From positions 1-57,183 of the forward strand of contig CACJAI010000006.1 in the NCBI GenBank assembly GCA_902591315.1: 57,183 nt of DNA, read 5' to 3'. Shown piece after piece: positions 1-57,183 of the stretch. The notes below the pieces were generated by a model that searched no databases, had not been told where the DNA came from, and saw only the letters and a program-made list of their open reading frames with translations. How positions within the stretch are numbered: the stretch's first letter is position 1; every line of letters starts with the position of its first letter. This DNA comes from an uncultured Alphaproteobacteria bacterium. Its GTDB lineage: Bacteria; Pseudomonadota; Alphaproteobacteria; HIMB59. The position numbers were made by a program, and so were the translations under genes.

Positions 1-223
1 CGTATTCAGCTGCTCCTTCTTTGAATACATAAAAAATTACTGCTCCTCTGTTTGTGTAATCACCTTTTTCTGAAGTCGGTACTTGAAAAATTGAACATGT
101 ATTGTTGTTTATTTTTTTAAAGGACCACTTGCCGTGCTCGAAATCAATAGAGTGACTAGCAAACAAATTACTCATTAGAAAACATAAGAACAAAACTAGA
201 TATGATAATTTTTGTTTAAACAT
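1..223 (-). CDS. IalB-like exported protein, N-terminal part
   Basis: This gene is cut by the left window edge; about 74 codons are visible, starting at ATG 223 and read leftwards. The N-terminus is a typical Sec signal peptide: a short basic stretch, then a hydrophobic run of about 14 residues ending near LFAS. The mature start (FEHGKWSFKK, one Cys in NNNTCSIFQVP, then GDYTNRG) resembles the invasion-associated locus B (IalB) family, small periplasmic proteins common in alphaproteobacteria whose molecular role is poorly defined. It diverges from the ECF sigma gene. The family call rests on a short segment; the signal peptide is clear. Confidence 0.55.
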   Translation of the reverse strand, partial: MFKQKLSYLVLFLCFLMSNLFASHSIDFEHGKWSFKKINNNTCSIFQVPTSEKGDYTNRGAVIFYVFKEGAAEY

Positions 224-302
224 GCTGATTTGATGTCAGAGAATATACCAATTAAGATTGATTTTTAAAATAATAAATGGAAAGATGTATATGGAGAGAT
301 TA

Positions 303-899
303 ATGGTTAAAGTTAAAAATCCCTTTGTGGAGGCATTACAGAATATTGCTGAAAGGCAGGATATTGGGAGTTTTAAAAAAATTTTTGATTATTTTGGTCC
401 AAGGCTGAAGTCTTTTTTAATGAAGTCAGGTGCAGATGATGCTGTCGCAGAGGAAATAATTCAAGAAACCATGACAATTATCTGGACCAAAGCTGATTAT
501 TATGACCCATCTGTGGCTTCACCAAGTACCTGGATTTATACTATTGCTCGGAATAAGAAAATTGACATTTTAAGAAAAACTAGAAAAGCGGTTTTGGAGG
601 ACATTGAGACTGCAATTTTGCCTCCCGTTGAATCCAAAGCAGATGAGAATATCGAACATGATCAAAAATTTGAAATGGTAGCACAATATTTAGATGATCT
701 TCCAAAAGATCAACTAGATCTGCTAAAAATGAATTTCTTCGAGGAAAAATCACATGGTGAAATCGCTGAGATTACCAAAATCCCATTAGGCACTGTAAAA
801 TCAAGAATTCGTCTAGCATTAGAGAAGATCCGCGGCAAATTGGAACAAGACGGAAGTATGGTTAATCTAAATAATGATGGCAGTAGTATGGTTAATTAA
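303..899 (+). CDS. rpoE: ECF RNA polymerase sigma factor, RpoE type (ChrR-paired)
   Basis: An extracytoplasmic-function sigma factor that directs core RNA polymerase to stress promoters. Region 2 is visible as an FDYFGPRLKSFL helix followed by AEEIIQETM and STWIYTIARNKKIDILRK. Region 4 is the C-terminal helix-turn-helix SHGEIAEITKIPLGTVKSR. The frame is open from TTG 258, but ATG 303 is preferred because GGAGAG lies at 293-298; ATG 291 is also possible. Six bases separate it from the ChrR-like gene, the arrangement of the singlet-oxygen-responsive RpoE-ChrR pair of Rhodobacter, so co-transcription is very likely. The tail carries a small duplicated GSMVN/GSSMVN motif of unknown meaning. Confidence 0.9.
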   Translation: MVKVKNPFVEALQNIAERQDIGSFKKIFDYFGPRLKSFLMKSGADDAVAEEIIQETMTIIWTKADYYDPSVASPSTWIYTIARNKKIDILRKTRKAVLEDIETAILPPVESKADENIEHDQKFEMVAQYLDDLPKDQLDLLKMNFFEEKSHGEIAEITKIPLGTVKSRIRLALEKIRGKLEQDGSMVNLNNDGSSMVN

Positions 900-905
900 C
901 AAAAA

Positions 906-1520
906 ATGACATTCGAAATCCTTAGCACACCCGTAAACTCACCAGCAAGTCTTTTATTCCAACAGTGCTTGGCTGAAGTTGATCCTGAGAATAGGTCTCT
1001 AAACTCAGCAATGAATGAGGTGGGTGGTTATTTTTTAGATAGGATTGATGCATTTCCACTCTCTAATGAATTATGGAATAAAGTTTTAGATCAAACAAAA
1101 AATGAAACATCATCACCTCAAATTGAAGACAATCATGATCCTTTGCTAAGTCAGTTACCAATTACTTTAAGATCCCATTTAAAAAATAAAAATATTAAGT
1201 GGAAATCTTTTAAAGATGTAAAAGTTGCTTCTATACTTCCTAAGGACAATAATGAAAAACTAGAGCTCATCCATGTAATGCCTGGTGCAAAGATCCCTCA
1301 GCACACGCACGAAGGCAATGAAAGTTTTTTAGTTTTACACGGTTCTTATAGTGATGAGTATGGAAATTATAAGCAAGGGTCTGTTCAAGTAAGAAGTGAC
1401 GACCACAATCATACCCCCGTTGGTCATGCTCAAACTGGCTGTATTGGACTAGCTTACACTCACGGTAAAATTAAATTCTCCGGTAAATTTGGTAAGCTAC
1501 TAAATTTAATCGCTAACTAA
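906..1520 (+). CDS. ChrR-like cupin anti-sigma factor, zinc motif missing
   Basis: The C-terminal half (about residues 105-195) is a ChrR-type cupin. It has HVMPGAKIPQHTHEGNESF followed by SDDHNHTP, placing likely metal ligands at H133, H135, E139 and H169 (or H167). The N-terminal half should be the anti-sigma domain, which in ChrR binds zinc through His plus HxxxCxxC. Here the first 76 residues have no histidine and one cysteine (C21), although the following GGYFLDRI still fits the family. It directly follows the sigma gene, so it is probably the sigma regulator. Whether it inhibits sigma without zinc, or only the cupin senses the signal, is unknown. ATG at 906 has no Shine-Dalgarno sequence. 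Confidence 0.75.
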   Translation: MTFEILSTPVNSPASLLFQQCLAEVDPENRSLNSAMNEVGGYFLDRIDAFPLSNELWNKVLDQTKNETSSPQIEDNHDPLLSQLPITLRSHLKNKNIKWKSFKDVKVASILPKDNNEKLELIHVMPGAKIPQHTHEGNESFLVLHGSYSDEYGNYKQGSVQVRSDDHNHTPVGHAQTGCIGLAYTHGKIKFSGKFGKLLNLIAN

Positions 1521-1526
1521 TTTTAA

Positions 1527-1925
1527 TTATAAAATATATAGAATATGCGCGGGAGCAATACCTGCTGTTAGTATTAACCTTAAAATAAAATAATCAGTTT
1601 TAATTATTTTTTCTTTGAAATAAAAAAAGAAATCAAAGCATAAAACTATGAAATAACCTGCTATAAAAAGCCCAATAGTTTCATCAAAATTTAAGTTAAA
1701 TGATAAAACTAAAAATGCATAAACAGCTGGGCAAACACTAAACAAAATAGCTATATTATTTTTTGATTGAAGATAAACACCCCAATACACTGCACCTAAA
1801 AATGACATTATGACTGCAGAGTAATAAACGAACATATCTTTATTAAAATTAAGAAATATTAAGTCGATGTTGTAAAAGCAAAGATAAAAGGGAATTAAAC
1901 CAGGAATACCTATAAGGTAAATCAT
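1527..1925 (-). CDS. DUF3429 family membrane protein
   Basis: A 132-residue, strongly hydrophobic protein with about four or five membrane-spanning segments. The N-terminal IGIPGLIPFYL and the SFLGAVYWGVYL stretch match the DUF3429 family of alpha- and gammaproteobacterial inner-membrane proteins. No biochemical function is established for that family. It overlaps the pterin dehydratase gene by four bases (ATGA), so it is the last gene of the aldo-keto reductase, dehydratase, DUF3429 operon. It converges on the ChrR-like gene with only six bases between stop codons. Confidence 0.7.
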   Translation of the reverse strand: MIYLIGIPGLIPFYLCFYNIDLIFLNFNKDMFVYYSAVIMSFLGAVYWGVYLQSKNNIAILFSVCPAVYAFLVLSFNLNFDETIGLFIAGYFIVLCFDFFFYFKEKIIKTDYFILRLILTAGIAPAHILYIL

Positions 1926-2164
1926 TCTTGATAAAGTTTATCGATTTGCTCTGCTAAATCTAGGTCTCTTTGGGTAACTTTCTGAACATCATGAGAAATA
2001 AGAGAAATGGTAACAGTACCGTAATCTAAAATAATTTGAGGATGATGATTTTTTTTCTCAGATAACATCGCCACTTGGCTGGTAAAGGCAAAGCTTTTTC
2101 TGTAATTTTTAAATTCAAAAGTTTTTGTCAATCTACCCTTATTATCTTTTGGCCAATCAGTCAT
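1922..2164 (-). CDS. phhB: Pterin-4a-carbinolamine dehydratase
   Basis: Catalyses dehydration of 4a-hydroxytetrahydropterin and recycles the pterin cofactor after aromatic hydroxylation; homologues also appear where no hydroxylase is known. The family signature is plain: EKKNHHPQIILDYGTVTISL with the HH pair, then SHDVQKVTQRDLDLA carrying the third histidine. At 80 residues it is shorter than the usual 95-105, because the N-terminal segment before W4 is nearly absent. The catalytic core looks intact. It sits three bases after the reductase stop codon and overlaps the DUF3429 gene. No phenylalanine hydroxylase gene is in the window. Confidence 0.85.
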   Translation of the reverse strand: MTDWPKDNKGRLTKTFEFKNYRKSFAFTSQVAMLSEKKNHHPQIILDYGTVTISLISHDVQKVTQRDLDLAEQIDKLYQE

Positions 2165-2167
2165 AGC

Positions 2168-3205
2168 TTAAGGTGCTGGTGATGGATTGTTTTCATGTAC
2201 ATCATTAATTTCATCAATAATTTCTTTTGATAATTCTATATCTACTGAATTTATATTTTCTTTCAACTGATCCATTTTTGTTGCACCAATAATATTACTT
2301 GTGACAAACTCTTGTTGGTTAACAAATGCAAGTGACAATTCAGTAGGGGTAAGCCCGTTATCCTCTGCAATTTTACAATATTGCTCTGTAGCAACAATTG
2401 ATCTATCATTGGTGTACCTAGTCCAATCCTCCCAAATTGTTAAACGTGCACCATCGGGTTTTTTTGAATTTCTATATTTTCCAGTTAACACACCGCAAGC
2501 TAAAGGTGAGTAAGCTAACAAACCTACCTGATCTCTAATGGATATTTCAGACATACCAACTTCATAAGTTCTGTTTAGTAAACTATATGGATTTTGGACA
2601 GACATAACTCTTGGTAAATTTTTATATTTAGACAAATTAATGTAATTAGACAAGCCATAAGGAGTTTCATTAGATAAGCCAAGATATCTAATCTTACCTT
2701 GATCGATAAATTTTTTTGCTGTCTCTAAGATTTCTTCAAATGGAGTCCATTCTTTTTCTTCTATATAATTTTTATATCCCAACCTTCCAAAAAAATTTGT
2801 TTTTCTCTCTGGCCAATGTAGTTGATAAAGATCAATGTAATCTGTTTGTAATCTTTGAAGACTACCTTCTAGTGCTTCGGTGAAATGTTTCTCATTAAAT
2901 TGTAGACCACCTCCTCTAATCCATCTTACATCAGGGCCTGCGACTTTTGATGCTAATATTACTTTCTCTCTGTTATTTTTTTGTTTAAACCAATTTCCAA
3001 TTATTTTTTCAGTGGCACCATATGTTTTTTCTTTCCCCTTAACTGAATAATATTCCGCGGTATCAAAGAAATTGACCCCTTTTTCCATAGAATAATCCAT
3101 TTGCTCAAACGCCTCATTTTCTGTATTTTGCTCGCCCCAAGTCATCGTACCAAGGCAAATAAGGCTTACTTGTAGATCAGTATTTCCTAAGGGTTTGAAT
3201 TTCAT
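2168..3205 (-). CDS. Aldo/keto reductase, Tas-like
   Basis: A 345-residue NADP(H)-dependent oxidoreductase with the TIM-barrel aldo-keto reductase fold. It starts MKFKPLGNTDLQVSLICLGT and has the expected catalytic tetrad: D48 and Y53 in FFDTAEYY, K87 in ASKVAG, and H130 in LYQLHWP. The WPERKTNFFGRLGY insertion and YSPLACGVLTGKYR are typical of the Tas/YghZ branch, which reduces small aldehydes and ketones; the physiological substrate cannot be read from sequence. It is the first gene of a three-gene operon and diverges from the Bax-inhibitor-like gene across a 71-base spacer. Confidence 0.9.
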   Translation of the reverse strand: MKFKPLGNTDLQVSLICLGTMTWGEQNTENEAFEQMDYSMEKGVNFFDTAEYYSVKGKEKTYGATEKIIGNWFKQKNNREKVILASKVAGPDVRWIRGGGLQFNEKHFTEALEGSLQRLQTDYIDLYQLHWPERKTNFFGRLGYKNYIEEKEWTPFEEILETAKKFIDQGKIRYLGLSNETPYGLSNYINLSKYKNLPRVMSVQNPYSLLNRTYEVGMSEISIRDQVGLLAYSPLACGVLTGKYRNSKKPDGARLTIWEDWTRYTNDRSIVATEQYCKIAEDNGLTPTELSLAFVNQQEFVTSNIIGATKMDQLKENINSVDIELSKEIIDEINDVHENNPSPAP

Positions 3206-3276
3206 AAAAGATTCATACGGTTTTACTTGAAAAATATCAAGATAATAGCCATATTAAAAATAATTAAGGAGAAATA

Positions 3277-3984
3277 ATGGTCGAATTAAAACAAAATACA
3301 TATTCGCAGTCACAATCTACTGTTATAGATCAGGGCTTAAGAGATTATATGATGAAAGTCTATAACTACATGACATCTGGTTTAGCAATAAGTGGTCTTG
3401 TGGCATGGGGATTTTCTCAGTCTCCTACTTTAATGGGGGCTATTTATGGTACAGCACTTCAATGGGTTGTAATGCTCGCTCCACTTGGGTTTATTTTCTT
3501 TTTAGGTGCAAGATTACAAAAAATGTCCACCTCTGCAGCTCAAATGACATTTTGGGCTTTCGCTGCTGTGATGGGAATTTCACTGTCTTATATATTCATA
3601 GTTTTCACTGGCGTAAGCATTGTTAGAGTATTTTTAATTACAAGCTGTACGTTCGCTGCGATGAGCATCTATGGATATGCAACTAAAAGAGATTTAACTA
3701 AGTTTGGTTCATTTCTAATGATGGGGTTGATTGGAATTATTATCGCTAGTATTGTAAATATATTTTTACAAAGTTCAGCGATGCAATTTGTAATTTCTTG
3801 TGTGGGTGTTTTAGTTTTTGTGGGTTTAACTGCTTACGATACTCAAAGAATTAAATCAACTTATTATCAAGTTGCTGGAACTGCTTTTGCAGGAAAAGCT
3901 GCAATCATGGGTGCACTGACATTATACTTAGACTTTATAAACCTATTCATAATGTTGATGCAATTATTTGGTCAAAGAAGATAA
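3277..3984 (+). CDS. Bax inhibitor-1 family membrane protein (YbhL/YccA-like)
   Basis: A 235-residue integral membrane protein with about seven hydrophobic helices after a polar 30-residue N-terminus. The conserved C-terminal part is present: GLTAYDTQRIK in one helix-loop and LYLDFINLFIMLMQLFG at the end. These Asp residues correspond to the di-aspartyl pH sensor of the BsYetJ calcium channel. Bacterial relatives include YccA, an FtsH modulator. The gene has a strong Shine-Dalgarno sequence (AAGGAG, 3266-3271), unusual here, and is followed by a clear intrinsic terminator, so it is probably a well-expressed single-gene unit. Confidence 0.9.
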   Translation: MVELKQNTYSQSQSTVIDQGLRDYMMKVYNYMTSGLAISGLVAWGFSQSPTLMGAIYGTALQWVVMLAPLGFIFFLGARLQKMSTSAAQMTFWAFAAVMGISLSYIFIVFTGVSIVRVFLITSCTFAAMSIYGYATKRDLTKFGSFLMMGLIGIIIASIVNIFLQSSAMQFVISCVGVLVFVGLTAYDTQRIKSTYYQVAGTAFAGKAAIMGALTLYLDFINLFIMLMQLFGQRR

Positions 3985-4006
3985 ATAAATTTCAAATTTA
4001 ATTATT

Positions 4007-4034
4007 AAGGGGTCATTATTGGCCCCTTTTTTTT
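4007..4034 (+). terminator. Rho-independent terminator after the Bax-inhibitor gene
   Basis: AAGGGGTCA and TGGCCCCTT form a 9-bp stem with one G-T pair, with a short TTAT loop, followed by an uninterrupted T tract. It begins 22 bases after the stop codon. It is one of only two convincing intrinsic terminators seen in the window. Confidence 0.9.
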
Positions 4035-4080
4035 ACTAAATTAACGTATCAATTTTTTAATTAGTCATTAATATCCTCGC

Positions 4081-4965
4081 GTGATTGGATACATCTTAGC
4101 AATAGGTGCTGCAGCTACGTGGTCTATGGTTGCTTTATCAGCAACTAGAATTGTCAGATATTTTGGAAGTTATAATTATAACCTTTTAAGATTAATAGGA
4201 ATAGTAGTCCTCTTCTTACCCTACATTTTAGTAAATTGGGATCCAATTTATTTTAATAAATCAATATTCATAGCAATATTTTTATCTTCAGTAATTGGCA
4301 TAATAATAGGAGACACATTTTTATTTGTGTGCCTCAAAAGGCTTGGGCCTAGGAGGCAAGCTTTATTATTTTCTTTGCAAATACCATTTACTATCATTTT
4401 AGCAGAAATATTTTTACAAACACTTCCATCTATGGTCGAGCTATTTGGATGCTTTTTAATTTTTTTTGGAATCATAGTTGCAATACAATTTAATCGAACA
4501 ATTCCTGATGATGACTTAGAGAATATTCAAGGAAACAAATATATCGGACTGATTGCTGGTGTTGGTCTAGCACTGTGTCAGGCTATTGGAATCATTCTTA
4601 TGAAACCTGCGCTTGAGGTAACAGACCCAATCATTGTGTCTTATGTAAGGGTTTTAATAGCAGCGATATTGATGTTTTTTAGCTTAGGATTTCTGAAAAA
4701 TAATAATCTTTTAGAAAGAATGAAAGATGTTAAAAAAACTTTTTATAGTATTTTTCTTGGCTTTATGGGAATGGGCGTTGGAATGACTATGTTAATAATT
4801 GCTCTTAAAAATGGAGATCCTGGAATTATTTCAACTTTATCAAGCACAATGCCAATTATGATAATACCAATATTATGGGTTGTTACTAAAAATTATGCAG
4901 GACATCTAGCAGTAATAGGCGCTACTCTAACTTGTTTTGGAGCAGGAGTAATTTTTTTAAATTAA
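4081..4965 (+). CDS. DMT-superfamily (EamA) transporter
   Basis: A 294-residue inner-membrane protein with about ten transmembrane helices arranged as two EamA repeats, roughly residues 1-140 and 155-294. It belongs to the drug/metabolite transporter superfamily, which exports or imports small metabolites; the substrate cannot be predicted. Typical features are the GDTFLFVCLKRLGPRRQALL stretch closing the first repeat's third helix pair and ALKNGDPGIISTLSSTMPI in the second. The start is GTG at 4081 without a Shine-Dalgarno sequence. The 3' end overlaps the convergent hemY-like gene by four bases. Confidence 0.85.
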   Translation: MIGYILAIGAAATWSMVALSATRIVRYFGSYNYNLLRLIGIVVLFLPYILVNWDPIYFNKSIFIAIFLSSVIGIIIGDTFLFVCLKRLGPRRQALLFSLQIPFTIILAEIFLQTLPSMVELFGCFLIFFGIIVAIQFNRTIPDDDLENIQGNKYIGLIAGVGLALCQAIGIILMKPALEVTDPIIVSYVRVLIAAILMFFSLGFLKNNNLLERMKDVKKTFYSIFLGFMGMGVGMTMLIIALKNGDPGIISTLSSTMPIMIIPILWVVTKNYAGHLAVIGATLTCFGAGVIFLN

Positions 4966-5393
4966 TCCGAGCCTTTCTCAACGTTGACTATTTTTAGATC
5001 CTTTGTTTTTTTAATTTGTGTTTGTAATATTTTGTTTAAAGGATCCTTACCTAGGTATTTTTTAAATTTTTTCTGACTTTGTGTAGCTTTATCTGTATTA
5101 CCTTCAGTTATCGCAACTAATGTCTCTCTTAAATGTTCAAGACCTTTTTGCTCATTTGAGGATTTGTAGCGCATATATGCAGCTCGTGGATAAATAAAAA
5201 GCTTTGTAAATGCATAGGAAAACAAAATTAAAAGAATAAGAAATGTTATTAAGACAAAAAGGAATTGGACAATGGGAATGCTCAGTTGCCAAATTCCTAA
5301 AACGAGTGAAAGATTGCCAGCATTGTTAAACAGATAAAAAAGAACACCATAGCCACTTATAAAAATTATTAAAATTACTAGAAGTCTTATCAT
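4962..5393 (-). CDS. HemY N-terminal-domain membrane protein, truncated
   Basis: A 143-residue protein with two N-terminal membrane segments (about residues 3-25 and 35-65) followed by a YPRAAYMRYKSS helix. This matches the HemY_N domain of the TPR protein named for its place in heme operons. Full-length HemY carries a long periplasmic TPR region of several hundred residues; here the protein stops soon after the first helical pair. It is encoded one base after the mitofilin-like gene, the conserved alphaproteobacterial order. HemY itself is not a heme-synthesis enzyme, and its exact role is unsettled. Confidence 0.65.
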   Translation of the reverse strand: MIRLLVILIIFISGYGVLFYLFNNAGNLSLVLGIWQLSIPIVQFLFVLITFLILLILFSYAFTKLFIYPRAAYMRYKSSNEQKGLEHLRETLVAITEGNTDKATQSQKKFKKYLGKDPLNKILQTQIKKTKDLKIVNVEKGSD

Positions 5394-6184
5394 TAAATCA
5401 TATTCTCCAGAAAAATTTGATTATCGTTGTAGATTTGGGCTAGTTCATAAGAAGATTTAAAAAATATTTTTTGGTTAGTATTTAATTTCTCATATTCAAT
5501 TATCGCCTTTGTATATTGTCGATTATACATTGCATTAATAAATGATGGTAAGGGTTCTAATGAATTTTTTGTTATCTGAATTTCAAATATATTTTCAATA
5601 ATTCTTTTAACCCATTGAAAATTATTTTTTTTCATAAACTCATTTTGTACATATGTATTTTCATTAATTTGTAATTGCTGTAATGAATATGTATAGTCTG
5701 GAATAGTGAGTAATTCTTTAAATTTTTCTTCATTAAAAAATAAATATTGATTTTGAAGTTTTTGAATATTTTTATTTCGAATTTGTTGTTGATCAATATT
5801 AACTATAATCTGATTTATGGACAAAATTAATTCATATGCTTCATCATTAGATAATGTAATTTGTTGTGGCTTTGGCTCAACAACAGTAGTTTGGGGTATT
5901 TCTTGAACATTTTTTGATAACTCTAGTATAAGAGACTCAAGACGATCTACTTTATCTTCGAGTTCTTTGTTGTTTAAGTCATTAACAGAAATTGTCTCTT
6001 TTTGAACATTTAGTGATTGAGTTTCTTGATTTAATTTACTGATTTGAGCCTCATCAAATATTAAGAGGTTATTTCGATACAAGTAGCCTCCTGTTACAGT
6101 TATGAGGATTAGAAATATAACTATTAGGAAAAGATTTCGTTGTAGAAAACTTTTTTTACTGTCATTTTTTTGATTTTCAGACAT
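5393..6184 (-). CDS. Mitofilin/Mic60-like single-span membrane protein
   Basis: A 263-residue protein with a polar N-terminus, one membrane helix (about residues 15-34), a coiled-coil-prone stretch (about 40-95) and a mixed helical C-terminal domain. This architecture and position, between tsaD and hemY, are those of the alphaproteobacterial mitofilin homologue (COG4223), the bacterial relative of the Mic60 crista-junction protein. The short C-terminal element (about residues 213-245) resembles the mitofilin signature region. Primary-sequence conservation is low, so the call leans on synteny. In relatives hemC and hemD stand between tsaD and this gene; here only 29 bases separate the divergent starts. 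Confidence 0.5.
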   Translation of the reverse strand: MSENQKNDSKKSFLQRNLFLIVIFLILITVTGGYLYRNNLLIFDEAQISKLNQETQSLNVQKETISVNDLNNKELEDKVDRLESLILELSKNVQEIPQTTVVEPKPQQITLSNDEAYELILSINQIIVNIDQQQIRNKNIQKLQNQYLFFNEEKFKELLTIPDYTYSLQQLQINENTYVQNEFMKKNNFQWVKRIIENIFEIQITKNSLEPLPSFINAMYNRQYTKAIIEYEKLNTNQKIFFKSSYELAQIYNDNQIFLENMI

Positions 6185-6213
6185 TCAATAAGAATCTATA
6201 TTTTTTTATAATA

Positions 6214-7230
6214 ATGAAAGTTTTGGCAATAGAAAGTTCTTGTGATGATACATCTATAGCAATTGTAAATGATGATAAAACTGTTGAGTTTCTTGAAACA
6301 ATTAATCATAGGAAATTTCATAAAGATCTTGGGGGTGTCATACCCGAAATGGCAGCTCGACAGCATTTAGAAATTCTAGATATATTAGGTAAATCAATTA
6401 AAAAAATTAATTTTTCCAAAATTTCAGCAATAGCTGCAACATTTGGACCTGGGCTTATTGGTGGATTAATTGTGGGGTCATCTTTTGCAAAAGGTTTGTC
6501 AATATCTAAAAACGTCAAACTTGTTCCGATTAATCATTTGCAAGCACATTTATTATCGCCTCGACTTGTATCTGAAATTAAGTTTCCTTATTTATGTCTA
6601 CTAGTCTCTGGAGGAAATACTGCATTAGTATTGATTAAAAATTCAAAAAGTTTTATCACTCTTGGATCAACAATTGATGACTCAGCGGGTGAGTGTTTTG
6701 ATAAAGTAGCTAAAGGGTTGGGGTTGGGATACCCTGGTGGGCCAGAAATAGAACAATTAGCATTAGGTGGCAATATTGAGAAGTTTAAACTCCCAATGCC
6801 TTTAACAAAGAAAAATAATTGTGACTTTTCTTTTTCAGGATTAAAGACAGCAGCGCTAAATACAATCAGAAATAATAAAAAAACAAAATCATTTCTGAGA
6901 GACTTTTCGGCTTCATTTCAACATACCGTATCTAAAGTGTTAGAAATTAAAATATTAAATAGCATTAAACTCTTACAAAAAGAAAATATTAAAATTAATG
7001 ATTTTTCTATTTGTGGTGGGGTGGCGGCAAATAAATATTTAAATACTGAACTTCAAAAACTTATTTCAACAAAGAAACTTAATTTTCATCAAGTACCTTT
7101 ATCTTTATGTACCGACAACGCTGCGATGATTGGTTGGAATGCAATTGAGATTATGAAGGCTAGAAAAATTGTATTAAATAATTACAATGTCAGACCAACG
7201 CCCAATATATTAATACATGAACAATTCTAA
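6214..7230 (+). CDS. tsaD: tRNA N6-threonylcarbamoyltransferase TsaD
   Basis: Transfers the threonylcarbamoyl group from TC-AMP to A37 of ANN-decoding tRNAs, together with TsaB and TsaE. The ASKHA-fold protein of 338 residues begins MKVLAIESSCDDTSIAIV. It carries GGVIPEMAARQHLE, the metal-binding INHLQAHLLSPRL (H108, H112), LVSGGNTALV and DDSAGECFDKVAKGLGLGYPGGP. Near the C-terminus are GGVAANKYLN and CTDNAAMIGWNA, whose Asp completes the metal site. Length is normal. It diverges from the mitofilin-like gene and overlaps the EVE-domain gene by 14 bases. Confidence 0.97.
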   Translation: MKVLAIESSCDDTSIAIVNDDKTVEFLETINHRKFHKDLGGVIPEMAARQHLEILDILGKSIKKINFSKISAIAATFGPGLIGGLIVGSSFAKGLSISKNVKLVPINHLQAHLLSPRLVSEIKFPYLCLLVSGGNTALVLIKNSKSFITLGSTIDDSAGECFDKVAKGLGLGYPGGPEIEQLALGGNIEKFKLPMPLTKKNNCDFSFSGLKTAALNTIRNNKKTKSFLRDFSASFQHTVSKVLEIKILNSIKLLQKENIKINDFSICGGVAANKYLNTELQKLISTKKLNFHQVPLSLCTDNAAMIGWNAIEIMKARKIVLNNYNVRPTPNILIHEQF

Positions 7231-7645
7231 AAATTATTGGCTTCTAAAATCAGAGCCTAGTTCTTGGTCATGGGATCAACAAAAAAAGAAAAAAACTGAA
7301 CATTGGGATGGTGTTAGAAATTATCAGGCAGCAAATAATATGAAAAATATGAGAAAAGGAGATGAGTGTCTGTTTTATCACTCAGTAACAGAAAAAGCCA
7401 TTAAGGGAATAGTCAGAGTTACAAAGGAATATTATCCAGATCACACAGATAAAAAAGGAATATTTGGAATGGTTGACGTAACCTATGTAAAAGATCTAAA
7501 TGAGGTTTACTTATCAGAAATAAAAGCAGACCCATTTTTCCAAGATTTTCCGCTTGTAAAACAAGCCAGACTAAGTGTGATGCCTGTAACATTGAAGCAA
7601 TGGAAGAAATTAATTAAAATGAGTGAAAAAAATGAAAGAATTTAA
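7217..7645 (+). CDS. EVE domain protein (thymocyte nuclear protein 1-like)
   Basis: A 142-residue single-domain protein matching the EVE family, PUA-like folds that bind modified bases in DNA or RNA. Family features are the opening [48 protein letters not shown] and [15 protein letters not shown]-like segments. The small aromatic cage expected for a flipped base is plausible (W13, W28, Y35). Similar genes are frequent beside tsaD in alphaproteobacteria. It overlaps tsaD upstream and the acetyl-CoA synthetase start downstream, so all three are probably co-transcribed. Confidence 0.88.
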
Positions 7646-9548
7646 ATTATCTAATCCACTATTATCAAAAGAACAATATGAAGAGATGTATGCAGAGTCT
7701 TTTAATAATAAAGAGCAATTCTGGTCCAAAGTGGCAAAATCTCAACTAACGTGGTCTAAAGATTTCACTAAAGTTAAAAACACCAACTACGACGGTGACG
7801 TATCTATCAAATGGTTTGAAGATGGTGAATTGAACGTTTGTTATAACTGTGTTGATAGACATGTGGAAACACAACCAAATGAAATAGCAGTTATTTGGGA
7901 GGGAGATGATACTAGTAAAAATAAAACCTACACCTATAAAGAACTTAAATCAGAAGTAAGCAAATTTGCAAATGTTTTAAAAAAATTAGGTGTACAAAAA
8001 GGTGATGTTGTAACAATTTATTTAACTATGATTCCTGAAGTTGCATTTGCTATGTTGGCTTGTGCAAGAATAGGTGCAATTCATTCAGTAATATTTGGGG
8101 GCTTCGCCCCAGAGTCGATAGCAGGACGAATTAAAGATTGCAAATCACAATTTGTTATTACAGCTGACGAAGGTGTTCGAGGTGGAAAAATAATTCCACT
8201 AAAAAAATATATTAATACAGCTTTAGAAAGTTGTGATAGTTCCATAAAGACTCTTGTTATTCGGTATACAAACACTCAAGAGGAATTACATAAAGATAAT
8301 AATTTTTATTATGATGAATTAATTAAAGAAGTAGACGATCAATGTGAATGTGTATCAATGAATGCAGAAGACCCTCTATTTATTTTATATACATCTGGTT
8401 CTACAGGTAAGCCAAAAGGTGTTCTTCATACTACAGGAGGATATTTAGTTTATGCTTCATTTACCCATAAGTACTCCTTTGACTACCATCCTGGAGATGT
8501 CTACTGGTGCACTGCTGATGCAGGATGGATTACAGGACATTCTTATTCTGTCTATGGTCCACTCGCAAACGGTGGAAAAACACTTCTATTTGAGGGAGTT
8601 CCTAACTATCCTGATTTTTCTCGTTTCTGGGAAGTTTGTGATAAATATAAAGTAAATATTTTTTATACCGCTCCAACTGTGCTGAGATCTTTAATGAAAG
8701 AGGGTAATTCATATATTGAAAAATGTGATTTAAGCTCTTTAAGAATTTTAGGTACAGTTGGCGAGCCAATCAATCCTGAAGCTTGGAATTGGTATTCATC
8801 AATTGTTGGTAAAGATAAATGCCCTGTAATAGATACATGGTGGCAAACTGAAACAGGTGGTCATCTAATTTCACCGATACCTGGCGTATCCAAACTTAAA
8901 CCTGGAAGTGCAACACTGCCTTATTTTGGAATTGAAGCCGCAATAGTTGATGATGATGGGAATATTTTAGAGGGTGAATGTGAAGGTAAGCTGTGTATGT
9001 TAGACAGTTGGCCTGGTCAAATGAGAACAGTTTATGGTGACCATCAGCGATTTATTGATACTTATTTTAGTCAATTCAAAGGAAAATATTTTACCGGAGA
9101 TGGGTGTCGTAGAGATAAGGATGGCTTTTATTGGATTACGGGGAGGGTAGATGATTGCATCAATGTATCTGGCCACCTGCTTGGAACAGCTGAAATCGAA
9201 AGTGCATTTGTTGAACATGAATTGGTTTCTGAGGCTGCTGTAGTTGGTTATGCACATGACATCAAAGGTCAAGGTATTTATGCTTATGTTACAACAAATA
9301 CAGGAGTTGAGGTAAGTGAAGATTTAAAAAAAGAACTCGTGCAATGGATAAGAAAAAAAATAGGTCCGATAGCAACACCTGATAAATTACAATTTTCTCC
9401 TGGGCTTCCAAAAACAAGATCAGGCAAAATAATGAGAAGGATCTTGCGAAAAATAGCCTCTAAAGAAGAAGATCAACTAGGCGATACATCAACATTAGCG
9501 GACCCAAATGTTGTTAAATCACTTATAGACGGATCTAAAAATATCTAA
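7632..9548 (+). CDS. acs: Acetyl-CoA synthetase
   Basis: AMP-forming ligase that activates acetate to acetyl-CoA through an acetyl-adenylate. The protein is about 638 residues, normal for Acs. Visible motifs are the N-terminal ACAS segment ([16 protein letters not shown]), the nucleotide-binding loop [29 protein letters not shown], the hinge region [20 protein letters not shown], and C-terminal [11 protein letters not shown]. The Lys of that last motif is catalytic and the usual site of regulatory acetylation. The frame extends to GTG 7623, but ATG 7632 gives the family-like [11 protein letters not shown] start. Either start overlaps the EVE gene. Confidence 0.97.
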
Positions 9549-9567
9549 CACAACTGATATCTCGAAC

Positions 9568-10716
9568 TTGTTTAATTCAATCAAAAAGATTGAACAAGGA
9601 AGTAGTATTGATCATGTAATTAACCACTATCCAAAACTGAAAAGAAGTTTTTTATTTTTAGTTGTACAAGAGTATTATAGAAATTACGAAAATCATAATA
9701 GAATACTTTTAAATTATATTCATAATAAAACATCAAAAAATATTTTAACTCTTTTAAAAATTAGCCTCACACTATTATTTTTCTCAAATAAACCTGCTTT
9801 TGCAATAGTTAACGACTCAGTAAAAGAGGGAAAGTTTTTGAAAAAGGAAAAGTTAGTGAATGCTGTTCTTAGAAATATTTTGCGTGACAAATATAAGATA
9901 AAATATGACAAATTCATTTACCCTGATTTTAAAAAAATTCTTGATAAAATATTTTCCAGCAATTCAATAAGAGATTATGTTTACTCTACTTTATTTACTA
10001 AGCCTGAAAATTATCAAATTAGTTTAATTGATAAAGAAGATGCTCTTTATGGCAAAAGAGTATTTAGGTTGGAAAAAAAGATTATTAAAGGATGTTTTGT
10101 CCAAGATGTTGGCAATTTTGAAGTTATTAACACTGTACATAAATTTTTTAAAAATAAAAATTTAATTGATGTGTGTGCTGCACCTGGTGGTAAAAGTATA
10201 TTATTAAATTCATTAGGGTTTAATGTTTATGCCATTGATAAGTCTCAAAAACAAATTAATAAATTTAAAGAAAATATAAATCGCTTAAATTTAAAAATAA
10301 ATATACAGCAAATAGATTTTTTAAAAAAAAGATTTACTAGTAGATATGACTCAATTTTATTGGATGCTCCTTGTAGTGCTCTAGGAACCTTTAGAAGAAA
10401 CCCTGATGTTACTGTCAAAATTGATAAACCTGACATGAGGAAACAACAAAAGACTCAGATACAAATGATTGAAAAATCATTAAAAATACTCAATAAAAAT
10501 GGCTTTATAGTTTATATTGTTTGCTCATTTCACCCCTTTGAGACAATCGAAGTCATTGATAAAATTATGCAAAAACATAAAAATATTAGATTGCACAACA
10601 TAAATTCAAATAAAATGATAAAGAGACAAAATGGATATTTTATTAACCCATTGAGCTTTAAAGAGATCGGAGGATCCGATATATTTTTTGTTTCTGTAAT
10701 AGAAAAAATAAGATGA
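9568..10716 (+). CDS. rsmB: 16S rRNA (cytosine-967-C5)-methyltransferase
   Basis: Methylates C967 of 16S rRNA using SAM. The N-terminal roughly 130 residues form the NusB-like RNA-binding domain (for example LVNAVLRNILRD). The C-terminal Rossmann methyltransferase has DVCAAPGGKS for SAM binding, LLDAPCSALGTFRRNPD with the release cysteine, and YIVCSFHPFET with the nucleophilic cysteine. The 382-residue protein is slightly short for the family. The start is TTG at 9568; no upstream or nearby ATG would keep the NusB domain. It overlaps rpe by four bases. Confidence 0.93.
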   Translation: MFNSIKKIEQGSSIDHVINHYPKLKRSFLFLVVQEYYRNYENHNRILLNYIHNKTSKNILTLLKISLTLLFFSNKPAFAIVNDSVKEGKFLKKEKLVNAVLRNILRDKYKIKYDKFIYPDFKKILDKIFSSNSIRDYVYSTLFTKPENYQISLIDKEDALYGKRVFRLEKKIIKGCFVQDVGNFEVINTVHKFFKNKNLIDVCAAPGGKSILLNSLGFNVYAIDKSQKQINKFKENINRLNLKINIQQIDFLKKRFTSRYDSILLDAPCSALGTFRRNPDVTVKIDKPDMRKQQKTQIQMIEKSLKILNKNGFIVYIVCSFHPFETIEVIDKIMQKHKNIRLHNINSNKMIKRQNGYFINPLSFKEIGGSDIFFVSVIEKIR

Positions 10717-11372
10717 AAACAATTATATCTCCATCAATTTTAGGTGGATCATTTTCGAATATGGAAAAAACTATATCTGAACTTGATCAATCAAAAGCGG
10801 AGTATATTCATTTTGATGTGATGGATGGTGATTTTGTTCCAAATTTAACATTTGGACCAAAATTCATTTCAGATTTACGATTTAAATCAAAAAAAATTTT
10901 TGATGTACACTTAATGGTTAATAGAGTTGGCAATTTTTTAGATGATTATATTGATGCAGGATCAGATATAATAACTTTTCATTGTGAAATTGATGAAAAC
11001 ATAAATGAACTTATTAATAAGATAAAAGAAAAGAAAAGAAAAGTAGGTATTGCTATAAAGCCAAAAACACCGTGGGAAGAAGTTAAGAAATATTTACATC
11101 ATATTGATCAAATTATTATTATGACTGTAGAGCCTGGCTTTGGAGGGCAATCATTTTTGAATAATCAAATTGAAAAAATTCAGAACTTATCAAACTATGT
11201 TAAAGAAAATAATTTGAATATTAATATTGAAATTGATGGTGGGATAAATTATGAAACTGGAAAGCTTTGTATACAAGCTGGAGCAAATGTACTAGTCGCA
11301 GGTTCATTTTTATTTAAACAAGAAGATTTAATTATAGCAACTGATAAATTAGATGACTTTTTTAATAAATGA
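10713..11372 (+). CDS. rpe: Ribulose-phosphate 3-epimerase
   Basis: Interconverts ribulose-5-phosphate and xylulose-5-phosphate in the non-oxidative pentose phosphate pathway. A TIM-barrel enzyme of 219 residues with all signatures: PSILGGSFSNME, HFDVMDGDFVPNLTFGP (metal ligand and catalytic Asp), DVHLMV, TVEPGFGGQSF and EIDGGIN with the second catalytic Asp. It overlaps rsmB and purH by four bases each, so translation of the three is probably coupled. The rsmB-rpe-purH arrangement is shared with other alphaproteobacteria. Confidence 0.97.
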   Translation: MKTIISPSILGGSFSNMEKTISELDQSKAEYIHFDVMDGDFVPNLTFGPKFISDLRFKSKKIFDVHLMVNRVGNFLDDYIDAGSDIITFHCEIDENINELINKIKEKKRKVGIAIKPKTPWEEVKKYLHHIDQIIIMTVEPGFGGQSFLNNQIEKIQNLSNYVKENNLNINIEIDGGINYETGKLCIQAGANVLVAGSFLFKQEDLIIATDKLDDFFNK

Positions 11373-12838
11373 AAAAATATAAAAATGCTCTTATATCGGT
11401 ATTTGATAAAAATAAACTTGACCAAATTGCTCATTATTTAATAAAAAAAAAATATACAATTTATTCAACTGGTGGTTCATCACAATATTTAAAAAAAATT
11501 CATGTACCACATATTGAAATAACAAAATATACTAAGCAAAAAGAAATATTAGGAGGAAGAGTAAAAACTCTTCATCCAAAAATTTTTGGAGGAATTCTAG
11601 CTACTAACTCTAAAAATCACCAATCCGAGCTTAATAAAGAGAAGATTATCAATTTCGATTTAATCATAGTAAATCTCTACCCTTTTGAGGAAACAATCAA
11701 AAACTCAACAAAAAAAGATGAAATAATTGAGATGATAGACATTGGTGGCCATAGCCTTATAAGGGCAGCAGTAAAAAATTACCTAAAAACTACAGTAATT
11801 ATTGATCCTTTGGATTACTCAAATTTTATAAAAAACTCTCCTAAGACGGACTCTGCTAAAAAAAAATATGCGATTAAAGCTATGGAGCAAATCACTAAAT
11901 ATGACATTGCGATAACAAATTGGTTTCAAGGAAATGAAAATGAAATATATCCACTAAGATATGGTGAGAATCCACAACAGAAGGCAAATGCATTAATTCG
12001 CAAGAATATATTTAAACAATTATGCGGTGAGAAAAAACTGAGTTACAACAATTTGTTGGATTTAGATGCTGCAGTTTCAATATCATATTCGACGAATTCA
12101 AAGAAACACATTTGCACTATAGTCAAACACAATACTCCATGCGGTGCATCAATAGGAAATAGTCAAGCGAAAAGTTACGAAAATGCACTTGATGGTGACC
12201 CAATTAGTGCCTTTGGTGGAATTGTAGCTTTCAATAAGAGAGTTTCTACCCTAACAGCTAAAAAATTAATTGGCAATTATTATGAAGTAATTGCAGCTCC
12301 TGATTATGATATTGAAGCTCTAAATATTTTAAAAAAGAAAAAAAACTTAAGAGTCTTGAAAGTTAAGAAATTTAAAACGAGAATAGAACAAAGATCCATT
12401 TTTGCAGGCACTCTTATTCAGGATGCTAATAATAAGAAATCCAAAGTAAAAAAAATATTTGGTGTAAATAAATTAAATATTGAAAAATTTGAGTTTTTTA
12501 TAAATGTTTTGAAAAATATAAAATCAAATGCAATTGCACTTTTTGATCAATCAAGTTTGATCTCTCAATCTGGAGGACAGACTTCAAGAGTGGACTCACT
12601 TGAAAATTGTTTATACAAATTCAAAATTAGACAGAAGAAAAAGAAAAAGACTAGATTATTTTTATTTTCAGATGCCTTTTTTCCATTCATAGACTCTCTA
12701 AAGTTAATTAAAAATGAAAAACTAAATATTGATGTTTATGCTCCCGTGGGGTCTAAAAATGATCCCCATATTATAAATTTCGTTAAAGAAAATAAAATTA
12801 ATTTTTTTGAAATAAGCGATCGTCACTTTAAACATTGA
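11369..12838 (+). CDS. purH: AICAR transformylase / IMP cyclohydrolase
   Basis: Bifunctional enzyme for the last two steps of IMP synthesis. The N-terminal MGS-like cyclohydrolase domain (about residues 1-190) shows STGGSSQYLKK and GGRVKTLHPKIFGG. The AICAR transformylase domain has RYGENPQQKA, the catalytic KHNTPCG, GDPISAFGGIVAFN, SGGQTSRVDS, SDAFFPFID and the terminal ISDRHFKH. At 489 residues it is shorter than the usual 510-530, through small loop losses rather than loss of a motif. It overlaps rpe upstream and the MerR-like small gene downstream. Confidence 0.97.
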   Translation: MKKYKNALISVFDKNKLDQIAHYLIKKKYTIYSTGGSSQYLKKIHVPHIEITKYTKQKEILGGRVKTLHPKIFGGILATNSKNHQSELNKEKIINFDLIIVNLYPFEETIKNSTKKDEIIEMIDIGGHSLIRAAVKNYLKTTVIIDPLDYSNFIKNSPKTDSAKKKYAIKAMEQITKYDIAITNWFQGNENEIYPLRYGENPQQKANALIRKNIFKQLCGEKKLSYNNLLDLDAAVSISYSTNSKKHICTIVKHNTPCGASIGNSQAKSYENALDGDPISAFGGIVAFNKRVSTLTAKKLIGNYYEVIAAPDYDIEALNILKKKKNLRVLKVKKFKTRIEQRSIFAGTLIQDANNKKSKVKKIFGVNKLNIEKFEFFINVLKNIKSNAIALFDQSSLISQSGGQTSRVDSLENCLYKFKIRQKKKKKTRLFLFSDAFFPFIDSLKLIKNEKLNIDVYAPVGSKNDPHIINFVKENKINFFEISDRHFKH

Positions 12839-13143
12839 TTGATATTTTCAAAAATAAACCTCCTAAAAAAAATTATATTTTAATGAAAAGGTATCAAAGT
12901 GTAGAATTTAAGAAAAAGTATTCTATTGAGATTTTAGAGACTTTTTTTAAGGAATTTCCTGAAGAAAAGAGAGGAAGAAAAAGATTTAAAGAGAAAGAAA
13001 TACAAAATATTAAACATCTTCTTTATGAAGAGATATTTCAAAAGGGAATAAAAATTAAAGCAGACTGTATTGGTTTAATTAAAGAAAAAGTGGATAAAGA
13101 ATATATAACCATTAAAGTGTCTTTTTTTAAGAAATATGGATGA
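12835..13143 (+). CDS. Small basic protein, possible degenerate MerR-type HTH
   Basis: A 102-residue Lys/Glu-rich protein. The middle (YQSVEFKKKYSIEIL, then FFKEFPEEKRGRKRFKEKEI and IKHLLYEE) lines up by eye with the alphaproteobacterial MerR-family pattern: a short helix-turn-helix, FWE..FP, a wing ending in G-R-R-Y, then E-D-V..I..IKHLLY and a helix. The arm is shortened and the final Gly-Tyr-Thr-Ile segment has become KGIKIKADCIGLIKE. DNA binding is therefore uncertain. It starts at TTG 12835 overlapping the purH stop codon (ATG 12883 is an alternative) and overlaps the HAD gene by eight bases. A hypothetical protein is the cautious label. Confidence 0.4.
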   Translation: MIDIFKNKPPKKNYILMKRYQSVEFKKKYSIEILETFFKEFPEEKRGRKRFKEKEIQNIKHLLYEEIFQKGIKIKADCIGLIKEKVDKEYITIKVSFFKKYG

Positions 13144-13696
13144 TAACAAAATATTATTTGTTGATTTGGATGGTACGCTTATAGAAGAAGACTTGTCTAA
13201 TTTAGCATTTATTAATTATTTTAAAAAATATCCATTTAAGTGCATTTTTTATCTCGTGTTGTTGCCATTTAAAGGCAAGGCATTTTTAAAAGAAAAAATT
13301 TCTGCTAATTTTCATGTGCCTTTTAATGAACTTAAATTTAATATAACCGCATTAGAGTATATTAAATTTGTAAAAAATAGGCATAGAGTTGTTTATTTGA
13401 TATCTGGAAGCCATCAGCACCTAGTTAATCAAATACACGATCATTTAAAAATTTTTTTTGAGTCTTTTGGCACAAAAGATAATTTTAACATGGTTGGAAT
13501 AAATAAAGTAAATTTTATCAAAAATAATTTAAATATTTATGATTTCCAATATCTTGGCAATAGTACCAAAGACATACCAATATGGAGATTTTGTAAAAAA
13601 ATTTTATATACTAATGCCGACCAAAGACTTCAAAAAGTTATTCTCACATCAGATTTAGAAAAAGAAGAAATAAAAGCAAGCTTTAAATTTCAATAA
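13136..13696 (+). CDS. HAD-superfamily phosphatase-like protein
   Basis: A 186-residue protein with haloacid dehalogenase motifs: motif I LFVDLDGTL (D10, D12), motif II ISGSHQ, and a motif IV-like LGNSTKDIPIW in which the usual first Asp is Asn. A hydrophobic stretch (about residues 32-45) makes up part of the cap. The pattern DLDGTLI..DL....F and the closing D-I-P-I-W resemble the HAD half of the HAD-UbiA prenyltransferase fusion proteins. Here no UbiA domain follows. The substrate is unknown, and the Asn in motif IV could weaken magnesium binding. It abuts lysE-like with a one-base overlap. Confidence 0.7.
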   Translation: MDDNKILFVDLDGTLIEEDLSNLAFINYFKKYPFKCIFYLVLLPFKGKAFLKEKISANFHVPFNELKFNITALEYIKFVKNRHRVVYLISGSHQHLVNQIHDHLKIFFESFGTKDNFNMVGINKVNFIKNNLNIYDFQYLGNSTKDIPIWRFCKKILYTNADQRLQKVILTSDLEKEEIKASFKFQ

Positions 13697-14322
13697 TGTC
13701 TCTGATTGTATTTATACAAGTTTTTTTTGTATGTTTATTTGGTGCCATGTCTCCAGGTCCAAGTATGGCAGTGGTTATAAACAATGCTGTATTTAAAAAT
13801 AGATATCACGGTGTTTTGACATCAATCGGTCATGGATTAGGAATAACAATATACGCAATTTTTGCAGTGATTGGAATTGGCCTAATCATTAATACAAATA
13901 TTTTAATTTTTAATGGTATGAAAATAATATCAATTATGTTTCTCATATACTTAGGTTTAAAAGCAATTACTAATAAAGAAAAAGTTAACTTTGAAAATAA
14001 AGAATTATCGGGCAGAGCAACTTCATTTTTTCAAGGATTGAGTATTGCTATACTTAACCCAAAAATCTTAGTATGGTTTGTGGCTATTTATTCTCAGTTT
14101 ATGTCAAAAAGTAATGATTTTCTATTTAACACATATTTAGTTTTAATAGCGGGTGTTATAGATACTTGCTGGTATATATTACTAACAATTATGGCGACGT
14201 CAGATGTGGCCTTGAGGTATTTAAAATCCAAAAGCGATATTCTACAAAAATTATTAGGATTTATTTTTATAATGATAGGAATGGTTTTGATATTGGATTT
14301 ATACTTAACATTTAATAAATAA
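13696..14322 (+). CDS. LysE/RhtB family amino-acid exporter
   Basis: A 208-residue inner-membrane protein with about six transmembrane helices. The family signature GAMSPGPSMAVVINNAVFKN appears in the first helix-loop, followed by GHGLGITIYAIFAV, IYLGLKAI and SIAILNPKILVWFVAIYSQF. LysE/RhtB proteins export amino acids such as lysine, threonine or homoserine lactone; the cargo here cannot be assigned. It is the last gene of the tightly overlapping rsmB-rpe-purH run; beyond it, spacers become larger and the glycan island begins. Confidence 0.88.
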   Translation: MSLIVFIQVFFVCLFGAMSPGPSMAVVINNAVFKNRYHGVLTSIGHGLGITIYAIFAVIGIGLIINTNILIFNGMKIISIMFLIYLGLKAITNKEKVNFENKELSGRATSFFQGLSIAILNPKILVWFVAIYSQFMSKSNDFLFNTYLVLIAGVIDTCWYILLTIMATSDVALRYLKSKSDILQKLLGFIFIMIGMVLILDLYLTFNK

Positions 14323-14381
14323 TATAATTTTTTAAATGAAACATAGTATGTTACTAATATTCTGTCATTTAATTTAGAAAA

Positions 14382-15074
14382 ATGAAAAATATATATATTG
14401 GGTATGACACTAGAGAAGATATAGCTTATCAAGTAAGTAAATTTAGCCTAACTAATAAATCTAAGGATATAGAAGTGCATCCTTTAAAGTTAACGGAGCT
14501 AAGAGATAAACAGCTTTATTGGAGAGATGAGGATAAACTAGGATCTACGGAGTTTACATTCTCTCGATTCTTAGTGCCCGAATTAAATAATTTTAAAGGT
14601 TGGGCTTTGTTTTGTGATTGTGATCTTTTATTTATGGAGGATGTTAACAATTTGTTTGCTCTTACTGATAATCAGTATGCCCTAATGTGTGTAAAACATG
14701 ATTATAATCCAAAAGAGGGAACTAAAATGGATGGTAAGCAACAAACAATTTATCCAAGAAAAAATTGGAGTTCAGTTGTCCTATGGAATTGTGGTCATGA
14801 GTCTAATAAAAAAATAAATAGAGAATTAGTTAACAACCCAGATACGACTGGAAAATATCTACATAGATTTAGCTGGTTGGAGGATCATGAGATTGGTTCT
14901 ATACCACATCATTGGAATTGGTTGGCAGGATGGTATGAGGAGCCAAAAGATGGGACACCAAAAGCAATACATTATACCGAAGGAGGACCGTGGTTTGAAA
15001 ATTATCGTTTTTGCGAGTATCACCAACTCTGGAAGGACACGTTATCTGAGATGATGGCTAATAAAAGCAATTAA
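14382..15074 (+). CDS. Glycosyltransferase-like protein (GT-A, DxD)
   Basis: A 230-residue protein opening NIYIGYDTREDIAYQV, with SRFLVPELNNFKGWALF followed by the metal-binding D-C-D (residues 79-81) in FCDCDLLF. Further on are SSVVLWNCGH, WLEDHEIGSIPHHWNW and AIHYTEGGPWF. This layout resembles glycosyltransferase family 8-type enzymes that transfer sugars from nucleotide-sugars with a divalent metal, and similar proteins occur in marine bacteria and their phages. Donor and acceptor are unknown. No signal peptide is visible, so it is cytoplasmic. A 59-base AT-rich spacer precedes it and no Shine-Dalgarno sequence is seen. Confidence 0.75.
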   Translation: MKNIYIGYDTREDIAYQVSKFSLTNKSKDIEVHPLKLTELRDKQLYWRDEDKLGSTEFTFSRFLVPELNNFKGWALFCDCDLLFMEDVNNLFALTDNQYALMCVKHDYNPKEGTKMDGKQQTIYPRKNWSSVVLWNCGHESNKKINRELVNNPDTTGKYLHRFSWLEDHEIGSIPHHWNWLAGWYEEPKDGTPKAIHYTEGGPWFENYRFCEYHQLWKDTLSEMMANKSN

Positions 15075-15145
15075 AATAATCTTAAATTTTAATTTTTGAA
15101 TGAATACAAAAATGAATTTCACTATAACTATAATTAGCTAAACTA

Positions 15146-15916
15146 ATGACATCTATAGACTGCTACTATACAGATCATTTTGTTAACCAAACAGTTACTC
15201 AATTTTTTTCAAAAAGCTTAGGTTTAAATTTATATGAATTAAATGAATATAAAAACTCCTCTAATATTTTTGCGACTTATGGCATTCTTAGAGGAACAGG
15301 AGAAATAATAAAAGAAAGAAAAGAAAACTTTATATATTTAGACCATGGTTACTTTAATTCTTCTACTCGAAGGTTTACAAAGGAAAAAAATACTATTTTA
15401 ACTAACTTAGAGGGATACTTTCGGGTTGTAAAGGATGACCTTTATTTTAATAAATCAAAACTCAATAATAATGAAAAAAGGTTTAAAGAGCTAAACATAA
15501 AACTGAAGGAGAAAAAAACTGGAGATATTATTATTTTATCTGAACCAACAGAAAATACTTCTAAGTTTCTAGGATTGAATAATTGGAAAGAGGAAACAAT
15601 CAAAGCCATTAAAAGTCACACTGATAGAGAGATTGTAATTCATAATAAATTTTCTGAAATAACGTTGAATGAATTATTACAAAAAGCTTATGCGTTTGTT
15701 AGTTGCCAATCTACAGCAGGATTCATGTCTATAATAGAGGGTGTTCCAGCATTTTTTACACATAGTAGTTTAAAAGAATATGGTGACATAAAAGACATTG
15801 AGCAAAATAAATTAAATTATGATTTGTTATACTGTGCTGCAAATTCACAGTGGAAATTGAAAGAGTTTTTTAGTGATGACTTTAAAGAGTATATAAATAA
15901 AATTATTTCAATTTAG
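15146..15916 (+). CDS. Glycan-biosynthesis protein, GT-B-like (unassigned)
   Basis: A 256-residue soluble protein I cannot assign to a named enzyme. It contains FATYGILRGTGEIIKE, YLDHGYFN, a central IIILSEPTENT strand and a C-terminal FVSCQSTAGFMSIIEGVPAFF segment. That last segment resembles the nucleotide-sugar-binding half of GT-B or capsule-polysaccharide transferases, where a Ser/Thr-Ala-Gly turn is followed by a Glu-Gly helix start. The same layout, with TYTSGLAVDSLINGCPTIA, recurs in the gene at 18897, so the two may be distant paralogues. Its neighbours support surface-glycan synthesis. Spacing to the next gene is two bases. Confidence 0.5.
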   Translation: MTSIDCYYTDHFVNQTVTQFFSKSLGLNLYELNEYKNSSNIFATYGILRGTGEIIKERKENFIYLDHGYFNSSTRRFTKEKNTILTNLEGYFRVVKDDLYFNKSKLNNNEKRFKELNIKLKEKKTGDIIILSEPTENTSKFLGLNNWKEETIKAIKSHTDREIVIHNKFSEITLNELLQKAYAFVSCQSTAGFMSIIEGVPAFFTHSSLKEYGDIKDIEQNKLNYDLLYCAANSQWKLKEFFSDDFKEYINKIISI

Positions 15917-15918
15917 GT

Positions 15919-16203
15919 ATGACAGCATTTATTTTATCTTTATCGTTTTTAATCATTTGCTTATATGGGTACTACTTAGCTATTAGACAATCTAAATTAG
16001 AAAAAGAGCTAAGACAAAACAACATGGAATATGAATGTTTTAAATGTAAAATAAAACTACCTATAAACACAATAAAATGTCCGAGGTGTTCTTTGATAAC
16101 AATATATGGTACACGCAGAAAAAATTTTTGGTTGATTATTCCTATCGCTATATTTTGGCTTTTTATGTTAGGTAAATGGTCAAAGGTAGGAATGTTTGGA
16201 TAA
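15919..16203 (+). CDS. Small membrane protein with CxxC zinc ribbon
   Basis: A 94-residue protein with an N-terminal membrane helix (about residues 3-22), a short charged linker, a zinc-ribbon-like loop with C40, C43, C54 and C57 (YECFKCKIKL and IKCPRCSL), and a second membrane helix (about 70-86). The four cysteines should bind one zinc on the side of the membrane where the loop lies. I do not recognise the family. It is probably translated together with the preceding glycan gene, whose stop codon is two bases upstream. A role in anchoring or regulating that enzyme is possible but not shown. Confidence 0.6.
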   Translation: MTAFILSLSFLIICLYGYYLAIRQSKLEKELRQNNMEYECFKCKIKLPINTIKCPRCSLITIYGTRRKNFWLIIPIAIFWLFMLGKWSKVGMFG

Positions 16204-16292
16204 ATACTTTTTTAATACATTCTATCTTAAATTATAAGTTTTATTTAAAATATATTTTATATAGTTAACATTAGAAGAGCATTTAGATTTAT

Positions 16293-17945
16293 ATGAGTAA
16301 TTTAAAAAAACAAGCAGTAGAGTTATTTAATAACAAAAAATATGAAAAAAGCTTAAGTATTTTTTTGTCTATTTTAAAAACAAACCCTAAATCAAAAGAC
16401 GTACTTTTATATACCTCTTACAACTATATGAAAATGGGAGATTTTAAAACAGCTATAATTTATTTTGAAAAAATAATTCAATTAGATAAGAAATTACCAC
16501 AAGTATATTACAATATGGGTGTTTGCTTTAATATTTTAGGAAAGAAAATTGATGCTATTGATAGTTTTAAAAAAGCAATTTCTTTAAAAGATAATTATCT
16601 TGAGTCATATATTCAAATTGGTCAATTATTTAAAAAGCTGAGTCTGTTAGATGAAGCAATTAAAATTTACAAATTAGCATTACCTAAGGTGACTCAAAAA
16701 GACACAATTAACGTAAATATTTCAGAAGTTTATTATTTACAAAAAAACTACCAATTATCTATAAAGTATGCAGAGGATGCTCTTAATTTAAATGCAAAAA
16801 ACTATTTTGCAAAAATTAATATAGCAAACTGTCTGATGGACAAGGGAGAAATAGAAAAAGGTATAATTGAGCTTGAACAAGCTAAATTAATTAATTCTAA
16901 TTCCTCAATGGTTTTTAATAATTTAGGCTATGGTTATAAATTATTAGGTAATGAAAATGAGGCAATTATAAACTACAAAAAAGCAATTGAATTAAATCCA
17001 AAACTTCATGATGCACATTTTAATTTGTCACATATACAATTGGCTCAAAATAATTTTATAGATGGCTGGAAAAACTACGAATTTCGTTTTGGAACTCAGA
17101 AAAAATTTACTAATCAATTAAAAACAAACAAGCCTCAATGGGATACAGGATACGGATATGGAACAATATTAATTTGGGGTGAGCAAGGTATTGGAGAGCA
17201 AATACTATTTGGCTCTATATTACCTGATGTTATGTCTAAATTTAAAAAAGTAATATTATGTGTAGAGGATAAGTTAGTAGAAATTTTCCAAAAAAAATTT
17301 AATAAATTAGAGGTTATTCCGTTATCAAAAAAAATAGATGAAAGTATGTTTGATTATCATTTACCAATTTGCTCACTTGGTAAATTTTTTAGGAAAGATC
17401 TAAGAAGTTTTCTTTATAACAAAGAAGAAAATCAAATTGATTATAATACTCAAATATCAAATAGAAAGCTGAAATGTGCTGTTTCTTGGAAAAGTTCAAA
17501 TGAAAATTTGAAGAATATTAAATCAATTTCATTAGAGGATTTGAAGGAAATTTTAATGATAGATAAAATTGATTTTTACAATATTCAGTACACAAATGAG
17601 GATGATGAAGTAGAAGCATTCAAAAAAAAATACGATATAACTATTCACAAGAATAATGAACTCGATACATTTAATGATCTTAATGATCTCAATGAATTTA
17701 TTAAAACATGTGATTTTGTAATTACTGTCAGTAATAGTAATGCACATTTGTCAGCATCCATTGGAAAGACAACATATCTATTGCTACCGAATACAAAAGG
17801 TAAATTTTGGTACTGGGAAAATGAAGAAAATGGTAAAAATATTTGGTATCCATCTATCATAAAATTTAAACAAGAAACACAAGGGGACTGGTCAGAACCA
17901 ATTAAAAAATTAAAAGAAAAAATAATAGAGAAATATTTGTCTTAA
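16293..17945 (+). CDS. TPR-repeat glycosyltransferase-like protein
   Basis: A 550-residue protein with about seven tetratricopeptide repeats in residues 1-245 (for example VYYNMGVCFNILGKKIDAI and NNLGYGYKLLGNENEAI). These are followed by the typical junction FIDGWKNYEFRF and then a C-terminal glycosyltransferase-like domain. That domain shows ILIWGEQGIGEQILFGSILP and ends with VITVSNSNAHLSASIGKTTY and IWYPS, the pattern of GT41/GT9-related TPR proteins. The usual Asp-Thr before the final His is replaced by Ser-Asn, which may alter catalysis. Such proteins are common in bacterial surface-glycosylation islands; acceptor and sugar are unknown. Confidence 0.75.
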   Translation: MSNLKKQAVELFNNKKYEKSLSIFLSILKTNPKSKDVLLYTSYNYMKMGDFKTAIIYFEKIIQLDKKLPQVYYNMGVCFNILGKKIDAIDSFKKAISLKDNYLESYIQIGQLFKKLSLLDEAIKIYKLALPKVTQKDTINVNISEVYYLQKNYQLSIKYAEDALNLNAKNYFAKINIANCLMDKGEIEKGIIELEQAKLINSNSSMVFNNLGYGYKLLGNENEAIINYKKAIELNPKLHDAHFNLSHIQLAQNNFIDGWKNYEFRFGTQKKFTNQLKTNKPQWDTGYGYGTILIWGEQGIGEQILFGSILPDVMSKFKKVILCVEDKLVEIFQKKFNKLEVIPLSKKIDESMFDYHLPICSLGKFFRKDLRSFLYNKEENQIDYNTQISNRKLKCAVSWKSSNENLKNIKSISLEDLKEILMIDKIDFYNIQYTNEDDEVEAFKKKYDITIHKNNELDTFNDLNDLNEFIKTCDFVITVSNSNAHLSASIGKTTYLLLPNTKGKFWYWENEENGKNIWYPSIIKFKQETQGDWSEPIKKLKEKIIEKYLS

Positions 17946-18032
17946 AAAAACAGCAATCATGTATTAGAGTAATTTTTAATAATTATTTTGTAAAATTTTT
18001 AATACACCAGGTAACTTAATAAATAGAAATAA

Positions 18033-18836
18033 ATGTCTTTAGCTTTTGTCTCAACTATGAATAAAAAACTTTATGATGAGTACGGCAAAAGATTTATAAA
18101 TGAATTTATTGATAATGCTCATGAAGATATAAAATTATTCATTATATTTGAGGGAAATTGTCCAAATGAAATTATTAATTTAAAGAAGAATTTAATAACA
18201 ATTCCTTTAATGAATGCAGAACACAATAAATTTATAAGATTTTTTGGAAATTTATTTGAAGCAAAAGGTCTAAAGGTTCGCTTTTTTGAGGAAAATGGTC
18301 AGAAAAAGATAAATCTTAATCAGGATTACAAGTTTAATGCAGTGAGATTTTCTTTTAAGCCTTTTTCCATACATCAAGTTCTAGAGTATTTACCTGATGA
18401 TTTAGAATATTTAATTTGGACTGATGCCGATTTAAGGTGCAAGAAAAATTTTAATTTCAACTCTCTTCAAAGATTTCTGCCTAGCAAAGACGAACTGATG
18501 TCCTACTTAGGAAGGAGGAATCAATATTCTGAGTGTGGTTTTTTAGGTTTTAATCTTGAACACAATGAATTCGAAAATTTTATAAATCGAATAATAAAAA
18601 TTTATACCTCTGGTGAAATCTTTTCGTTACAAGAATGGCATGACAGCTTTATATGGGATCACGTTAGATCAGAATATGAAAATAAAGAAATAAAGTTTAA
18701 AAATATTTCAAATAAAGGCTTTGATCATTACCATCCCTTTATTAATTCAGGACTTGAAGAATTTTTTGATCATCTTAAGGGTCCCAACAGAAAGAAAGAT
18801 GGGGCATCACCAGATAAGGATTATTTAGGTAAATGA
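18033..18836 (+). CDS. Glycosyltransferase-like protein (DxD)
   Basis: A 267-residue soluble protein. It opens LAFVSTMNKKLYDEYGKRF and has a VRFSFKPFSIHQVLEYL helix before the strand-loop LIWTDADLR, with a D-A-D motif at residues 131-133. It continues with GRRNQYSECGFLGFNL and EWHDSFIWDHVR. These are hallmarks of GT-A-type transferases acting on nucleotide-sugars with a metal, where a later Cys-Gly-Phe-Leu-Gly segment contacts the acceptor and a Trp-His-Asp follows. The exact family is not clear to me. It stands alone between 87- and 60-base AT-rich spacers, consistent with its own promoter. Confidence 0.6.
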   Translation: MSLAFVSTMNKKLYDEYGKRFINEFIDNAHEDIKLFIIFEGNCPNEIINLKKNLITIPLMNAEHNKFIRFFGNLFEAKGLKVRFFEENGQKKINLNQDYKFNAVRFSFKPFSIHQVLEYLPDDLEYLIWTDADLRCKKNFNFNSLQRFLPSKDELMSYLGRRNQYSECGFLGFNLEHNEFENFINRIIKIYTSGEIFSLQEWHDSFIWDHVRSEYENKEIKFKNISNKGFDHYHPFINSGLEEFFDHLKGPNRKKDGASPDKDYLGK

Positions 18837-18896
18837 CAAAACTATAAATATTTCTAATAATAATAAAATGCAACTATTAGATCCTCATAAAATTAT

Positions 18897-19799
18897 ATGA
18901 ACATTGGTATTTTTCTTAAATCAGCAAATGATATTTATTTTGAACAAGCACTAGTCTACTTTGCTGAAGGAATTAAACAACATGGAGAAAATCCAATATT
19001 AATTGATGCAGAAACATATCAAGATTGCGACATTAGTATTTTCTTTGGATCGTGGAAAAGTTCTAATTATTTACATCACAAGTTAAAAAATGAGATAGTA
19101 AAAAAATCTGATAAATTTGTTTGTCTTGAAACACCTTTGATTGGTAGACGTGAAGTTAAACCAATTTTTGATGATGACTCTTTTCGAGTGGGTGTGAATG
19201 GTTTTTTAAATAATAATGGTATTTTTTATAAAGGTGAATGTCCCTCTGACAGATGGGACTTAATTAGTAAGAAATTTAATTTAAAGCTTGATGACTGGAA
19301 TGTTCCGGATCCCAATGCTCCAATATTGGTCGCTTTACAGTTACCCCACGATGCATCTTTACGGGGATGTAATATAATAGAATGGGCATTTAGTATAAGT
19401 AAGCAAATTCGTTCGGTTAGTGAGAGAAAAATTGTAATTAGAACACCACAATTAGAAAAAAAATACGAAAAGAAGTGGATTGATGAACTAATGAATATTA
19501 ATAATATATTTTTTCAAACTGGTACAAAAAAAAATCTAATACCTACTTTGAAAACTAGTCACTGCACTGTTACATATACTTCTGGTTTGGCAGTTGATTC
19601 GCTAATCAATGGCTGTCCAACAATTGCATGTAACGAAGGAAATTTTTGTTATGAGGTTTCGCAAAATGATCCGCTTGAAGTCGAAAATATAAAATATTTT
19701 GACAGGTCTCAATGGATTAACAACTTATCATACTGTCAATGGGATCTGCTTGAAATAAAAAACGGGAGCTGTTGGGAACATATAAAAAAAATAATATAA
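18897..19799 (+). CDS. GT-B-like glycan-biosynthesis protein
   Basis: A 300-residue soluble protein with two Rossmann-like halves. The first contains NIGIFLKSANDIYFEQAL, FFGSWKSSNYLH and VCLETPLIGR. The second begins PILVALQLPHDASLRGCN, then IVIRTPQLEKK, TYTSGLAVDSLINGCPTIA and NEGNFCYEVS. The LQLPxDxSLRG segment is characteristic of a capsule/LPS-type transferase group seen in marine bacteria and phages, which lacks a named activity. The Ser-Gly then Gly-Cys-Pro-Thr arrangement would bind the nucleotide-sugar. It is followed after 14 bases by the exported lyase-like gene. Confidence 0.5.
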   Translation: MNIGIFLKSANDIYFEQALVYFAEGIKQHGENPILIDAETYQDCDISIFFGSWKSSNYLHHKLKNEIVKKSDKFVCLETPLIGRREVKPIFDDDSFRVGVNGFLNNNGIFYKGECPSDRWDLISKKFNLKLDDWNVPDPNAPILVALQLPHDASLRGCNIIEWAFSISKQIRSVSERKIVIRTPQLEKKYEKKWIDELMNINNIFFQTGTKKNLIPTLKTSHCTVTYTSGLAVDSLINGCPTIACNEGNFCYEVSQNDPLEVENIKYFDRSQWINNLSYCQWDLLEIKNGSCWEHIKKII

Positions 19800-19813
19800 A
19801 CTATTAAGTAATA

Positions 19814-20689
19814 ATGATTGTAAAATCAGTCAGTAAAATATCCAAAATAATATTTATTTTATTAGTTTTCAAAACTAATGCCTTGTCTAATAATTTCCTT
19901 ATTGATCAAGATGATAAATTATTCATAGAAACGACAAATAGTGGTTTTAAATTTCATAAAAATTTTATGAGCCAAAATAAACATAACTTTAATTATATTA
20001 TGGACAATTCTAAATCACGTAGTGGAAATTATTATCAAAAATTTGAACTTAGAAATGGTGATTGTTTTGGTGATGAAAAATGGAATGATTGTAAAAATGA
20101 TAGACAAAGGATTGAACTTTCATCAGAGCCAAATCAACCAGTTTCTGGAAAACAATGTTATGGTTATAGTATAAAACTTTCTTATGATTTTACCGATATT
20201 AGAAAAGTTAGCACTACATTGGGCCAGATACATCAAAAGGGTGGCCCATCTGGAAAAGCAAATAGTTTATCTTCCTTCCCACCGTTGATTCAGGTTGATG
20301 CTAGAAAGGGAAATTTGTATTTAAATTGGCATAAATTAAGTGGTTCAAGAGACGATGTTAAGGATGAGTCAAAATATTATAAATTAAAAACATTAAAAAG
20401 CATGAAAGGCGTGTGGACAGATATCTCTTTATGCTTAGATTTTGAAAATAAGAGAATAGATGCCTGGGTTGATGGGAATAATGTTGTAAAGATTTTACAG
20501 TCACCGATATTTTTTGTTCCAGAGTCAATTTACTTTAAGCACGGTATATATCAGTCATTCGTAAGTAACTACACATCATTCAAAGGGGGGACACCTACAC
20601 AAATTGTATATTATGACGAAGTAAGAAGGGGCAGTTCTATTGAAGACGTAGATATCAACGTTAACCCCGATTTAAAATTTGTTGATTAA
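19814..20689 (+). CDS. Exported polysaccharide-lyase-like protein
   Basis: A 291-residue protein with a signal peptide (hydrophobic core about residues 9-19, likely cleavage near ALS-NN). The mature part has DRQRIELSSEP, then YGYSIKLSYDF, TLGQIHQKGGPSG, a WTDISLCLDFENKRIDAWVDG stretch and IYFKHGIYQSF near the end. This order matches the heparin-lyase-I-like Polysacc_lyase family (PF14099), beta-jelly-roll enzymes that cleave acidic polysaccharides. QRIEL and the H-Q-K strand contribute to the active-site groove. The substrate is unknown; it could trim the organism's own surface glycan or attack an external polymer. It is the last gene of the island before tRNA-Gly. Confidence 0.65.
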   Translation: MIVKSVSKISKIIFILLVFKTNALSNNFLIDQDDKLFIETTNSGFKFHKNFMSQNKHNFNYIMDNSKSRSGNYYQKFELRNGDCFGDEKWNDCKNDRQRIELSSEPNQPVSGKQCYGYSIKLSYDFTDIRKVSTTLGQIHQKGGPSGKANSLSSFPPLIQVDARKGNLYLNWHKLSGSRDDVKDESKYYKLKTLKSMKGVWTDISLCLDFENKRIDAWVDGNNVVKILQSPIFFVPESIYFKHGIYQSFVSNYTSFKGGTPTQIVYYDEVRRGSSIEDVDINVNPDLKFVD

Positions 20690-20704
20690 TATGGTTATAT
20701 AATT

Positions 20705-20779
20705 TGGAGCGGGCGAAGGGATTCGAACCCTCGACTTCAACCTTGGCAAGGTTGCGCTCTACCCCTGAGCTACGCCCGC
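20705..20779 (-). tRNA. tRNA-Gly (anticodon GCC)
   Basis: The reverse strand folds into a full cloverleaf. Acceptor stem is GCGGGCG/CGCCCGC, the D arm is GCTC-AGGGGTA-GAGC, and the anticodon stem-loop is CAACC-TTGCCAA-GGTTG with GCC as anticodon. The T loop GGTTCGAATC is normal. The discriminator base is T and the CCA end is encoded at 20705-20707. The glycan island lies on its 3' side, the usual side for integration, but no duplicate of the tRNA end was found. Confidence 0.97.
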
Positions 20780-20887
20780 TTTAATGTGTTAAAACGATGT
20801 TATTTTATAAACCTCAAATTAAAACCTATCAAGGTAAAAGGTAATTTCGTTTGTTGTAAATACAGTATTTGATACTATTTCTAAAAC

Positions 20888-21757
20888 ATGAGTTTTGTAA
20901 TTGACATTAACCAAGATCAGTTTGTAGATGAAGTAATTGAAAAATCTAAAACTGTACCTGTAATAGTAGACTTTTGGGCACCCTGGTGTGGACCTTGCAA
21001 GCAGTTAACACCAATACTCGAAAAAGTGGTTAACAAAAAAAATGGAAAAATAATACTTGCAAAAATTAATGTTGACGAAAACCAAGGAATATCCTCCCAG
21101 CTAAATATCCAGTCAATTCCAACTGTTTACGGATTTGTTGATGGTAAACCGATAGATGCCTTTCAAGGCGCTCAGCCAGAGAGCAAAATAGATGCTATGG
21201 CAGATAAAATGATTGAGGCAACACCTGGAAATGAAATACCCAAGATTATTGAAGAAGCATATCAATTACTTGCAGATCAAAAATTTGAAGAGTCCTTAAA
21301 GCTTTTTGAAAATCTGGTTGCCATGGATCCAGGAAATCCAAAAATAATTTCTGGAATGTTAAGAAGTCTACTTCAACTTAAGAAATTTGATGAAGCTAAA
21401 GAAATAATAGAATCATTAGATGATAATGTTCTGAAGGATGAAGAGATTATTAAAGTTAAGAAGCTCTTAGATAGTACTAATACAAAAAATGATGAGGGGC
21501 TTGATGAAAAATTAATTCAAGAAGTTAATGCTAATCCTGAAAATATGGATCTACGCTATAAACTAGCTAATAATTATCTTTCATTAAATGAGACTGAAAA
21601 AGGTTTTAATGAGCTTTTAAAATTATTTGAACAAAACCCTAGTTGGAACGATGAAGCTGCAAAGAAAAAACTTTTAGAATTTTTTGACCTATTAGGTTTT
21701 AGTGATCCAAATGTAATAAATGCTCGAAAAAAATTATCAAGTATAATGTTTAAGTGA
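20888..21757 (+). CDS. cnoX: Thioredoxin-TPR protein, CnoX/YbbN family
   Basis: A 289-residue protein with an N-terminal thioredoxin domain (about residues 1-108) and C-terminal TPR-type helices (about 115-289). The redox site is intact: VDFWAPWCGPCKQL, followed by the cis-proline loop IQSIPTVYGF. CnoX combines holdase chaperone activity with thioredoxin-like redox function; the E. coli protein has lost the first active-site Cys, whereas alphaproteobacterial versions such as Caulobacter's keep WCGPC as seen here. It overlaps the LON-domain gene by four bases. A simple thioredoxin is excluded by the long C-terminal extension. Confidence 0.88.
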   Translation: MSFVIDINQDQFVDEVIEKSKTVPVIVDFWAPWCGPCKQLTPILEKVVNKKNGKIILAKINVDENQGISSQLNIQSIPTVYGFVDGKPIDAFQGAQPESKIDAMADKMIEATPGNEIPKIIEEAYQLLADQKFEESLKLFENLVAMDPGNPKIISGMLRSLLQLKKFDEAKEIIESLDDNVLKDEEIIKVKKLLDSTNTKNDEGLDEKLIQEVNANPENMDLRYKLANNYLSLNETEKGFNELLKLFEQNPSWNDEAAKKKLLEFFDLLGFSDPNVINARKKLSSIMFK

Positions 21758-22416
21758 TGGATGATAATATAAAAAAACTTTTTGAAATCGACTCGAAAAA
21801 AATTCCAAGTTCGATACCAATATTTCCTTTAGATAATGTTTTGTTACTACCCTTTGGAAAATTACCTCTTAACATATTTGAAGAAAGATATATCAAGATG
21901 ACACTCGATAGTTTAAAGAATCATAGGATGATCGGTATAATACAGCCTAAAAATAATAACAATGAATTATTCCAAATGGGGTGTATTGGCAAAATAACTT
22001 CTTATATCGAAACTCCAGACTATCGCTTGGTTCTCAACTTAGAGGGTGTTTGTAGGTTTGTTCTTCAAGAGAGGGAACTTGTACCACAAGGTTATTATCA
22101 AGCAACCATTGACTGCCAAGATTATCTTTCAGACTTAAATAACATGGAACCTAATGTCGATCGATCAGAATTAATTCAAAAATATACCAACTTTTTTAAA
22201 ATGAAAAAATTAGACATTGATAAAGATGTGTTAGCTGAAACATCAAATTTACAACTTTTATCAACTTTAGCTATGCTGGCTCCCTTTAACAAAATAGACA
22301 AACAGGCAATACTCGAGTCACCAAATATTTCAACAAGAATAAGTACAATTAACTCTATTCTTGATTTGAACACATTCCAGGTTGTAAGTAATAAAAATCC
22401 TAATCAGTTAAATTAG
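21754..22416 (+). CDS. LON substrate-binding domain protein
   Basis: A 220-residue protein made of the Lon N-terminal (LAN) domain only, with no ATPase or protease part. The start SSIPIFPLDNVLLLPFGKLPLNIFEERY is the classic opening, followed by MGCIGKITSYIETPDYRLVLNLEGVCRF. The C-terminal helical part ends with TISTINSILDLN. In alphaproteobacteria this gene follows the thioredoxin-TPR gene, as here, suggesting a shared role in protein quality control, but no function is established. It ends in a 17-base overlap with the convergent ubiH-like gene. Confidence 0.85.
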   Translation: MMDDNIKKLFEIDSKKIPSSIPIFPLDNVLLLPFGKLPLNIFEERYIKMTLDSLKNHRMIGIIQPKNNNNELFQMGCIGKITSYIETPDYRLVLNLEGVCRFVLQERELVPQGYYQATIDCQDYLSDLNNMEPNVDRSELIQKYTNFFKMKKLDIDKDVLAETSNLQLLSTLAMLAPFNKIDKQAILESPNISTRISTINSILDLNTFQVVSNKNPNQLN

Positions 22417-23521
22417 ACCTTCCCATAGCCTGTTTTATAAATAAATCTCTAATAAATTTTAAATTAACAAGGGAATTAAATCCTAACTTTATAATTTGAG
22501 TATTTAAAGAGCTTTTATTTTCATATAAGTAATTTAATACAGATGTAAAACTTAAATAAATAACACTCTCAATAATTCTTCTGGAATAATAGGCTGAATT
22601 GAAATTTTTTGATTCAATGCTGTATTGATCTAACAAATTACATAATGTTTGAATGTCTTTAACGCCCAAATTCCAGCCTTGACCTGCAACTGGATGTATG
22701 GATTTTAGACTATCTCCGATATAGATATAGTTTTTATTATTTTTTAAAATATGAGGAGTAATAGGGTATTTATATATAAAGCTATCAAAAGTTAGTTTAC
22801 CATGCGATTCTGAAATTTTTTCAAATATCAGTTTTTGTATTTTAGATTTATTTGTTTTTTCTTTTGAAGAATAAATGAAAGTTGATGTTTTTTTATCATG
22901 ATTAGGTGATGGTAAAATAGCCAAAGGTCCTTCGTGTGTAAAGAATTCATATGCTATGTTTTTATGACTCAAGGAGTGTTTAAAAAAGCCAACATAAGAG
23001 TGATGTTGTTGGTCAAAAATAACACTACTGTGATTTTTATCTGAAATAATATTTTTACCAACACTTACTACTACTTTTTTAAAAATATAATTCTTTTTAT
23101 TTATAATAAGTTTTTTATTTGGTAAGACATCTCTAATATCAAAATTAATACCAGAAACTAAAATTTTCAATTTTTCTAATTTATCTATTGCAATTTTATG
23201 CATATCTTTATTGAAGATAACATTACCCATGGTTTCTTTATCATTTTCGAAAACAAGGTCCTGTGTATTATAGTTATCTTGAATAACGATTTTATTAATT
23301 GGTTGTGGCTTAATTTTAAGTTTATTCCAGACACCTAACTTTTTTAAGAAATCAACAGAATTAGCATTTACTGCTAAAGTTCTTTTATCTTTATTAATGC
23401 TATTTTTCTTATCTATTACTAAAACTGTAAATTTTTTTTTAACTAAAGCCAAAGCTGCAAGAGCTCCTATTAGGCCAGCACCAATTATTAAAAAATCATA
23501 TTTATATATTTTATTTTTCAT
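22400..23521 (-). CDS. UbiH/UbiF/UbiL-family FAD monooxygenase
   Basis: A flavoprotein hydroxylase of the ubiquinone-biosynthesis group, about 373 residues. The N-terminal dinucleotide fold is YDFLIIGAGLIGALAALAL, and the second FAD motif is IYIGDSLKSIHPVAGQGWNLG near residues 285-305. The canonical G-D-A-A-H there is G-D-S-L-K, a mild departure. It should add a ring hydroxyl on the ubiquinone precursor; which position cannot be told from sequence. The frame runs to 23593, but ATG 23521 gives MKNKIYKYDFLIIGAG, the normal start, and leaves a 26-base gap to divergent ftsK. Confidence 0.88.
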   Translation of the reverse strand: MKNKIYKYDFLIIGAGLIGALAALALVKKKFTVLVIDKKNSINKDKRTLAVNANSVDFLKKLGVWNKLKIKPQPINKIVIQDNYNTQDLVFENDKETMGNVIFNKDMHKIAIDKLEKLKILVSGINFDIRDVLPNKKLIINKKNYIFKKVVVSVGKNIISDKNHSSVIFDQQHHSYVGFFKHSLSHKNIAYEFFTHEGPLAILPSPNHDKKTSTFIYSSKEKTNKSKIQKLIFEKISESHGKLTFDSFIYKYPITPHILKNNKNYIYIGDSLKSIHPVAGQGWNLGVKDIQTLCNLLDQYSIESKNFNSAYYSRRIIESVIYLSFTSVLNYLYENKSSLNTQIIKLGFNSLVNLKFIRDLFIKQAMGRSNLTD

Positions 23522-23547
23522 TAAGACGCATATATTTATTAAAAACA

Positions 23548-25620
23548 ATGAAGAATAGCTATATTCCAGAAATCTTAAAAGAAAAAATCTCAAAGATTAC
23601 TTATTTTTTATATGCCACTCTCCTTTTAACAATCTGTATCTTGTCTGCTATTGCTTTATTTTCATTTAGTATAAATGATAACTCTTTCTTAACCAGCACC
23701 AGTAATACATCACAAAATGTTTTAGGGAATATTGGATCATACTATGCTAGTTTTCTCTTTTACACATTTGGTATTTTAGCATATTTAATTATAATTTTTT
23801 TCCTCATATATTCTTTACTCGTATATTTTTATAAAAGTCCAAATTACTTTTTTATAAGATTATTTTTATTTTTTATTAGTTTAATCTTAATACCTCAAAT
23901 CTTAATTGAGTTTAATATACAGCCTACATTTATTGACTCCCTAGAAGTATGGGGGGTTTTTGCTAGTCAATTAAATGATCTCTATGTCATTAAATATGTA
24001 AGTTATATTCTAACATTTTTAGGTTTGATAGTTTTCTTCTTTTCACAGAATATTTTAAGTTTATTTAAAATACCGAGAATTAGATTTAATATTTTAAAAA
24101 GAAATACTAAAAATAGTTTTATAAGTCAAAAAATAAAAAAAGAACCAATTATAAATAATAACCAAGAATATTTTTCATCTGAAGAAGAAGAAATTAAAGA
24201 ATATAAAAATAAAAAAAATTTTGATCAAAAAACAAAATATTTTTCTCCATCACTTGAAATCTTAGACTCAAATAATTCTTCATCTAAAAAGAAAATTGAA
24301 AAAGAGGATTTTAAGGCTATATCAGATTTACTCGAAAAAGTATTTCAAGACTTTAATATTGAAATACAAGTTGTGAATGTAAAGCTTGGTCCAGTTGTTA
24401 CATTATTTGAAATTTTGCCCGCTGCAGGAATAAAAATAAATACAATAATTAATTTAGCAGACGATATCTCTAGAAGTATGGGAGTTGGAGCAGTTCGGAT
24501 ATCACAGATATATGGAACACAATACTTAGGGGTAGAGGTCCCTAATGAAAGAAGAGAAGCTGTTACAATCAAGGAACTTTTAAGTAATGAGAATTTTAAA
24601 AATACTTCATTCAAAATACCAATATGCATAGGGAAAGATATTTCTGGAAATATTGAGGTAATAGATTTAAGTAAAACACCTCACTTATTGGTAGCCGGTA
24701 CTACAGGTTCAGGTAAATCAGTTTTTATAAATACTTTACTTGCGAGTATATTGTATAAATTTTCTCCAGACGATTTACGATTAATACTAATAGATCCAAA
24801 AATGTTAGAGCTTAGTGTTTATAATGACATTGCCCACTTGTTAACACCAGTTGTAACGGAACCAAAAAAAGCAATTTTAGCTCTTAAGTGGGTATGCAAA
24901 GAAATGGAAAGAAGGTATTCTTTGATGAACGAAGAAAATACAAGAAGCTTGGAAGGCTTTAACGAAAAATCATCAGAAAAACTTCCTTACATTGTTGTAT
25001 TCATTGACGAAATGGCAGATTTAATGATGACTGCTGGTAAAGAAGTTGAACATTATGTTCAAAGACTCGCACAAATGGCAAGAGCATGTGGAATACATTT
25101 AGTAATGGCAACACAAAGACCTAGTGTTGATATTATCACAGGAAGCATCAAAGCAAACTTTCCTTCAAGGATTAGTTTTCAAGTTGCTAGCAAATATGAT
25201 AGTAGGACCGTACTTGGTGAGATAGGTGCTGAGCAATTACTTGGAAATGGAGATATGCTCATGTCAAAAAATGGAGGAAACATAATTCGTTATCAATCTG
25301 CGTTTATATCAGATAACGAAGTAAATAAATTAATAAGTGAAATCAAAAAAAGCCAAGAGGTCAAATACCTTGAAGAGCTTGATGAAATAATTAAAAATAA
25401 TGATGAGAATTTTGATACCTTAAGTGATGAGGATGAGATATTGATAAATAAATCAATCGACCTTATAAAATTAAGTAATAAGGCATCAACAAGTTATTTG
25501 CAAAGAAACTTTCAAATTGGTTACAATAAAGCTGCAAGGCTCATGGAGGCTTTAGAACAAAGAGGTATCGTGTCTCCACCCAATCATGCGGGTAAAAGAG
25601 AGATTTTAATCAATAATTAA
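23548..25620 (+). CDS. ftsK: DNA translocase FtsK
   Basis: Septal DNA pump that coordinates chromosome dimer resolution with division. The N-terminal part (about residues 15-180) has four membrane helices, followed by a short polar linker (about 190-245, far shorter than in E. coli). The motor has LLVAGTTGSGKSVFINTLLA (Walker A near residue 385), LILIDPKMLELSVYNDIAHL, FIDEMADLMM (Walker B) and VMATQRPSVDIITG. The C-terminal gamma winged helix (about 630-690) ends with YNKAARLMEALEQRGIVSPP. At 690 residues it is compact but complete. It overlaps the convergent regulator-like gene by 15 bases. Confidence 0.96.
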   Translation: MKNSYIPEILKEKISKITYFLYATLLLTICILSAIALFSFSINDNSFLTSTSNTSQNVLGNIGSYYASFLFYTFGILAYLIIIFFLIYSLLVYFYKSPNYFFIRLFLFFISLILIPQILIEFNIQPTFIDSLEVWGVFASQLNDLYVIKYVSYILTFLGLIVFFFSQNILSLFKIPRIRFNILKRNTKNSFISQKIKKEPIINNNQEYFSSEEEEIKEYKNKKNFDQKTKYFSPSLEILDSNNSSSKKKIEKEDFKAISDLLEKVFQDFNIEIQVVNVKLGPVVTLFEILPAAGIKINTIINLADDISRSMGVGAVRISQIYGTQYLGVEVPNERREAVTIKELLSNENFKNTSFKIPICIGKDISGNIEVIDLSKTPHLLVAGTTGSGKSVFINTLLASILYKFSPDDLRLILIDPKMLELSVYNDIAHLLTPVVTEPKKAILALKWVCKEMERRYSLMNEENTRSLEGFNEKSSEKLPYIVVFIDEMADLMMTAGKEVEHYVQRLAQMARACGIHLVMATQRPSVDIITGSIKANFPSRISFQVASKYDSRTVLGEIGAEQLLGNGDMLMSKNGGNIIRYQSAFISDNEVNKLISEIKKSQEVKYLEELDEIIKNNDENFDTLSDEDEILINKSIDLIKLSNKASTSYLQRNFQIGYNKAARLMEALEQRGIVSPPNHAGKREILINN

Positions 25621-26136
25621 TTTGATAACACCAGAACTTGTTATTATCTTAAGATCAATTTTTAAATCTTCTCTAACTTTATTCTTCAAATTTGTTATAT
25701 GTGTGTCTAACTTGTTTATTTGTATATCTTTATCGTAAGGCCATATAATTTTATATAAACTACTCTTGTTAATTCCAATATCTAAATTAAGAGTTAGCCA
25801 TGTTATGATAATGTTATGAATATAATTCAAGTTAATTGAATTATCATCAGATGATAAGCTCTGCATTATAGGGTTGTAATTTAATTTACCCACGCTAACA
25901 AACTTATTAACATATAACTTTTTTATTTCAGAGAAAAATAGATCAAAAGAAATTGGTAGTTTTAAAAATCTAGGCTCACCAAGTGTATTAATTCTTAACT
26001 GATTTTTTTCAAAAAATAAATTTAATTCAAAAAAGGACTTAGAAGATTCATCTTTAGTAATTGAAATTTTTTTTTGTTTAAATAAGTTTTCAATTTTTAT
26101 TGAATTAAAAATATCATTGGATTTAATTAAGATCAT
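25606..26136 (-). CDS. OmpR-type winged-helix protein without receiver domain
   Basis: A 176-residue protein. Its C-terminal part (about residues 120-176) carries the trans_reg_C pattern: KSSLYKIIWPYDKDI, then LDTHITNLKNKVREDL, then IITSSGVIKLIID. The helix 3 pattern LDxHIxxLxxK is the DNA-recognition helix of OmpR-type regulators. The N-terminal 115 residues do not show the receiver Asp-Asp-Lys constellation, so it cannot obviously be phosphorylated. In related genomes a small winged-helix response regulator stands near ftsK and lolA; here it is convergent with ftsK and one base downstream of lolA. Its targets are unknown. Confidence 0.55.
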   Translation of the reverse strand: MILIKSNDIFNSIKIENLFKQKKISITKDESSKSFFELNLFFEKNQLRINTLGEPRFLKLPISFDLFFSEIKKLYVNKFVSVGKLNYNPIMQSLSSDDNSINLNYIHNIIITWLTLNLDIGINKSSLYKIIWPYDKDIQINKLDTHITNLKNKVREDLKIDLKIITSSGVIKLIID

Positions 26137-26609
26137 TATTTTATTTCAGGTAACAAAAAAGGTTGGAAATACCTTTTAGGTATATCCTCAAAATTACAAT
26201 TTAAAAAATAAATACTTAAGTTTGCATCAGGGCTATTAATCGAAATCCTTTTCATAAAATTATTATCCTTACTTTCATGTATTTTAATATTGATATCGTC
26301 ATTGCTATAAAATGTTTTAATATTTGGATAATTTTTAATTACAGACTTAAGCTCATTTAAAATTAAATCGTTATTTAATTTACTCACGCTATTTTTATTA
26401 TCATTCCTAATTACAAAGTACTCGTTATTAAAAATAATAGTAAAAAGCTGTTTATCATCATATTCGTATCTTAATAAACCATCTCGAAATAGCATACTTC
26501 CTAATTGAATTGAACCATCTTGATACACCTCTTCAAATTCACACTTTATACTTTTTGCTTCGGAAACTTTAAAATTAATAATCAAAAAAAATATAATTAG
26601 ATATCTCAT
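26136..26609 (-). CDS. lolA: Outer-membrane lipoprotein carrier LolA-like
   Basis: A 157-residue exported protein; the signal peptide runs about residues 1-18 (ending VSEA-K). LolA shuttles lipoproteins from LolCDE to the outer membrane. The fold marker is the strand pair GSMLFRDGLLRYEYDD (family pattern G-x-x-x-x-R-P-G-x-L-R-W-x-Y), followed by IIFNNEYFVIRN and later ISINSPDANLSIYFLNC. It is shorter than typical LolA (about 200 residues) and has lost some C-terminal strands. It overlaps yggS by four bases and lies beside ftsK, as in other alphaproteobacteria. Confidence 0.7.
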   Translation of the reverse strand: MRYLIIFFLIINFKVSEAKSIKCEFEEVYQDGSIQLGSMLFRDGLLRYEYDDKQLFTIIFNNEYFVIRNDNKNSVSKLNNDLILNELKSVIKNYPNIKTFYSNDDINIKIHESKDNNFMKRISINSPDANLSIYFLNCNFEDIPKRYFQPFLLPEIK

Positions 26610-27241
26610 TCAAATATTAGAGATCCTACTCTAATAATGTCTGATTGAAAATTAAGAGCAATTTCATAATCGTTACTCATGCCCATACTCAACTTTAAAT
26701 TCTTATTGGTATTATCTCTAAGTTTAACCATTTCTTTGAAATAATCACTAGGGTCAACAATATTTGGCGGTATGCACATCAGTCCATTAATATGAAGATT
26801 TTTACTTAATGAATAATTATACAAATCTTGAAGGTCCTTTTTATGTATTCCTGATTTTTGATCCTCATCACCTATATTTACTTGTATAAAAAATTTTTTT
26901 GTTTTTATGGTAGGTAATTTTTTTGATTGTTTTGCAATTTCATCAACTAATGAAAATCTATCAATTGATTGAATAACATCGAAAATTTTCATAGCATTTT
27001 TTACTTTATTGCTTTGAAGAGGGCCAATTAAATGAAGCTCGCACTTTTCAAAAGAGTTTATTGATTGATATTTAACTTGAGCTTCTTGAACTTTGTTTTC
27101 ACCGAATAACTTGAAACCATTTTTTATAAGCTCGTTAATATCTTGCTTCGACCGATTTTTGGTGACAATCATAAGTCTTGCTGAAATATGAGATTTTAAA
27201 ATTTCACTTATCAAGCTAATATTTTTATAATTTATACTCAA
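26606..27241 (-). CDS. yggS: YggS-family PLP homeostasis protein
   Basis: A 211-residue PLP-binding TIM-barrel protein of the YggS/PLPBP family, thought to buffer pyridoxal phosphate and influence amino-acid and CoA balance rather than catalyse a defined reaction. The PLP lysine is in ARLMIVTKNRS (family A-V-S-K). Other marks are GFKLFGENKVQEAQ, LHLIGPLQSNKVKNAM, IQSIDRFSLVDEIAKQ, VNIGDEDQKSGI and LSMGMSNDYEIALNFQSD with the phosphate-binding Ser. It is co-directional with lolA (four-base overlap), and its start is two bases after the sulfotransferase-like gene. Confidence 0.93.
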   Translation of the reverse strand: MSINYKNISLISEILKSHISARLMIVTKNRSKQDINELIKNGFKLFGENKVQEAQVKYQSINSFEKCELHLIGPLQSNKVKNAMKIFDVIQSIDRFSLVDEIAKQSKKLPTIKTKKFFIQVNIGDEDQKSGIHKKDLQDLYNYSLSKNLHINGLMCIPPNIVDPSDYFKEMVKLRDNTNKNLKLSMGMSNDYEIALNFQSDIIRVGSLIFE

Positions 27242-27243
27242 AT

Positions 27244-28203
27244 TTAATTTGGAAAACTGATTGTATGGTCTAAATTTTTGTCTAAAAACTTTTTATCATT
27301 ACTTGATAAATCACCATCAATCTTTTGATTTAATTCGTTATTTAAAATAAAACTCTTAACATCATCGATATTTATATCAATAATCATCCCAAACTGTTTT
27401 AAGTGATAAAGAATTTCAAGCAAAACATCTTGGGTTTGACTCAATAATTTATCATAGGAGATAATTTTTCCTTTAAATGTATTAATAACATTTTCGTCTG
27501 TCCAAGACTTTACATTAGTGTTATAACTTTTTCTATTTTCATATATTTTAAATGGAAGATCCTCTTGTTCTTTGTTCAAAAATTGTTGATCACTAAAATT
27601 AAATAATTCATTATAAGACGCATCAGAAGAACCAAACTTTTTTTTATATCTAAGTAATAACTCTTCGGGTGTATTGATAATATAAAAATAACAAAATGTA
27701 GTATTTGGATAGATAAAATAATTTTTTTTATTTGTTTCAAAAAAGGATGCACATGAATTAAGAAATAAATAATCATTGTCTTGATTAAATAAAATTAAAT
27801 TTTGATATAAATTTGATAAAGATAAAAAATCATTAAACTCAATATCTTTTTTTGGACTTTTGGTGTCTAAATTAGAAAAAAATTCATTTAATAAGTTGGA
27901 AAAATTACCGATCTTAAAAGATAAATTTAAATTTCTAGACAGATAGAAATCTAAAAATTTATTAACATAGGAAAGGTCTGATAAATCATACGAGACGGTC
28001 CAAATTATTTTTTGTTTATAAAATTCAAATGGTAAATCTCTGAGTATAGATTGGCTATTTTTTAAAAGCAAAAATAAATCAATCTGATTCTTTTTTTTTA
28101 GATCTAGAATAAAATCATAAGCCAAATCAAATTCTTTTTTCGAAACATGTTCCTCAAATAATTTCAAATTATAATTTAATTTAATTTTCTTTAATAAATT
28201 CAT
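27244..28203 (-). CDS. Sulfotransferase-like protein lacking the PAPS loop
   Basis: A 319-residue soluble protein. The C-terminal third resembles the second half of bacterial sulfotransferases: FCYFYIINTPEELLLRYKKK is in the place of the R-x-P-x-x-x-x-x-S nucleotide segment, NTNVKSWTDENVINTFKGKI in place of the H-x-x-S-W block, and ISYDKLLSQTQDVLLEIL in place of Y-E-x-L. No Pro-Arg-Ser-Gly-Thr PAPS loop is present, and the N-terminal 110 residues are novel helical sequence. It is therefore either inactive or a partner. It diverges, with 21 bases between starts, from a complete TPR-sulfotransferase, and is otherwise in an operon with yggS and lolA. Confidence 0.45.
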   Translation of the reverse strand: MNLLKKIKLNYNLKLFEEHVSKKEFDLAYDFILDLKKKNQIDLFLLLKNSQSILRDLPFEFYKQKIIWTVSYDLSDLSYVNKFLDFYLSRNLNLSFKIGNFSNLLNEFFSNLDTKSPKKDIEFNDFLSLSNLYQNLILFNQDNDYLFLNSCASFFETNKKNYFIYPNTTFCYFYIINTPEELLLRYKKKFGSSDASYNELFNFSDQQFLNKEQEDLPFKIYENRKSYNTNVKSWTDENVINTFKGKIISYDKLLSQTQDVLLEILYHLKQFGMIIDINIDDVKSFILNNELNQKIDGDLSSNDKKFLDKNLDHTISFPN

Positions 28204-28224
28204 TACTATATATATGCTTAAATT

Positions 28225-29808
28225 ATGAATTTAGTTATGTCAAAAATAATAAATCTCATGAAAGAACAAAAGTATAATGCTGCAGATTTAGAACTTAAAC
28301 ATCAACTAAAAAAGAACCCACTCTCATTTACTTTAAATAAAACTCATGCAGTTAATTTATTATGGCAAGAAAAATATAATTTAGCGATTGAGAGTTTTAA
28401 TAAGTGTTATCAAATTAACCCAAACGACTATGACGTAAACATAAACTTAGCTCTCTTATTTAATAAAGTTCAGGATTACAAAACATCTATTCAATTTTCA
28501 GAGAAAGCACTTGCGATTAATACAAAAAAACCAGAGGTTTATCATAATTTGGCAGAGAGTTATTTTTATATAAATAACCTCAAACTAGCTGAGGAATATA
28601 TTTTAAAGTCTATAGAGTTAAGAGGCGGTATAGATAAGATGGAAATTTTTAATTACAAAGACACACTAAATATTTACACTGATATACTTTTCTTAAAAGG
28701 AGATGAGGATCAGTTTAAAAATGTTTGTATAAATCTATTAAATAAAGGAGTTTTTTTAGGTGACATTTTTAGAAAATTATTCAGGTATGATAAAAATGCT
28801 ATTTCCCAAGATCATCTTAAATATTTGTATGATATTTTAAAATCTATTGATGATCATAAAAATTTAATAGATCGTAATATAACAAAAGCTAATATCTATT
28901 CTTGTCTGGCTGAGTATAATCAAAACATAGATAAAAAATTCTCTGAGAAATTTTATGTTCTATCAAACAAACTTATTTCTGAGGTTCAAAGATATTCACT
29001 TTATGATCGTCAGGTGTTTGCTAAAAATGCAATTAAATTTTTCGATAATCCAGAACTAGAAAAAACTTCTAATAATTTCCAATCTGATTTAGGAAAAGGA
29101 TTAATATTTATAATTGGAATGCCCAGATCAGGTACAACGCTAACTGAGTCTATAATTTCAACTGCTGAAAATTGTGTAGTTGGAGGTGAAAAAGTTTTTT
29201 TTGCAAGTCAATGTAGTTCTCTAATGCAACAATATGTAAATGGAGATATAGATTTTGAAAATTTATACCAACTTGGTCAACGTTATTTAGATACGATTGA
29301 CATACAGCGGCAAGGAAAAAATTTTTATGTAGATAAGCTCCCTCAAAATTATCTTTACTACAATTTTATAAAAAAGAGTCTTCCACTTGCAAAATTTATA
29401 CATGTGTATAGAGACCCATGGGATAACGCTATTTCACTTTTTAAACAATACTATGTAAAAGAAATAACTTATTCCTCCTCTTTCTTTGGGATAGCATTAG
29501 AATATGCGAATTATGAACATCTTATGAATAAATGGAGGTCCGAGGAAAACCACAACATTCTTGATATTGACTACAAAGATTTAGTTACAAACACAGATGT
29601 TGCTGCTAACAAAATTTGGAGTTTCTGTAATATCCCAGGAAAATATAATAAATCAGAGCGCTCTAATCATTTTGCTCAAACAGCTAGCAAACATCAAGTT
29701 AGGCAAGAAATATACACCACATCTCTTGAAAAAGAGGAATTTGTTGAATTTAAAGATGAATTTCTTCAAAATCTAGACAATCAAAGATCGTACTGGAAAA
29801 ATAACTGA
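28225..29808 (+). CDS. TPR-sulfotransferase
   Basis: A 527-residue protein with several TPR repeats in about residues 20-150 and a C-terminal sulfotransferase domain. The PAPS 5'-phosphosulfate loop is FIIGMPRSGTTLTESII (near residue 298), the Glu of GGEKVFF follows, and the 3'-phosphate segment is IHVYRDPWDNAISLFKQYY (near 395). FAQTASKHQVRQEIYT near the end matches the terminal substrate/PAPS loop. This is the pattern of tyrosyl-protein-sulfotransferase-like bacterial proteins, which sulfate proteins or glycans; the acceptor is unknown. It reads away from the degenerate relative and is followed by a palindrome. Confidence 0.85.
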   Translation: MNLVMSKIINLMKEQKYNAADLELKHQLKKNPLSFTLNKTHAVNLLWQEKYNLAIESFNKCYQINPNDYDVNINLALLFNKVQDYKTSIQFSEKALAINTKKPEVYHNLAESYFYINNLKLAEEYILKSIELRGGIDKMEIFNYKDTLNIYTDILFLKGDEDQFKNVCINLLNKGVFLGDIFRKLFRYDKNAISQDHLKYLYDILKSIDDHKNLIDRNITKANIYSCLAEYNQNIDKKFSEKFYVLSNKLISEVQRYSLYDRQVFAKNAIKFFDNPELEKTSNNFQSDLGKGLIFIIGMPRSGTTLTESIISTAENCVVGGEKVFFASQCSSLMQQYVNGDIDFENLYQLGQRYLDTIDIQRQGKNFYVDKLPQNYLYYNFIKKSLPLAKFIHVYRDPWDNAISLFKQYYVKEITYSSSFFGIALEYANYEHLMNKWRSEENHNILDIDYKDLVTNTDVAANKIWSFCNIPGKYNKSERSNHFAQTASKHQVRQEIYTTSLEKEEFVEFKDEFLQNLDNQRSYWKNN

Positions 29809-29817
29809 AATAATTAA

Positions 29818-29835
29818 TGTTGCAAAATTGCAACA
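29818..29835. promoter_or_regulatory. Palindrome TGTTGCAA-AA-TTGCAACA
   Basis: An 8-bp perfect inverted repeat with a two-base centre, nine bases after the sulfotransferase stop codon and about 117 bases before the porin start codon. The downstream T run is short (GTTTTAT), so it makes a poor intrinsic terminator; the tiny loop fits a protein-binding operator better. Which role it has is undecided. Confidence 0.45.
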
Positions 29836-29904
29836 GTTTTATGAAATTTACTGAATTTATTGATTTTTAATACTCTTATTCAACTTAATGAATATTATTC
29901 TCTT

Positions 29905-29920
29905 AGTTTTAATTAAAACT
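29905..29920. promoter_or_regulatory. Perfect 16-bp palindrome in the porin leader
   Basis: AGTTTTAATTAAAACT reads identically on both strands, about 32 bases before the porin start codon and upstream of its Shine-Dalgarno sequence AAGGA. It could be an operator for a dimeric regulator or fold in the porin mRNA leader. Being all A/T except two bases, some chance occurrence is possible in this genome. Confidence 0.4.
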
Positions 29921-29952
29921 GAAAACTAATAATTAAGAAAGGAATAATTATT

Positions 29953-30921
29953 ATGAAAAAACTACTAATCGCAATCTCTGCAATTGCTGCAGCTGTTGGT
30001 TTTACAGCAAAAGCTAATGCAGATATTTCCGTTTCCGGTTCGTCAAATGCAGCGTATTTGTCAACAGCTGGTAACGGTGACGATGAAGAATTAGCAGTTG
30101 GTACAACTGTTGATTTTTCTATGTCTACAACAACCAGCACTGGTCTTGGTATCTCTGCAGGTTTATCTCTATCTACAGACTATGACAGTAACAACAGTGA
30201 TACTGCTACTGGCGGTAGAACTGCAACTTTCACAACTGGTGGAGCAACAATCGTAGTTGGTGACGTTGAGATCTCTGACACTGTCGGTTCAGTCGGTGGT
30301 GTAGTAAACGGTCCACTAGATGATGCTAGTGACTTAAGCTCAAGTGTTGCAACAGGCTTCCTAGACGACGATGGTATGGGTGTTGAGTTAACTACAGCAA
30401 TGGGTGAAGCTTCATTAAACATCTCATTTGTATCTAACGATAGAGTTGATAACCACGGTGCATTAAACAGTTCAACATCTGGTGAAGATTCAGCAATGTC
30501 AGCATCTATCACAATGCCAATGGGTGATTACTCATTCACAATCGGTGTAGCAGACTCAGACTCAGGTGAATCATCATCTGGTGCATCTGCATCTGCATCA
30601 ATTGGTGGTGGTACACTTACTGTTGGTTACTCAAACCAAACATTAATCGCTTCAGGTAACTCTAGCTTATCAACTGCTGGTGACTCAGAAGTGGTTGGTG
30701 CTACATACGTAATGTCTATGGATGCAGACACAACTATTTCTTTAGGTTATCAGTCAGCTAAAGACGCTGATAGTGAATCACACACACAAACAGATCTTTC
30801 AGTAGAAAGAGCTATGGGTGGTGGTGCAACAGTGTACTTAGACCTAAGAAACTTAGACGGTGATACAGCTTCTAACGCAGACGGTACAGCTATTGCCTTC
30901 GGTACATCTGTAGCATTCTAA
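29953..30921 (+). CDS. Outer-membrane porin
   Basis: A 322-residue exported beta-barrel protein. The signal peptide is MKKLLIAISAIAAAVGFTAKANA, then ADISVSGSSNAAY, the normal start of alphaproteobacterial porins. The sequence alternates hydrophobic and polar residues, is rich in Gly, Ser, Thr and Asp, has no Cys, and ends TAIAFGTSVAF with a terminal Phe, the BAM recognition signal. Its codons use many more C-ending forms than the neighbours, as expected of a major protein. It has a strong Shine-Dalgarno sequence (AAGGA before 29953), its own leader with palindromes and an intrinsic terminator. It would let nutrients across the outer membrane; selectivity is unknown. Confidence 0.88.
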   Translation: MKKLLIAISAIAAAVGFTAKANADISVSGSSNAAYLSTAGNGDDEELAVGTTVDFSMSTTTSTGLGISAGLSLSTDYDSNNSDTATGGRTATFTTGGATIVVGDVEISDTVGSVGGVVNGPLDDASDLSSSVATGFLDDDGMGVELTTAMGEASLNISFVSNDRVDNHGALNSSTSGEDSAMSASITMPMGDYSFTIGVADSDSGESSSGASASASIGGGTLTVGYSNQTLIASGNSSLSTAGDSEVVGATYVMSMDADTTISLGYQSAKDADSESHTQTDLSVERAMGGGATVYLDLRNLDGDTASNADGTAIAFGTSVAF

Positions 30922-30944
30922 TCCAGATTAGATTATTACAATTT

Positions 30945-30979
30945 AAACCAGGTAGGTTTTATACCTGCCTGGTTTTTTT
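30945..30979 (+). terminator. Rho-independent terminator of the porin gene
   Basis: AAACCAGGTAGGT and ACCTGCCTGGTTT form a 13-bp stem with one wobble pair and a five-base loop, ending in a T run, 24 bases after the porin stop codon. It is the strongest terminator in the window. Confidence 0.95.
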
Positions 30980-31023
30980 ATTTCTGCCTTGTATAAAATT
31001 TTCAAATTAAATAATATTACTCG

Positions 31024-31629
31024 ATGATTAAGTTATTTTTTACGCTCTTTCTGATGTTTTTTCTTCAATCATGCAGTAAAGGGCTGTTTAATGGTGATGT
31101 TCAAAAAAACTTGAAAGCAATGGACAAAATTCATGGGGTATGTAACAACCCTTATAGAGAATACAATAAAGCCCAGAGAAAAATATGTGAAGATAAAGAA
31201 AGAGCAGCAGGCCCAGATGGTGAAATTGGGGAACCTTTAAATATCTCCCAAATAATCAGAGATTTCAGAAGTGGTGGCACCAGTACTCAATATCAAGGAA
31301 CATCTATGTCAGTAAATAAGAACCTTTGGGAAGCGTCATTGATCATGTTAGACCAGTATCCTTTAAATATTGTTGACTCACAAGGCGGATTTATTTCAAC
31401 AGATTGGATAACAGAAAAAGAGAGCCCTAATCAAAGATGTTTAATTAAGGTTAAAATAACTAGTCAAGAATTGTTATCCAATGGAGCAAAAGTGAAGTTG
31501 CTTTGTGAGCAGAAAGAATTGGACTCTTGGTATCAAGATGAAATTTCATACACTGAGGAAGAAAAAAATCTGACATTAAAGATATTGGATATTGCAAATG
31601 AGCTCAGTTTAATTGATAAACTCTCTTAA
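31024..31629 (+). CDS. DUF3576 family lipoprotein
   Basis: A 201-residue protein with a lipoprotein signal peptide (MIKLFFTLFLMFFLQSC, lipid-attachment Cys17). The mature part contains NKNLWEASLIMLDQYPL, SQGGFISTDW, then CLIKVKITSQELLSNGAKVKLL and LDSWYQDE. This is the DUF3576 pattern (L-W-x-A-x-L-x-x-L...G-G-x-I-x-T-D-W) of alphaproteobacterial envelope lipoproteins with no assigned function. It precedes leuS by nine bases, as in other alphaproteobacteria. Positional links with leuS and lptE suggest an envelope-assembly role, but that is only a guess. Confidence 0.8.
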   Translation: MIKLFFTLFLMFFLQSCSKGLFNGDVQKNLKAMDKIHGVCNNPYREYNKAQRKICEDKERAAGPDGEIGEPLNISQIIRDFRSGGTSTQYQGTSMSVNKNLWEASLIMLDQYPLNIVDSQGGFISTDWITEKESPNQRCLIKVKITSQELLSNGAKVKLLCEQKELDSWYQDEISYTEEEKNLTLKILDIANELSLIDKLS

Positions 31630-31638
31630 ACTTTATTA

Positions 31639-34002
31639 ATGTCAAAGAAATATATACTAGAAATGTTTCCTTACCCCTCTGGTAATATTCATATGGGCCA
31701 TGTAAGAAATTATGTAATTGGAGATATATGTGCTCGATATCACAAACTCAAGGGCGACGAAGTAGTTCATCCGATGGGATGGGATGCCTTTGGTCTTCCT
31801 GCAGAAAATGCGGCAATGCAGTTTAAAACTCATCCCAAAGATTGGACATTGTCCAATATCAAAAACATGAAGGCACAACTAAAAAAATTAGATTTAGATT
31901 TAGATTGGGAGAAAGAGTTAGCGACATGTAAAGAAGATTATTATCAATACCAGCAAGAACTTTTTATCGATTTATACAATGCTGGACTCGCTTATAAAAA
32001 AGATGCACTAGTCAATTGGGATCCAGAGGATCAAACTGTGCTTGCAAATGAACAAGTCATAGATGGCAAAGGATGGAGAACTGGGGCGACTGTAGAACAG
32101 AAAGTATTGTCCCAATGGTTCTTCAAGATTACAAATTATGCTGAAGAACTTTTAACTGGTTTAGATGAATTAACTCTTTGGCCAGAAAAAGTAAAAACAA
32201 TGCAAAGAAATTGGATAGGTAAATCAATAGGTGCGGAGATAAAGTTTGATGTTATTGGCAAAAATGAGAGCCTTAATATATTTACAACAAGACCTGATAC
32301 AATTTACGGTGCAACTTTTATCGCCATATCTGTGAATCATAATCTTGTAAGTAAATCACTAAGTAGTAGTGAAATTGAAAATATAAAAAATTTATTTGAT
32401 CAAGTTTCAGATGAGAAAGAGAAGATAGGATATCTTTTAGACATAGAGTGTAAACATCCATTGTTAGATAAAAAATTACCTGTATACGTTGCAAATTTTG
32501 TCTTAGATAATTATGGTGAAGGAGCAATATTTGGTTGTCCGGCACATGATGAGAGAGATTATGAATTTGCAATCAAATATGATTTACCAATTATAAAAGT
32601 TATTCAATGTGAGGATAATCAATTACCCTTTACTGAAGATGGGTTGGTGATTAATTCACCGTTGTTAAATGGATTAAGTAAGTCAGATGCTATATTGAAA
32701 ATTACAGAACATTTTGAAAGCGAGAAAATAGGAAAGAGGTCTATTAATTATAAATTAAGAGATTGGGGGGTGTCCAGACAACGTTATTGGGGGTGTCCTA
32801 TTCCAGTAATTTATTATGAGGATGGGAGTTACAGGGTTTTGGAAAAATCTGAATTGCCAGTATTGCTCCCTTATGATGTAAATTTGAGTGGTAAAGGAAA
32901 CGCCCTTTTAAATCATAATAATTGGAGAAAAATAACTTGTTCTAAAACAAATAAAATTGCTTATAGAGAAACAGATACACTTGATACCTTTGTTGACTCA
33001 TCATGGTATTACATAAGGTTTTTAGATAACAAGCTTAAAAAACCATTTGATAATCAAAGAGTAGATGAATATCTACCAGTAGATAAGTATATTGGCGGGA
33101 TAGAACATGCAATTTTACACTTATTATATTCGCGTTTTTTTATGAAAGCCTTAAGAGATATATACAAGCTCAATATAAATGAGCCTTTTAAACAACTTTT
33201 TACTCAAGGAATGATTACTCATAAAACATATAAAACTGTTAACAATGAATGGGTTATGCCTAAAGAAGTTATTTACGAAAATGGAAAACTTTTGAGAGTT
33301 AAAACTAAAGAGTCTATTGAAGAAGGACCTAGTGAAAAAATGTCAAAGTCTAAAAAAAATGTTATTGAACCTGATGAAATACTTGAAAACTATGGACTGG
33401 ACGCGACCAGAGTTTTTATGATATCTGACTCACCGCCTGACAGAGAGCTTGAATGGACAGATGAAGGAATTCAAAGCTCAAAAAATTTGGTTAGAAGAAT
33501 AGAAAAGTATTTCACAATAAAATCAACAAATTTGAAGAAAGATACTGAAAAAATGATTGAAAAATTTATTTTCAATATTGAAAAAAATATTTTGAACTTT
33601 TCACTCAATAAATGTGTTGCTGATATATATACACTTTTTAATTATTTGGAAAAAGAAAAGGTATTTTTAAATGATAGTGAAATTAGTAAAAAAATTCTAA
33701 TATGTCTATATCCCATTGCACCTAAAATGTCCTTAAAAATTAGTAATAAATTATTTAATACTAATATTATGTCAGAATGGCCTGGTATAAATAATGAATT
33801 GTTAGAGGAAAGTAGTATTAATTTACCTATTCAAATACATGGTAAATTAATAACAACTATAAAGACAGAGAAGGGATATAATGAAAAAGATATATTAAAA
33901 TCAATATATCAAATTGAAAAAGTTAAAAATAAAATTCTTGAAAGAAAGGTGATCAAGGTAATTAATGTTCAAGACAAAATTATTAATATCATTACTAATT
34001 AG
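31639..34002 (+). CDS. leuS: Leucyl-tRNA synthetase
   Basis: Class I synthetase charging tRNA-Leu. The opening [25 protein letters not shown] holds the HIGH-type motif (HMGH, residues 18-21), and KMSKS is at about 567-571 ([10 protein letters not shown]). The CP1 editing domain is present with [13 protein letters not shown] and [30 protein letters not shown] and [13 protein letters not shown] mark the return to the catalytic core. At 787 residues it is shorter than the usual 840-870, mainly by a compact C-terminal and anticodon-binding region. Its 3' end overlaps the lptE-like gene by 38 bases. Confidence 0.97.
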
Positions 34003-34459
34003 TTTTATTTTCTTATCATGTACGAAAGATACTCTTGATCGTGAAGTCACAAAATATTCTCTAGGCTATATAGGTGGCGAGTATGACGGTCTAATTTTAA
34101 AAAATTTATTAAAAAGTGATTTATCTAATTTTATGGCGTATGATGATAATTCGAACTTTAGAATTGAAGCAAGTATATCTCATTCATCAGAGCTTTTTAT
34201 TTCAAACGTCGATAATACATCTGACAGAATGAAAGTAAAAAGTAAAATGTCAGCAAAGGTTGTTAATTTAAGATTTAAATGTGATACCCAAACATTTGAA
34301 GAGGAAGTAACGCAATTTTATCTATTTGCAGACACCGATAGATACATAAGTAACAGTGTAGCAGAAAAAAAAATTAGAGAAGAAAGTACTGAAATTCTTG
34401 TTAGAAACTTTATTAACAAAGTCTTAAATACAGAAAATAAATGCAAAAAAACCCAGTAA
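33965..34459 (+). CDS. lptE: LptE-like LPS-assembly lipoprotein
   Basis: A 164-residue protein with a lipoprotein signal ([18 protein letters not shown], Cys19). Its place between leuS and the holA position, and the pattern of an exported lipoprotein of this size with strands such as [16 protein letters not shown] and [12 protein letters not shown], match the alphaproteobacterial LptE, which plugs the LptD barrel during LPS export. Sequence identity to known LptE is too low to prove by eye. The start at 33965 lies inside leuS (38-base overlap), which the signal peptide makes credible. It overlaps the next gene by 19 bases. Confidence 0.6.
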
Positions 34460-35079
34460 ATGGTGTTAACTCAACAATAAAATTTATCGAGGAAAACTCA
34501 CATTCAAAATTAATAATAAACCAAGTCAACGAAGAGATAGGTTTATTTTATATTAACTTAGTTGAATACGAAGCAATTCGTAAAAATGTTAGACTAAATT
34601 ATAGAGAGAGATTTTTAGAAAATACCACTAATGATCTATTTATTGATAATAAAATTGATTTATACATTTCAAATAATAAAAAAGACATAGAAAAATATTT
34701 AAATTCAAATAATAAATCAATTATATTTACAGATTATAAAAATTTCAAAACATACTCTAAGTCTGTATTGAGTGTAAATGGATACAATTACATAGGTGAT
34801 ATAAAATATTATATAACTAAAATACTTAATATAAATAATCTAGAATTAATTGATTATTGTATAAATTCACCGTATCTTATGTTCTCTGAAGTATCAAAAT
34901 ATTTAATTAACAAATCAAACTACGTTAAAGAAAATAAAATTAAAGAAAGTTATAACTCTATATTAGAAATAAGAAAAGAGCTTTTTAAAATTAAAAGAAA
35001 TCAAGGTAGCCCTAAAGAGATATACTTAAATCTTAAGAAAGAAGTTATGTATAAGAAGCTTAATTTTTTAGTTTTTTAA
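34441..35079 (+). CDS. Possible divergent DNA polymerase III delta subunit (HolA position)
   Basis: A 212-residue, Asn- and Lys-rich soluble protein with no motif I recognise. In alphaproteobacteria holA (delta subunit of the clamp loader, about 340 residues) stands between lptE and parB, and this gene fills that slot. The C-terminal helical half (YYITKILNINNLELIDYC and NYVKENKIKESYNSILEIRK) would suit the delta collar domain. The N-terminal AAA-like part would be severely reduced. The assignment is by synteny only; an unrelated replacement is possible. It overlaps convergent parB by 20 bases. Confidence 0.4.
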   Translation: MQKNPVNGVNSTIKFIEENSHSKLIINQVNEEIGLFYINLVEYEAIRKNVRLNYRERFLENTTNDLFIDNKIDLYISNNKKDIEKYLNSNNKSIIFTDYKNFKTYSKSVLSVNGYNYIGDIKYYITKILNINNLELIDYCINSPYLMFSEVSKYLINKSNYVKENKIKESYNSILEIRKELFKIKRNQGSPKEIYLNLKKEVMYKKLNFLVF

Positions 35080-35890
35080 CAAGGAAATTATATTGCTCTA
35101 GGTTCTCATAAAATATTTTTATATTGCCTTTTCCTTTTTTACTATATGTAATTTTTATTTTAAATCCTATTGTATCACTAAGTGTTTTTTCTTCGTGAAT
35201 TAAATTGGGCTCCTTAGAATTTCTTGTATTTTTATTAATTTCTAAATTACGAACTGATATTTTCCCACTTATAATTTTATTTAAAGTAATATTATCAAAT
35301 TCATCAGGAGTCTTTCCTATAAGGGCCCTGGCGTGGCCCATTGATATCTTTCCATCATTTAATAAATCAAAGAAAAATTTATCTAATTCTAATATTCTTA
35401 ACAAATTTGTTATGTGCGACCTACTTTTCCCAACTATTTTGGATAGTTCTTCATGAGTATAATTGTTTTTTTCAATTAAATGCTGATATGCTTTTGCCTC
35501 CTCTGATACCTTCAAATCCTCCCTTTGAATATTTTCAATTAAAGATATCTCATCTTTATCAAGATCATCAGGTAGCAGTAATGCAGGTAAAACTTTTAAA
35601 TCTGTGCTTTGTGCTGCTCTCCATCTTCTTTCTCCGGCAACCAATAAAAATGTATCAATATTTCTTTTAGTCACAATAAGGGGTTGAATTAAGCCATTTT
35701 TTTTTATTGATTGAGCTAATTCATCTAATTTCTGTTTATTAAATTGTTTCCTTGGCTGTGTTTCATCTCTAAAAATTTTCTCTATTGGAAGAAGTAATAA
35801 CCCCTTATTTTCATTAATATCATTATTAATAATTTCCTTGTTTCCCAACAAAGAAGATAATCCCTTTCCTAATTTTTTATTGACTGCCAT
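35060..35890 (-). CDS. parB: Chromosome-partitioning protein ParB
   Basis: CTP-dependent DNA clamp that loads at parS and organises the origin region. The N-terminus KKLGKGLSSLLG is the ParA-stimulating segment. Next comes IFRDETQPRKQFN, then the CTP-binding GERRWRAAQ and IENIQREDL, the HTH HEELSKIVGKSRSHITNLLR and KISMGHARALIG. The C-terminal KKGKGNIKIFYENLE is the dimerisation strand. The 276-residue protein is complete. It overlaps parA by 14 bases. A parS site lies about 3.2 kb away. Confidence 0.96.
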   Translation of the reverse strand: MAVNKKLGKGLSSLLGNKEIINNDINENKGLLLLPIEKIFRDETQPRKQFNKQKLDELAQSIKKNGLIQPLIVTKRNIDTFLLVAGERRWRAAQSTDLKVLPALLLPDDLDKDEISLIENIQREDLKVSEEAKAYQHLIEKNNYTHEELSKIVGKSRSHITNLLRILELDKFFFDLLNDGKISMGHARALIGKTPDEFDNITLNKIISGKISVRNLEINKNTRNSKEPNLIHEEKTLSDTIGFKIKITYSKKGKGNIKIFYENLEQYNFLVKKLKN

Positions 35891-36644
35891 TTAAGTTGCT
35901 CCTTTCTAAAAATTCTTTTGCTAAAGCTATGTATGCTTGTGACCCACTACATTTTAAATCATAAATAATTGCAGGAAGACCGTGACTAGGTGCTTCAGAT
36001 AAAGTTACATTTCTAGGAACATTGAATTTATATACACTTGTATCAAAATACTCTCTTGCTTCTTTCTCTATTAATGATGATAAGGAATTTCTTTTGTCGT
36101 ACATTGTTAAAATTATACCATTAAGTTTGAGATTAATATTTAAATTAGCTTTTACTAATTCAATTGTTTTAATTAATTTTGAAAGACCTTCTAGTGCAAA
36201 AAATTCGCATTGTACAGGAATCAATACTTCTCCACTAGCGGTTAACGAGCTGACTGTCAACAGGCCTAAGGTTGGTGGTGTGTCGATAAAAATATATTCA
36301 TAATCATTTTTTATTTTATTAATATAATTTTTTAAAAGAAAATTTCTATTTTCGTCATCAGCTAGTTCATATTCTGCAGCTGCAAGATCTTCACAAGCAG
36401 AGATAACATTAAGATTTGGTATTTGCGATTTTTGTATTGTATCTTCAATACTTATTTCGTTACTAAAGACTCTATAAATAGATAGTTTAGAGTTATATAC
36501 ATTAAATGACATTGATGAGTTGTATTGTGGATCCATATCAATTACCAAAACTTTTTTATCAATGGATGCTAAAGCGGTCGCTAAATTAACAACAGTTGTT
36601 GTTTTCCCAACACCTCCCTTTTGATTAGCAATAGTAATGATCAT
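35877..36644 (-). CDS. parA: Chromosome-partitioning ATPase ParA
   Basis: Walker-type ATPase that moves ParB-parS complexes to the poles. The deviant Walker A is ANQKGGVGKTTTVVNLATAL, the second motif VLVIDMDPQYNSS, and the switch FIDTPPTLGLLTVSSL. The 255-residue protein has the common chromosomal-ParA length. The C-terminal part NVTLSEAPSHGLPAIIYD is also typical. It overlaps rsmG by four bases, so rsmG-parA-parB are almost certainly one transcript. Confidence 0.97.
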   Translation of the reverse strand: MIITIANQKGGVGKTTTVVNLATALASIDKKVLVIDMDPQYNSSMSFNVYNSKLSIYRVFSNEISIEDTIQKSQIPNLNVISACEDLAAAEYELADDENRNFLLKNYINKIKNDYEYIFIDTPPTLGLLTVSSLTASGEVLIPVQCEFFALEGLSKLIKTIELVKANLNINLKLNGIILTMYDKRNSLSSLIEKEAREYFDTSVYKFNVPRNVTLSEAPSHGLPAIIYDLKCSGSQAYIALAKEFLERSNLNGSQ

Positions 36645-37246
36645 TTTATACCCATAATTATTATTTTTGATTCACTTGAAGTAATACTAGGATGTGTCAC
36701 CCAAAAATACTTTTGTGTGTTAATTGATTCAAGCTCAGTTAAATAAGACTTTCCTTTATGCAATATAAATTTTGTTTGTTTATTAATTATTTTTTTAGTC
36801 ATATGTATAATTTTTTCAATCGATGCAAAAGCACGTGCTGTTATATAGTCGACATTAAGGTTTGATATTTCTGATATGGATGTGTTATGTACAACGTAGT
36901 TCAGTCCTAATCTTAATTTGCAATTTTCTAAAAAAGATGATTTTTTTGGCGATTTTTCGACTAAATGAAGGTTTTTAAAGCCTATAATTGACAAAATAAT
37001 ACCTGGTAGTCCAGCACCTGTTCCAATATCCATTATAGATTTTTCATGCTGAGGCAAATATTTGACTATCTGTATACAGTCTAAAAGATGTCTTTCATCT
37101 AAATCGATTATTGTGCTTTTACCTATTAAGTTCATGTTTTCATTCTCTTTGATTAATATTTTTTTATATTCAGTTAATTTGGTTAAAATTGATTTACCAT
37201 CATCAAAATTATCATCACAAAACTTTACCAACTTATCATTAAGCAA
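36641..37246 (-). CDS. rsmG: 16S rRNA (guanine-527-N7)-methyltransferase
   Basis: Methylates G527 of 16S rRNA with SAM. The SAM site is SIMDIGTGAGLPGIILSI, followed by HLVEKSPKKSSFLENC, and TARAFASIEKIIH in the catalytic half. The N-terminus has KKILIKENENMNLIGKST and the hinge DERHLLDCIQIVKYLP. At 201 residues it is typical. It overlaps mnmG upstream by eight bases and parA downstream by four. Confidence 0.95.
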   Translation of the reverse strand: MLNDKLVKFCDDNFDDGKSILTKLTEYKKILIKENENMNLIGKSTIIDLDERHLLDCIQIVKYLPQHEKSIMDIGTGAGLPGIILSIIGFKNLHLVEKSPKKSSFLENCKLRLGLNYVVHNTSISEISNLNVDYITARAFASIEKIIHMTKKIINKQTKFILHKGKSYLTELESINTQKYFWVTHPSITSSESKIIIMGIK

Positions 37247-39095
37247 CTTTATTCCCCTTAGTTTTTTTGTGTTTAACTATTTGAAATAATGCACTGGGTG
37301 TAATACCTGAAATTTTACCAGCGTCATGTAAATTTTCTGGTTTGTGTTTATTTAATTTTTCTAAAATTTCTTTTGATAAAGAAGGTATCTTATTGAAGTC
37401 AATATTAGTCAATTTCATATTCTTATTCTTATTAAGTTGATCATATGATTTTTTTTCTCTTTCATAAAAAACATCATACTTTGAGTCAAAATAGATTTTA
37501 GTTAATAATTTTTGAGTTATGGTTAGATTGAAAAATTTTTTGAATTTATCTGTAGAAGGATCTAAGAATTTTAAAACCTCAAATCCATTTCTTACCTTTC
37601 CATCTTTTTTTACTTTAATATTTTTTTTCATCAAATCATTAGGCGAATATTTAAGTTGAGTTAATCTATCAAATATTTTTTTTTCATTGTTTATATTTTT
37701 TGAAATTAGAGAATATTCAAGCTTATTAAAAGACTTGGGGTTTATAACGGTTGAAAATCGTTCATAAGAATTATCGGTTCTAAGCTTCAATCTATTTTCT
37801 GCTCTTGATGTAAACATCCTGTATGGTTCTGTAACACCTAATTTTGTTAAATCATCAACTAATACCCCAATATAACTGTTGTCTCTTTCAAAAACTTTTT
37901 CATTAAATTTTATTTTTTTTATTTTTATTGCGGCATGAATTGCAGCATATATACCCTGTCCTGCTGCTTCTTCATAACCTGTAGTTCCATTTATTTGGCC
38001 TGCTAAAAAAAAGTTTTCTATTTTTTTTGTTTCAAAATTATTTTTTAATTCTCTAGGGTCAACAGAGTCATATTCAACTGCGTATCCAAATTGATTTACC
38101 TCGCATTCTTCTAGACCCTTTATTGATCTTAAAAATTTTAGTTGGATCTTTTTATCTAAAGAATTTGATATACCGTTTGGATAGACTAGATCAGAGTTTA
38201 AACCCTCTGGCTCTAAAAAAATATTGTGACCGTTTCTATCTCCAAACTTTGTTATTTTATCTTCTATTGAAGGACAGTACCTTACTCCTTGAGACTTAAT
38301 TATACCTGAGTACATCGCTGACCTATCAAGATTATCTCTGATTATTTTATGAGTCTTATTATTAGTTTTGGTAATGAAACAGTTGATTTTTATGTTCGTA
38401 TTTTGTTTTGTAAAATATGATAGAAATATACCATTATTTTCAGATATCTGGGGCTCTAGGACATCGTAATTAATAGATTTAGCATAAATTCTCGGAGGTG
38501 TGCCTGTTTTAAGCCTCATTGTTTTAAAATTCTTATTAATAAACTTTGCAAGAGCTTTTGAAGAGCTATTTCCTATTCTACCTGCTTCTTGCGACTCATT
38601 ACCAAAATAGATTTTTCCATTAAGAAAAGTTCCTGTCGTAAGAATAACTGCCTTTGATTTAATTATTCCAATGTTAGATAGTTCAACACCTACAATTTTA
38701 TTATTTTTTTCTATAATATTAATAGCTTCGTCTTCGATAAGGTCAATTTTAGAAGATTTAATAAATTTTTTCATGTTTTGAGAGTATAAATCTCTATCAA
38801 TTTGAGCTCTTACTCCCCAGACTGCCGGCCCTTTAGATAGATTTAATACTCTATAATGTATTGCTGATTTATCTCCAATTTTACAAATCACTCCTCCTAA
38901 AATATCAACCTCACTGGCTATATGTGTCTTACCAACTCCTCCAATACTAGGATTGCACGATAATTTGCCCAAATCTGAGTAATTTTTGGTTATAAGTGCA
39001 GTTTTAAGGCCATATTTGTCAGAAATATTAGCCGCTTCTATTCCGGCATGACCAGCACCTATAACTACAACATCATAATGTTCCACGTGAAACAA
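37239..39095 (-). CDS. mnmG: tRNA uridine-34 modification enzyme MnmG (GidA)
   Basis: FAD protein that, with MnmE, installs the carboxymethylaminomethyl group on wobble U34. It begins FHVEHYDVVVIGAGHAGIEA; the FAD loop is GAGHAG. Further motifs are LSCNPSIGGVGKTHIASEVDILGG, ILTTGTFLNGKIYFG, MRLKTGTPPRIYAKS, RYCPSIEDKITKF, GQINGTTGYEEAAGQG and AENRLKLRTDNS. The 618 residues are normal. The start is TTG 39095 (GTG 39086 is an alternative), and this start lies inside the parS site. Confidence 0.96.
   Translation of the reverse strand: MFHVEHYDVVVIGAGHAGIEAANISDKYGLKTALITKNYSDLGKLSCNPSIGGVGKTHIASEVDILGGVICKIGDKSAIHYRVLNLSKGPAVWGVRAQIDRDLYSQNMKKFIKSSKIDLIEDEAINIIEKNNKIVGVELSNIGIIKSKAVILTTGTFLNGKIYFGNESQEAGRIGNSSSKALAKFINKNFKTMRLKTGTPPRIYAKSINYDVLEPQISENNGIFLSYFTKQNTNIKINCFITKTNNKTHKIIRDNLDRSAMYSGIIKSQGVRYCPSIEDKITKFGDRNGHNIFLEPEGLNSDLVYPNGISNSLDKKIQLKFLRSIKGLEECEVNQFGYAVEYDSVDPRELKNNFETKKIENFFLAGQINGTTGYEEAAGQGIYAAIHAAIKIKKIKFNEKVFERDNSYIGVLVDDLTKLGVTEPYRMFTSRAENRLKLRTDNSYERFSTVINPKSFNKLEYSLISKNINNEKKIFDRLTQLKYSPNDLMKKNIKVKKDGKVRNGFEVLKFLDPSTDKFKKFFNLTITQKLLTKIYFDSKYDVFYEREKKSYDQLNKNKNMKLTNIDFNKIPSLSKEILEKLNKHKPENLHDAGKISGITPSALFQIVKHKKTKGNKVA
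39079..39094. promoter_or_regulatory. parS centromere-like site
   Basis: The sequence TGTTCCACGTGAAACA matches the ParB binding palindrome (consensus TGTTTCACGTGAAACA) with one deviation, and one half matches the alphaproteobacterial TGTTCCACGTGGAACA form. It lies across the first codons of mnmG, one base inside its TTG start, near parAB and the proposed origin. It is the only clear copy I found. Confidence 0.85.
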
Positions 39096-39096
39096 T

Positions 39097-40422
39097 CTAC
39101 TTTCCTATGCAAAATTTGCTAAAAACTCTATCATAAACATCTTCGCTACTAATATAACCAAATTCAAAAGAAAAATCATCCAATATATTTCTCATAAGCT
39201 GGGCGATGATCAAAATATCCTTTTCATTAACAATATCCTGCTCATATTCTAGGATTCTTTCTAAAAATTCAATTTCTTCTAAATTAAGGTCTGTCTTTTT
39301 ATACTTATTTTTAACATATTTTCGATGAATAGAATTCAATTTTAATTTCTGATATATTTTATCTCTCTCAAAACTGTGGTTTATTTTAATATTCTTTGTT
39401 TTATAATTATAGATATCAGATTTTGTCTCAATTAAACTATAATTTTTATGTATCATGAAATCCTTGAAAAGTGTTGATATATCGGATTTTTTAGTATTTT
39501 GATCGATTAGAACAAAAAAATGGTCAATTTCCGTCGATATTTTCTGTGCTTTTTTATAGCCATATTTTTCTATTTTACCTTGTTTAGATCTTTGCCCTGC
39601 AGTATCGAAGATTTCAAACCGATTACTACTAATTATAAATTCATTTGAAAGAATATCCCTGGTGGTGCCCTTAATATTCGTTACAATTGCTCTATCCTTG
39701 TCAATAATTTTATTAAATAAAGTTGATTTACCAACGTTTACTGGGCCAACTAACATAATTCTGCAAATATTTTTCTGTTCTATATTTGTTCTATTTTCTT
39801 GTAATAAATTATTACAATTACTGAAAAATTTCCTTATCTTTTTCTTTATCTGATTAAAATTAAAGGCCTCATCGTCAACGAAGTCAATCGATGCAGTAAT
39901 TTCTGAGAATAAATTTATAACTTCCTCTTTTAAAGGAACAAGTCCGCTAAAAATATCTCCATCAAAAAGAAGTCTTTTATTATACTCTAAGCCCGAAAAA
40001 CTCTCGTTAGAAATTATTTCGTTAATTGCCTTGGCTTGTTTGAGTGAATTCTTGCCATTTAAAACAGACCTGTAAGAAAACTCTCCATTTCTTGCTAATC
40101 TTAAGCCTGAAACTTTTAAATCCTTTAATAATTGCTCGAACTGACTAGCTATCAGTGGTGAGCCGTGTAAAAAAATTTCACAAACATCCTCTCCAGTAAA
40201 AGATTTGGGAGATTTGAAATACACCACACTACACTCATCCAATAAGGTTTCATCTTGTTGATAAATTTTAACAATTTGGATTAAAGAGTGATCTTTAGAA
40301 AAATTTTTTTTGGTAATTTTCTTTAAAATATTCAAAACATCATCTCCTGAAATTCTATAACCAATAACTGGGGCTTTCACCAAGGGGGTAAAGTTTGAAT
40401 ATATTGTTCCAGACTTAAACAA
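39097..40422 (-). CDS. mnmE: tRNA modification GTPase MnmE (TrmE)
   Basis: GTPase partner of MnmG for wobble uridine modification. The N-terminal tetrahydrofolate-binding domain (about residues 1-120) has FKSPKSFTGEDVCEIFLHGS. The G domain shows G1 GPVNVGKSTLFNKI, G2 around GTTRDILSN and G3 FDTAGQR; G4 appears as ETKSD rather than N-K-x-D. The essential C-terminal cysteine is kept in FSKFCIGK. At 441 residues it is normal. The T-K-S-D change at G4 is a notable departure. Confidence 0.95.
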   Translation of the reverse strand: MFKSGTIYSNFTPLVKAPVIGYRISGDDVLNILKKITKKNFSKDHSLIQIVKIYQQDETLLDECSVVYFKSPKSFTGEDVCEIFLHGSPLIASQFEQLLKDLKVSGLRLARNGEFSYRSVLNGKNSLKQAKAINEIISNESFSGLEYNKRLLFDGDIFSGLVPLKEEVINLFSEITASIDFVDDEAFNFNQIKKKIRKFFSNCNNLLQENRTNIEQKNICRIMLVGPVNVGKSTLFNKIIDKDRAIVTNIKGTTRDILSNEFIISSNRFEIFDTAGQRSKQGKIEKYGYKKAQKISTEIDHFFVLIDQNTKKSDISTLFKDFMIHKNYSLIETKSDIYNYKTKNIKINHSFERDKIYQKLKLNSIHRKYVKNKYKKTDLNLEEIEFLERILEYEQDIVNEKDILIIAQLMRNILDDFSFEFGYISSEDVYDRVFSKFCIGK

Positions 40423-40488
40423 AACTTGGTTATTATAAATTTATAATTATTCTAGTCCACCTATGAAAAGAACAAAAAGCATAATCAA

Positions 40489-41400
40489 TTGATATTAACT
40501 AAACCAAATCACATTAAAATTTACGGTCATAGAGGGTCTAGGGGGGACCTACCAGAAAATACTATAGAGAGTTTTAAGTATTTGTTTGAAAATAAAATTA
40601 GCGCTTACGAAACAGATATCTTAATTACCAAGGACTTGATTCCGGTCGTTTATCATGATTTTAGATTAAATCCAGCCCTTACAAAAGATCATCAAGGTAA
40701 TTGGATTGAAGATAATGATATTAAAATTTTCAATTTAGCTTATGAAGAATTGTCTAAATTTAAAATTGGAGAAATTGATAAAAAATCTAAATACGGAAGG
40801 AGATTTGATAATCAAAAAAGTTTAGGTGAAATAAAAATCCCTAAATTATCTGATCTACTTGAATTAACATCAAATTATGTTTCAGATGATTTGATAATTA
40901 ATTTAGAAATCAAATCAACACCTGTTGAAGACAACTTAACACCCCCTCCGAATTTAATGGCAAGATTAATAATTGATGAGGTTAATAAAACAGAATTAAA
41001 AGATAAAATAATCTACTCGTCTTTTGATTGGAGAATTTTAAGAGAGATAAAAAATTTAGACTCCAAAATCTCAAGAGCTTATTTAACATCTGAACTTAAA
41101 GGAAAAATATATGATAAATCACCTTGGTTAGACTTCATGCCGTTATACGATAGCGATAGCAGAGAGTTACCAAGGCTTATCAGAACATTAGGTGGGGAGG
41201 CATGGCATCCTAAACGTAAAGATATAGATAAAGACATGGTTAGAATTTCTCATGAGGAAGGACTTCCTGTGAACGTTTGGACTGTTAATGAAAAATATGA
41301 GATGTTGAGAATGATAGAATACGGTGTTGATGGAATTATAACTGATTATCCTTTAAGGTTAAAAAAGCTTTGTGAGAAAGAAGGTGTGAATTGGTTTTAA
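40489..41400 (+). CDS. Glycerophosphodiester phosphodiesterase
   Basis: Hydrolyses glycerophosphodiesters to glycerol-3-phosphate and an alcohol, recovering carbon and phosphorus from lipid head groups. The 303-residue protein has YGHRGSRGDLPENTIESF (catalytic His-Arg), the metal ligands E and D in AYETDILITKDLIPVVYHD, and LEIKST later on. The C-terminal VWTVNEKYEMLRMIEYGVDGIITDYP is a typical closing. Its start is TTG 40489. It is the one plus-strand gene between mnmE and rho, so it looks inserted into an otherwise conserved minus-strand block. Confidence 0.9.
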   Translation: MILTKPNHIKIYGHRGSRGDLPENTIESFKYLFENKISAYETDILITKDLIPVVYHDFRLNPALTKDHQGNWIEDNDIKIFNLAYEELSKFKIGEIDKKSKYGRRFDNQKSLGEIKIPKLSDLLELTSNYVSDDLIINLEIKSTPVEDNLTPPPNLMARLIIDEVNKTELKDKIIYSSFDWRILREIKNLDSKISRAYLTSELKGKIYDKSPWLDFMPLYDSDSRELPRLIRTLGGEAWHPKRKDIDKDMVRISHEEGLPVNVWTVNEKYEMLRMIEYGVDGIITDYPLRLKKLCEKEGVNWF

Positions 41401-41415
41401 TAGTTGGAAATAAAA

Positions 41416-42672
41416 TTACTGATTCATACTACTGAAAAACTCTTCATTAGTTTTACAGTCTTTCATCTTATCTAGAAGGAATTCCATAGCATCTACAGTA
41501 CCCATGGATGATAGAATTTTCCTTAAAATAAAGACTTTTTGTAGATCTCCAGCATCTAAAAGTAAATCTTCTTTTCTGGTGCCTGACTTTTGAACATCAA
41601 TAGCAGGATATGTTCTTTTATCAGATAATTTTCTGTCGAGGACAATTTCTGAATTACCAGTTCCTTTAAATTCTTCAAAAATAACCTCATCCATTCTACT
41701 ACCTGTTTCTATTAATGCAGTGGCAATAATAGTTAATGAACCACCTTCTTCTATATTTCTAGCTGCACCAAAAAATCTTTTAGGTCTTTGAAGTGCGTTG
41801 GCATCCACACCACCTGTTAAAACTTTACCACTTGATGGTACAACTGTATTATATGCTCTACCTAATCTTGTAATGGAGTCTAAAAGAATTACTACATCAT
41901 ATTTATTTTCAGCAAGTCTTTTAGCTTTTTCAATAACCATTTCTGCAACTTGAACGTGTCTTGCAGCTGGTTCATCAAATGTTGAGCTAATTACTTCACC
42001 TTTGACAGATCGTTGCATATCTGTGACTTCCTCTGGTCTTTCATCTATTAAAAGAACCATTAGATAAACATCAGGAAAATTTTCAGCAATTGACTTCGCT
42101 ATTTTTTGTAAAATTACTGTTTTACCTGATCTTGGTGGTGCAACAATTAAAGATCTTTGACCAGCACCAACTGGTGCAATAATATCTATAATTCTTGATG
42201 ATAAATCTGTGTCCGGTTTTTCTGTCTCAAGATTAAATTTTTTCTCTGGATAAAGAGGGGTTAAATTATCGAAATTTGTTTTAAATTTATTATTTTTAGC
42301 TATTTCAATAAAATTTACTTTATTGGTTTCCACTAGTGCAAAGTATCTTTCACCATCTTTAGGAGGTCGAATAGGTCCCTCAAGTGTATCACCTTTTCTA
42401 AGACCATATTTCTTTATTTGATTTGGACTAACATATATATCATCTGGTCCTGGAAGGTAATTAGAATTGGCTGATCTTAAAAATCCAAAACCATCTTGCA
42501 TTGTTTCTAATACACCTTCGCCTATTATTTCTTCATTTTTTTCTGCGAATTTTTTCAAAACAGAAAAATATATGTCTTGCTTCTTCAAACCAGAGGCATT
42601 TTCTATCCCCAAAGACTCAGCATAGTCTAATAGTTCTTGTGGTTTCTTATTTTTTAGTTCGTTTAGATGCAT
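41416..42672 (-). CDS. rho: Transcription termination factor Rho
   Basis: Hexameric RNA helicase that ends transcription. The N-terminal helical domain is [20 protein letters not shown], followed by the cold-shock-like RNA-binding domain ([26 protein letters not shown]). The ATPase has Walker [34 protein letters not shown], Walker [17 protein letters not shown] and the Q-loop [26 protein letters not shown]. At 418 residues it is a standard, non-inserted Rho. Its promoter must lie in the rho-maf gap. Confidence 0.98.
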
Positions 42673-42906
42673 ATTGGAAATTACCTAGATAGTTAGATAT
42701 ATTTGTTAGGTATATAACAAAAAATAAAGAGAAAATATATATATTTATATTCGTGTATGTTGTTGTATGTCGAATGATGGGGATTAACAACTTCTTATCT
42801 AAAAAAACCCATATTTAAGTACTTTTTTAGTTATTTAATAACAAATGTTGATAACTTAATATTTATAAATTAATGGTAATTTCATTGTTTAAAACTCACA
42901 AATTTT
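42673..42906. other. Candidate chromosomal replication origin (oriC)
   Basis: This 234-base gap is the longest spacer without any gene in the window and is extremely AT-rich, with an alternating A/T run at about 42735-42750. Rho reads left and maf right. In Caulobacter the origin Cori lies in the same place, before a maf-aroE-coaE-dnaQ block with hemE, rho and parAB on the other side. A DnaA-box-like TTATCAACA is on the minus strand at 42846-42854, and weaker ones (TTATCTAAA, 42795-42803) are visible. The strand switch and nearby parS support the call. It also holds the rho and maf promoters. Confidence 0.65.
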
Positions 42907-43500
42907 ATGAATAAGTTACTTAATCCACAATTAACTAAACAGGTTATTATTGGCACCAAAAGCCAATCTAGGAGAAAAATTTTTAAATTAATGAATTTAA
43001 AATTTCAGTACAGATCGCCCAACATAAATGAAAAAAAGGTAAAAGATTTAAATAATGATAAATATGATGCATTAAAAATTGCAAAAGCTAAAGCTGAATA
43101 TCTTTCTAAAAAATATAGTAATAAAATTATTGTAACTTTTGATACAACAATCTTATTTAAAAAAAAAACAATTTATAAATGTAGCAGTCCCGATTGTTGT
43201 AAAAGAACCCTTAAAGCATTTAATGATAAATCTCACTATCTTTACACAGCCATGATTTTTATGATAAATAACAATCTAATAAAAAGCACTCTGACAAAAA
43301 CAAAAATAACATTTAAAAATACTAAAGTAAAAGATATCAATAATTACGTTAATAAGAACTTTAAACAAATATCAAAGGCTGTAGGTTGTTATAATATAGA
43401 GGGGAAGGGAAAAGTTTTTTTTAAAGATATATACGGTAGTTATTTTAATATTATTGGTATAGATGTTATTAATTTTTTAAAGACTCTAAGAAGTATCTAA
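42907..43500 (+). CDS. maf: Maf-family nucleotide pyrophosphatase
   Basis: Hydrolyses non-canonical or modified nucleoside triphosphates. Signatures are IIGTKSQSRRKIFKLMNLKF (the family S-x-S-x-R-R-x-L-L), the catalytic Asp in IVTFDTTILF, and VGCYNIEGKGKVFFKDIYGS with YFNIIGID. At 197 residues it is typical, though the usual T-V-V after the Asp reads T-T-I. It is the first gene right of the proposed origin and sits directly before aroE, one base after stop. Confidence 0.88.
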   Translation: MNKLLNPQLTKQVIIGTKSQSRRKIFKLMNLKFQYRSPNINEKKVKDLNNDKYDALKIAKAKAEYLSKKYSNKIIVTFDTTILFKKKTIYKCSSPDCCKRTLKAFNDKSHYLYTAMIFMINNNLIKSTLTKTKITFKNTKVKDINNYVNKNFKQISKAVGCYNIEGKGKVFFKDIYGSYFNIIGIDVINFLKTLRSI

Positions 43501-44316
43501 ATGAATGAAAAAAAAATAGGCATCGTAGCAAAGAAACTTAACCATTCATTATCTCCATTAATACATAATTATTGGGCAAAAAAAGATAATAATAAATTTA
43601 TTTATAGAAAATACGAGGTACAGGAAAAAAAAATAGATAAATTTTTTAATAATTATATAAGAGATAAACAATTTGTTGGGTTTAATATTACTATACCATA
43701 TAAAGAAATTTTTATTGGTTTTTGTGATAAAGTCACAACAAGAGCAAATAAAATCGGTTCCGTAAATTTAATTTATAAAAAAAATAAAACAATTTTTGGA
43801 GATAACACAGATGTTATTGGCTTTAGTAAGACTTTTAATACCTTAAAAATTAAAAATACAAAATCTGTATTATTAGTTGGTGCGGGGGGCGCCGCAAGAG
43901 CAATTTTATATTTTCTAAATAAAAAAAGTATCAAAAATATTGATATTTTTGCAACATCAATGAGAAGGGAAGAAAATCTTAAAAAAAAATTTAAATTTAA
44001 TCGTTTCCTGATTAGATCAACCCGTCTCAAGAAGAGATATGATTTGATTATCAATGCATCTAGTGCAGGGATGACTAAAAAAAATAAAATCAACAGAAAC
44101 ATTTTGAATTTAGTTAAGAACGCTAGAGGAGTAATTGACATTGTTTATAATCCAATTGATACAGATCTGTTAAAAAAAGCAAAAAAACATGACATAAAAT
44201 ACTCAGGTGGATTAAAGATGCTTGTAGAACAAGCAAAACCATCTTACGAAATATGGTCAGGCAATAAAATAGAAATAGACAGAAAAATTTATCAAATGCT
44301 TATAAATAAAATATGA
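43501..44316 (+). CDS. aroE: Shikimate dehydrogenase
   Basis: NADPH-dependent reduction of 3-dehydroshikimate to shikimate. The substrate site is KKLNHSLSPLIHNYW, with the catalytic Lys in NITIPYKEIF and Asp in FGDNTDVIGF. The nucleotide site is SVLLVGAGGAARAILYFL, then IINASSAGMTKKN and DIVYNPIDTDLL. The C-terminal GGLKMLVEQAKPSYEIW is typical. At 271 residues it is complete. It overlaps coaE by four bases. Confidence 0.95.
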   Translation: MNEKKIGIVAKKLNHSLSPLIHNYWAKKDNNKFIYRKYEVQEKKIDKFFNNYIRDKQFVGFNITIPYKEIFIGFCDKVTTRANKIGSVNLIYKKNKTIFGDNTDVIGFSKTFNTLKIKNTKSVLLVGAGGAARAILYFLNKKSIKNIDIFATSMRREENLKKKFKFNRFLIRSTRLKKRYDLIINASSAGMTKKNKINRNILNLVKNARGVIDIVYNPIDTDLLKKAKKHDIKYSGGLKMLVEQAKPSYEIWSGNKIEIDRKIYQMLINKI

Positions 44317-44870
44317 TTAAAGTTGCAGTTACAGGAAATATAGGATCAGGTAAATCTGAATTTATTAAATTTATCTCAAAGCTGGGTTTTTCTTGTATAT
44401 CATCTGATGCTATAATTTCAAAATTATACAAAGATGACCGTACTAGAAAAATAATTTTAAAAAAATTAAAACTTAATGATCATAATTATAAACAAGAAAT
44501 AATTAAAATGTTACAGAATGAAGAGTTCAACAGGAAACTTAAGAGAACAATATATCCTCTTCTATACTCCAAAAAAAAATTAGTAACCCAGAAACATCAG
44601 TCTTATCAGCCAGTATTTTATGAAATTCCATTACTTTACGAAGAAAATTTGTTCAATAATTTTAATGTCACTGTATTCGTAAACACTGATACTACAAAGA
44701 GAAAACATAGGGTTTTAAACAGAGGTGTTTCCGAAAATTATTTTAAATTAATGAACAATAAGCAGATTAAAGAAAATATAAAAAAAAATAAATCAACTTT
44801 TACGGTAAACAATAATGGATCAATCTTGAACTTACGTTTAAATATAATTAAATTATTAAATAAGCTATGA
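44313..44870 (+). CDS. coaE: Dephospho-CoA kinase
   Basis: Final step of CoA synthesis, phosphorylating the 3'-hydroxyl of dephospho-CoA. The P-loop is VAVTGNIGSGKSEFIKF, followed by ISSDAIISKLY, a lid region and VFYEIPLLYEENLFN, then VFVNTDTTKRKHRVLNRG. At 185 residues it is a little short. The Asp expected in S-x-D-A is present. The gene sits between aroE and dnaQ with four-base overlaps at both ends. Confidence 0.93.
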   Translation: MIKVAVTGNIGSGKSEFIKFISKLGFSCISSDAIISKLYKDDRTRKIILKKLKLNDHNYKQEIIKMLQNEEFNRKLKRTIYPLLYSKKKLVTQKHQSYQPVFYEIPLLYEENLFNNFNVTVFVNTDTTKRKHRVLNRGVSENYFKLMNNKQIKENIKKNKSTFTVNNNGSILNLRLNIIKLLNKL

Positions 44871-45547
44871 GAGAAATTATACTTGATATTGAAACTACAG
44901 GCTTAGAGTTTAAAGATGGACATCGAATTATTGAAATTGGCTGTATTGAACTTAACAAAAAAGAAGTAGGGGCAAGCTATCATGAATATATAAATCCATC
45001 TAAAACTCTTACTGAGGACAACATTAAAATACACGGAATAACTAATGAATATTTGACAGATAAGCCGGTTTTTGAAGAAATTGCAGACAGCTTCCTAGAA
45101 TTTATTCAAGATAGTTTCATTGTAGCTCATAATGCATCTTTTGACATAGGTTTCTTAAACTTTGAGCTTGAGAGACTATCTAAACCACCAATATTGAAGG
45201 AGAGAGTTATAGATACAATAAAAATTGCAAGACAACGGTTTCCAGGGCAGCAAGTATCATTAGACGCACTTATAAAGAAATTAAAAATCAATACACTTAT
45301 AAATAGAGACCAACACGGCGCTTTAAAAGACGCTAAAATCTTGACTGATGTATATTTGGAATTACAAGGCATAAACCAAATCGGATTAGAATTAAGCATG
45401 ACAAAATCAGAGAAAATTAACTTAGCTAGTGAGCCGAATTACACACCGATCGTATTAACAAAAGAAGAGACAGAAGCCCATAAAGAGTTTATAAAAAACA
45501 AAATACCTAATTCAAATTGGGCCAAAATGTTGAAAAATTATGAGTAG
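44867..45547 (+). CDS. dnaQ: DNA polymerase III epsilon subunit (3'-5' exonuclease)
   Basis: Proofreading exonuclease of the replicative polymerase. The DEDDh motifs are in order: EIILDIETTGLEF (Exo I), FIVAHNASFDIGFLNFEL (Exo II), and DQHGALKDAKILTDVYLEL with the catalytic His and Asp (Exo III). At 226 residues it has the normal size. The C-terminal tail contains a possible polymerase-binding segment (KEFIKNKIPNSNWAKM). It overlaps the Tim44-like gene by eight bases. Confidence 0.96.
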   Translation: MREIILDIETTGLEFKDGHRIIEIGCIELNKKEVGASYHEYINPSKTLTEDNIKIHGITNEYLTDKPVFEEIADSFLEFIQDSFIVAHNASFDIGFLNFELERLSKPPILKERVIDTIKIARQRFPGQQVSLDALIKKLKINTLINRDQHGALKDAKILTDVYLELQGINQIGLELSMTKSEKINLASEPNYTPIVLTKEETEAHKEFIKNKIPNSNWAKMLKNYE

Positions 45548-46052
45548 TGAATTTATAGATATTGTGCTTTTTGGAGCAATTGCGATATTTTTAGTGTATC
45601 GCCTAAGGAGTATTCTTGGATCTTCTGACGGAAAAATTGTGAATATTAGAACAAAAAAAAATCCTCAATCGAAGTTTAAACCTAAAATAGTTCCTAAAAA
45701 TGATAATAACGAATTTTTAGAAGGTGCTAACAAAGCATATGAAATGATCGTTCAGGCTTATCAAACTAACAATATTGAAAAAGTTAAAGATTTATTAACA
45801 CCTGAAGCAATGCAAGCGATGGAACAAGCAAAAGCGCCAAAAGAGATAAAATTTTCAGAAGTTAAAAATAGTTCTATCTTGGATGATAAATCTGATGACT
45901 TGAGACTAGTTAAATCTGTAAAATTTGAAACTGAACATTACAATGTTGCAAACAACGAAATACTGAATGTTGTCGAAGAATGGGGTTTTGAAAAAGATAA
46001 AAAATCCTCTGATCCTAATTGGAAGCTTTTTTCTATTAAACTTGTCTCATAA
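45540..46052 (+). CDS. Tim44/TimA-like membrane-anchored protein
   Basis: A 170-residue protein with one N-terminal membrane helix (about residues 5-24) and a C-terminal Tim44-like domain. The fit comes from FLEGANKAYEMIVQAYQTNN, then VKDLLTPEAMQAMEQ and DLRLVKSVKFETEHYN with the closing NWKLFSIKLV. The domain is the one used by mitochondrial Tim44 at the import channel; in bacteria (TimA) its role is not firmly known. It is shorter than the usual 220-240. The gene follows dnaQ in other alphaproteobacteria too (after secB, absent here). Confidence 0.82.
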   Translation: MSSEFIDIVLFGAIAIFLVYRLRSILGSSDGKIVNIRTKKNPQSKFKPKIVPKNDNNEFLEGANKAYEMIVQAYQTNNIEKVKDLLTPEAMQAMEQAKAPKEIKFSEVKNSSILDDKSDDLRLVKSVKFETEHYNVANNEILNVVEEWGFEKDKKSSDPNWKLFSIKLVS

Positions 46053-46542
46053 AATAAAATTAAATTTAAATCAAAAACAAAATAAAAAACCATTAGAGGA
46101 ACAACCTAATGAAAAAATTAGTATTTCAATCAACAGCTCAAGGGAGAACAAAAACAGAATTGAAAATATAGATAATAAAAATATAAAAGCTAAGAAAATT
46201 TTTGTTAAACCAGTTCTTTTGGATGTCAATCTTCATAAACAATTTAAAAATAATCATTTTAGCAAAATCGATTTGCACGGACTAACCGTTGACCAAGCAC
46301 ACCAAAAATTAATCGAATATTTTTCAATCAATTACAAGAAGAAAAACTTATTTCATATTGTTGTAACAGGGCTTGGGAATAAGACTAATGGTGAGGAATT
46401 TTTTACAGGAAAAATAAGAAGACAATTTCCTTTTTGGTTAGATACAGAAAAATTTCAATTTATGATAAAATCGTATTCGCCCTGTAAAATACAACATGGT
46501 GGTTTGGGTGCTTTTTATATTAAGTTAAGATCTAAAGAATAA
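46042..46542 (+). CDS. Smr-domain protein
   Basis: A protein of about 166 residues with a long low-complexity N-terminus and a C-terminal Smr domain. The domain starts SKIDLHGLTVDQAHQKLIEY, continues FHIVVTGLGNKTNGEEFF and ends KSYSPCKIQHGGLGAFYIKL, matching the D-L-H-G and T-G-x-G motifs of Smr proteins, which act on nucleic acids, often as nucleases. The frame is open back to ATG 45967, which would overlap the Tim44-like gene by 86 bases; TTG 46042 is preferred because it gives an 11-base overlap. It ends in an 11-base overlap with convergent hslU. Confidence 0.82.
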   Translation: MSHKIKLNLNQKQNKKPLEEQPNEKISISINSSRENKNRIENIDNKNIKAKKIFVKPVLLDVNLHKQFKNNHFSKIDLHGLTVDQAHQKLIEYFSINYKKKNLFHIVVTGLGNKTNGEEFFTGKIRRQFPFWLDTEKFQFMIKSYSPCKIQHGGLGAFYIKLRSKE

Positions 46543-47845
46543 ATTTTTTTTCGTCGGTAGGTTTGATTTCCGACTTAACAGCATCCGTAACCCAGGCTTT
46601 ATTTACTACTTCAGTTTTTTGATCACTTAGGTTTGCATCAAAACTAATTCTCTCAAGAATTTTTTCAAACATTGTTTGTAATCGTCGTGCGCCAATATTT
46701 TCTACCTCAGTATTTATTTGTTCAGTAAGAGTTGCTATTTCTTCTAAAGCCTCATCCTCAAACTTTAATTCAATATTTTCTGTTGCAAATAGTGACTTAT
46801 ATTGTTTGGTTAAGCTATTATCAGTTTCTTTTAAAATTCTAATAAAATCATCTTTTTTAAGAGCATTTAATCTTACTCTCACAGGCAGCCTTCCTTGAAG
46901 TTCTGGGAGTAAATCACTTGGTTTTGATTGATGAAAAGCACCAGAAGCAATAAATAAAATATGATTTGTCTCGATTGTTCCATATTTTGTGCTGACAACT
47001 GTACCCTCAATAAGCGGGAGTAAATCTCTTTGCACTCCTTCTCTTGAAACATCCCCGCCTCTTCTTTCACTATTAGGTGCGATTTTGTCAATTTCGTCAA
47101 TAAAAACTATTCCACTTTCCTGAACACTTTTAATAGCATTTTGAACTACATTTTGTTTTTCAGCGATTTTCTCAATTTCTTCTTGAATAAGCGGCTCATA
47201 AGCTTCGCCTATTTTAAGTTTTGTTTTCTTTTTATTTTTTAAACCTTTACCAAATATATCATTCATATTAATCATTCCCATTTGAGCACCAGGCATTCCT
47301 GGTATGTCCAATGATTGGAAAGGATTGGATTTTTGATCTAGTGCTATTTCGATCTCTTTATCATTAAGTTGATTATCTCTTAGCATCAACCGAAATTTTT
47401 CCTTGGTTTCTTCACTTGGATTGTCACCAAGCAATGCCTTTAAAACAATTTCTTCTGCATTTGTTTTGGCTTCATCTATGAAACGATCTCTTATTTTTTT
47501 CTTTTCTAAATTAATTGCAACTTCAATTAAATCTCTAATTATTTGTTCAACATCTCTTCCTACGTATCCAATTTCTGTAAATTTAGTCGCTTCCACTTTT
47601 ATAAACGGTGATTGTGTAAGTTTAGCTAATTTTCTTGCAATTTCAGTTTTACCGCAACCTGTTGGCCCAATCATTAATATATTTTTTGGGATGATATCAT
47701 CTCTAAGCGTCTCATCCTTTACATTTAATCTTCTCCAACGATTTCGAAGGGCTATGGCGACTGCTTTTTTTGCATCATCTTGACCAATCACATAGCGGTC
47801 AAGTTCTTCTTTAATAACTTTTGGAGTAAGTGATTGGCTATCCAT
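46532..47845 (-). CDS. hslU: HslU, ATPase of the HslUV protease
   Basis: AAA+ unfoldase that feeds substrates to HslV. Motifs are QDDAKKAVAIALRNRWRR, Walker A IGPTGCGKTEIARKLA, YVGRDVEQIIRDLIE, Walker B GIVFIDEIDKIAP, and SGAFHQSKPSDLLPELQGRLP. Sensor 2 is NIGARRLQTMFEKILE. The C-terminal EKKFIL is the tail that docks into HslV. The 437 residues are normal. It starts one base into the hslV stop codon. Confidence 0.97.
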   Translation of the reverse strand: MDSQSLTPKVIKEELDRYVIGQDDAKKAVAIALRNRWRRLNVKDETLRDDIIPKNILMIGPTGCGKTEIARKLAKLTQSPFIKVEATKFTEIGYVGRDVEQIIRDLIEVAINLEKKKIRDRFIDEAKTNAEEIVLKALLGDNPSEETKEKFRLMLRDNQLNDKEIEIALDQKSNPFQSLDIPGMPGAQMGMINMNDIFGKGLKNKKKTKLKIGEAYEPLIQEEIEKIAEKQNVVQNAIKSVQESGIVFIDEIDKIAPNSERRGGDVSREGVQRDLLPLIEGTVVSTKYGTIETNHILFIASGAFHQSKPSDLLPELQGRLPVRVRLNALKKDDFIRILKETDNSLTKQYKSLFATENIELKFEDEALEEIATLTEQINTEVENIGARRLQTMFEKILERISFDANLSDQKTEVVNKAWVTDAVKSEIKPTDEKKFIL

Positions 47846-48396
47846 TAAATTTTAATTTCTGAGATGTTTAGAGTATCATTTGTATAAATACAAAGCTCTG
47901 CAGCAACTTTAAGTGACTCTGCCGCAATTTCTTTTGCTGACAAATTAGATTTTCTTTTTAGAGCCCTTGCTGCGCTTAGAGCAAAGTTGCCACCTGATCC
48001 AATTGCAACTATACCTTCTTGAGGTTCCAGAACGTCACCGGTTCCGCTAATAAGATATGTTTCACTTTTATCAGCTGCAATAATCATCGACTCTAATCTT
48101 CTTAGATACCTATCGGTTCTCCAATCTTTAGCTAGTTCTACACAAGCTCTTTTTAGATTATATGAAAATTCTTCGCACTTTTTCTCCAGTCTATCAAAAA
48201 GAGTTAATGCATCGGCGGTTGATCCAGCAAACCCAACAATAATTTGATCATTATGAAATGTTCTAATTTTATTGGCGTTTGACTTAATTACCGATGTACC
48301 CAAAGTTACTTGTCCATCAGATGCTATTACAACACTCTCACCATCACGAACGCAAACAACAGTTGTCGAGCGTATTATTGTTTTATTTTTATCCAT
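47845..48396 (-). CDS. hslV: HslV peptidase
   Basis: Threonine peptidase of the HslUV complex. After a ten-residue propeptide the mature protein would begin at T11 in STTVVCVRDGESVVIASDGQVTLG; the N-terminal Thr is nucleophile and the Lys of KSNANKIRTF contributes. Further features are IVGFAGSTADALTLFDRLE and AIGSGGNFALSAARAL. The 183 residues are normal. It diverges from hisB across 38 bases containing an inverted repeat and a heat-shock-like promoter candidate. Confidence 0.97.
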   Translation of the reverse strand: MDKNKTIIRSTTVVCVRDGESVVIASDGQVTLGTSVIKSNANKIRTFHNDQIIVGFAGSTADALTLFDRLEKKCEEFSYNLKRACVELAKDWRTDRYLRRLESMIIAADKSETYLISGTGDVLEPQEGIVAIGSGGNFALSAARALKRKSNLSAKEIAAESLKVAAELCIYTNDTLNISEIKI

Positions 48397-48400
48397 TATT

Positions 48401-48435
48401 CCTATAAATATAGGTACTAAATAGCTGATTACAAA
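48401..48435 (-). promoter_or_regulatory. Possible heat-shock promoter of hslVU
   Basis: On the minus strand TTTGTA (48430-48435) and CCTATATTTA (48405-48414) stand 15 bases apart, partly resembling the sigma-32 pattern CTTGAA...CCCATNT. The -10 half also lies within the inverted repeat CCTATA-AA-TATAGG (48401-48414). The match is weaker than at dnaK and it overlaps the hisB start codon. Confidence 0.3.
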
Positions 48436-49019
48436 TGCGTGAATTTACATTTAATAGAGACACAAAAGAAACAAAAATATCAATAAAAATTAACCTTGAC
48501 GGCTCAGGAGTAAATAAAATTGATACTGGGATTGCTTTTTTTGATCATATGCTTCAACAAATAAGTACTCATAGCTTGATAGACTTAGAGTTAAAATGTG
48601 ATGGAGACCTAAAAGTCGATATGCACCATACTGTTGAAGATGTTGGCATTGCTTTAGGCGAGAGTATAAAAAATGCTCTTGGCGATAAAAAAGGTATAAC
48701 ACGATTTGCATATTCTTATGTTTCTTTTGATGAAACATTAACAAGATCAGTTATTGATCTTTGTAATCGCCCGTATTTTATTTGGAATGTTAAAACATCA
48801 TTAGAAAAAGTTGGTGAAATGGATCAAGAGTTATTTTCGGAATTTTTTAAATCTATAGTTACTGAGTCAAGAATGAACTGCCATATCGAAACGTTATATG
48901 GAAAAAACAATCACCATATCATTGAGAGCTGTTTTAAATCATTTGCGTTATCCTTGAAAAAAGCAATATCTGTTGACCCCAGAAAAACAAGTATTCCTAG
49001 TTCTAAAGGGAAACTTTGA
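48435..49019 (+). CDS. hisB: Imidazoleglycerol-phosphate dehydratase
   Basis: Sixth step of histidine synthesis. Monofunctional form of 194 residues. The metal-binding repeats are visible: IAFFDHMLQQISTHSLIDLEL, DLKVDMHHTVEDVGIALGE, and later NNHHIIESCFKSFALSLKKA. The SSKGKL terminus is normal. It opens the hisB-hisH-hisA-hisF operon and overlaps hisH by four bases. Confidence 0.96.
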   Translation: MREFTFNRDTKETKISIKINLDGSGVNKIDTGIAFFDHMLQQISTHSLIDLELKCDGDLKVDMHHTVEDVGIALGESIKNALGDKKGITRFAYSYVSFDETLTRSVIDLCNRPYFIWNVKTSLEKVGEMDQELFSEFFKSIVTESRMNCHIETLYGKNNHHIIESCFKSFALSLKKAISVDPRKTSIPSSKGKL

Positions 49020-49645
49020 AAAAAAAAGTCATAGGACTTATTGACGGGCAATCTGGAAATATTGGATCGATCAATAAAGCAATCAAAGATATTATAAAAG
49101 GAAGGCCATACCGATTAAAGATTATTAAAGGTTATTTTAACTATTCTTCGTTTGATAAAATTATTTTGCCTGGACAAGGTGCTTATGCCACTCTTATGTC
49201 AAATTTAAAAAAATTAAAAATTATTAAACCACTAAAAGAATACTTAGAAAATAACTCTTCATACTTAGGTATTTGCGTCGGGATGCAAATTCTATCTGAT
49301 TGGGGATATGAAGATAAAATTACAAGAGGCTTAGGAGTTATTAGCGGAGACATTAAAAAATTTAGAAATAAAAAACTTATAATTCCCCATATGGGATGGA
49401 ACACAATTAACTTAAACAATGATGACACTATTATTACAAATAGTTTCGATAAAAAGGACTTTTACTTTGTTCATAGTTACATTTTCCAAAACATTAGAAA
49501 ATCAAATGTTTTAGCTTTCACTCGTTATGGTCAAAAATTTCCTTCTATTGTAAAGAAAGGCAACATTTATGGAGTGCAATTTCATCCTGAAAAAAGCCAC
49601 AAACACGGCCTAAATTTAATAAAAAATTATATTTTGAAATCATGA
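49016..49645 (+). CDS. hisH: Imidazole glycerol phosphate synthase, glutaminase HisH
   Basis: Class I glutamine amidotransferase that supplies ammonia to HisF. The catalytic triad shows as Cys in YLGICVGMQIL, and His and Glu in VQFHPEKSHKHG. IPHMGWNTI and YFVHSYIF are also typical. The 209-residue protein starts at TTG 49016, overlapping the hisB stop codon. The usual G-I-C-L-G is G-I-C-V-G, a mild change. Confidence 0.94.
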   Translation: MKKKVIGLIDGQSGNIGSINKAIKDIIKGRPYRLKIIKGYFNYSSFDKIILPGQGAYATLMSNLKKLKIIKPLKEYLENNSSYLGICVGMQILSDWGYEDKITRGLGVISGDIKKFRNKKLIIPHMGWNTINLNNDDTIITNSFDKKDFYFVHSYIFQNIRKSNVLAFTRYGQKFPSIVKKGNIYGVQFHPEKSHKHGLNLIKNYILKS

Positions 49646-50352
49646 ATATATTTCCAGCAATTGACATAATAGACGGAAAATGTGTGCGATTAACCAAAGG
49701 TATCGTCGATGATAAAACAACCTATCAGTATTCCCCACTTGATATGGCAAAAACATATCAAGATGCAGGTTTCAATACTATCCATGTTGTCGACTTAGAT
49801 GCCACTCTAGGAAAAGGTAATAACAATCAAGTTCTGAGCCAAATTAGAAGAAAAATTGATATTAATATTGAAGTCGCTGGCGGTATAAGAACCAAAGAAG
49901 CAATTATTGAAAAAATTAATGAAGGATTTAATACAATTGTAATTGGAACCTTTGCAATAAAGAATATTGATGACGTTTTAAATTTTGACGATACTTTAAT
50001 TGAAAAACTATCCATTGCTTTGGATATAAAAGATAATCAAATTGCTTCTCATGGCTGGCAAGAGACAACTGATCAATCCTTGGAGCACATTGTAGACAAA
50101 TACAACAACCGGCCTATTCATTCCTACTTTGTCACTGATGTTGCTAATGATGGAATGCTGTCTGGTTTAAATATGAAAACATTTAATTCTATAAAAAAAT
50201 TAACTAATAAGCACATTACCATTGGAGGAGGCGTTAAAGACCTTAATGATATTGAACTGAGTAGATCAAATGGTTTCAATAATGTTGTTGTAGGTAAAGC
50301 TATATACGAAAATAAAATATCTATCGATAGTCTGGCTCAGTTCAATGCTTAA
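49642..50352 (+). CDS. hisA: ProFAR isomerase HisA
   Basis: Aldose-ketose isomerase of histidine synthesis, TIM barrel of 236 residues. It starts MNIFPAIDIIDGKCVRLTKG with the catalytic Asp, then VVDLDATLGKGNN, EVAGGIRTKEAI, FVTDVANDGMLSGLN (second Asp) and ITIGGGVKDLNDI. It overlaps hisH by four bases and hisF by eight. Confidence 0.96.
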   Translation: MNIFPAIDIIDGKCVRLTKGIVDDKTTYQYSPLDMAKTYQDAGFNTIHVVDLDATLGKGNNNQVLSQIRRKIDINIEVAGGIRTKEAIIEKINEGFNTIVIGTFAIKNIDDVLNFDDTLIEKLSIALDIKDNQIASHGWQETTDQSLEHIVDKYNNRPIHSYFVTDVANDGMLSGLNMKTFNSIKKLTNKHITIGGGVKDLNDIELSRSNGFNNVVVGKAIYENKISIDSLAQFNA

Positions 50353-51097
50353 AACAAGAATAATCCCATGCCTTGATGTTATTAAAAATAAAGTTGTTAA
50401 AGGTATTAATTTTAAAAACATAAGAGTCATGGGTAATGCAGTTGAAATGGCAAAATATTACTCTTTATCAGGTGCTGATGAGCTTTGCATGCTTGATATA
50501 AATGCATCATATCAAAATAGAAAAACATTTATTAAAACTGTTGAGTCAATAGCTAAGGTTATAAATATCCCTTTAACCGTAGGCGGAGGAGTTTCAGATT
50601 TAAGTGATATAACAGATTTGCTTAATGCTGGAGCAGATAAAGTATCAATTAATTCCGCAGCAGTAAAAAATCCAAAATTAATTAGACAAGCCTCATTGAA
50701 ACATGGCTCTCAATGCATAGTCGTAGCAATTGATGGAAAAAGGCACAAAGGTAAAATGAGAGTTGTTATCAAGGGCGGAAGAGAAATCACCAAAAAAGAA
50801 CTTATTAATTGGGCAAAGAAGGTGCAATCTCTAGGTGCTGGAGAAATATTAATGACCTCAATGGATACAGATGGTGTTCAAAATGGTTTCGATAGCAATA
50901 TGTTAAAAAAAGTAACTTGTAATGTAAGTATTCCTGTAATTGCTAGTGGTGGTGTTGGAAGTCTGGAGCATTTTTATTTAGGTCATTTGACAAGATCCAC
51001 TGGTTTGTTAGCCGCGAGTGTATTTCACTCTAGAAAATATAAAATTAAGACTGTAAAAAAATATCTTAGTAGTAAAGGTGTCCCTGTCAGATTATGA
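50345..51097 (+). CDS. hisF: Imidazole glycerol phosphate synthase, cyclase HisF
   Basis: Cyclase subunit partnering HisH. The 250-residue TIM barrel opens LKTRIIPCLDVIKNKVVKGINF with catalytic Asp in C-L-D-V; the second is in VVAIDGKRHKGKMRVVIKGG. GGGVSDLSDITDLLNAGADKVSINSA and MTSMDTDGVQNGFD bind phosphate and substrate. In other alphaproteobacteria hisE follows; here the HIT gene does, with a four-base overlap. Confidence 0.96.
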   Translation: MLKTRIIPCLDVIKNKVVKGINFKNIRVMGNAVEMAKYYSLSGADELCMLDINASYQNRKTFIKTVESIAKVINIPLTVGGGVSDLSDITDLLNAGADKVSINSAAVKNPKLIRQASLKHGSQCIVVAIDGKRHKGKMRVVIKGGREITKKELINWAKKVQSLGAGEILMTSMDTDGVQNGFDSNMLKKVTCNVSIPVIASGGVGSLEHFYLGHLTRSTGLLAASVFHSRKYKIKTVKKYLSSKGVPVRL

Positions 51098-51429
51098 GTT
51101 ATGATAAAGAAAATATTTTTTCAAAAATTTTAAAAGGTGAAATTCCTTGTGATAAGGTTTTTGAAAATGAGCATGTGCTTTCATTCAAAGATATTAGCCC
51201 AAAAGCAAAAACACATATCTTAATTATACCTAAGAAGCCCCTAATTGATATTTCCGATTTCTTACAAAATGCAGACAGCTTATATCAAACTAATTTTTGG
51301 AAATCCGTCGATGAAATTATAGATATTTTAGGTTTAAGAGATAAAGGTTTTCAAATTAAAACACATAAAGGCAAAGATGGCGGCCAAGAAGTATTTCATT
51401 TTCATCTACATTTGTTGGCAAATGTTTAG
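51094..51429 (+). CDS. HIT-family protein (HINT-like)
   Basis: A 111-residue nucleotide-binding protein of the histidine-triad family, related to HINT purine-nucleoside phosphoramidases. Markers are NIFSKILKGEIPCDKVFEN, ISPKAKTHILIIPKK and the triad FHFHLHLLA. The physiological substrate is unknown. It overlaps hisF and so shares its operon. Its stop codon lies two bases from that of the convergent BON-domain gene. Confidence 0.9.
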   Translation: MSYDKENIFSKILKGEIPCDKVFENEHVLSFKDISPKAKTHILIIPKKPLIDISDFLQNADSLYQTNFWKSVDEIIDILGLRDKGFQIKTHKGKDGGQEVFHFHLHLLANV

Positions 51430-51430
51430 T

Positions 51431-51994
51431 CTACCTGGCTTGAATATAATTAATTATATCTAACACACCCTTTATGCTTTTAGCATGTTCAATTACCATA
51501 TCTATTTCTTTTTGATCACTTGAAACACCAAACAGATATACAATTTGTTTTTGTACCTCAAAGTCGTATTTAAATTTCTTTATATTCGAGTCCGTGAAAA
51601 TCTTTGTAAAAAGTTGCGTGCTTATGAATTTGTCTTTGGCTATATCATCAAGTCCATATCCAGTATCAATTGAAATTTCATTTAAAACTTCATTTACACC
51701 ATCTTGTTGCCAGGCTAATCTTACTGCTTCTAAGCGCATGTCGCCGTAGGGAACTACGCCTGTTAAAAGAACCTTACCCAATTCAACTTCAACATCAATC
51801 CTTGTAAATAGAGTTGCATCATATGAAAAGTATTTTTCTTTAATACCAAGTTTAATTGTGGCATCGTCCCAACTTTCACTAAATGTTTTTTCATCTTCGT
51901 TTTCCTTAATGACAGTTTTTGCGCCTGTAGATACAAGTGACGGACCACAGCCAATAAAAAATACTGATAGTAGAATTATAAAATACTTAGTCAT
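51431..51994 (-). CDS. BON-domain lipoprotein (DolP-like)
   Basis: A 187-residue lipoprotein: signal MTKYFIILLSVFFIGC with Cys16 as lipid site. Two BON domains follow, approximately residues 45-110 (DATIKLGIKEKYF to VNEVLNEI) and 115-187 (KDKFISTQLFTKIFTD to GVLDIINYIQ). The order and length match the DolP/YraP proteins that bind anionic lipids and help maintain outer-membrane integrity. Its neighbour rsmI upstream (eight-base overlap) is in the same operon, as in many proteobacteria. Confidence 0.85.
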   Translation of the reverse strand: MTKYFIILLSVFFIGCGPSLVSTGAKTVIKENEDEKTFSESWDDATIKLGIKEKYFSYDATLFTRIDVEVELGKVLLTGVVPYGDMRLEAVRLAWQQDGVNEVLNEISIDTGYGLDDIAKDKFISTQLFTKIFTDSNIKKFKYDFEVQKQIVYLFGVSSDQKEIDMVIEHAKSIKGVLDIINYIQAR

Positions 51995-52805
51995 CTTTTA
52001 AATCGATTGATAATTTATAAAAATCATTTCTTGATATTTTATACTTACTTTTAAGCTGTTGATAAGCCTTTTTTACACCTACCCCTCTAATTATCTTCTT
52101 AATCTCTTTAAAATCGAAATCTTTAATCTTGTTAGTCTCTTTTTCAATGCTAACTGCTAAAACTAACTCACCTTTAATTCCAGAGTAATTAAAATCTTCA
52201 TAATTTTTGTAATCTATATAAATTCTCTCCTCATATAATTTTGTCAGTTCTTTAAGTATTACAATTTCAAATGTTTCCGAAATAGAGGCAATAGCATAAA
52301 CGTCCTTACGTAATTGTTGTTTAGTTGAGTAAATAATTAAATTATTTATTTTATTCTCTAAGAGAGTTTTTTCTTTATGTTCTTTTTTTTTGGGAAGAAA
52401 ACCAATAAAGGTAAATTTTTTTTTATTTAAAAAACCACTCAGTTGAATACCTGAGATTAAGGCGCTAGCACCAGGTATTGAATATACATGTACCTGATTT
52501 TCAAACAAAAAATTTATTAATTGGTTTCCAGGATCGGATATAAGTGGAGAACCAGAGTCTGATATCAATGATATCACTTGATTAGATTTTAATAATTTAT
52601 ATATGTAATCTTTCTTTTTGTTAAAGTCATGATCAGTGTACTTAGACAATGATGTTTTGATATCATATCTTTTCAAAAGCTTTTTACTATTAGTGGTGTT
52701 CTCACATAAAATTAAATTAGAATTTTTTAAAATATTTATAGCTCTTAATGTGATATCATCTAAATTTCCTATGGGAGTTGAAACTAAATAGAGACCCGGG
52801 TTCAT
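51987..52805 (-). CDS. rsmI: 16S rRNA (cytidine-1402-2'-O)-methyltransferase
   Basis: Methylates the ribose of C1402 in the 16S decoding centre. Tetrapyrrole-methylase fold of 272 residues: LYLVSTPIGNLDDITLRAI, then VISLISDSGSPLISDPGNQLI and SIPGASALISGIQLSG, typical of the family. The C-terminal part has VILKELTKLYEERIY. Its start ATG is just one base from that of the divergent PBP-activator gene, so the two promoters must lie inside each other's coding regions. Confidence 0.95.
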   Translation of the reverse strand: MNPGLYLVSTPIGNLDDITLRAINILKNSNLILCENTTNSKKLLKRYDIKTSLSKYTDHDFNKKKDYIYKLLKSNQVISLISDSGSPLISDPGNQLINFLFENQVHVYSIPGASALISGIQLSGFLNKKKFTFIGFLPKKKEHKEKTLLENKINNLIIYSTKQQLRKDVYAIASISETFEIVILKELTKLYEERIYIDYKNYEDFNYSGIKGELVLAVSIEKETNKIKDFDFKEIKKIIRGVGVKKAYQQLKSKYKISRNDFYKLSIDLKDD

Positions 52806-52806
52806 T

Positions 52807-53883
52807 ATGATTTTATTTAAAAATATAATTATATTACTTACATTAATATCATTTTTTAGTTGTGCCCCAACAACAATCGAGAAAACAAAGCCGATTGAAA
52901 AAGCACCAGAAAAAGTTGAAGAGATAGAAATTGTTGAAGAGAAAGAGGAGGAAATAGAGAAAGTTGATACAACAAAGAAGCCATCAAAACCCGAAGATAA
53001 AATAATTGATTTTAATAATATCGATAAAATAATTGTTTTTTTATCAGACGATAAAATTTTAACATCCTTGTTTTATGATGTTTTTATAAAAGAAATCGAT
53101 AACTTTCCTGATATCAAAAAAATAGAATTTATCTATTCAATTGATGAAATACAAAACTCAATCAACAATTCTCTCATTATAGGCCCCACTAATTCAAAAG
53201 ATTTGTTCGACTTGCCAAATAAACTTGGTGAAAATACATTCACAATTTCTTTATCAAATGACTTATCTGTTATGAATAAGTATGCAGATAATGAAATTAT
53301 TTTCGTATTTAGCAGCCCTTACCAACACGTTGAAATACTAGGGGATTATATTAATTCATCAAACTCACTTGGTGTATTATACAAACAAAACGAATATGGA
53401 TTAAAATTATTTGAATATTTTAAAGATACCTACCCATTAAAATATATTAAATCATCTCCATTTGGAGACAGCGCAGTAGATTTGGAATTATCTGTGAAGT
53501 TGATGGGGAACTTAAATACATATGACAACATAATTATTTTTGATGATACATTTAGCTATAAAGATTTAGTGGGATATTTGGCAACAGAGGACGGAACCTA
53601 TCCTCTTGATAGAACATTCCTGATTGACAATTTTTTAGAGCAAAGAAAGAATTTAGAAAATTATTATAAGCCTATTAATCGGACTTTCTTGCAAAATATA
53701 GATTTGACTAACATGGATGAACCACATCGGGAATTCTTCTTCAAGATCTCAGTAAAGATATCACTTACAATTGCTAATCAAATTCTAAAAAATAATTTTT
53801 TACCAAGCGCTATTGATCATCAGGATTTTGGAAGATTGCCGTTAGAAAATATGATGATTAATTATCCTGTAATATTTGATTAG
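52807..53883 (+). CDS. Penicillin-binding-protein activator, LpoA-like lipoprotein
   Basis: A 358-residue lipoprotein (signal ILLTLISFFSC, Cys19) with a Pro/Glu/Lys-rich linker (about residues 22-62) and a C-terminal domain of the periplasmic-binding-protein type. Marks are NNSLIIGPTNSKDLFDL, NTFTISLSNDLSVMN, SSPYQHVEILGDYI and IFDDTFSYKDLVGYLA. This matches alphaproteobacterial LpoA-like activators located beside rsmI. LpoA proper stimulates PBP1a from the outer membrane. The N-terminal TPR domain of gammaproteobacterial LpoA is missing. It overlaps convergent rdgB by 26 bases. Confidence 0.78.
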   Translation: MILFKNIIILLTLISFFSCAPTTIEKTKPIEKAPEKVEEIEIVEEKEEEIEKVDTTKKPSKPEDKIIDFNNIDKIIVFLSDDKILTSLFYDVFIKEIDNFPDIKKIEFIYSIDEIQNSINNSLIIGPTNSKDLFDLPNKLGENTFTISLSNDLSVMNKYADNEIIFVFSSPYQHVEILGDYINSSNSLGVLYKQNEYGLKLFEYFKDTYPLKYIKSSPFGDSAVDLELSVKLMGNLNTYDNIIIFDDTFSYKDLVGYLATEDGTYPLDRTFLIDNFLEQRKNLENYYKPINRTFLQNIDLTNMDEPHREFFFKISVKISLTIANQILKNNFLPSAIDHQDFGRLPLENMMINYPVIFD

Positions 53884-54457
53884 ATAATTTTTTAAAAGCT
53901 TTATACCTGTGAGAGTTTAATAATTTTTGCCTCTCATTCATTTCAGCGAATGTCTTATTGTTATCTCTAGGAATAAAATATGGATCGTAACCAAAACCAC
54001 CGTTGCCTCTCTTATCTTTTATTATAAAGCCAGGTATGGATCCTGATGCCTTATATTTTTGGTTTTTTCCTAAAACGCAAATAGAACAAATAAAAGTTGC
54101 ATCAACATAACTTAAATTCTCAAATTTGCTAAAAATAAAATCTATAACCTTTTGCTCCCCACCTAATTTTTTTGCCTCTCTTGCAGTTTTTATTCCTGGG
54201 TAGTTATTTAATTTATTTACAACAAAACCACTATCATCACATAGTACAAGTGTATTTGTTTTATCTAAAAAATATTTCGATTTAATTTCACAATTTTCTT
54301 CAAAAGTTTCACCATTTTCAGTAGGTTCACCAATATTGTTAAATTTATTTAGATTTAAAACTTCATATTCACTAAATAGATCGAAGTGCTTTATATAAAA
54401 AATAAATTCTTTTAATTTTCCAGTATTACTAGTGCCAAGTAATAAATTATTTTTCAA
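53858..54457 (-). CDS. rdgB: XTP/dITP diphosphatase RdgB
   Basis: House-cleaning pyrophosphatase removing ITP, XTP and dITP. The opening LLLGTSNTGKLKEFIFYI, then GETFEENCEIKSKYF, VLCDDSGFVVNKLNNYPGI and GNGGFGYDPYFIP mark the active site, followed by TFAEMNERQKLLNSHR. The frame reaches ATG 54502, but TTG 54457 gives the usual LKNNLLLGTSN start, leaving an 11-base overlap with rph rather than 56. About 199 residues. Confidence 0.94.
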   Translation of the reverse strand: MKNNLLLGTSNTGKLKEFIFYIKHFDLFSEYEVLNLNKFNNIGEPTENGETFEENCEIKSKYFLDKTNTLVLCDDSGFVVNKLNNYPGIKTAREAKKLGGEQKVIDFIFSKFENLSYVDATFICSICVLGKNQKYKASGSIPGFIIKDKRGNGGFGYDPYFIPRDNNKTFAEMNERQKLLNSHRYKAFKKLSNQILQDN

Positions 54458-55172
54458 TTGCCAAGTTTTGAATATTGAAAATTTCTGGCATCGATCCCTC
54501 AACTAGTTCTATAAAACTCATAATAGTTTTCTTGCTAAATTTAGCCTCTTCACCAGTAGATTGAAACTCAATAAATTGACCATCATTTGCCATTACCACA
54601 TTGCAATCTACTTCAGCACTCGAGTCTTCAATATAATTTAAATCTATGCATGATGTTCCTTTAACAACACCAACCGATATTGCTGCAACTTGATTTACTA
54701 TAATTGCCTTTGATAAATTAAATTTATTTTTGAACTCATTAATTGATCGAACAAGACTAACGTATCCGCCAATGATAGATGCTGTCCTTGTTCCTCCATC
54801 AGCACTAATCACGTCACAATCAATCTTGATAGTTTTTTCGCCAAGTATATCTAAATTAACAGCACACCTTAAACTTCTTCCAATAAGTCTCTGAATTTCT
54901 TGTGTTCTTCCAGATTGCCTACCTTTGGCTGCCTCTCTGTCCATTCTTTCAGATGTAGAAGAAGGTAACATACCATATTCTGCAGTTAACCAACCTTTTC
55001 CAGAATTTCTTAAAAAACCAGGAACTCTATCTTCAATAATTGCTGAGCAACAAACATGAGTGTTTCCTAATTTAACTAAACATGATGATTGATTATTTGG
55101 TTGAAAGCCTGGAATTATTTCTAAATTTCTAATTTTAGAGAGTTCTCTATCATTTCTTGTATATCCAGACAT
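54447..55172 (-). CDS. rph: Ribonuclease PH
   Basis: Phosphorolytic 3'-end exonuclease that trims tRNA precursors. The 241-residue protein has CLVKLGNTHVCCSAIIED, GWLTAEYGMLPSST, DREAAKGRQSGRTQEIQRLIGRS, DCDVISADGGTRTASI and AAISVGVVKG, then VMANDGQFIEFQSTGEEA. All motifs for phosphate and RNA binding are present. It precedes rdgB and diverges from hrcA with a 41-base spacer, a classical alphaproteobacterial arrangement. Confidence 0.96.
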   Translation of the reverse strand: MSGYTRNDRELSKIRNLEIIPGFQPNNQSSCLVKLGNTHVCCSAIIEDRVPGFLRNSGKGWLTAEYGMLPSSTSERMDREAAKGRQSGRTQEIQRLIGRSLRCAVNLDILGEKTIKIDCDVISADGGTRTASIIGGYVSLVRSINEFKNKFNLSKAIIVNQVAAISVGVVKGTSCIDLNYIEDSSAEVDCNVVMANDGQFIEFQSTGEEAKFSKKTIMSFIELVEGSMPEIFNIQNLAIEK

Positions 55173-55213
55173 TTATGTTTTATTATTTTAAATTATAAGA
55201 TTAATTAAGATTA

Positions 55214-56236
55214 ATGAATAAAAAAATTACTGATATTGGAGCAAGATCAAAACTAATATTCAAGTCACTTGTTGAAAGTTACTTGAAAACAGGCGAGCCT
55301 ATGGGCTCCAAAGCACTTAGTTCAAAAATTGCTTATAAACTCTCACCAGCCACAATAAGAAATGTTTTAAACGAAATAAATTTTCAGGGGCTAATACAAA
55401 AAGGTCATTTCTCTGCAGGCAGTATACCAACTGATTTAGGTTTACAATTTTATACTCATGCACTTTTAGAGCCAGGATCAATTAGTAAAAGTGAAAAAGA
55501 GATTATTGAGAAGTCATCTAAAATGAATAATGTTTTAAATGAACAAGAAATAATCACTAACACTTTAAATGGCCTATCTAAACAAGCGAGTCTTGTTATT
55601 AATAATGAAAAAATAACAAAAATTAAAAAAATCGACTTTCACAAAATTGATAATCATAAGGTAATATTCATTATTGAGCATGAAGATGGGTATACATCAA
55701 ACAGAATAGTAGAAATTGATGAAAATATTCTGACCGAAGATTTAAATAGCATTGGCAACTTTATAAATAAGTTTTCAAAATCTATGACGCCTACAGAAAT
55801 TCAAAATAATATAAAAATTTTTATAAAATCAGCAAGAAATCAAATAACCAACACCTCAAAAAAACTATTGCTGAAAGGAATAAAAATTGAAAAGTCTCAA
55901 AATACAGAAACTTTTTTTGTTAGAGGCCTGCCAAATTTAATTAAGAATAATTTAGAAACAGATTTAGACAGCATAAATGAGCTTTTGAGTGACATTGAAA
56001 CAGGTAAAATGGCAAACAAAATGATTAAGGCCTTGAAAAAATCAAAAGGAGTGCAAATATTTATTGGAAGTAATACAAATTTTTTTAAAAATACAAATTT
56101 ATCTATGATTTTATCAAATTATAAAACTAAAAATGGACTTACTGGTGCTATTGGTGTCATAGGTCCAAAAAGAATTGATTATCAGCGAATTGTTCCTATT
56201 GTGAGTTATATGTCTGAAACAATATCAAAAAAATAA
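55214..56236 (+). CDS. hrcA: Heat-inducible repressor HrcA
   Basis: Repressor of heat-shock operons that binds the CIRCE element. The 340-residue protein has the N-terminal winged helix (ARSKLIFKSLVESYLKTGEP, YKLSPATIRNVLNEINFQG, then KGHFSAGSIPTDLGLQFY) and the C-terminal GAF-like domain, ending ALGIIGPKRIDYQRIV-like residues (here GAIGVIGPKRIDYQRI). No CIRCE site was found near it, grpE or dnaK. It leads the hrcA-grpE unit. Confidence 0.93.
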   Translation: MNKKITDIGARSKLIFKSLVESYLKTGEPMGSKALSSKIAYKLSPATIRNVLNEINFQGLIQKGHFSAGSIPTDLGLQFYTHALLEPGSISKSEKEIIEKSSKMNNVLNEQEIITNTLNGLSKQASLVINNEKITKIKKIDFHKIDNHKVIFIIEHEDGYTSNRIVEIDENILTEDLNSIGNFINKFSKSMTPTEIQNNIKIFIKSARNQITNTSKKLLLKGIKIEKSQNTETFFVRGLPNLIKNNLETDLDSINELLSDIETGKMANKMIKALKKSKGVQIFIGSNTNFFKNTNLSMILSNYKTKNGLTGAIGVIGPKRIDYQRIVPIVSYMSETISKK

Positions 56237-56246
56237 AGGAATTATT

Positions 56247-56873
56247 ATGGAAGAAGATAAGAAATACGAAGATCAAGCCCAACACCAAGAAGAAGATGTT
56301 ACAGAAAATCAAGAAACCACTGAGACTGATGTAGATGAAAATTCAGATACAAATGATGATGAAATCCAAAAACTCAAAGAGGAAATTGAGAGTTTAAAAG
56401 ATCAAAGGTTAAGAGCTGTTGCTGAACTAGAAAACTTTAGAAAAAGGGCAGAAAAAGATCAATCAGATGCACTAAAATACGGTATAGCTAATTTTGCAAA
56501 AGAAATCATTAATATCGGTGATAATATCGAGAGAGCAAAATCAAGTATTTCAGAGGAAGTGAGATCTAATGAAAGCATTAAGTCTGTTGTGGATGGCTTA
56601 GATCTAATTGCACAATCTACAATGGCTACTTTCGAAAAAATTGGCATCAAAAAAATTGAAAGTATAAATCAAAAATTTGATCATAATTTACACCAAGCCA
56701 TGATGGAAATTGAAAAAAATGACTGTGAGCCCGGAACTATTGTTCAAGAACTAATTCCAGGCTACACTTTACATGATAGGTTGCTAAGACCAGCAATGGT
56801 AGGGGTATCAAAAAAATCTCAAGAAAATCAAGACAATAAAGCCATCAAAGAAGAAGAGAAATCAGAAAAGTAA
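56247..56873 (+). CDS. grpE: Nucleotide exchange factor GrpE
   Basis: ADP/ATP exchange factor for DnaK. The 208-residue protein has an acidic N-terminus, a long coiled coil (about residues 40-100, LKDQRLRAVAELENFRKRAE) and the DnaK-binding beta domain FDHNLHQAMMEIEKNDCEPG then VQELIPGYTLHDRLLRPAMV. A Shine-Dalgarno sequence AAGGA precedes the start. The charged tail after residue 193 is low complexity. It is 10 bases after hrcA. Confidence 0.95.
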   Translation: MEEDKKYEDQAQHQEEDVTENQETTETDVDENSDTNDDEIQKLKEEIESLKDQRLRAVAELENFRKRAEKDQSDALKYGIANFAKEIINIGDNIERAKSSISEEVRSNESIKSVVDGLDLIAQSTMATFEKIGIKKIESINQKFDHNLHQAMMEIEKNDCEPGTIVQELIPGYTLHDRLLRPAMVGVSKKSQENQDNKAIKEEEKSEK

Positions 56874-56896
56874 GAAAATTCAATAGTTTTAATGCT

Positions 56897-56925
56897 CTTG
56901 AATTAAGTAAGTATCAACCCATATA
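56897..56925 (+). promoter_or_regulatory. Sigma-32 (RpoH)-type promoter of dnaK
   Basis: CTTGAA (56897-56902), 15 bases of spacer, then CCCATATA (56918-56925) closely fit the heat-shock promoter CTTGAA-N13-17-CCCATNT. Transcription would begin near 56932, leaving a roughly 33-base leader with the AGTAGGT ribosome site. Confidence 0.6.
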
Positions 56926-56964
56926 AATATAAGATTATTTATATTTTAAAGTAGGTAAAACAAA

Positions 56965-57183
56965 ATGGCTAAAGTAATTGGAATTGATTTAGGTACCACA
57001 AACTCTTGTGTTGCAATAATGGATGGAAAGAATCCAAAAGTAATTGAGAATTCTGAGGGTGCTAGAACAACACCTTCTGTTGTAGCTTTTACTGAAAGCG
57101 AAAAACTAATCGGTCAATCTGCAAAAAGACAAGCAGTTACAAACCCTGAAAATACACTTTATGCGGTAAAAAGATTTATTGGT
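56965..57183 (+). CDS. dnaK: Chaperone DnaK, N-terminal part
   Basis: The first 73 codons of Hsp70 before the window ends. [20 protein letters not shown] is the phosphate-1 loop of the actin-like ATPase, followed by [44 protein letters not shown], all standard for DnaK. AGTAGGT precedes the start. A heat-shock-type promoter lies 40-70 bases upstream, and grpE is 91 bases upstream. Confidence 0.98.

Follow-up and report, generated by a model that had tools for sequence, protein, structure and literature searches.

A ChrR-like anti-sigma factor without zinc ligands in its anti-sigma domain, paired with an ECF sigma factor in a marine alphaproteobacterial genus

In Rhodobacter sphaeroides, ChrR partners the sigma factor SigE (an ECF11 pair; PDB 2z2s, 2q1z). 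In this species the zinc of the anti-sigma domain is required for sigma factor inhibition, and the response to singlet oxygen depends on the cupin domain and its residues E147 and H177 (PMC6852236). The same review states that the role of the anti-sigma domain zinc in that response is unknown, and a model-peptide study argues for oxidation of this zinc site and offers dual activation (PMC6432622). Class I anti-sigma domains have a four-helix fold that contacts sigma region 4 through helix 1 and region 2 through helix 4. Among soluble class I factors, some 72% have Hx3Cx2C, leaving about 28% without it, and both types occur together within groups (PMC7406223).

We analyzed a stretch of 57,183 nucleotides, here called the window, from an uncultured alphaproteobacterium (contig CACJAI010000006.1). 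It encodes a ChrR-like protein whose second metal site, in the cupin domain, is intact beside a lost zinc clamp, which hints that the cupin site does the sensing. The features are as follows.

241..278, + strand: conserved upstream block, probably the promoter region of the sigma gene; near-identical in 18/18 genus loci
303..899, + strand: ECF sigma factor gene, putative cognate partner (Sigma70_r2 and r4 domain matches; adjacency)
906..1520, + strand: ChrR-like anti-sigma factor gene, 204 aa (open reading frame; profile and structure-sequence matches)
906..938, + strand: short stub, residues 1-11, replacing the first zinc His and helix 1 of ChrR
939..1115, + strand: remaining anti-sigma domain, residues 12-70 (helices 13-25, 27-43 and 54-65 in a low-confidence model)
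966..992, + strand: residues 21-29, with C21 and the former zinc positions L22 (His31), D26 (Cys35) and N29 (Cys38)
1188..1517, + strand: cupin domain, residues 95-204 (Cupin_7 match over residues 95-182; dN/dS 0.028)
1302..1322, + strand: cupin ligands H133, H135 and E139, invariant in 169/169 homologues
1410..1412, + strand: cupin ligand H169, invariant in 169/169
1440..1442, + strand: C179, the equivalent of ChrR Cys187, invariant in 169/169

The sigma-chrR locus

The window protein matches the structure sequence of R. sphaeroides ChrR (2z2s_B) at E 1.4e-13 and Cupin_7 at 44 bits, above the cut-off of 27. Its score against TIGR02451 (anti_sig_ChrR) is 115.1 bits (E 3.9e-33), below the curated NCBIfam cut-off of 124.5; judged by these profile matches, it is a homologue of this ChrR family that falls under the family's own cut-off. 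It nevertheless has the features that characterize ChrR, a Cupin_7 domain with His/His/Glu/His ligands and an adjoining SigE-kind sigma gene. The best solved relative of the upstream sigma factor is R. sphaeroides SigE (E 9.7e-36; runner-up 1.2e-10). The sigma gene start at ATG 303 is conserved, with alternatives at ATG 291 and TTG 258. Two other identities for the cupin were rejected: a DMSP-lyase match fell below the cut-off (E 0.025), with DddK one among many cupin structure matches, and matches to the Sigma-1 receptor structure were no better than those to other cupin folds.

For comparison, 169 distinct ChrR homologues were aligned. They comprise 46 from the window's genus (45 full-length plus L042, which is truncated and misses the anti-sigma domain), 14 of the 16 found in a sister family, f2, and 109 from a phylum-wide search, namely all rows with E up to 1.5e-19 except the window's own, weaker and mostly cupin-only rows being excluded. 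Of 37 genus genomes, 32 yielded the protein, the window's own among them.

A sigma gene adjoins chrR in all 45 genus rows and all 14 rows of the sister family. With the IalB and argG neighbors named by Pfam match, the order argG, IalB-like, sigma, chrR occurs in two genus loci (L035, L037) and one f2 locus (L109), and its last three genes occur in L104, L107 and L119. Because this gene order is common to both groups, their loci probably descend from one ancestral locus. Upstream in the window, a divergent gene fragment (2-223, - strand) shares its upstream region with the sigma gene. The fragment's homologues in L035 and L104 belong to the IalB family, and this gene may be one of the targets of the sigma factor. 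Downstream and convergent to chrR (1527-3205, - strand) lie genes for DUF3429, pterin-4a-carbinolamine dehydratase and an aldo/keto reductase; by eye, seemingly the same three convergent genes also follow chrR in L035 and L037.

Missing zinc ligands, a kept cupin site and their distribution

An earlier note on this DNA held that the zinc ligands of the anti-sigma domain are gone, with no histidine in the first 76 residues and just C21 among the cysteines, while the cupin site (H133, H135, E139, H169) is intact. Both statements held up. The first histidine is H77, the only cysteines are C21 and C179, and C21 alone lies in the anti-sigma domain. Aligned to 2z2s_B, the protein has N29 at Cys38, and the same ungapped register puts D26 at Cys35 and L22 at His31; His6, the first ChrR zinc ligand, has no counterpart, as the window protein begins nine residues later. 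The four cupin ligands, together with C21 and C179, are invariant in 36/36 aligned genus proteins. Across the 169 homologues, the four ligands and Cys187 are likewise invariant, and among sigma-linked rows the ligands are kept in 78/78 of the zinc type and 46/46 of the zinc-free type; this invariance stems partly from the choice of sample, which consists of matches to a ChrR model without the weaker, mostly cupin-only rows. Cys189 is variable (Cys in 104 and Gly in 46 of 169).

Aligning the relatives in the clade, a check that the note had proposed, extended the loss: H-X3-C-X2-C with an upstream His or Cys, the signature of the zinc-binding anti-sigma factors (ZAS), is absent from the window protein, from all 45 genus rows and from all 14 f2 rows. 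Hidden ligands were rejected as an explanation. The open frame has just 206 codons, two more than the gene, and two longer-frame relatives (L001, L018) have no upstream His or Cys. Another reading frame was rejected as their source, as was sequencing error, since the 45 distinct full-length genus sequences come from separate assemblies and all lack the triad.

What the note overlooked is that, beside the ligands, helix 1 appears to have been lost in this genus. The His31 column is preceded by 21 residues in the window protein, by 20-32 in the 45 full genus rows and by 34-44 in f2 (counted over the open frame). A structure model of the window protein from a 36-row alignment has a mean pLDDT of 63, with the anti-sigma part mostly below 50; it predicts, with low confidence, three helices (13-25, 27-43, 54-65), and residues 1-11 are strand-like. 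In the superposition of this model on 2z2s_B (Z 14.8, rmsd 3.2, 142 aligned), residue 9 coincides with ChrR residue 18. Because the model matches ChrR from residue 18 on and the N-terminus is short, ChrR helix 1 appears to have no counterpart in the genus.

The sigma factors of the genus differ from others at their C-terminus. They have 25-27 residues after the SRIRLA motif in 75/75 loci (duplicates counted), compared with 9-15 in 69 of the 71 other sigma factors where the motif was found. In the window (840-899) this tail is about 14 residues longer than in most others and contains the motif SMVN twice. Within the genus, this longer tail accompanies the absence of ChrR helix 1.

How widespread is the zinc-free form? 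Among the 109 phylum-wide rows, the triad is present in 79 and absent in 30. A sigma gene lies directly upstream in 78/79 rows with the triad and in 18/30 without it, the linkage of two of those 18 (L082, L084) having been assigned by hand owing to long open frames. Within the same class but outside the window's order, the triad is missing from 18 of 49 sigma-linked ChrR proteins, spread over 13 genera and 9 families, and elsewhere in the phylum from none of 47. Ligand absence is not unique to the window protein, and because 18 of the 49 other pairs in the class are without the triad, zinc-free sigma/ChrR pairs evidently survive without it.

On trees inferred without the ligand columns, triad state must change at least 7 times among 137 rows, with starred branches forcing 3 of these changes, and at least 5 times among the 124 sigma-linked rows (2 forced). 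Both trees were built quickly, with SH-aLRT as the support measure, and contain many weakly supported forks; the genus was reduced to 14 rows in each, and the program gave a warning that two long branches, the window's genus and f2, join each other. One loss stands out most clearly, that of L097, L183, L192 and L198 within a zinc-type family (support 98, starred). These four retain His31, have Ser/Asn and Ala/Val for the two Cys, and share 53-60% identity with their nearest zinc-type relative. L198, which matches R. sphaeroides ChrR at E 3.5e-56, has Ser at Cys35 and Ala at Cys38, and on this alignment is a natural double Cys replacement close to that protein.

Twelve further ChrR-like proteins from six families (L128, L129, L130, L133, L134, L135, L136, L143, L144, L146, L151, L153) have neither the triad nor a sigma gene in about 1.1 kb upstream. 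Several are flanked by a cysteine-synthase-kind PLP enzyme and a short-chain dehydrogenase. These proteins may be regulators or enzymes that have departed from the sigma partnership.

How a zinc-free ChrR might work

Both domains are under purifying selection in the genus, loosest at helix 4, as judged by pooled dN/dS over 30 sequences: 0.047 for residues 2-11, 0.067 for residues 12-45 (helices 2 and 3), 0.257 for residues 46-70, 0.191 for residues 71-94 and 0.028 for residues 95-204. Since the cysteines of the anti-sigma domain have been lost widely in one class and every protein compared has kept the cupin site, the simplest reading is an anti-sigma domain held by packing instead of zinc, with the cupin as the sensor. 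We consider it probable that the window protein is a soluble, zinc-free ChrR-like anti-sigma factor of this kind. It would be co-produced with its ECF sigma factor. With the structural zinc gone, and in the window's genus the first helix too, we infer that the leftover helices are held through side-chain packing and still cover the sigma factor, much as the anti-sigma fold of E. coli RseA is held without zinc (PMC6852236). The cupin metal site (H133, H135, E139, H169) would then detect the signal, which would probably be either singlet oxygen or an organic peroxide product, and the sigma factor would be released. The earlier note had offered a zinc-independent switch and sensing by the cupin alone as alternatives; the two are compatible and jointly make the best reading, and the ligand loss itself proved not to be special, given the sister family and the other zinc-free pairs in the class.

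Several points stand against this explanation. The zinc requirement in R. sphaeroides is a counterpoint, helix 1, the reported contact to sigma region 4, is lost here, and the helix 4 region is the least constrained part of the protein. The model of the anti-sigma domain is mostly below pLDDT 50, and a joined sigma-ChrR chain, made by reading through the stop, gave no usable complex (mean pLDDT 57.7, pTM 0.40).

No regulon was detected either. The block of about 38 bases ahead of the sigma gene is nearly unchanged in the genus loci and its flanks vary, and the window contains no further match, at up to 3 mismatches, to the first 20 bases of this block. In five genomes, the block search returned just the rpoE site at 0 mismatches and one 3-mismatch site in G030, and a reversed-pattern control also gave one match. 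A looser pattern gave scattered matches, as did its control, and no regulon. By eye, the upstream regions of photolyase genes have no shared block (L224 and L227-L230 are uninformative, their start being placed inside the gene).

With regard to the signal, rhodopsin genes are present in 8/8 genomes searched, so light-borne stress is plausible. A search for sigma region 2 in seven near-complete genus genomes found a frame of about 680-685 aa and one of about 300 aa in all seven, by size the primary sigma factor and an RpoH-like one. The ECF sigma factor of this locus was found in 6/7 and is the sole further sigma factor in 5/7; G017 has a fourth region-2 match, and a contig end interrupts the locus in G004. 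In most of these near-complete genomes from a streamlined ocean genus, one zinc-free pair is thus the only ECF pair found.

Could the anti-sigma domain simply have decayed, with the sigma factor no longer held but controlled otherwise, for example through expression, and the cupin serving a different role? The joint loss of zinc ligands and helix 1 and the relaxed helix 4 region fit such decay, and the twelve sigma-less proteins indicate that the role can be left. However, sigma adjacency is complete in the genus (45/45) and in f2 (14/14), and selection on residues 2-11 and 12-45 is strong, so we hold decay to be unlikely.

Sensing by a thiol in a zinc-free anti-sigma domain ranks next and is doubtful. 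Here C21, beside the lost His31 position, would act alone or in a disulfide with C179. The two are the protein's sole Cys pair, C179 is invariant in all homologues, and C21 is invariant in 36/36 genus proteins and also present in the divergent members L071, L072 and L119. But f2 has Thr at the C21 position, which makes C21 no common property of zinc-free ChrR, and the R. sphaeroides response does not need Cys187 or Cys189 (PMC6852236).

We give less credence again to a stepwise history in which the anti-sigma domain zinc was lost first in this marine order, and then, in the window's genus, helix 1 was lost and the sigma tail gained. The clamp would have been rebuilt on both sides, with the tail replacing helix 1 and the cupin metal as the sole remaining sensor. 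If this history is right, the zinc would have a structural role that can be dispensed with, and sensing singlet oxygen would not be its function. Binding of a substitute metal by other side chains, such as E24, D26 and N29, is very improbable: E24 and N29 are invariant in 36/36 genus proteins, but across the genus Cys35 is replaced by D, V or S and Cys38 by N or G, which does not resemble a ligand set. Helix capping in place of the zinc knuckle was rejected, as the Cys35 column is too mixed (D, N, S, V, R, K, Q, H).

Comparison with known systems

With R. sphaeroides ChrR the window protein shares the two-domain layout, the sigma gene directly upstream, the cupin ligand set and the Cys187 equivalent, at 25-26% identity in structural alignments; unlike that protein, it lacks the anti-sigma zinc ligands and helix 1 and has Gly at Cys189. 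E. coli RseA and M. tuberculosis RskA are not ChrR proteins and are not known to have a cupin sensor. They resemble the window protein in that their class I anti-sigma domain is a helical bundle without zinc (PMC6852236, PMC7406223). The zinc-free soluble class I factors described in PMC7406223 also lack Hx3Cx2C, and the sections that describe them do not single out ChrR, the cupin or a missing helix 1. Zinc-free anti-sigma domains are therefore already well known; a zinc-free ChrR variant appears to be new, our literature searches, which covered an open library, having found no published account of one.

Zinc-free ChrR relatives in the Alphaproteobacteria, among them f2 and the L097, L183, L192 and L198 group, also lack Cys35 and Cys38, with the cupin site and the adjoining sigma gene retained. 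L097, L192 and L198 retain both His positions and L183 retains His31, whereas the window's genus has neither; f2 and all four of these proteins retain helix 1, and the window's genus does not. If such natural zinc-free proteins respond to singlet oxygen, they bear on the role of the anti-sigma domain zinc and on the oxidation model. Some of them stand near R. sphaeroides ChrR itself, and they offer a direct test of whether a ChrR that lacks the zinc site responds.

Follow-up and report, generated by a model that had tools for sequence, protein, structure and literature searches.

The stretch of DNA analysed here (the window, 57,183 nucleotides) derives from a very small marine bacterium of the order HIMB59, whose genome is 65% complete. 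Seven open reading frames occupy the interval 14382-20689, which is bounded by a LysE-family gene and the 3' end of tRNA-Gly(GCC). The LysE-family translocator gene (13696..14322, + strand; PF01810, 105.8 bits) forms the conserved left border of the locus; it is the left neighbour in 31 genomes and lies near the tRNA 3' end where the site is empty. On the right, the conserved thioredoxin-TPR gene (20888..21757, + strand) served as the anchor for comparison. As tRNA-Gly(GCC) (20705..20779, - strand), the putative attachment site, runs from 20779 to 20705, its 3' end is turned towards the island and lies 15 bp from the stop codon of the last gene. A sequence-only reading of this DNA had proposed a seven-gene glycan island in contact with the tRNA, and both the reading frames and the contact were confirmed. 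The island has an ordinary G+C content (0.279 vs 0.29-0.30) and no unusual base composition, no RNA family beyond tRNA-Gly was detected in 9000-37000, and a search at megablast sensitivity did not find the island in plasmids. Starting with the gap between the LysE-family gene and gene A, the spacers measure 59, 71, 2, 89, 87, 60, 14 and 15 bp; the earlier description of spacers of mostly 14-90 bases holds except for genes B and C, which are 2 bp apart. The single-gene promoters postulated for these spacers were not borne out, as promoter-like sites were not enriched in the island (38 vs 49.8 +/- 7.5 in shuffles).

Predicted products of the seven genes

Gene A (14382..15074, + strand) encodes a glycosyltransferase that we call GT8-like only, because its score against the Pfam GT8 family (20.9 bits) lies below the cut-off of 24.3. 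Its DxD motif is DCD (residues 79-81, invariant in the comparison), and it matches phrog_28018 with an E value of 8e-53. Gene B (15146..15916, + strand) specifies a GT-B-like protein near DUF2481, falling just short of the family cut-off (26.6 vs 27 bits), and is a homologue of gene F (E 5e-5). Gene C (15919..16203, + strand) encodes a 94-residue membrane protein with a CxxC...CxxC motif that looks zinc-ribbon-like from its sequence, and gene D (16293..17945, + strand) a putative transferase that has multiple TPRs and, in its C-terminal domain, a weak likeness to phage families. For gene E (18033..18836, + strand), the structural model (pLDDT 85) predicts a GT-A-fold glycosyltransferase with a DxD motif at residues 131-133, matching the folds of BoGT6a, XXYLT1 and glycogenin (E about 1e-8 to 1e-7). 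Gene F (18897..19799, + strand) is predicted to adopt the GT-B fold (pLDDT 91), with KrkA, KpsC and WbbB as best fold matches (E 4e-8, TM about 0.55, 13% identity); its likeness to KpsC/KrkA-type retaining Kdo transferases applies at the level of the fold. Finally, gene G (19814..20689, + strand), which adjoins the tRNA, encodes a predicted exported polysaccharide lyase that scores well above the cut-off of Polysacc_lyase PF14099 (68.2 vs 29.9 bits) and has a signal-peptide-like N-terminus. Genes A and G had no sequence match among solved structures, and genes A, B, E, F and G received no NCBIfam name. A and E probably add hexose-type sugars, B and F probably Kdo-like or other acidic sugars, and G probably cuts an acidic chain outside the cytoplasm. 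Together, the island products probably build a surface polysaccharide and cut it back.

Occupants and scars of the site in related genomes

We compared the site across the genome of the window and 30 other genomes of the genus (31 in total). Gene content and order vary among them, and the same genes in the same order, the outcome that would have spoken against the sequence-only reading, are not found throughout the clade. The site is empty in three genomes, and the gene set of the window is present in two, the sole other one being SAG AG-337-L15 (G012), whose lyase gene G is a relic with a stop codon. In other relatives the site is filled by unrelated cargo of up to about 13 kb, including sulfotransferases, FkbM methyltransferases, GT41-type TPR proteins, a carbamoyltransferase and a restriction-modification system. 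Genes B to F are common to the window and G012, and this sharing postdates the divergence of the species. Gene C has a 91% identical copy in G012 only, and gene E a close copy in G012 only among 162 genomes of the order. Gene D is 84% identical in G012, and many genomes have relatives of it, about 30% identical, at this position; families that recur there include A, G and the D-type TPR genes.

The interval 14323-20704 of the window contains neither an integrase nor a fragment of the tRNA nor any known element end, and a search for degraded tRNA fragments in the spacers gave no signal (p 0.4-0.99). The previously noted lack of an integrase and of a duplicated tRNA end thus stands for the window, and the att repeat search proposed at the time found none in it; relatives possess both. 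Copies of the tRNA 3' end, 30-51 bp long, are kept in eight relatives, most of them next to conserved element ends that have arm-type repeats, and duplicated tRNAs occur as well. The 45-bp fragments in relatives match tRNA positions 31-75, equivalent to 20705-20749 here, and within the genus the paired arm-repeat motif is confined to this site. A tyrosine integrase lies beside tRNA-Gly in two relatives (G036 and G060), within elements of about 6 kb that have a whole tRNA copy on either side, and across the order each of the eight close homologues of this integrase lies directly against tRNA-Gly(GCC) or a 50-52-bp fragment of it. These scars and integrases support the insertion site at tRNA-Gly suggested earlier. 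Other units, 0.9-4.4 kb long, have no integrase; they carry arm-type repeats and the 45-bp tRNA core at one end or at both. For the commonest of these (GTTTAACACC arms), neither IMG/VR nor the rest of the genus yielded an autonomous partner. The exact 45-bp tRNA segment matched one viral contig, which is unrelated, high in GC and equipped with its own tRNA-Gly and an integrase-like gene.

Gene G has spread independently of its neighbours. Close copies are found in 10 other genomes, and its synonymous divergence is lower than that of both flanks in 52 of 55 pairs. In two relatives (G007 and G020), the lyase layer retains its left element end and lacks the right one. The piecemeal acquisition inferred earlier is therefore upheld for the lyase. 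It is not upheld for A, B, E and F: viruses have these four as a set, and all four are found again in G012.

Origin of the gene set

The resemblance to transferases of marine phages, already suspected from the sequence, proved real and stronger than claimed, as homologues of A, B, E and F co-occur as a module in marine T4-like phages. Gene A has homologues in 73 viral contigs (identity up to 69%), and in its tree the HIMB59 clade is nested among viral sequences. In pelagiphage Mosig EXVC030M, homologues of E (33% identity), A (48%) and B (29%) lie next to one another, with methyltransferases and a sulfotransferase at their side, as in related T4-like viruses; unlike the island, this cluster stands beside nrd and ruvC genes and has no lyase. 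The module, and the nesting of gene A, might suggest that infection left behind a piece of phage genome, as a prophage or through transduction, and that the set is no island of cellular genes. We consider this very unlikely, given that the interval contains no phage structural or replication gene, that B, E and F are only 20-37% identical to the viral copies (F up to 37%), and that the module offers no counterpart of C, D or G, with G absent also from the viral contigs of IMG/VR. Least probable of all is an ordinary vertically inherited operon with lineage-specific losses. The recurrence of D-type TPR genes, A and G at the site in many genomes would fit such descent, but this reading is largely refuted by the discordant divergence of G and the att scars in relatives, and the variation in gene content and order likewise argues against it.

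A more serious alternative, though still an improbable one, is a replacement flexible island only, in which homologous recombination between conserved flanks exchanges the occupants and the tRNA plays no part. In most genome pairs, synonymous differences amount to about 0.5-0.8 inside a zone around the site (9568..36644, strand.), compared to mostly 0.0-0.5 outside. Because core genes flanking the site are saturated over about 27 kb, with breakpoints at tRNA-Gly, homologous exchange acts here too, and the fixed position, the alternative gene sets and the raised synonymous divergence at the borders are those of a replacement flexible island. The missing att scar in the window is in line with this explanation, as is PMC10734472, which accounts for the phosphate and phosphonate islands of HIMB59 in this way. 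Replacement on its own does not explain, however, the exact tRNA 3' fragments, the arm-repeat element ends and the tRNA-Gly-linked integrase clade in relatives, nor a gene G far less diverged than both flanks. Neither an integrase nor an att scar nor an element end is present in the window, and genes A-F may have reached this genome by homologous replacement.

With good confidence, we interpret the seven genes as the present occupant of a surface-glycan and defence hotspot at tRNA-Gly(GCC) in HIMB59, shaped by layered tRNA-targeted insertion plus homologous replacement, with the att scars lost here. Incoming elements would recombine at the 3' half of the tRNA via a presumably active tyrosine integrase. 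Insertion would rebuild the full tRNA, and the earlier occupant would come to lie farther out, set off by a 45-51-bp tRNA fragment. Cargo would thus stack in layers, as seen at the junctions in relatives; in many layers, the integrase has been lost or was never present. Judging from the saturated flanks and the breakpoints, occupants would also move between lineages by homologous recombination in the flanking core genes. In the genome studied here, G would represent a separately spread layer at the tRNA, and A-F a glycan-building set that includes the phage-shared module. Besides the lack of scars in the window, three points count against this interpretation: the missing autonomous partner of the commonest integrase-less unit, the absent right end of the lyase layer in G007 and G020, and the incompleteness of the genome.

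Related systems and biological meaning

Tandem ssrA-specific genomic islands of Dehalococcoides and cis-mobilizable elements (CIMEs) that arise by accretion (PMC3146451, PMC5704250) resemble the HIMB59 site in having layers at a single-copy RNA gene with 3'-end copies between them and an integrase in some only. They employ a serine rather than a tyrosine recombinase, and the HIMB59 units differ in being as small as about 1 kb and in carrying glycan or restriction-modification cargo. The window itself has the contact with the tRNA 3' end and the variable presence of such tRNA-anchored islands, with the integrase provided by G036, G060 and the order-wide tRNA-Gly-linked clade; because its far boundary shows no direct repeat of the tRNA 3' end, we call the set a hotspot occupant and not a proven CIME. 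Tycheposons, described in Prochlorococcus and reported in Methylophilaceae (PMC10872708), share a layout with the G036 and G060 elements: in streamlined marine bacteria, a tRNA marks the border, a tyrosine recombinase is present and the cargo varies. The island of the window has no recombinase. Similarly, in the additive flexible genomic island of Methylophilaceae, cargo of variable size is preceded by repeated tRNA ends (PMC10872708), yet these are 20-bp tRNA-Lys repeats as opposed to 45-51 bp of tRNA-Gly here, and a glycan emphasis is missing. Integron gene cassettes were dismissed as a match, since the junctions in relatives are tRNA-Gly 3' ends and not attC sites. Nevertheless, it is conceivable, if rather doubtful, that the integrase-less units are minimal gene cassettes mobilised in trans, an integron-like exchange on a tRNA attachment site by which streamlined ocean bacteria swap surface-glycan and defence genes one or few at a time.

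For HIMB59 itself, PMC10734472 describes flexible genomic islands for LPS, phosphate and phosphonate at fixed positions, with a glycotype region among them, and explains their exchange by homologous recombination. Its authors report no tRNA at the borders of the phosphate and phosphonate islands, and the main text consulted does not name the tRNA-Gly site. Given that different small pieces of DNA have repeatedly inserted at the tRNA in related species, the site is probably where cell-surface chemistry and phage defence are exchanged, and a switch of occupant would alter phage receptors, which might help cells evade phages. In streamlined ocean bacteria such as HIMB59, the exchange of whole islands by homologous recombination has hitherto served to explain variability in gene content. 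The tRNA-Gly site would add a second route at the same place, the site-specific stacking of small cargo on one tRNA. It offers a testable attachment site together with an integrase family, and the shared glycosyltransferase module links host and phage.

Gene content and occupancy of the tRNA-Gly(GCC) site

The seven genes A to G (14382-20689) lie between a LysE-family gene and the 3' end of tRNA-Gly(GCC), and all are oriented towards the tRNA, which G adjoins. The genome of the window, from the order HIMB59, comprises 0.99 Mb and is 65% complete. Gene A is GT8-like, C encodes a membrane zinc ribbon, D a TPR protein, and G an exported polysaccharide lyase (PF14099) with a signal-peptide-like start. 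E is predicted to adopt a GT-A fold with an invariant DxD, and F a GT-B fold closest to retaining Kdo transferases. As judged from these sequence and fold assignments, the products of the set most likely assemble an acidic polysaccharide of the cell surface and trim it. From the LysE gene through A-G to the tRNA, the spacers measure 59, 71, 2, 89, 87, 60, 14 and 15 bp. The sequence-only reading had taken such spacers as a sign of single-gene promoters, a proposal left unsupported because promoter-like sites are rarer in the set than in shuffled sequence.

Using as anchor the thioredoxin-TPR gene (trx) that forms the conserved right border, we fetched the site from genus genomes and five sister-family genomes, and counted occupancy in 31 genomes carrying the LysE gene, tRNA and trx on one contig. 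The site is empty in G027, G068 and G071, with at most a few tens of bases between the end of the LysE gene and the tRNA 3' end; no clear cargo gene is present on the tRNA 3' side in G029, G030 and G034 either. Among the mapped genomes, the A-F set is restricted to the window genome and G012 (SAG AG-337-L15), the closest genome sharing it. Other occupants include sulfotransferases, FkbM methyltransferases, a GT41-type TPR protein, a NodU-type carbamoyltransferase, a CDP-glycerol-transferase-like protein, a sulfatase-like protein and an MvaI/BcnI-type restriction-modification system. Because occupants vary, some sites are empty and A-F occur in two genomes only, the same genes in the same order are not a clade-wide feature, and the earlier proposal of an insertion site holds.

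Layered units and integrases at the tRNA

The junctions in relatives represent serial accretion at a tRNA. Segments of 45 bp from the tRNA 3' end (positions 31-75), 93-100% identical, occur at G004, G007 (two), G010, G018, G020, G022 and G066, with extra fragments of 30 bp in G020 and 51 bp in G060. Beyond nearly every 45-bp fragment lies a shared left end, TGATAAAGTCGTT...GGTGTTAAACAATTTGTTTAACACC, and a matching right end with GTTTAACACC-type repeats precedes five full tRNAs. In a genus-wide search this paired motif was confined to the tRNA-Gly site, with zero hits in the reversed control. The units can be very small: in G007, the lyase gene is the sole content of one layer between two fragments, and an FkbM-type methyltransferase that of the next. 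G004 and G018 (loci L048 and L046) have a common 4.4-kb unit behind a 45-bp fragment, with differing older neighbours; encoding an MvaI/BcnI-type endonuclease, a DNA methylase and a PD-(D/E)XK nuclease but no integrase, it would be a small mobile restriction-modification unit. No att scar is left in the window.

Further element types at the site have end repeats of their own, TGTATTGCA in G001 (L052) and TGTCGGAGA in a 1.1-kb unit of G060 (L076). Insertions also occur on the tRNA 5' side, in the tRNA-trx interval (L056 in G030, L042 in G029, L047 in G034, L041 in G025, L036 in G006 and L046 in G018). They displace the sequence normally found upstream of the tRNA, several have a common end starting TTAGTGTTGAGATT or similar, and G030 retains a 38-bp tRNA 5' fragment beside trx.

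A second kind of element, with TGTCACAA repeats at both ends, is flanked on each side by a complete tRNA copy in G036, G060 and G011. Those of G036 and G060 carry a tyrosine integrase directly at the tRNA plus phage-type replication or primosomal genes. In G011 (L044, from about 9.6-9.7 kb inwards), the first integrase codons are readable before the sequence diverges and the remainder is lost; this element reads as a derivative in the course of losing its integrase by deletion. In a comparison of 162 genomes of the order, the eight integrases with at least 66% identity to that of G036 (itself included) all adjoin tRNA-Gly(GCC) or a 50-52-bp fragment of it; more distant ones are mostly at other tRNAs. 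Because related tyrosine integrases (L209-L238) adjoin Gly, Met, Val, Thr, Ala, Leu, Arg, Gln and Lys tRNAs, the comparison suggests that the family has switched targets. The high-GC viral contig L197 carries, at 4318-4392, a tRNA-Gly(GCC) with an identical 45-bp 3' segment and an adjacent integrase-like gene, by which this tRNA would also be a target of unrelated elements.

Phage relatives and history of the gene set

Homologues of A were found in 73 IMG/VR contigs (identity up to 69%), with homologues of F nearby in 48, B in 45 and E in 41. Of the two contigs checked, L108 and L110, each encodes a single-strand binding protein of T4 type, and the former also has proteins resembling UvsX and UvsY; in pelagiphage Mosig EXVC030M, the E, A and B homologues are consecutive genes. 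A tree of 57 A proteins groups the eight copies from HIMB59 as a single clade (100/98) within the viral sequences and separate from six alphaproteobacterial proteins. Support for the branches joining this clade to its nearest viral neighbours is moderate (80/85 and 88/95), which makes a viral source of HIMB59 gene A likely but not proven. For B, E and F, the similarity to the viral counterparts is far lower (20-39%) than for A.

Within HIMB59, G and A-F have distinct histories. In most carriers, some 15 bp separate the end of G from the tRNA 3' end or a fragment of it. The synonymous divergence of G is below that of both LysE and trx (trx alone if LysE is missing) in 52 of 55 carrier pairs, with medians of 0.38 vs 0.68 and 0.65 for the flanks, so the lyase gene has spread on its own. 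In G012 it is a short relic with a stop. Between the window genome and G012, synonymous differences are 0.25-0.43 for B-F and 0.58 for A, as compared to 0.38-0.74 for ordinary core genes (A-F below core genes, one-sided p = 0.004). Given this lower divergence, B-F were probably shared between the two genomes after the species split.

Probable homologous exchange and likely role of the locus

Between 9.6 and 36.6 kb, most genome pairs differ at about 0.5-0.8 of synonymous sites, in core genes too; values for genes outside are mostly 0.0-0.5. Breakpoints fall at the site in pairs such as G018-G005, with the left side low and the right side saturated. Such a pattern is expected where diversifying selection acts on a locus and the flanking genes hitch-hike with it. 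Added to the tRNA-targeted accretion, it indicates that site-specific insertion and homologous replacement both appear active here; A-F may have reached the window genome by either. Within the same zone, the genes at 25606-31629, including a TPR-sulfotransferase (28225-29808), are kept in all compared genomes at only about 25-45% identity in most, rising to 60-80% in G018 and G027 and 90-96% in G012. This region would be a second hypervariable locus, differing by allele, not gene content.

The architecture of the HIMB59 site is that of tandem RNA-gene islands with integrase-less members, such as the Dehalococcoides ssrA islands and CIMEs, and overlaps with that of tycheposons and flexible islands. 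Relative to published accounts, the very small units, the glycan cargo, the coincidence of homologous replacement with tRNA insertion at one site in HIMB59, and the module common to the HIMB59 set and T4-like phages appear to be new. Taken together, the likely function of the set and the other occupants point to a role of the locus in altering phage receptors or blocking phage DNA.
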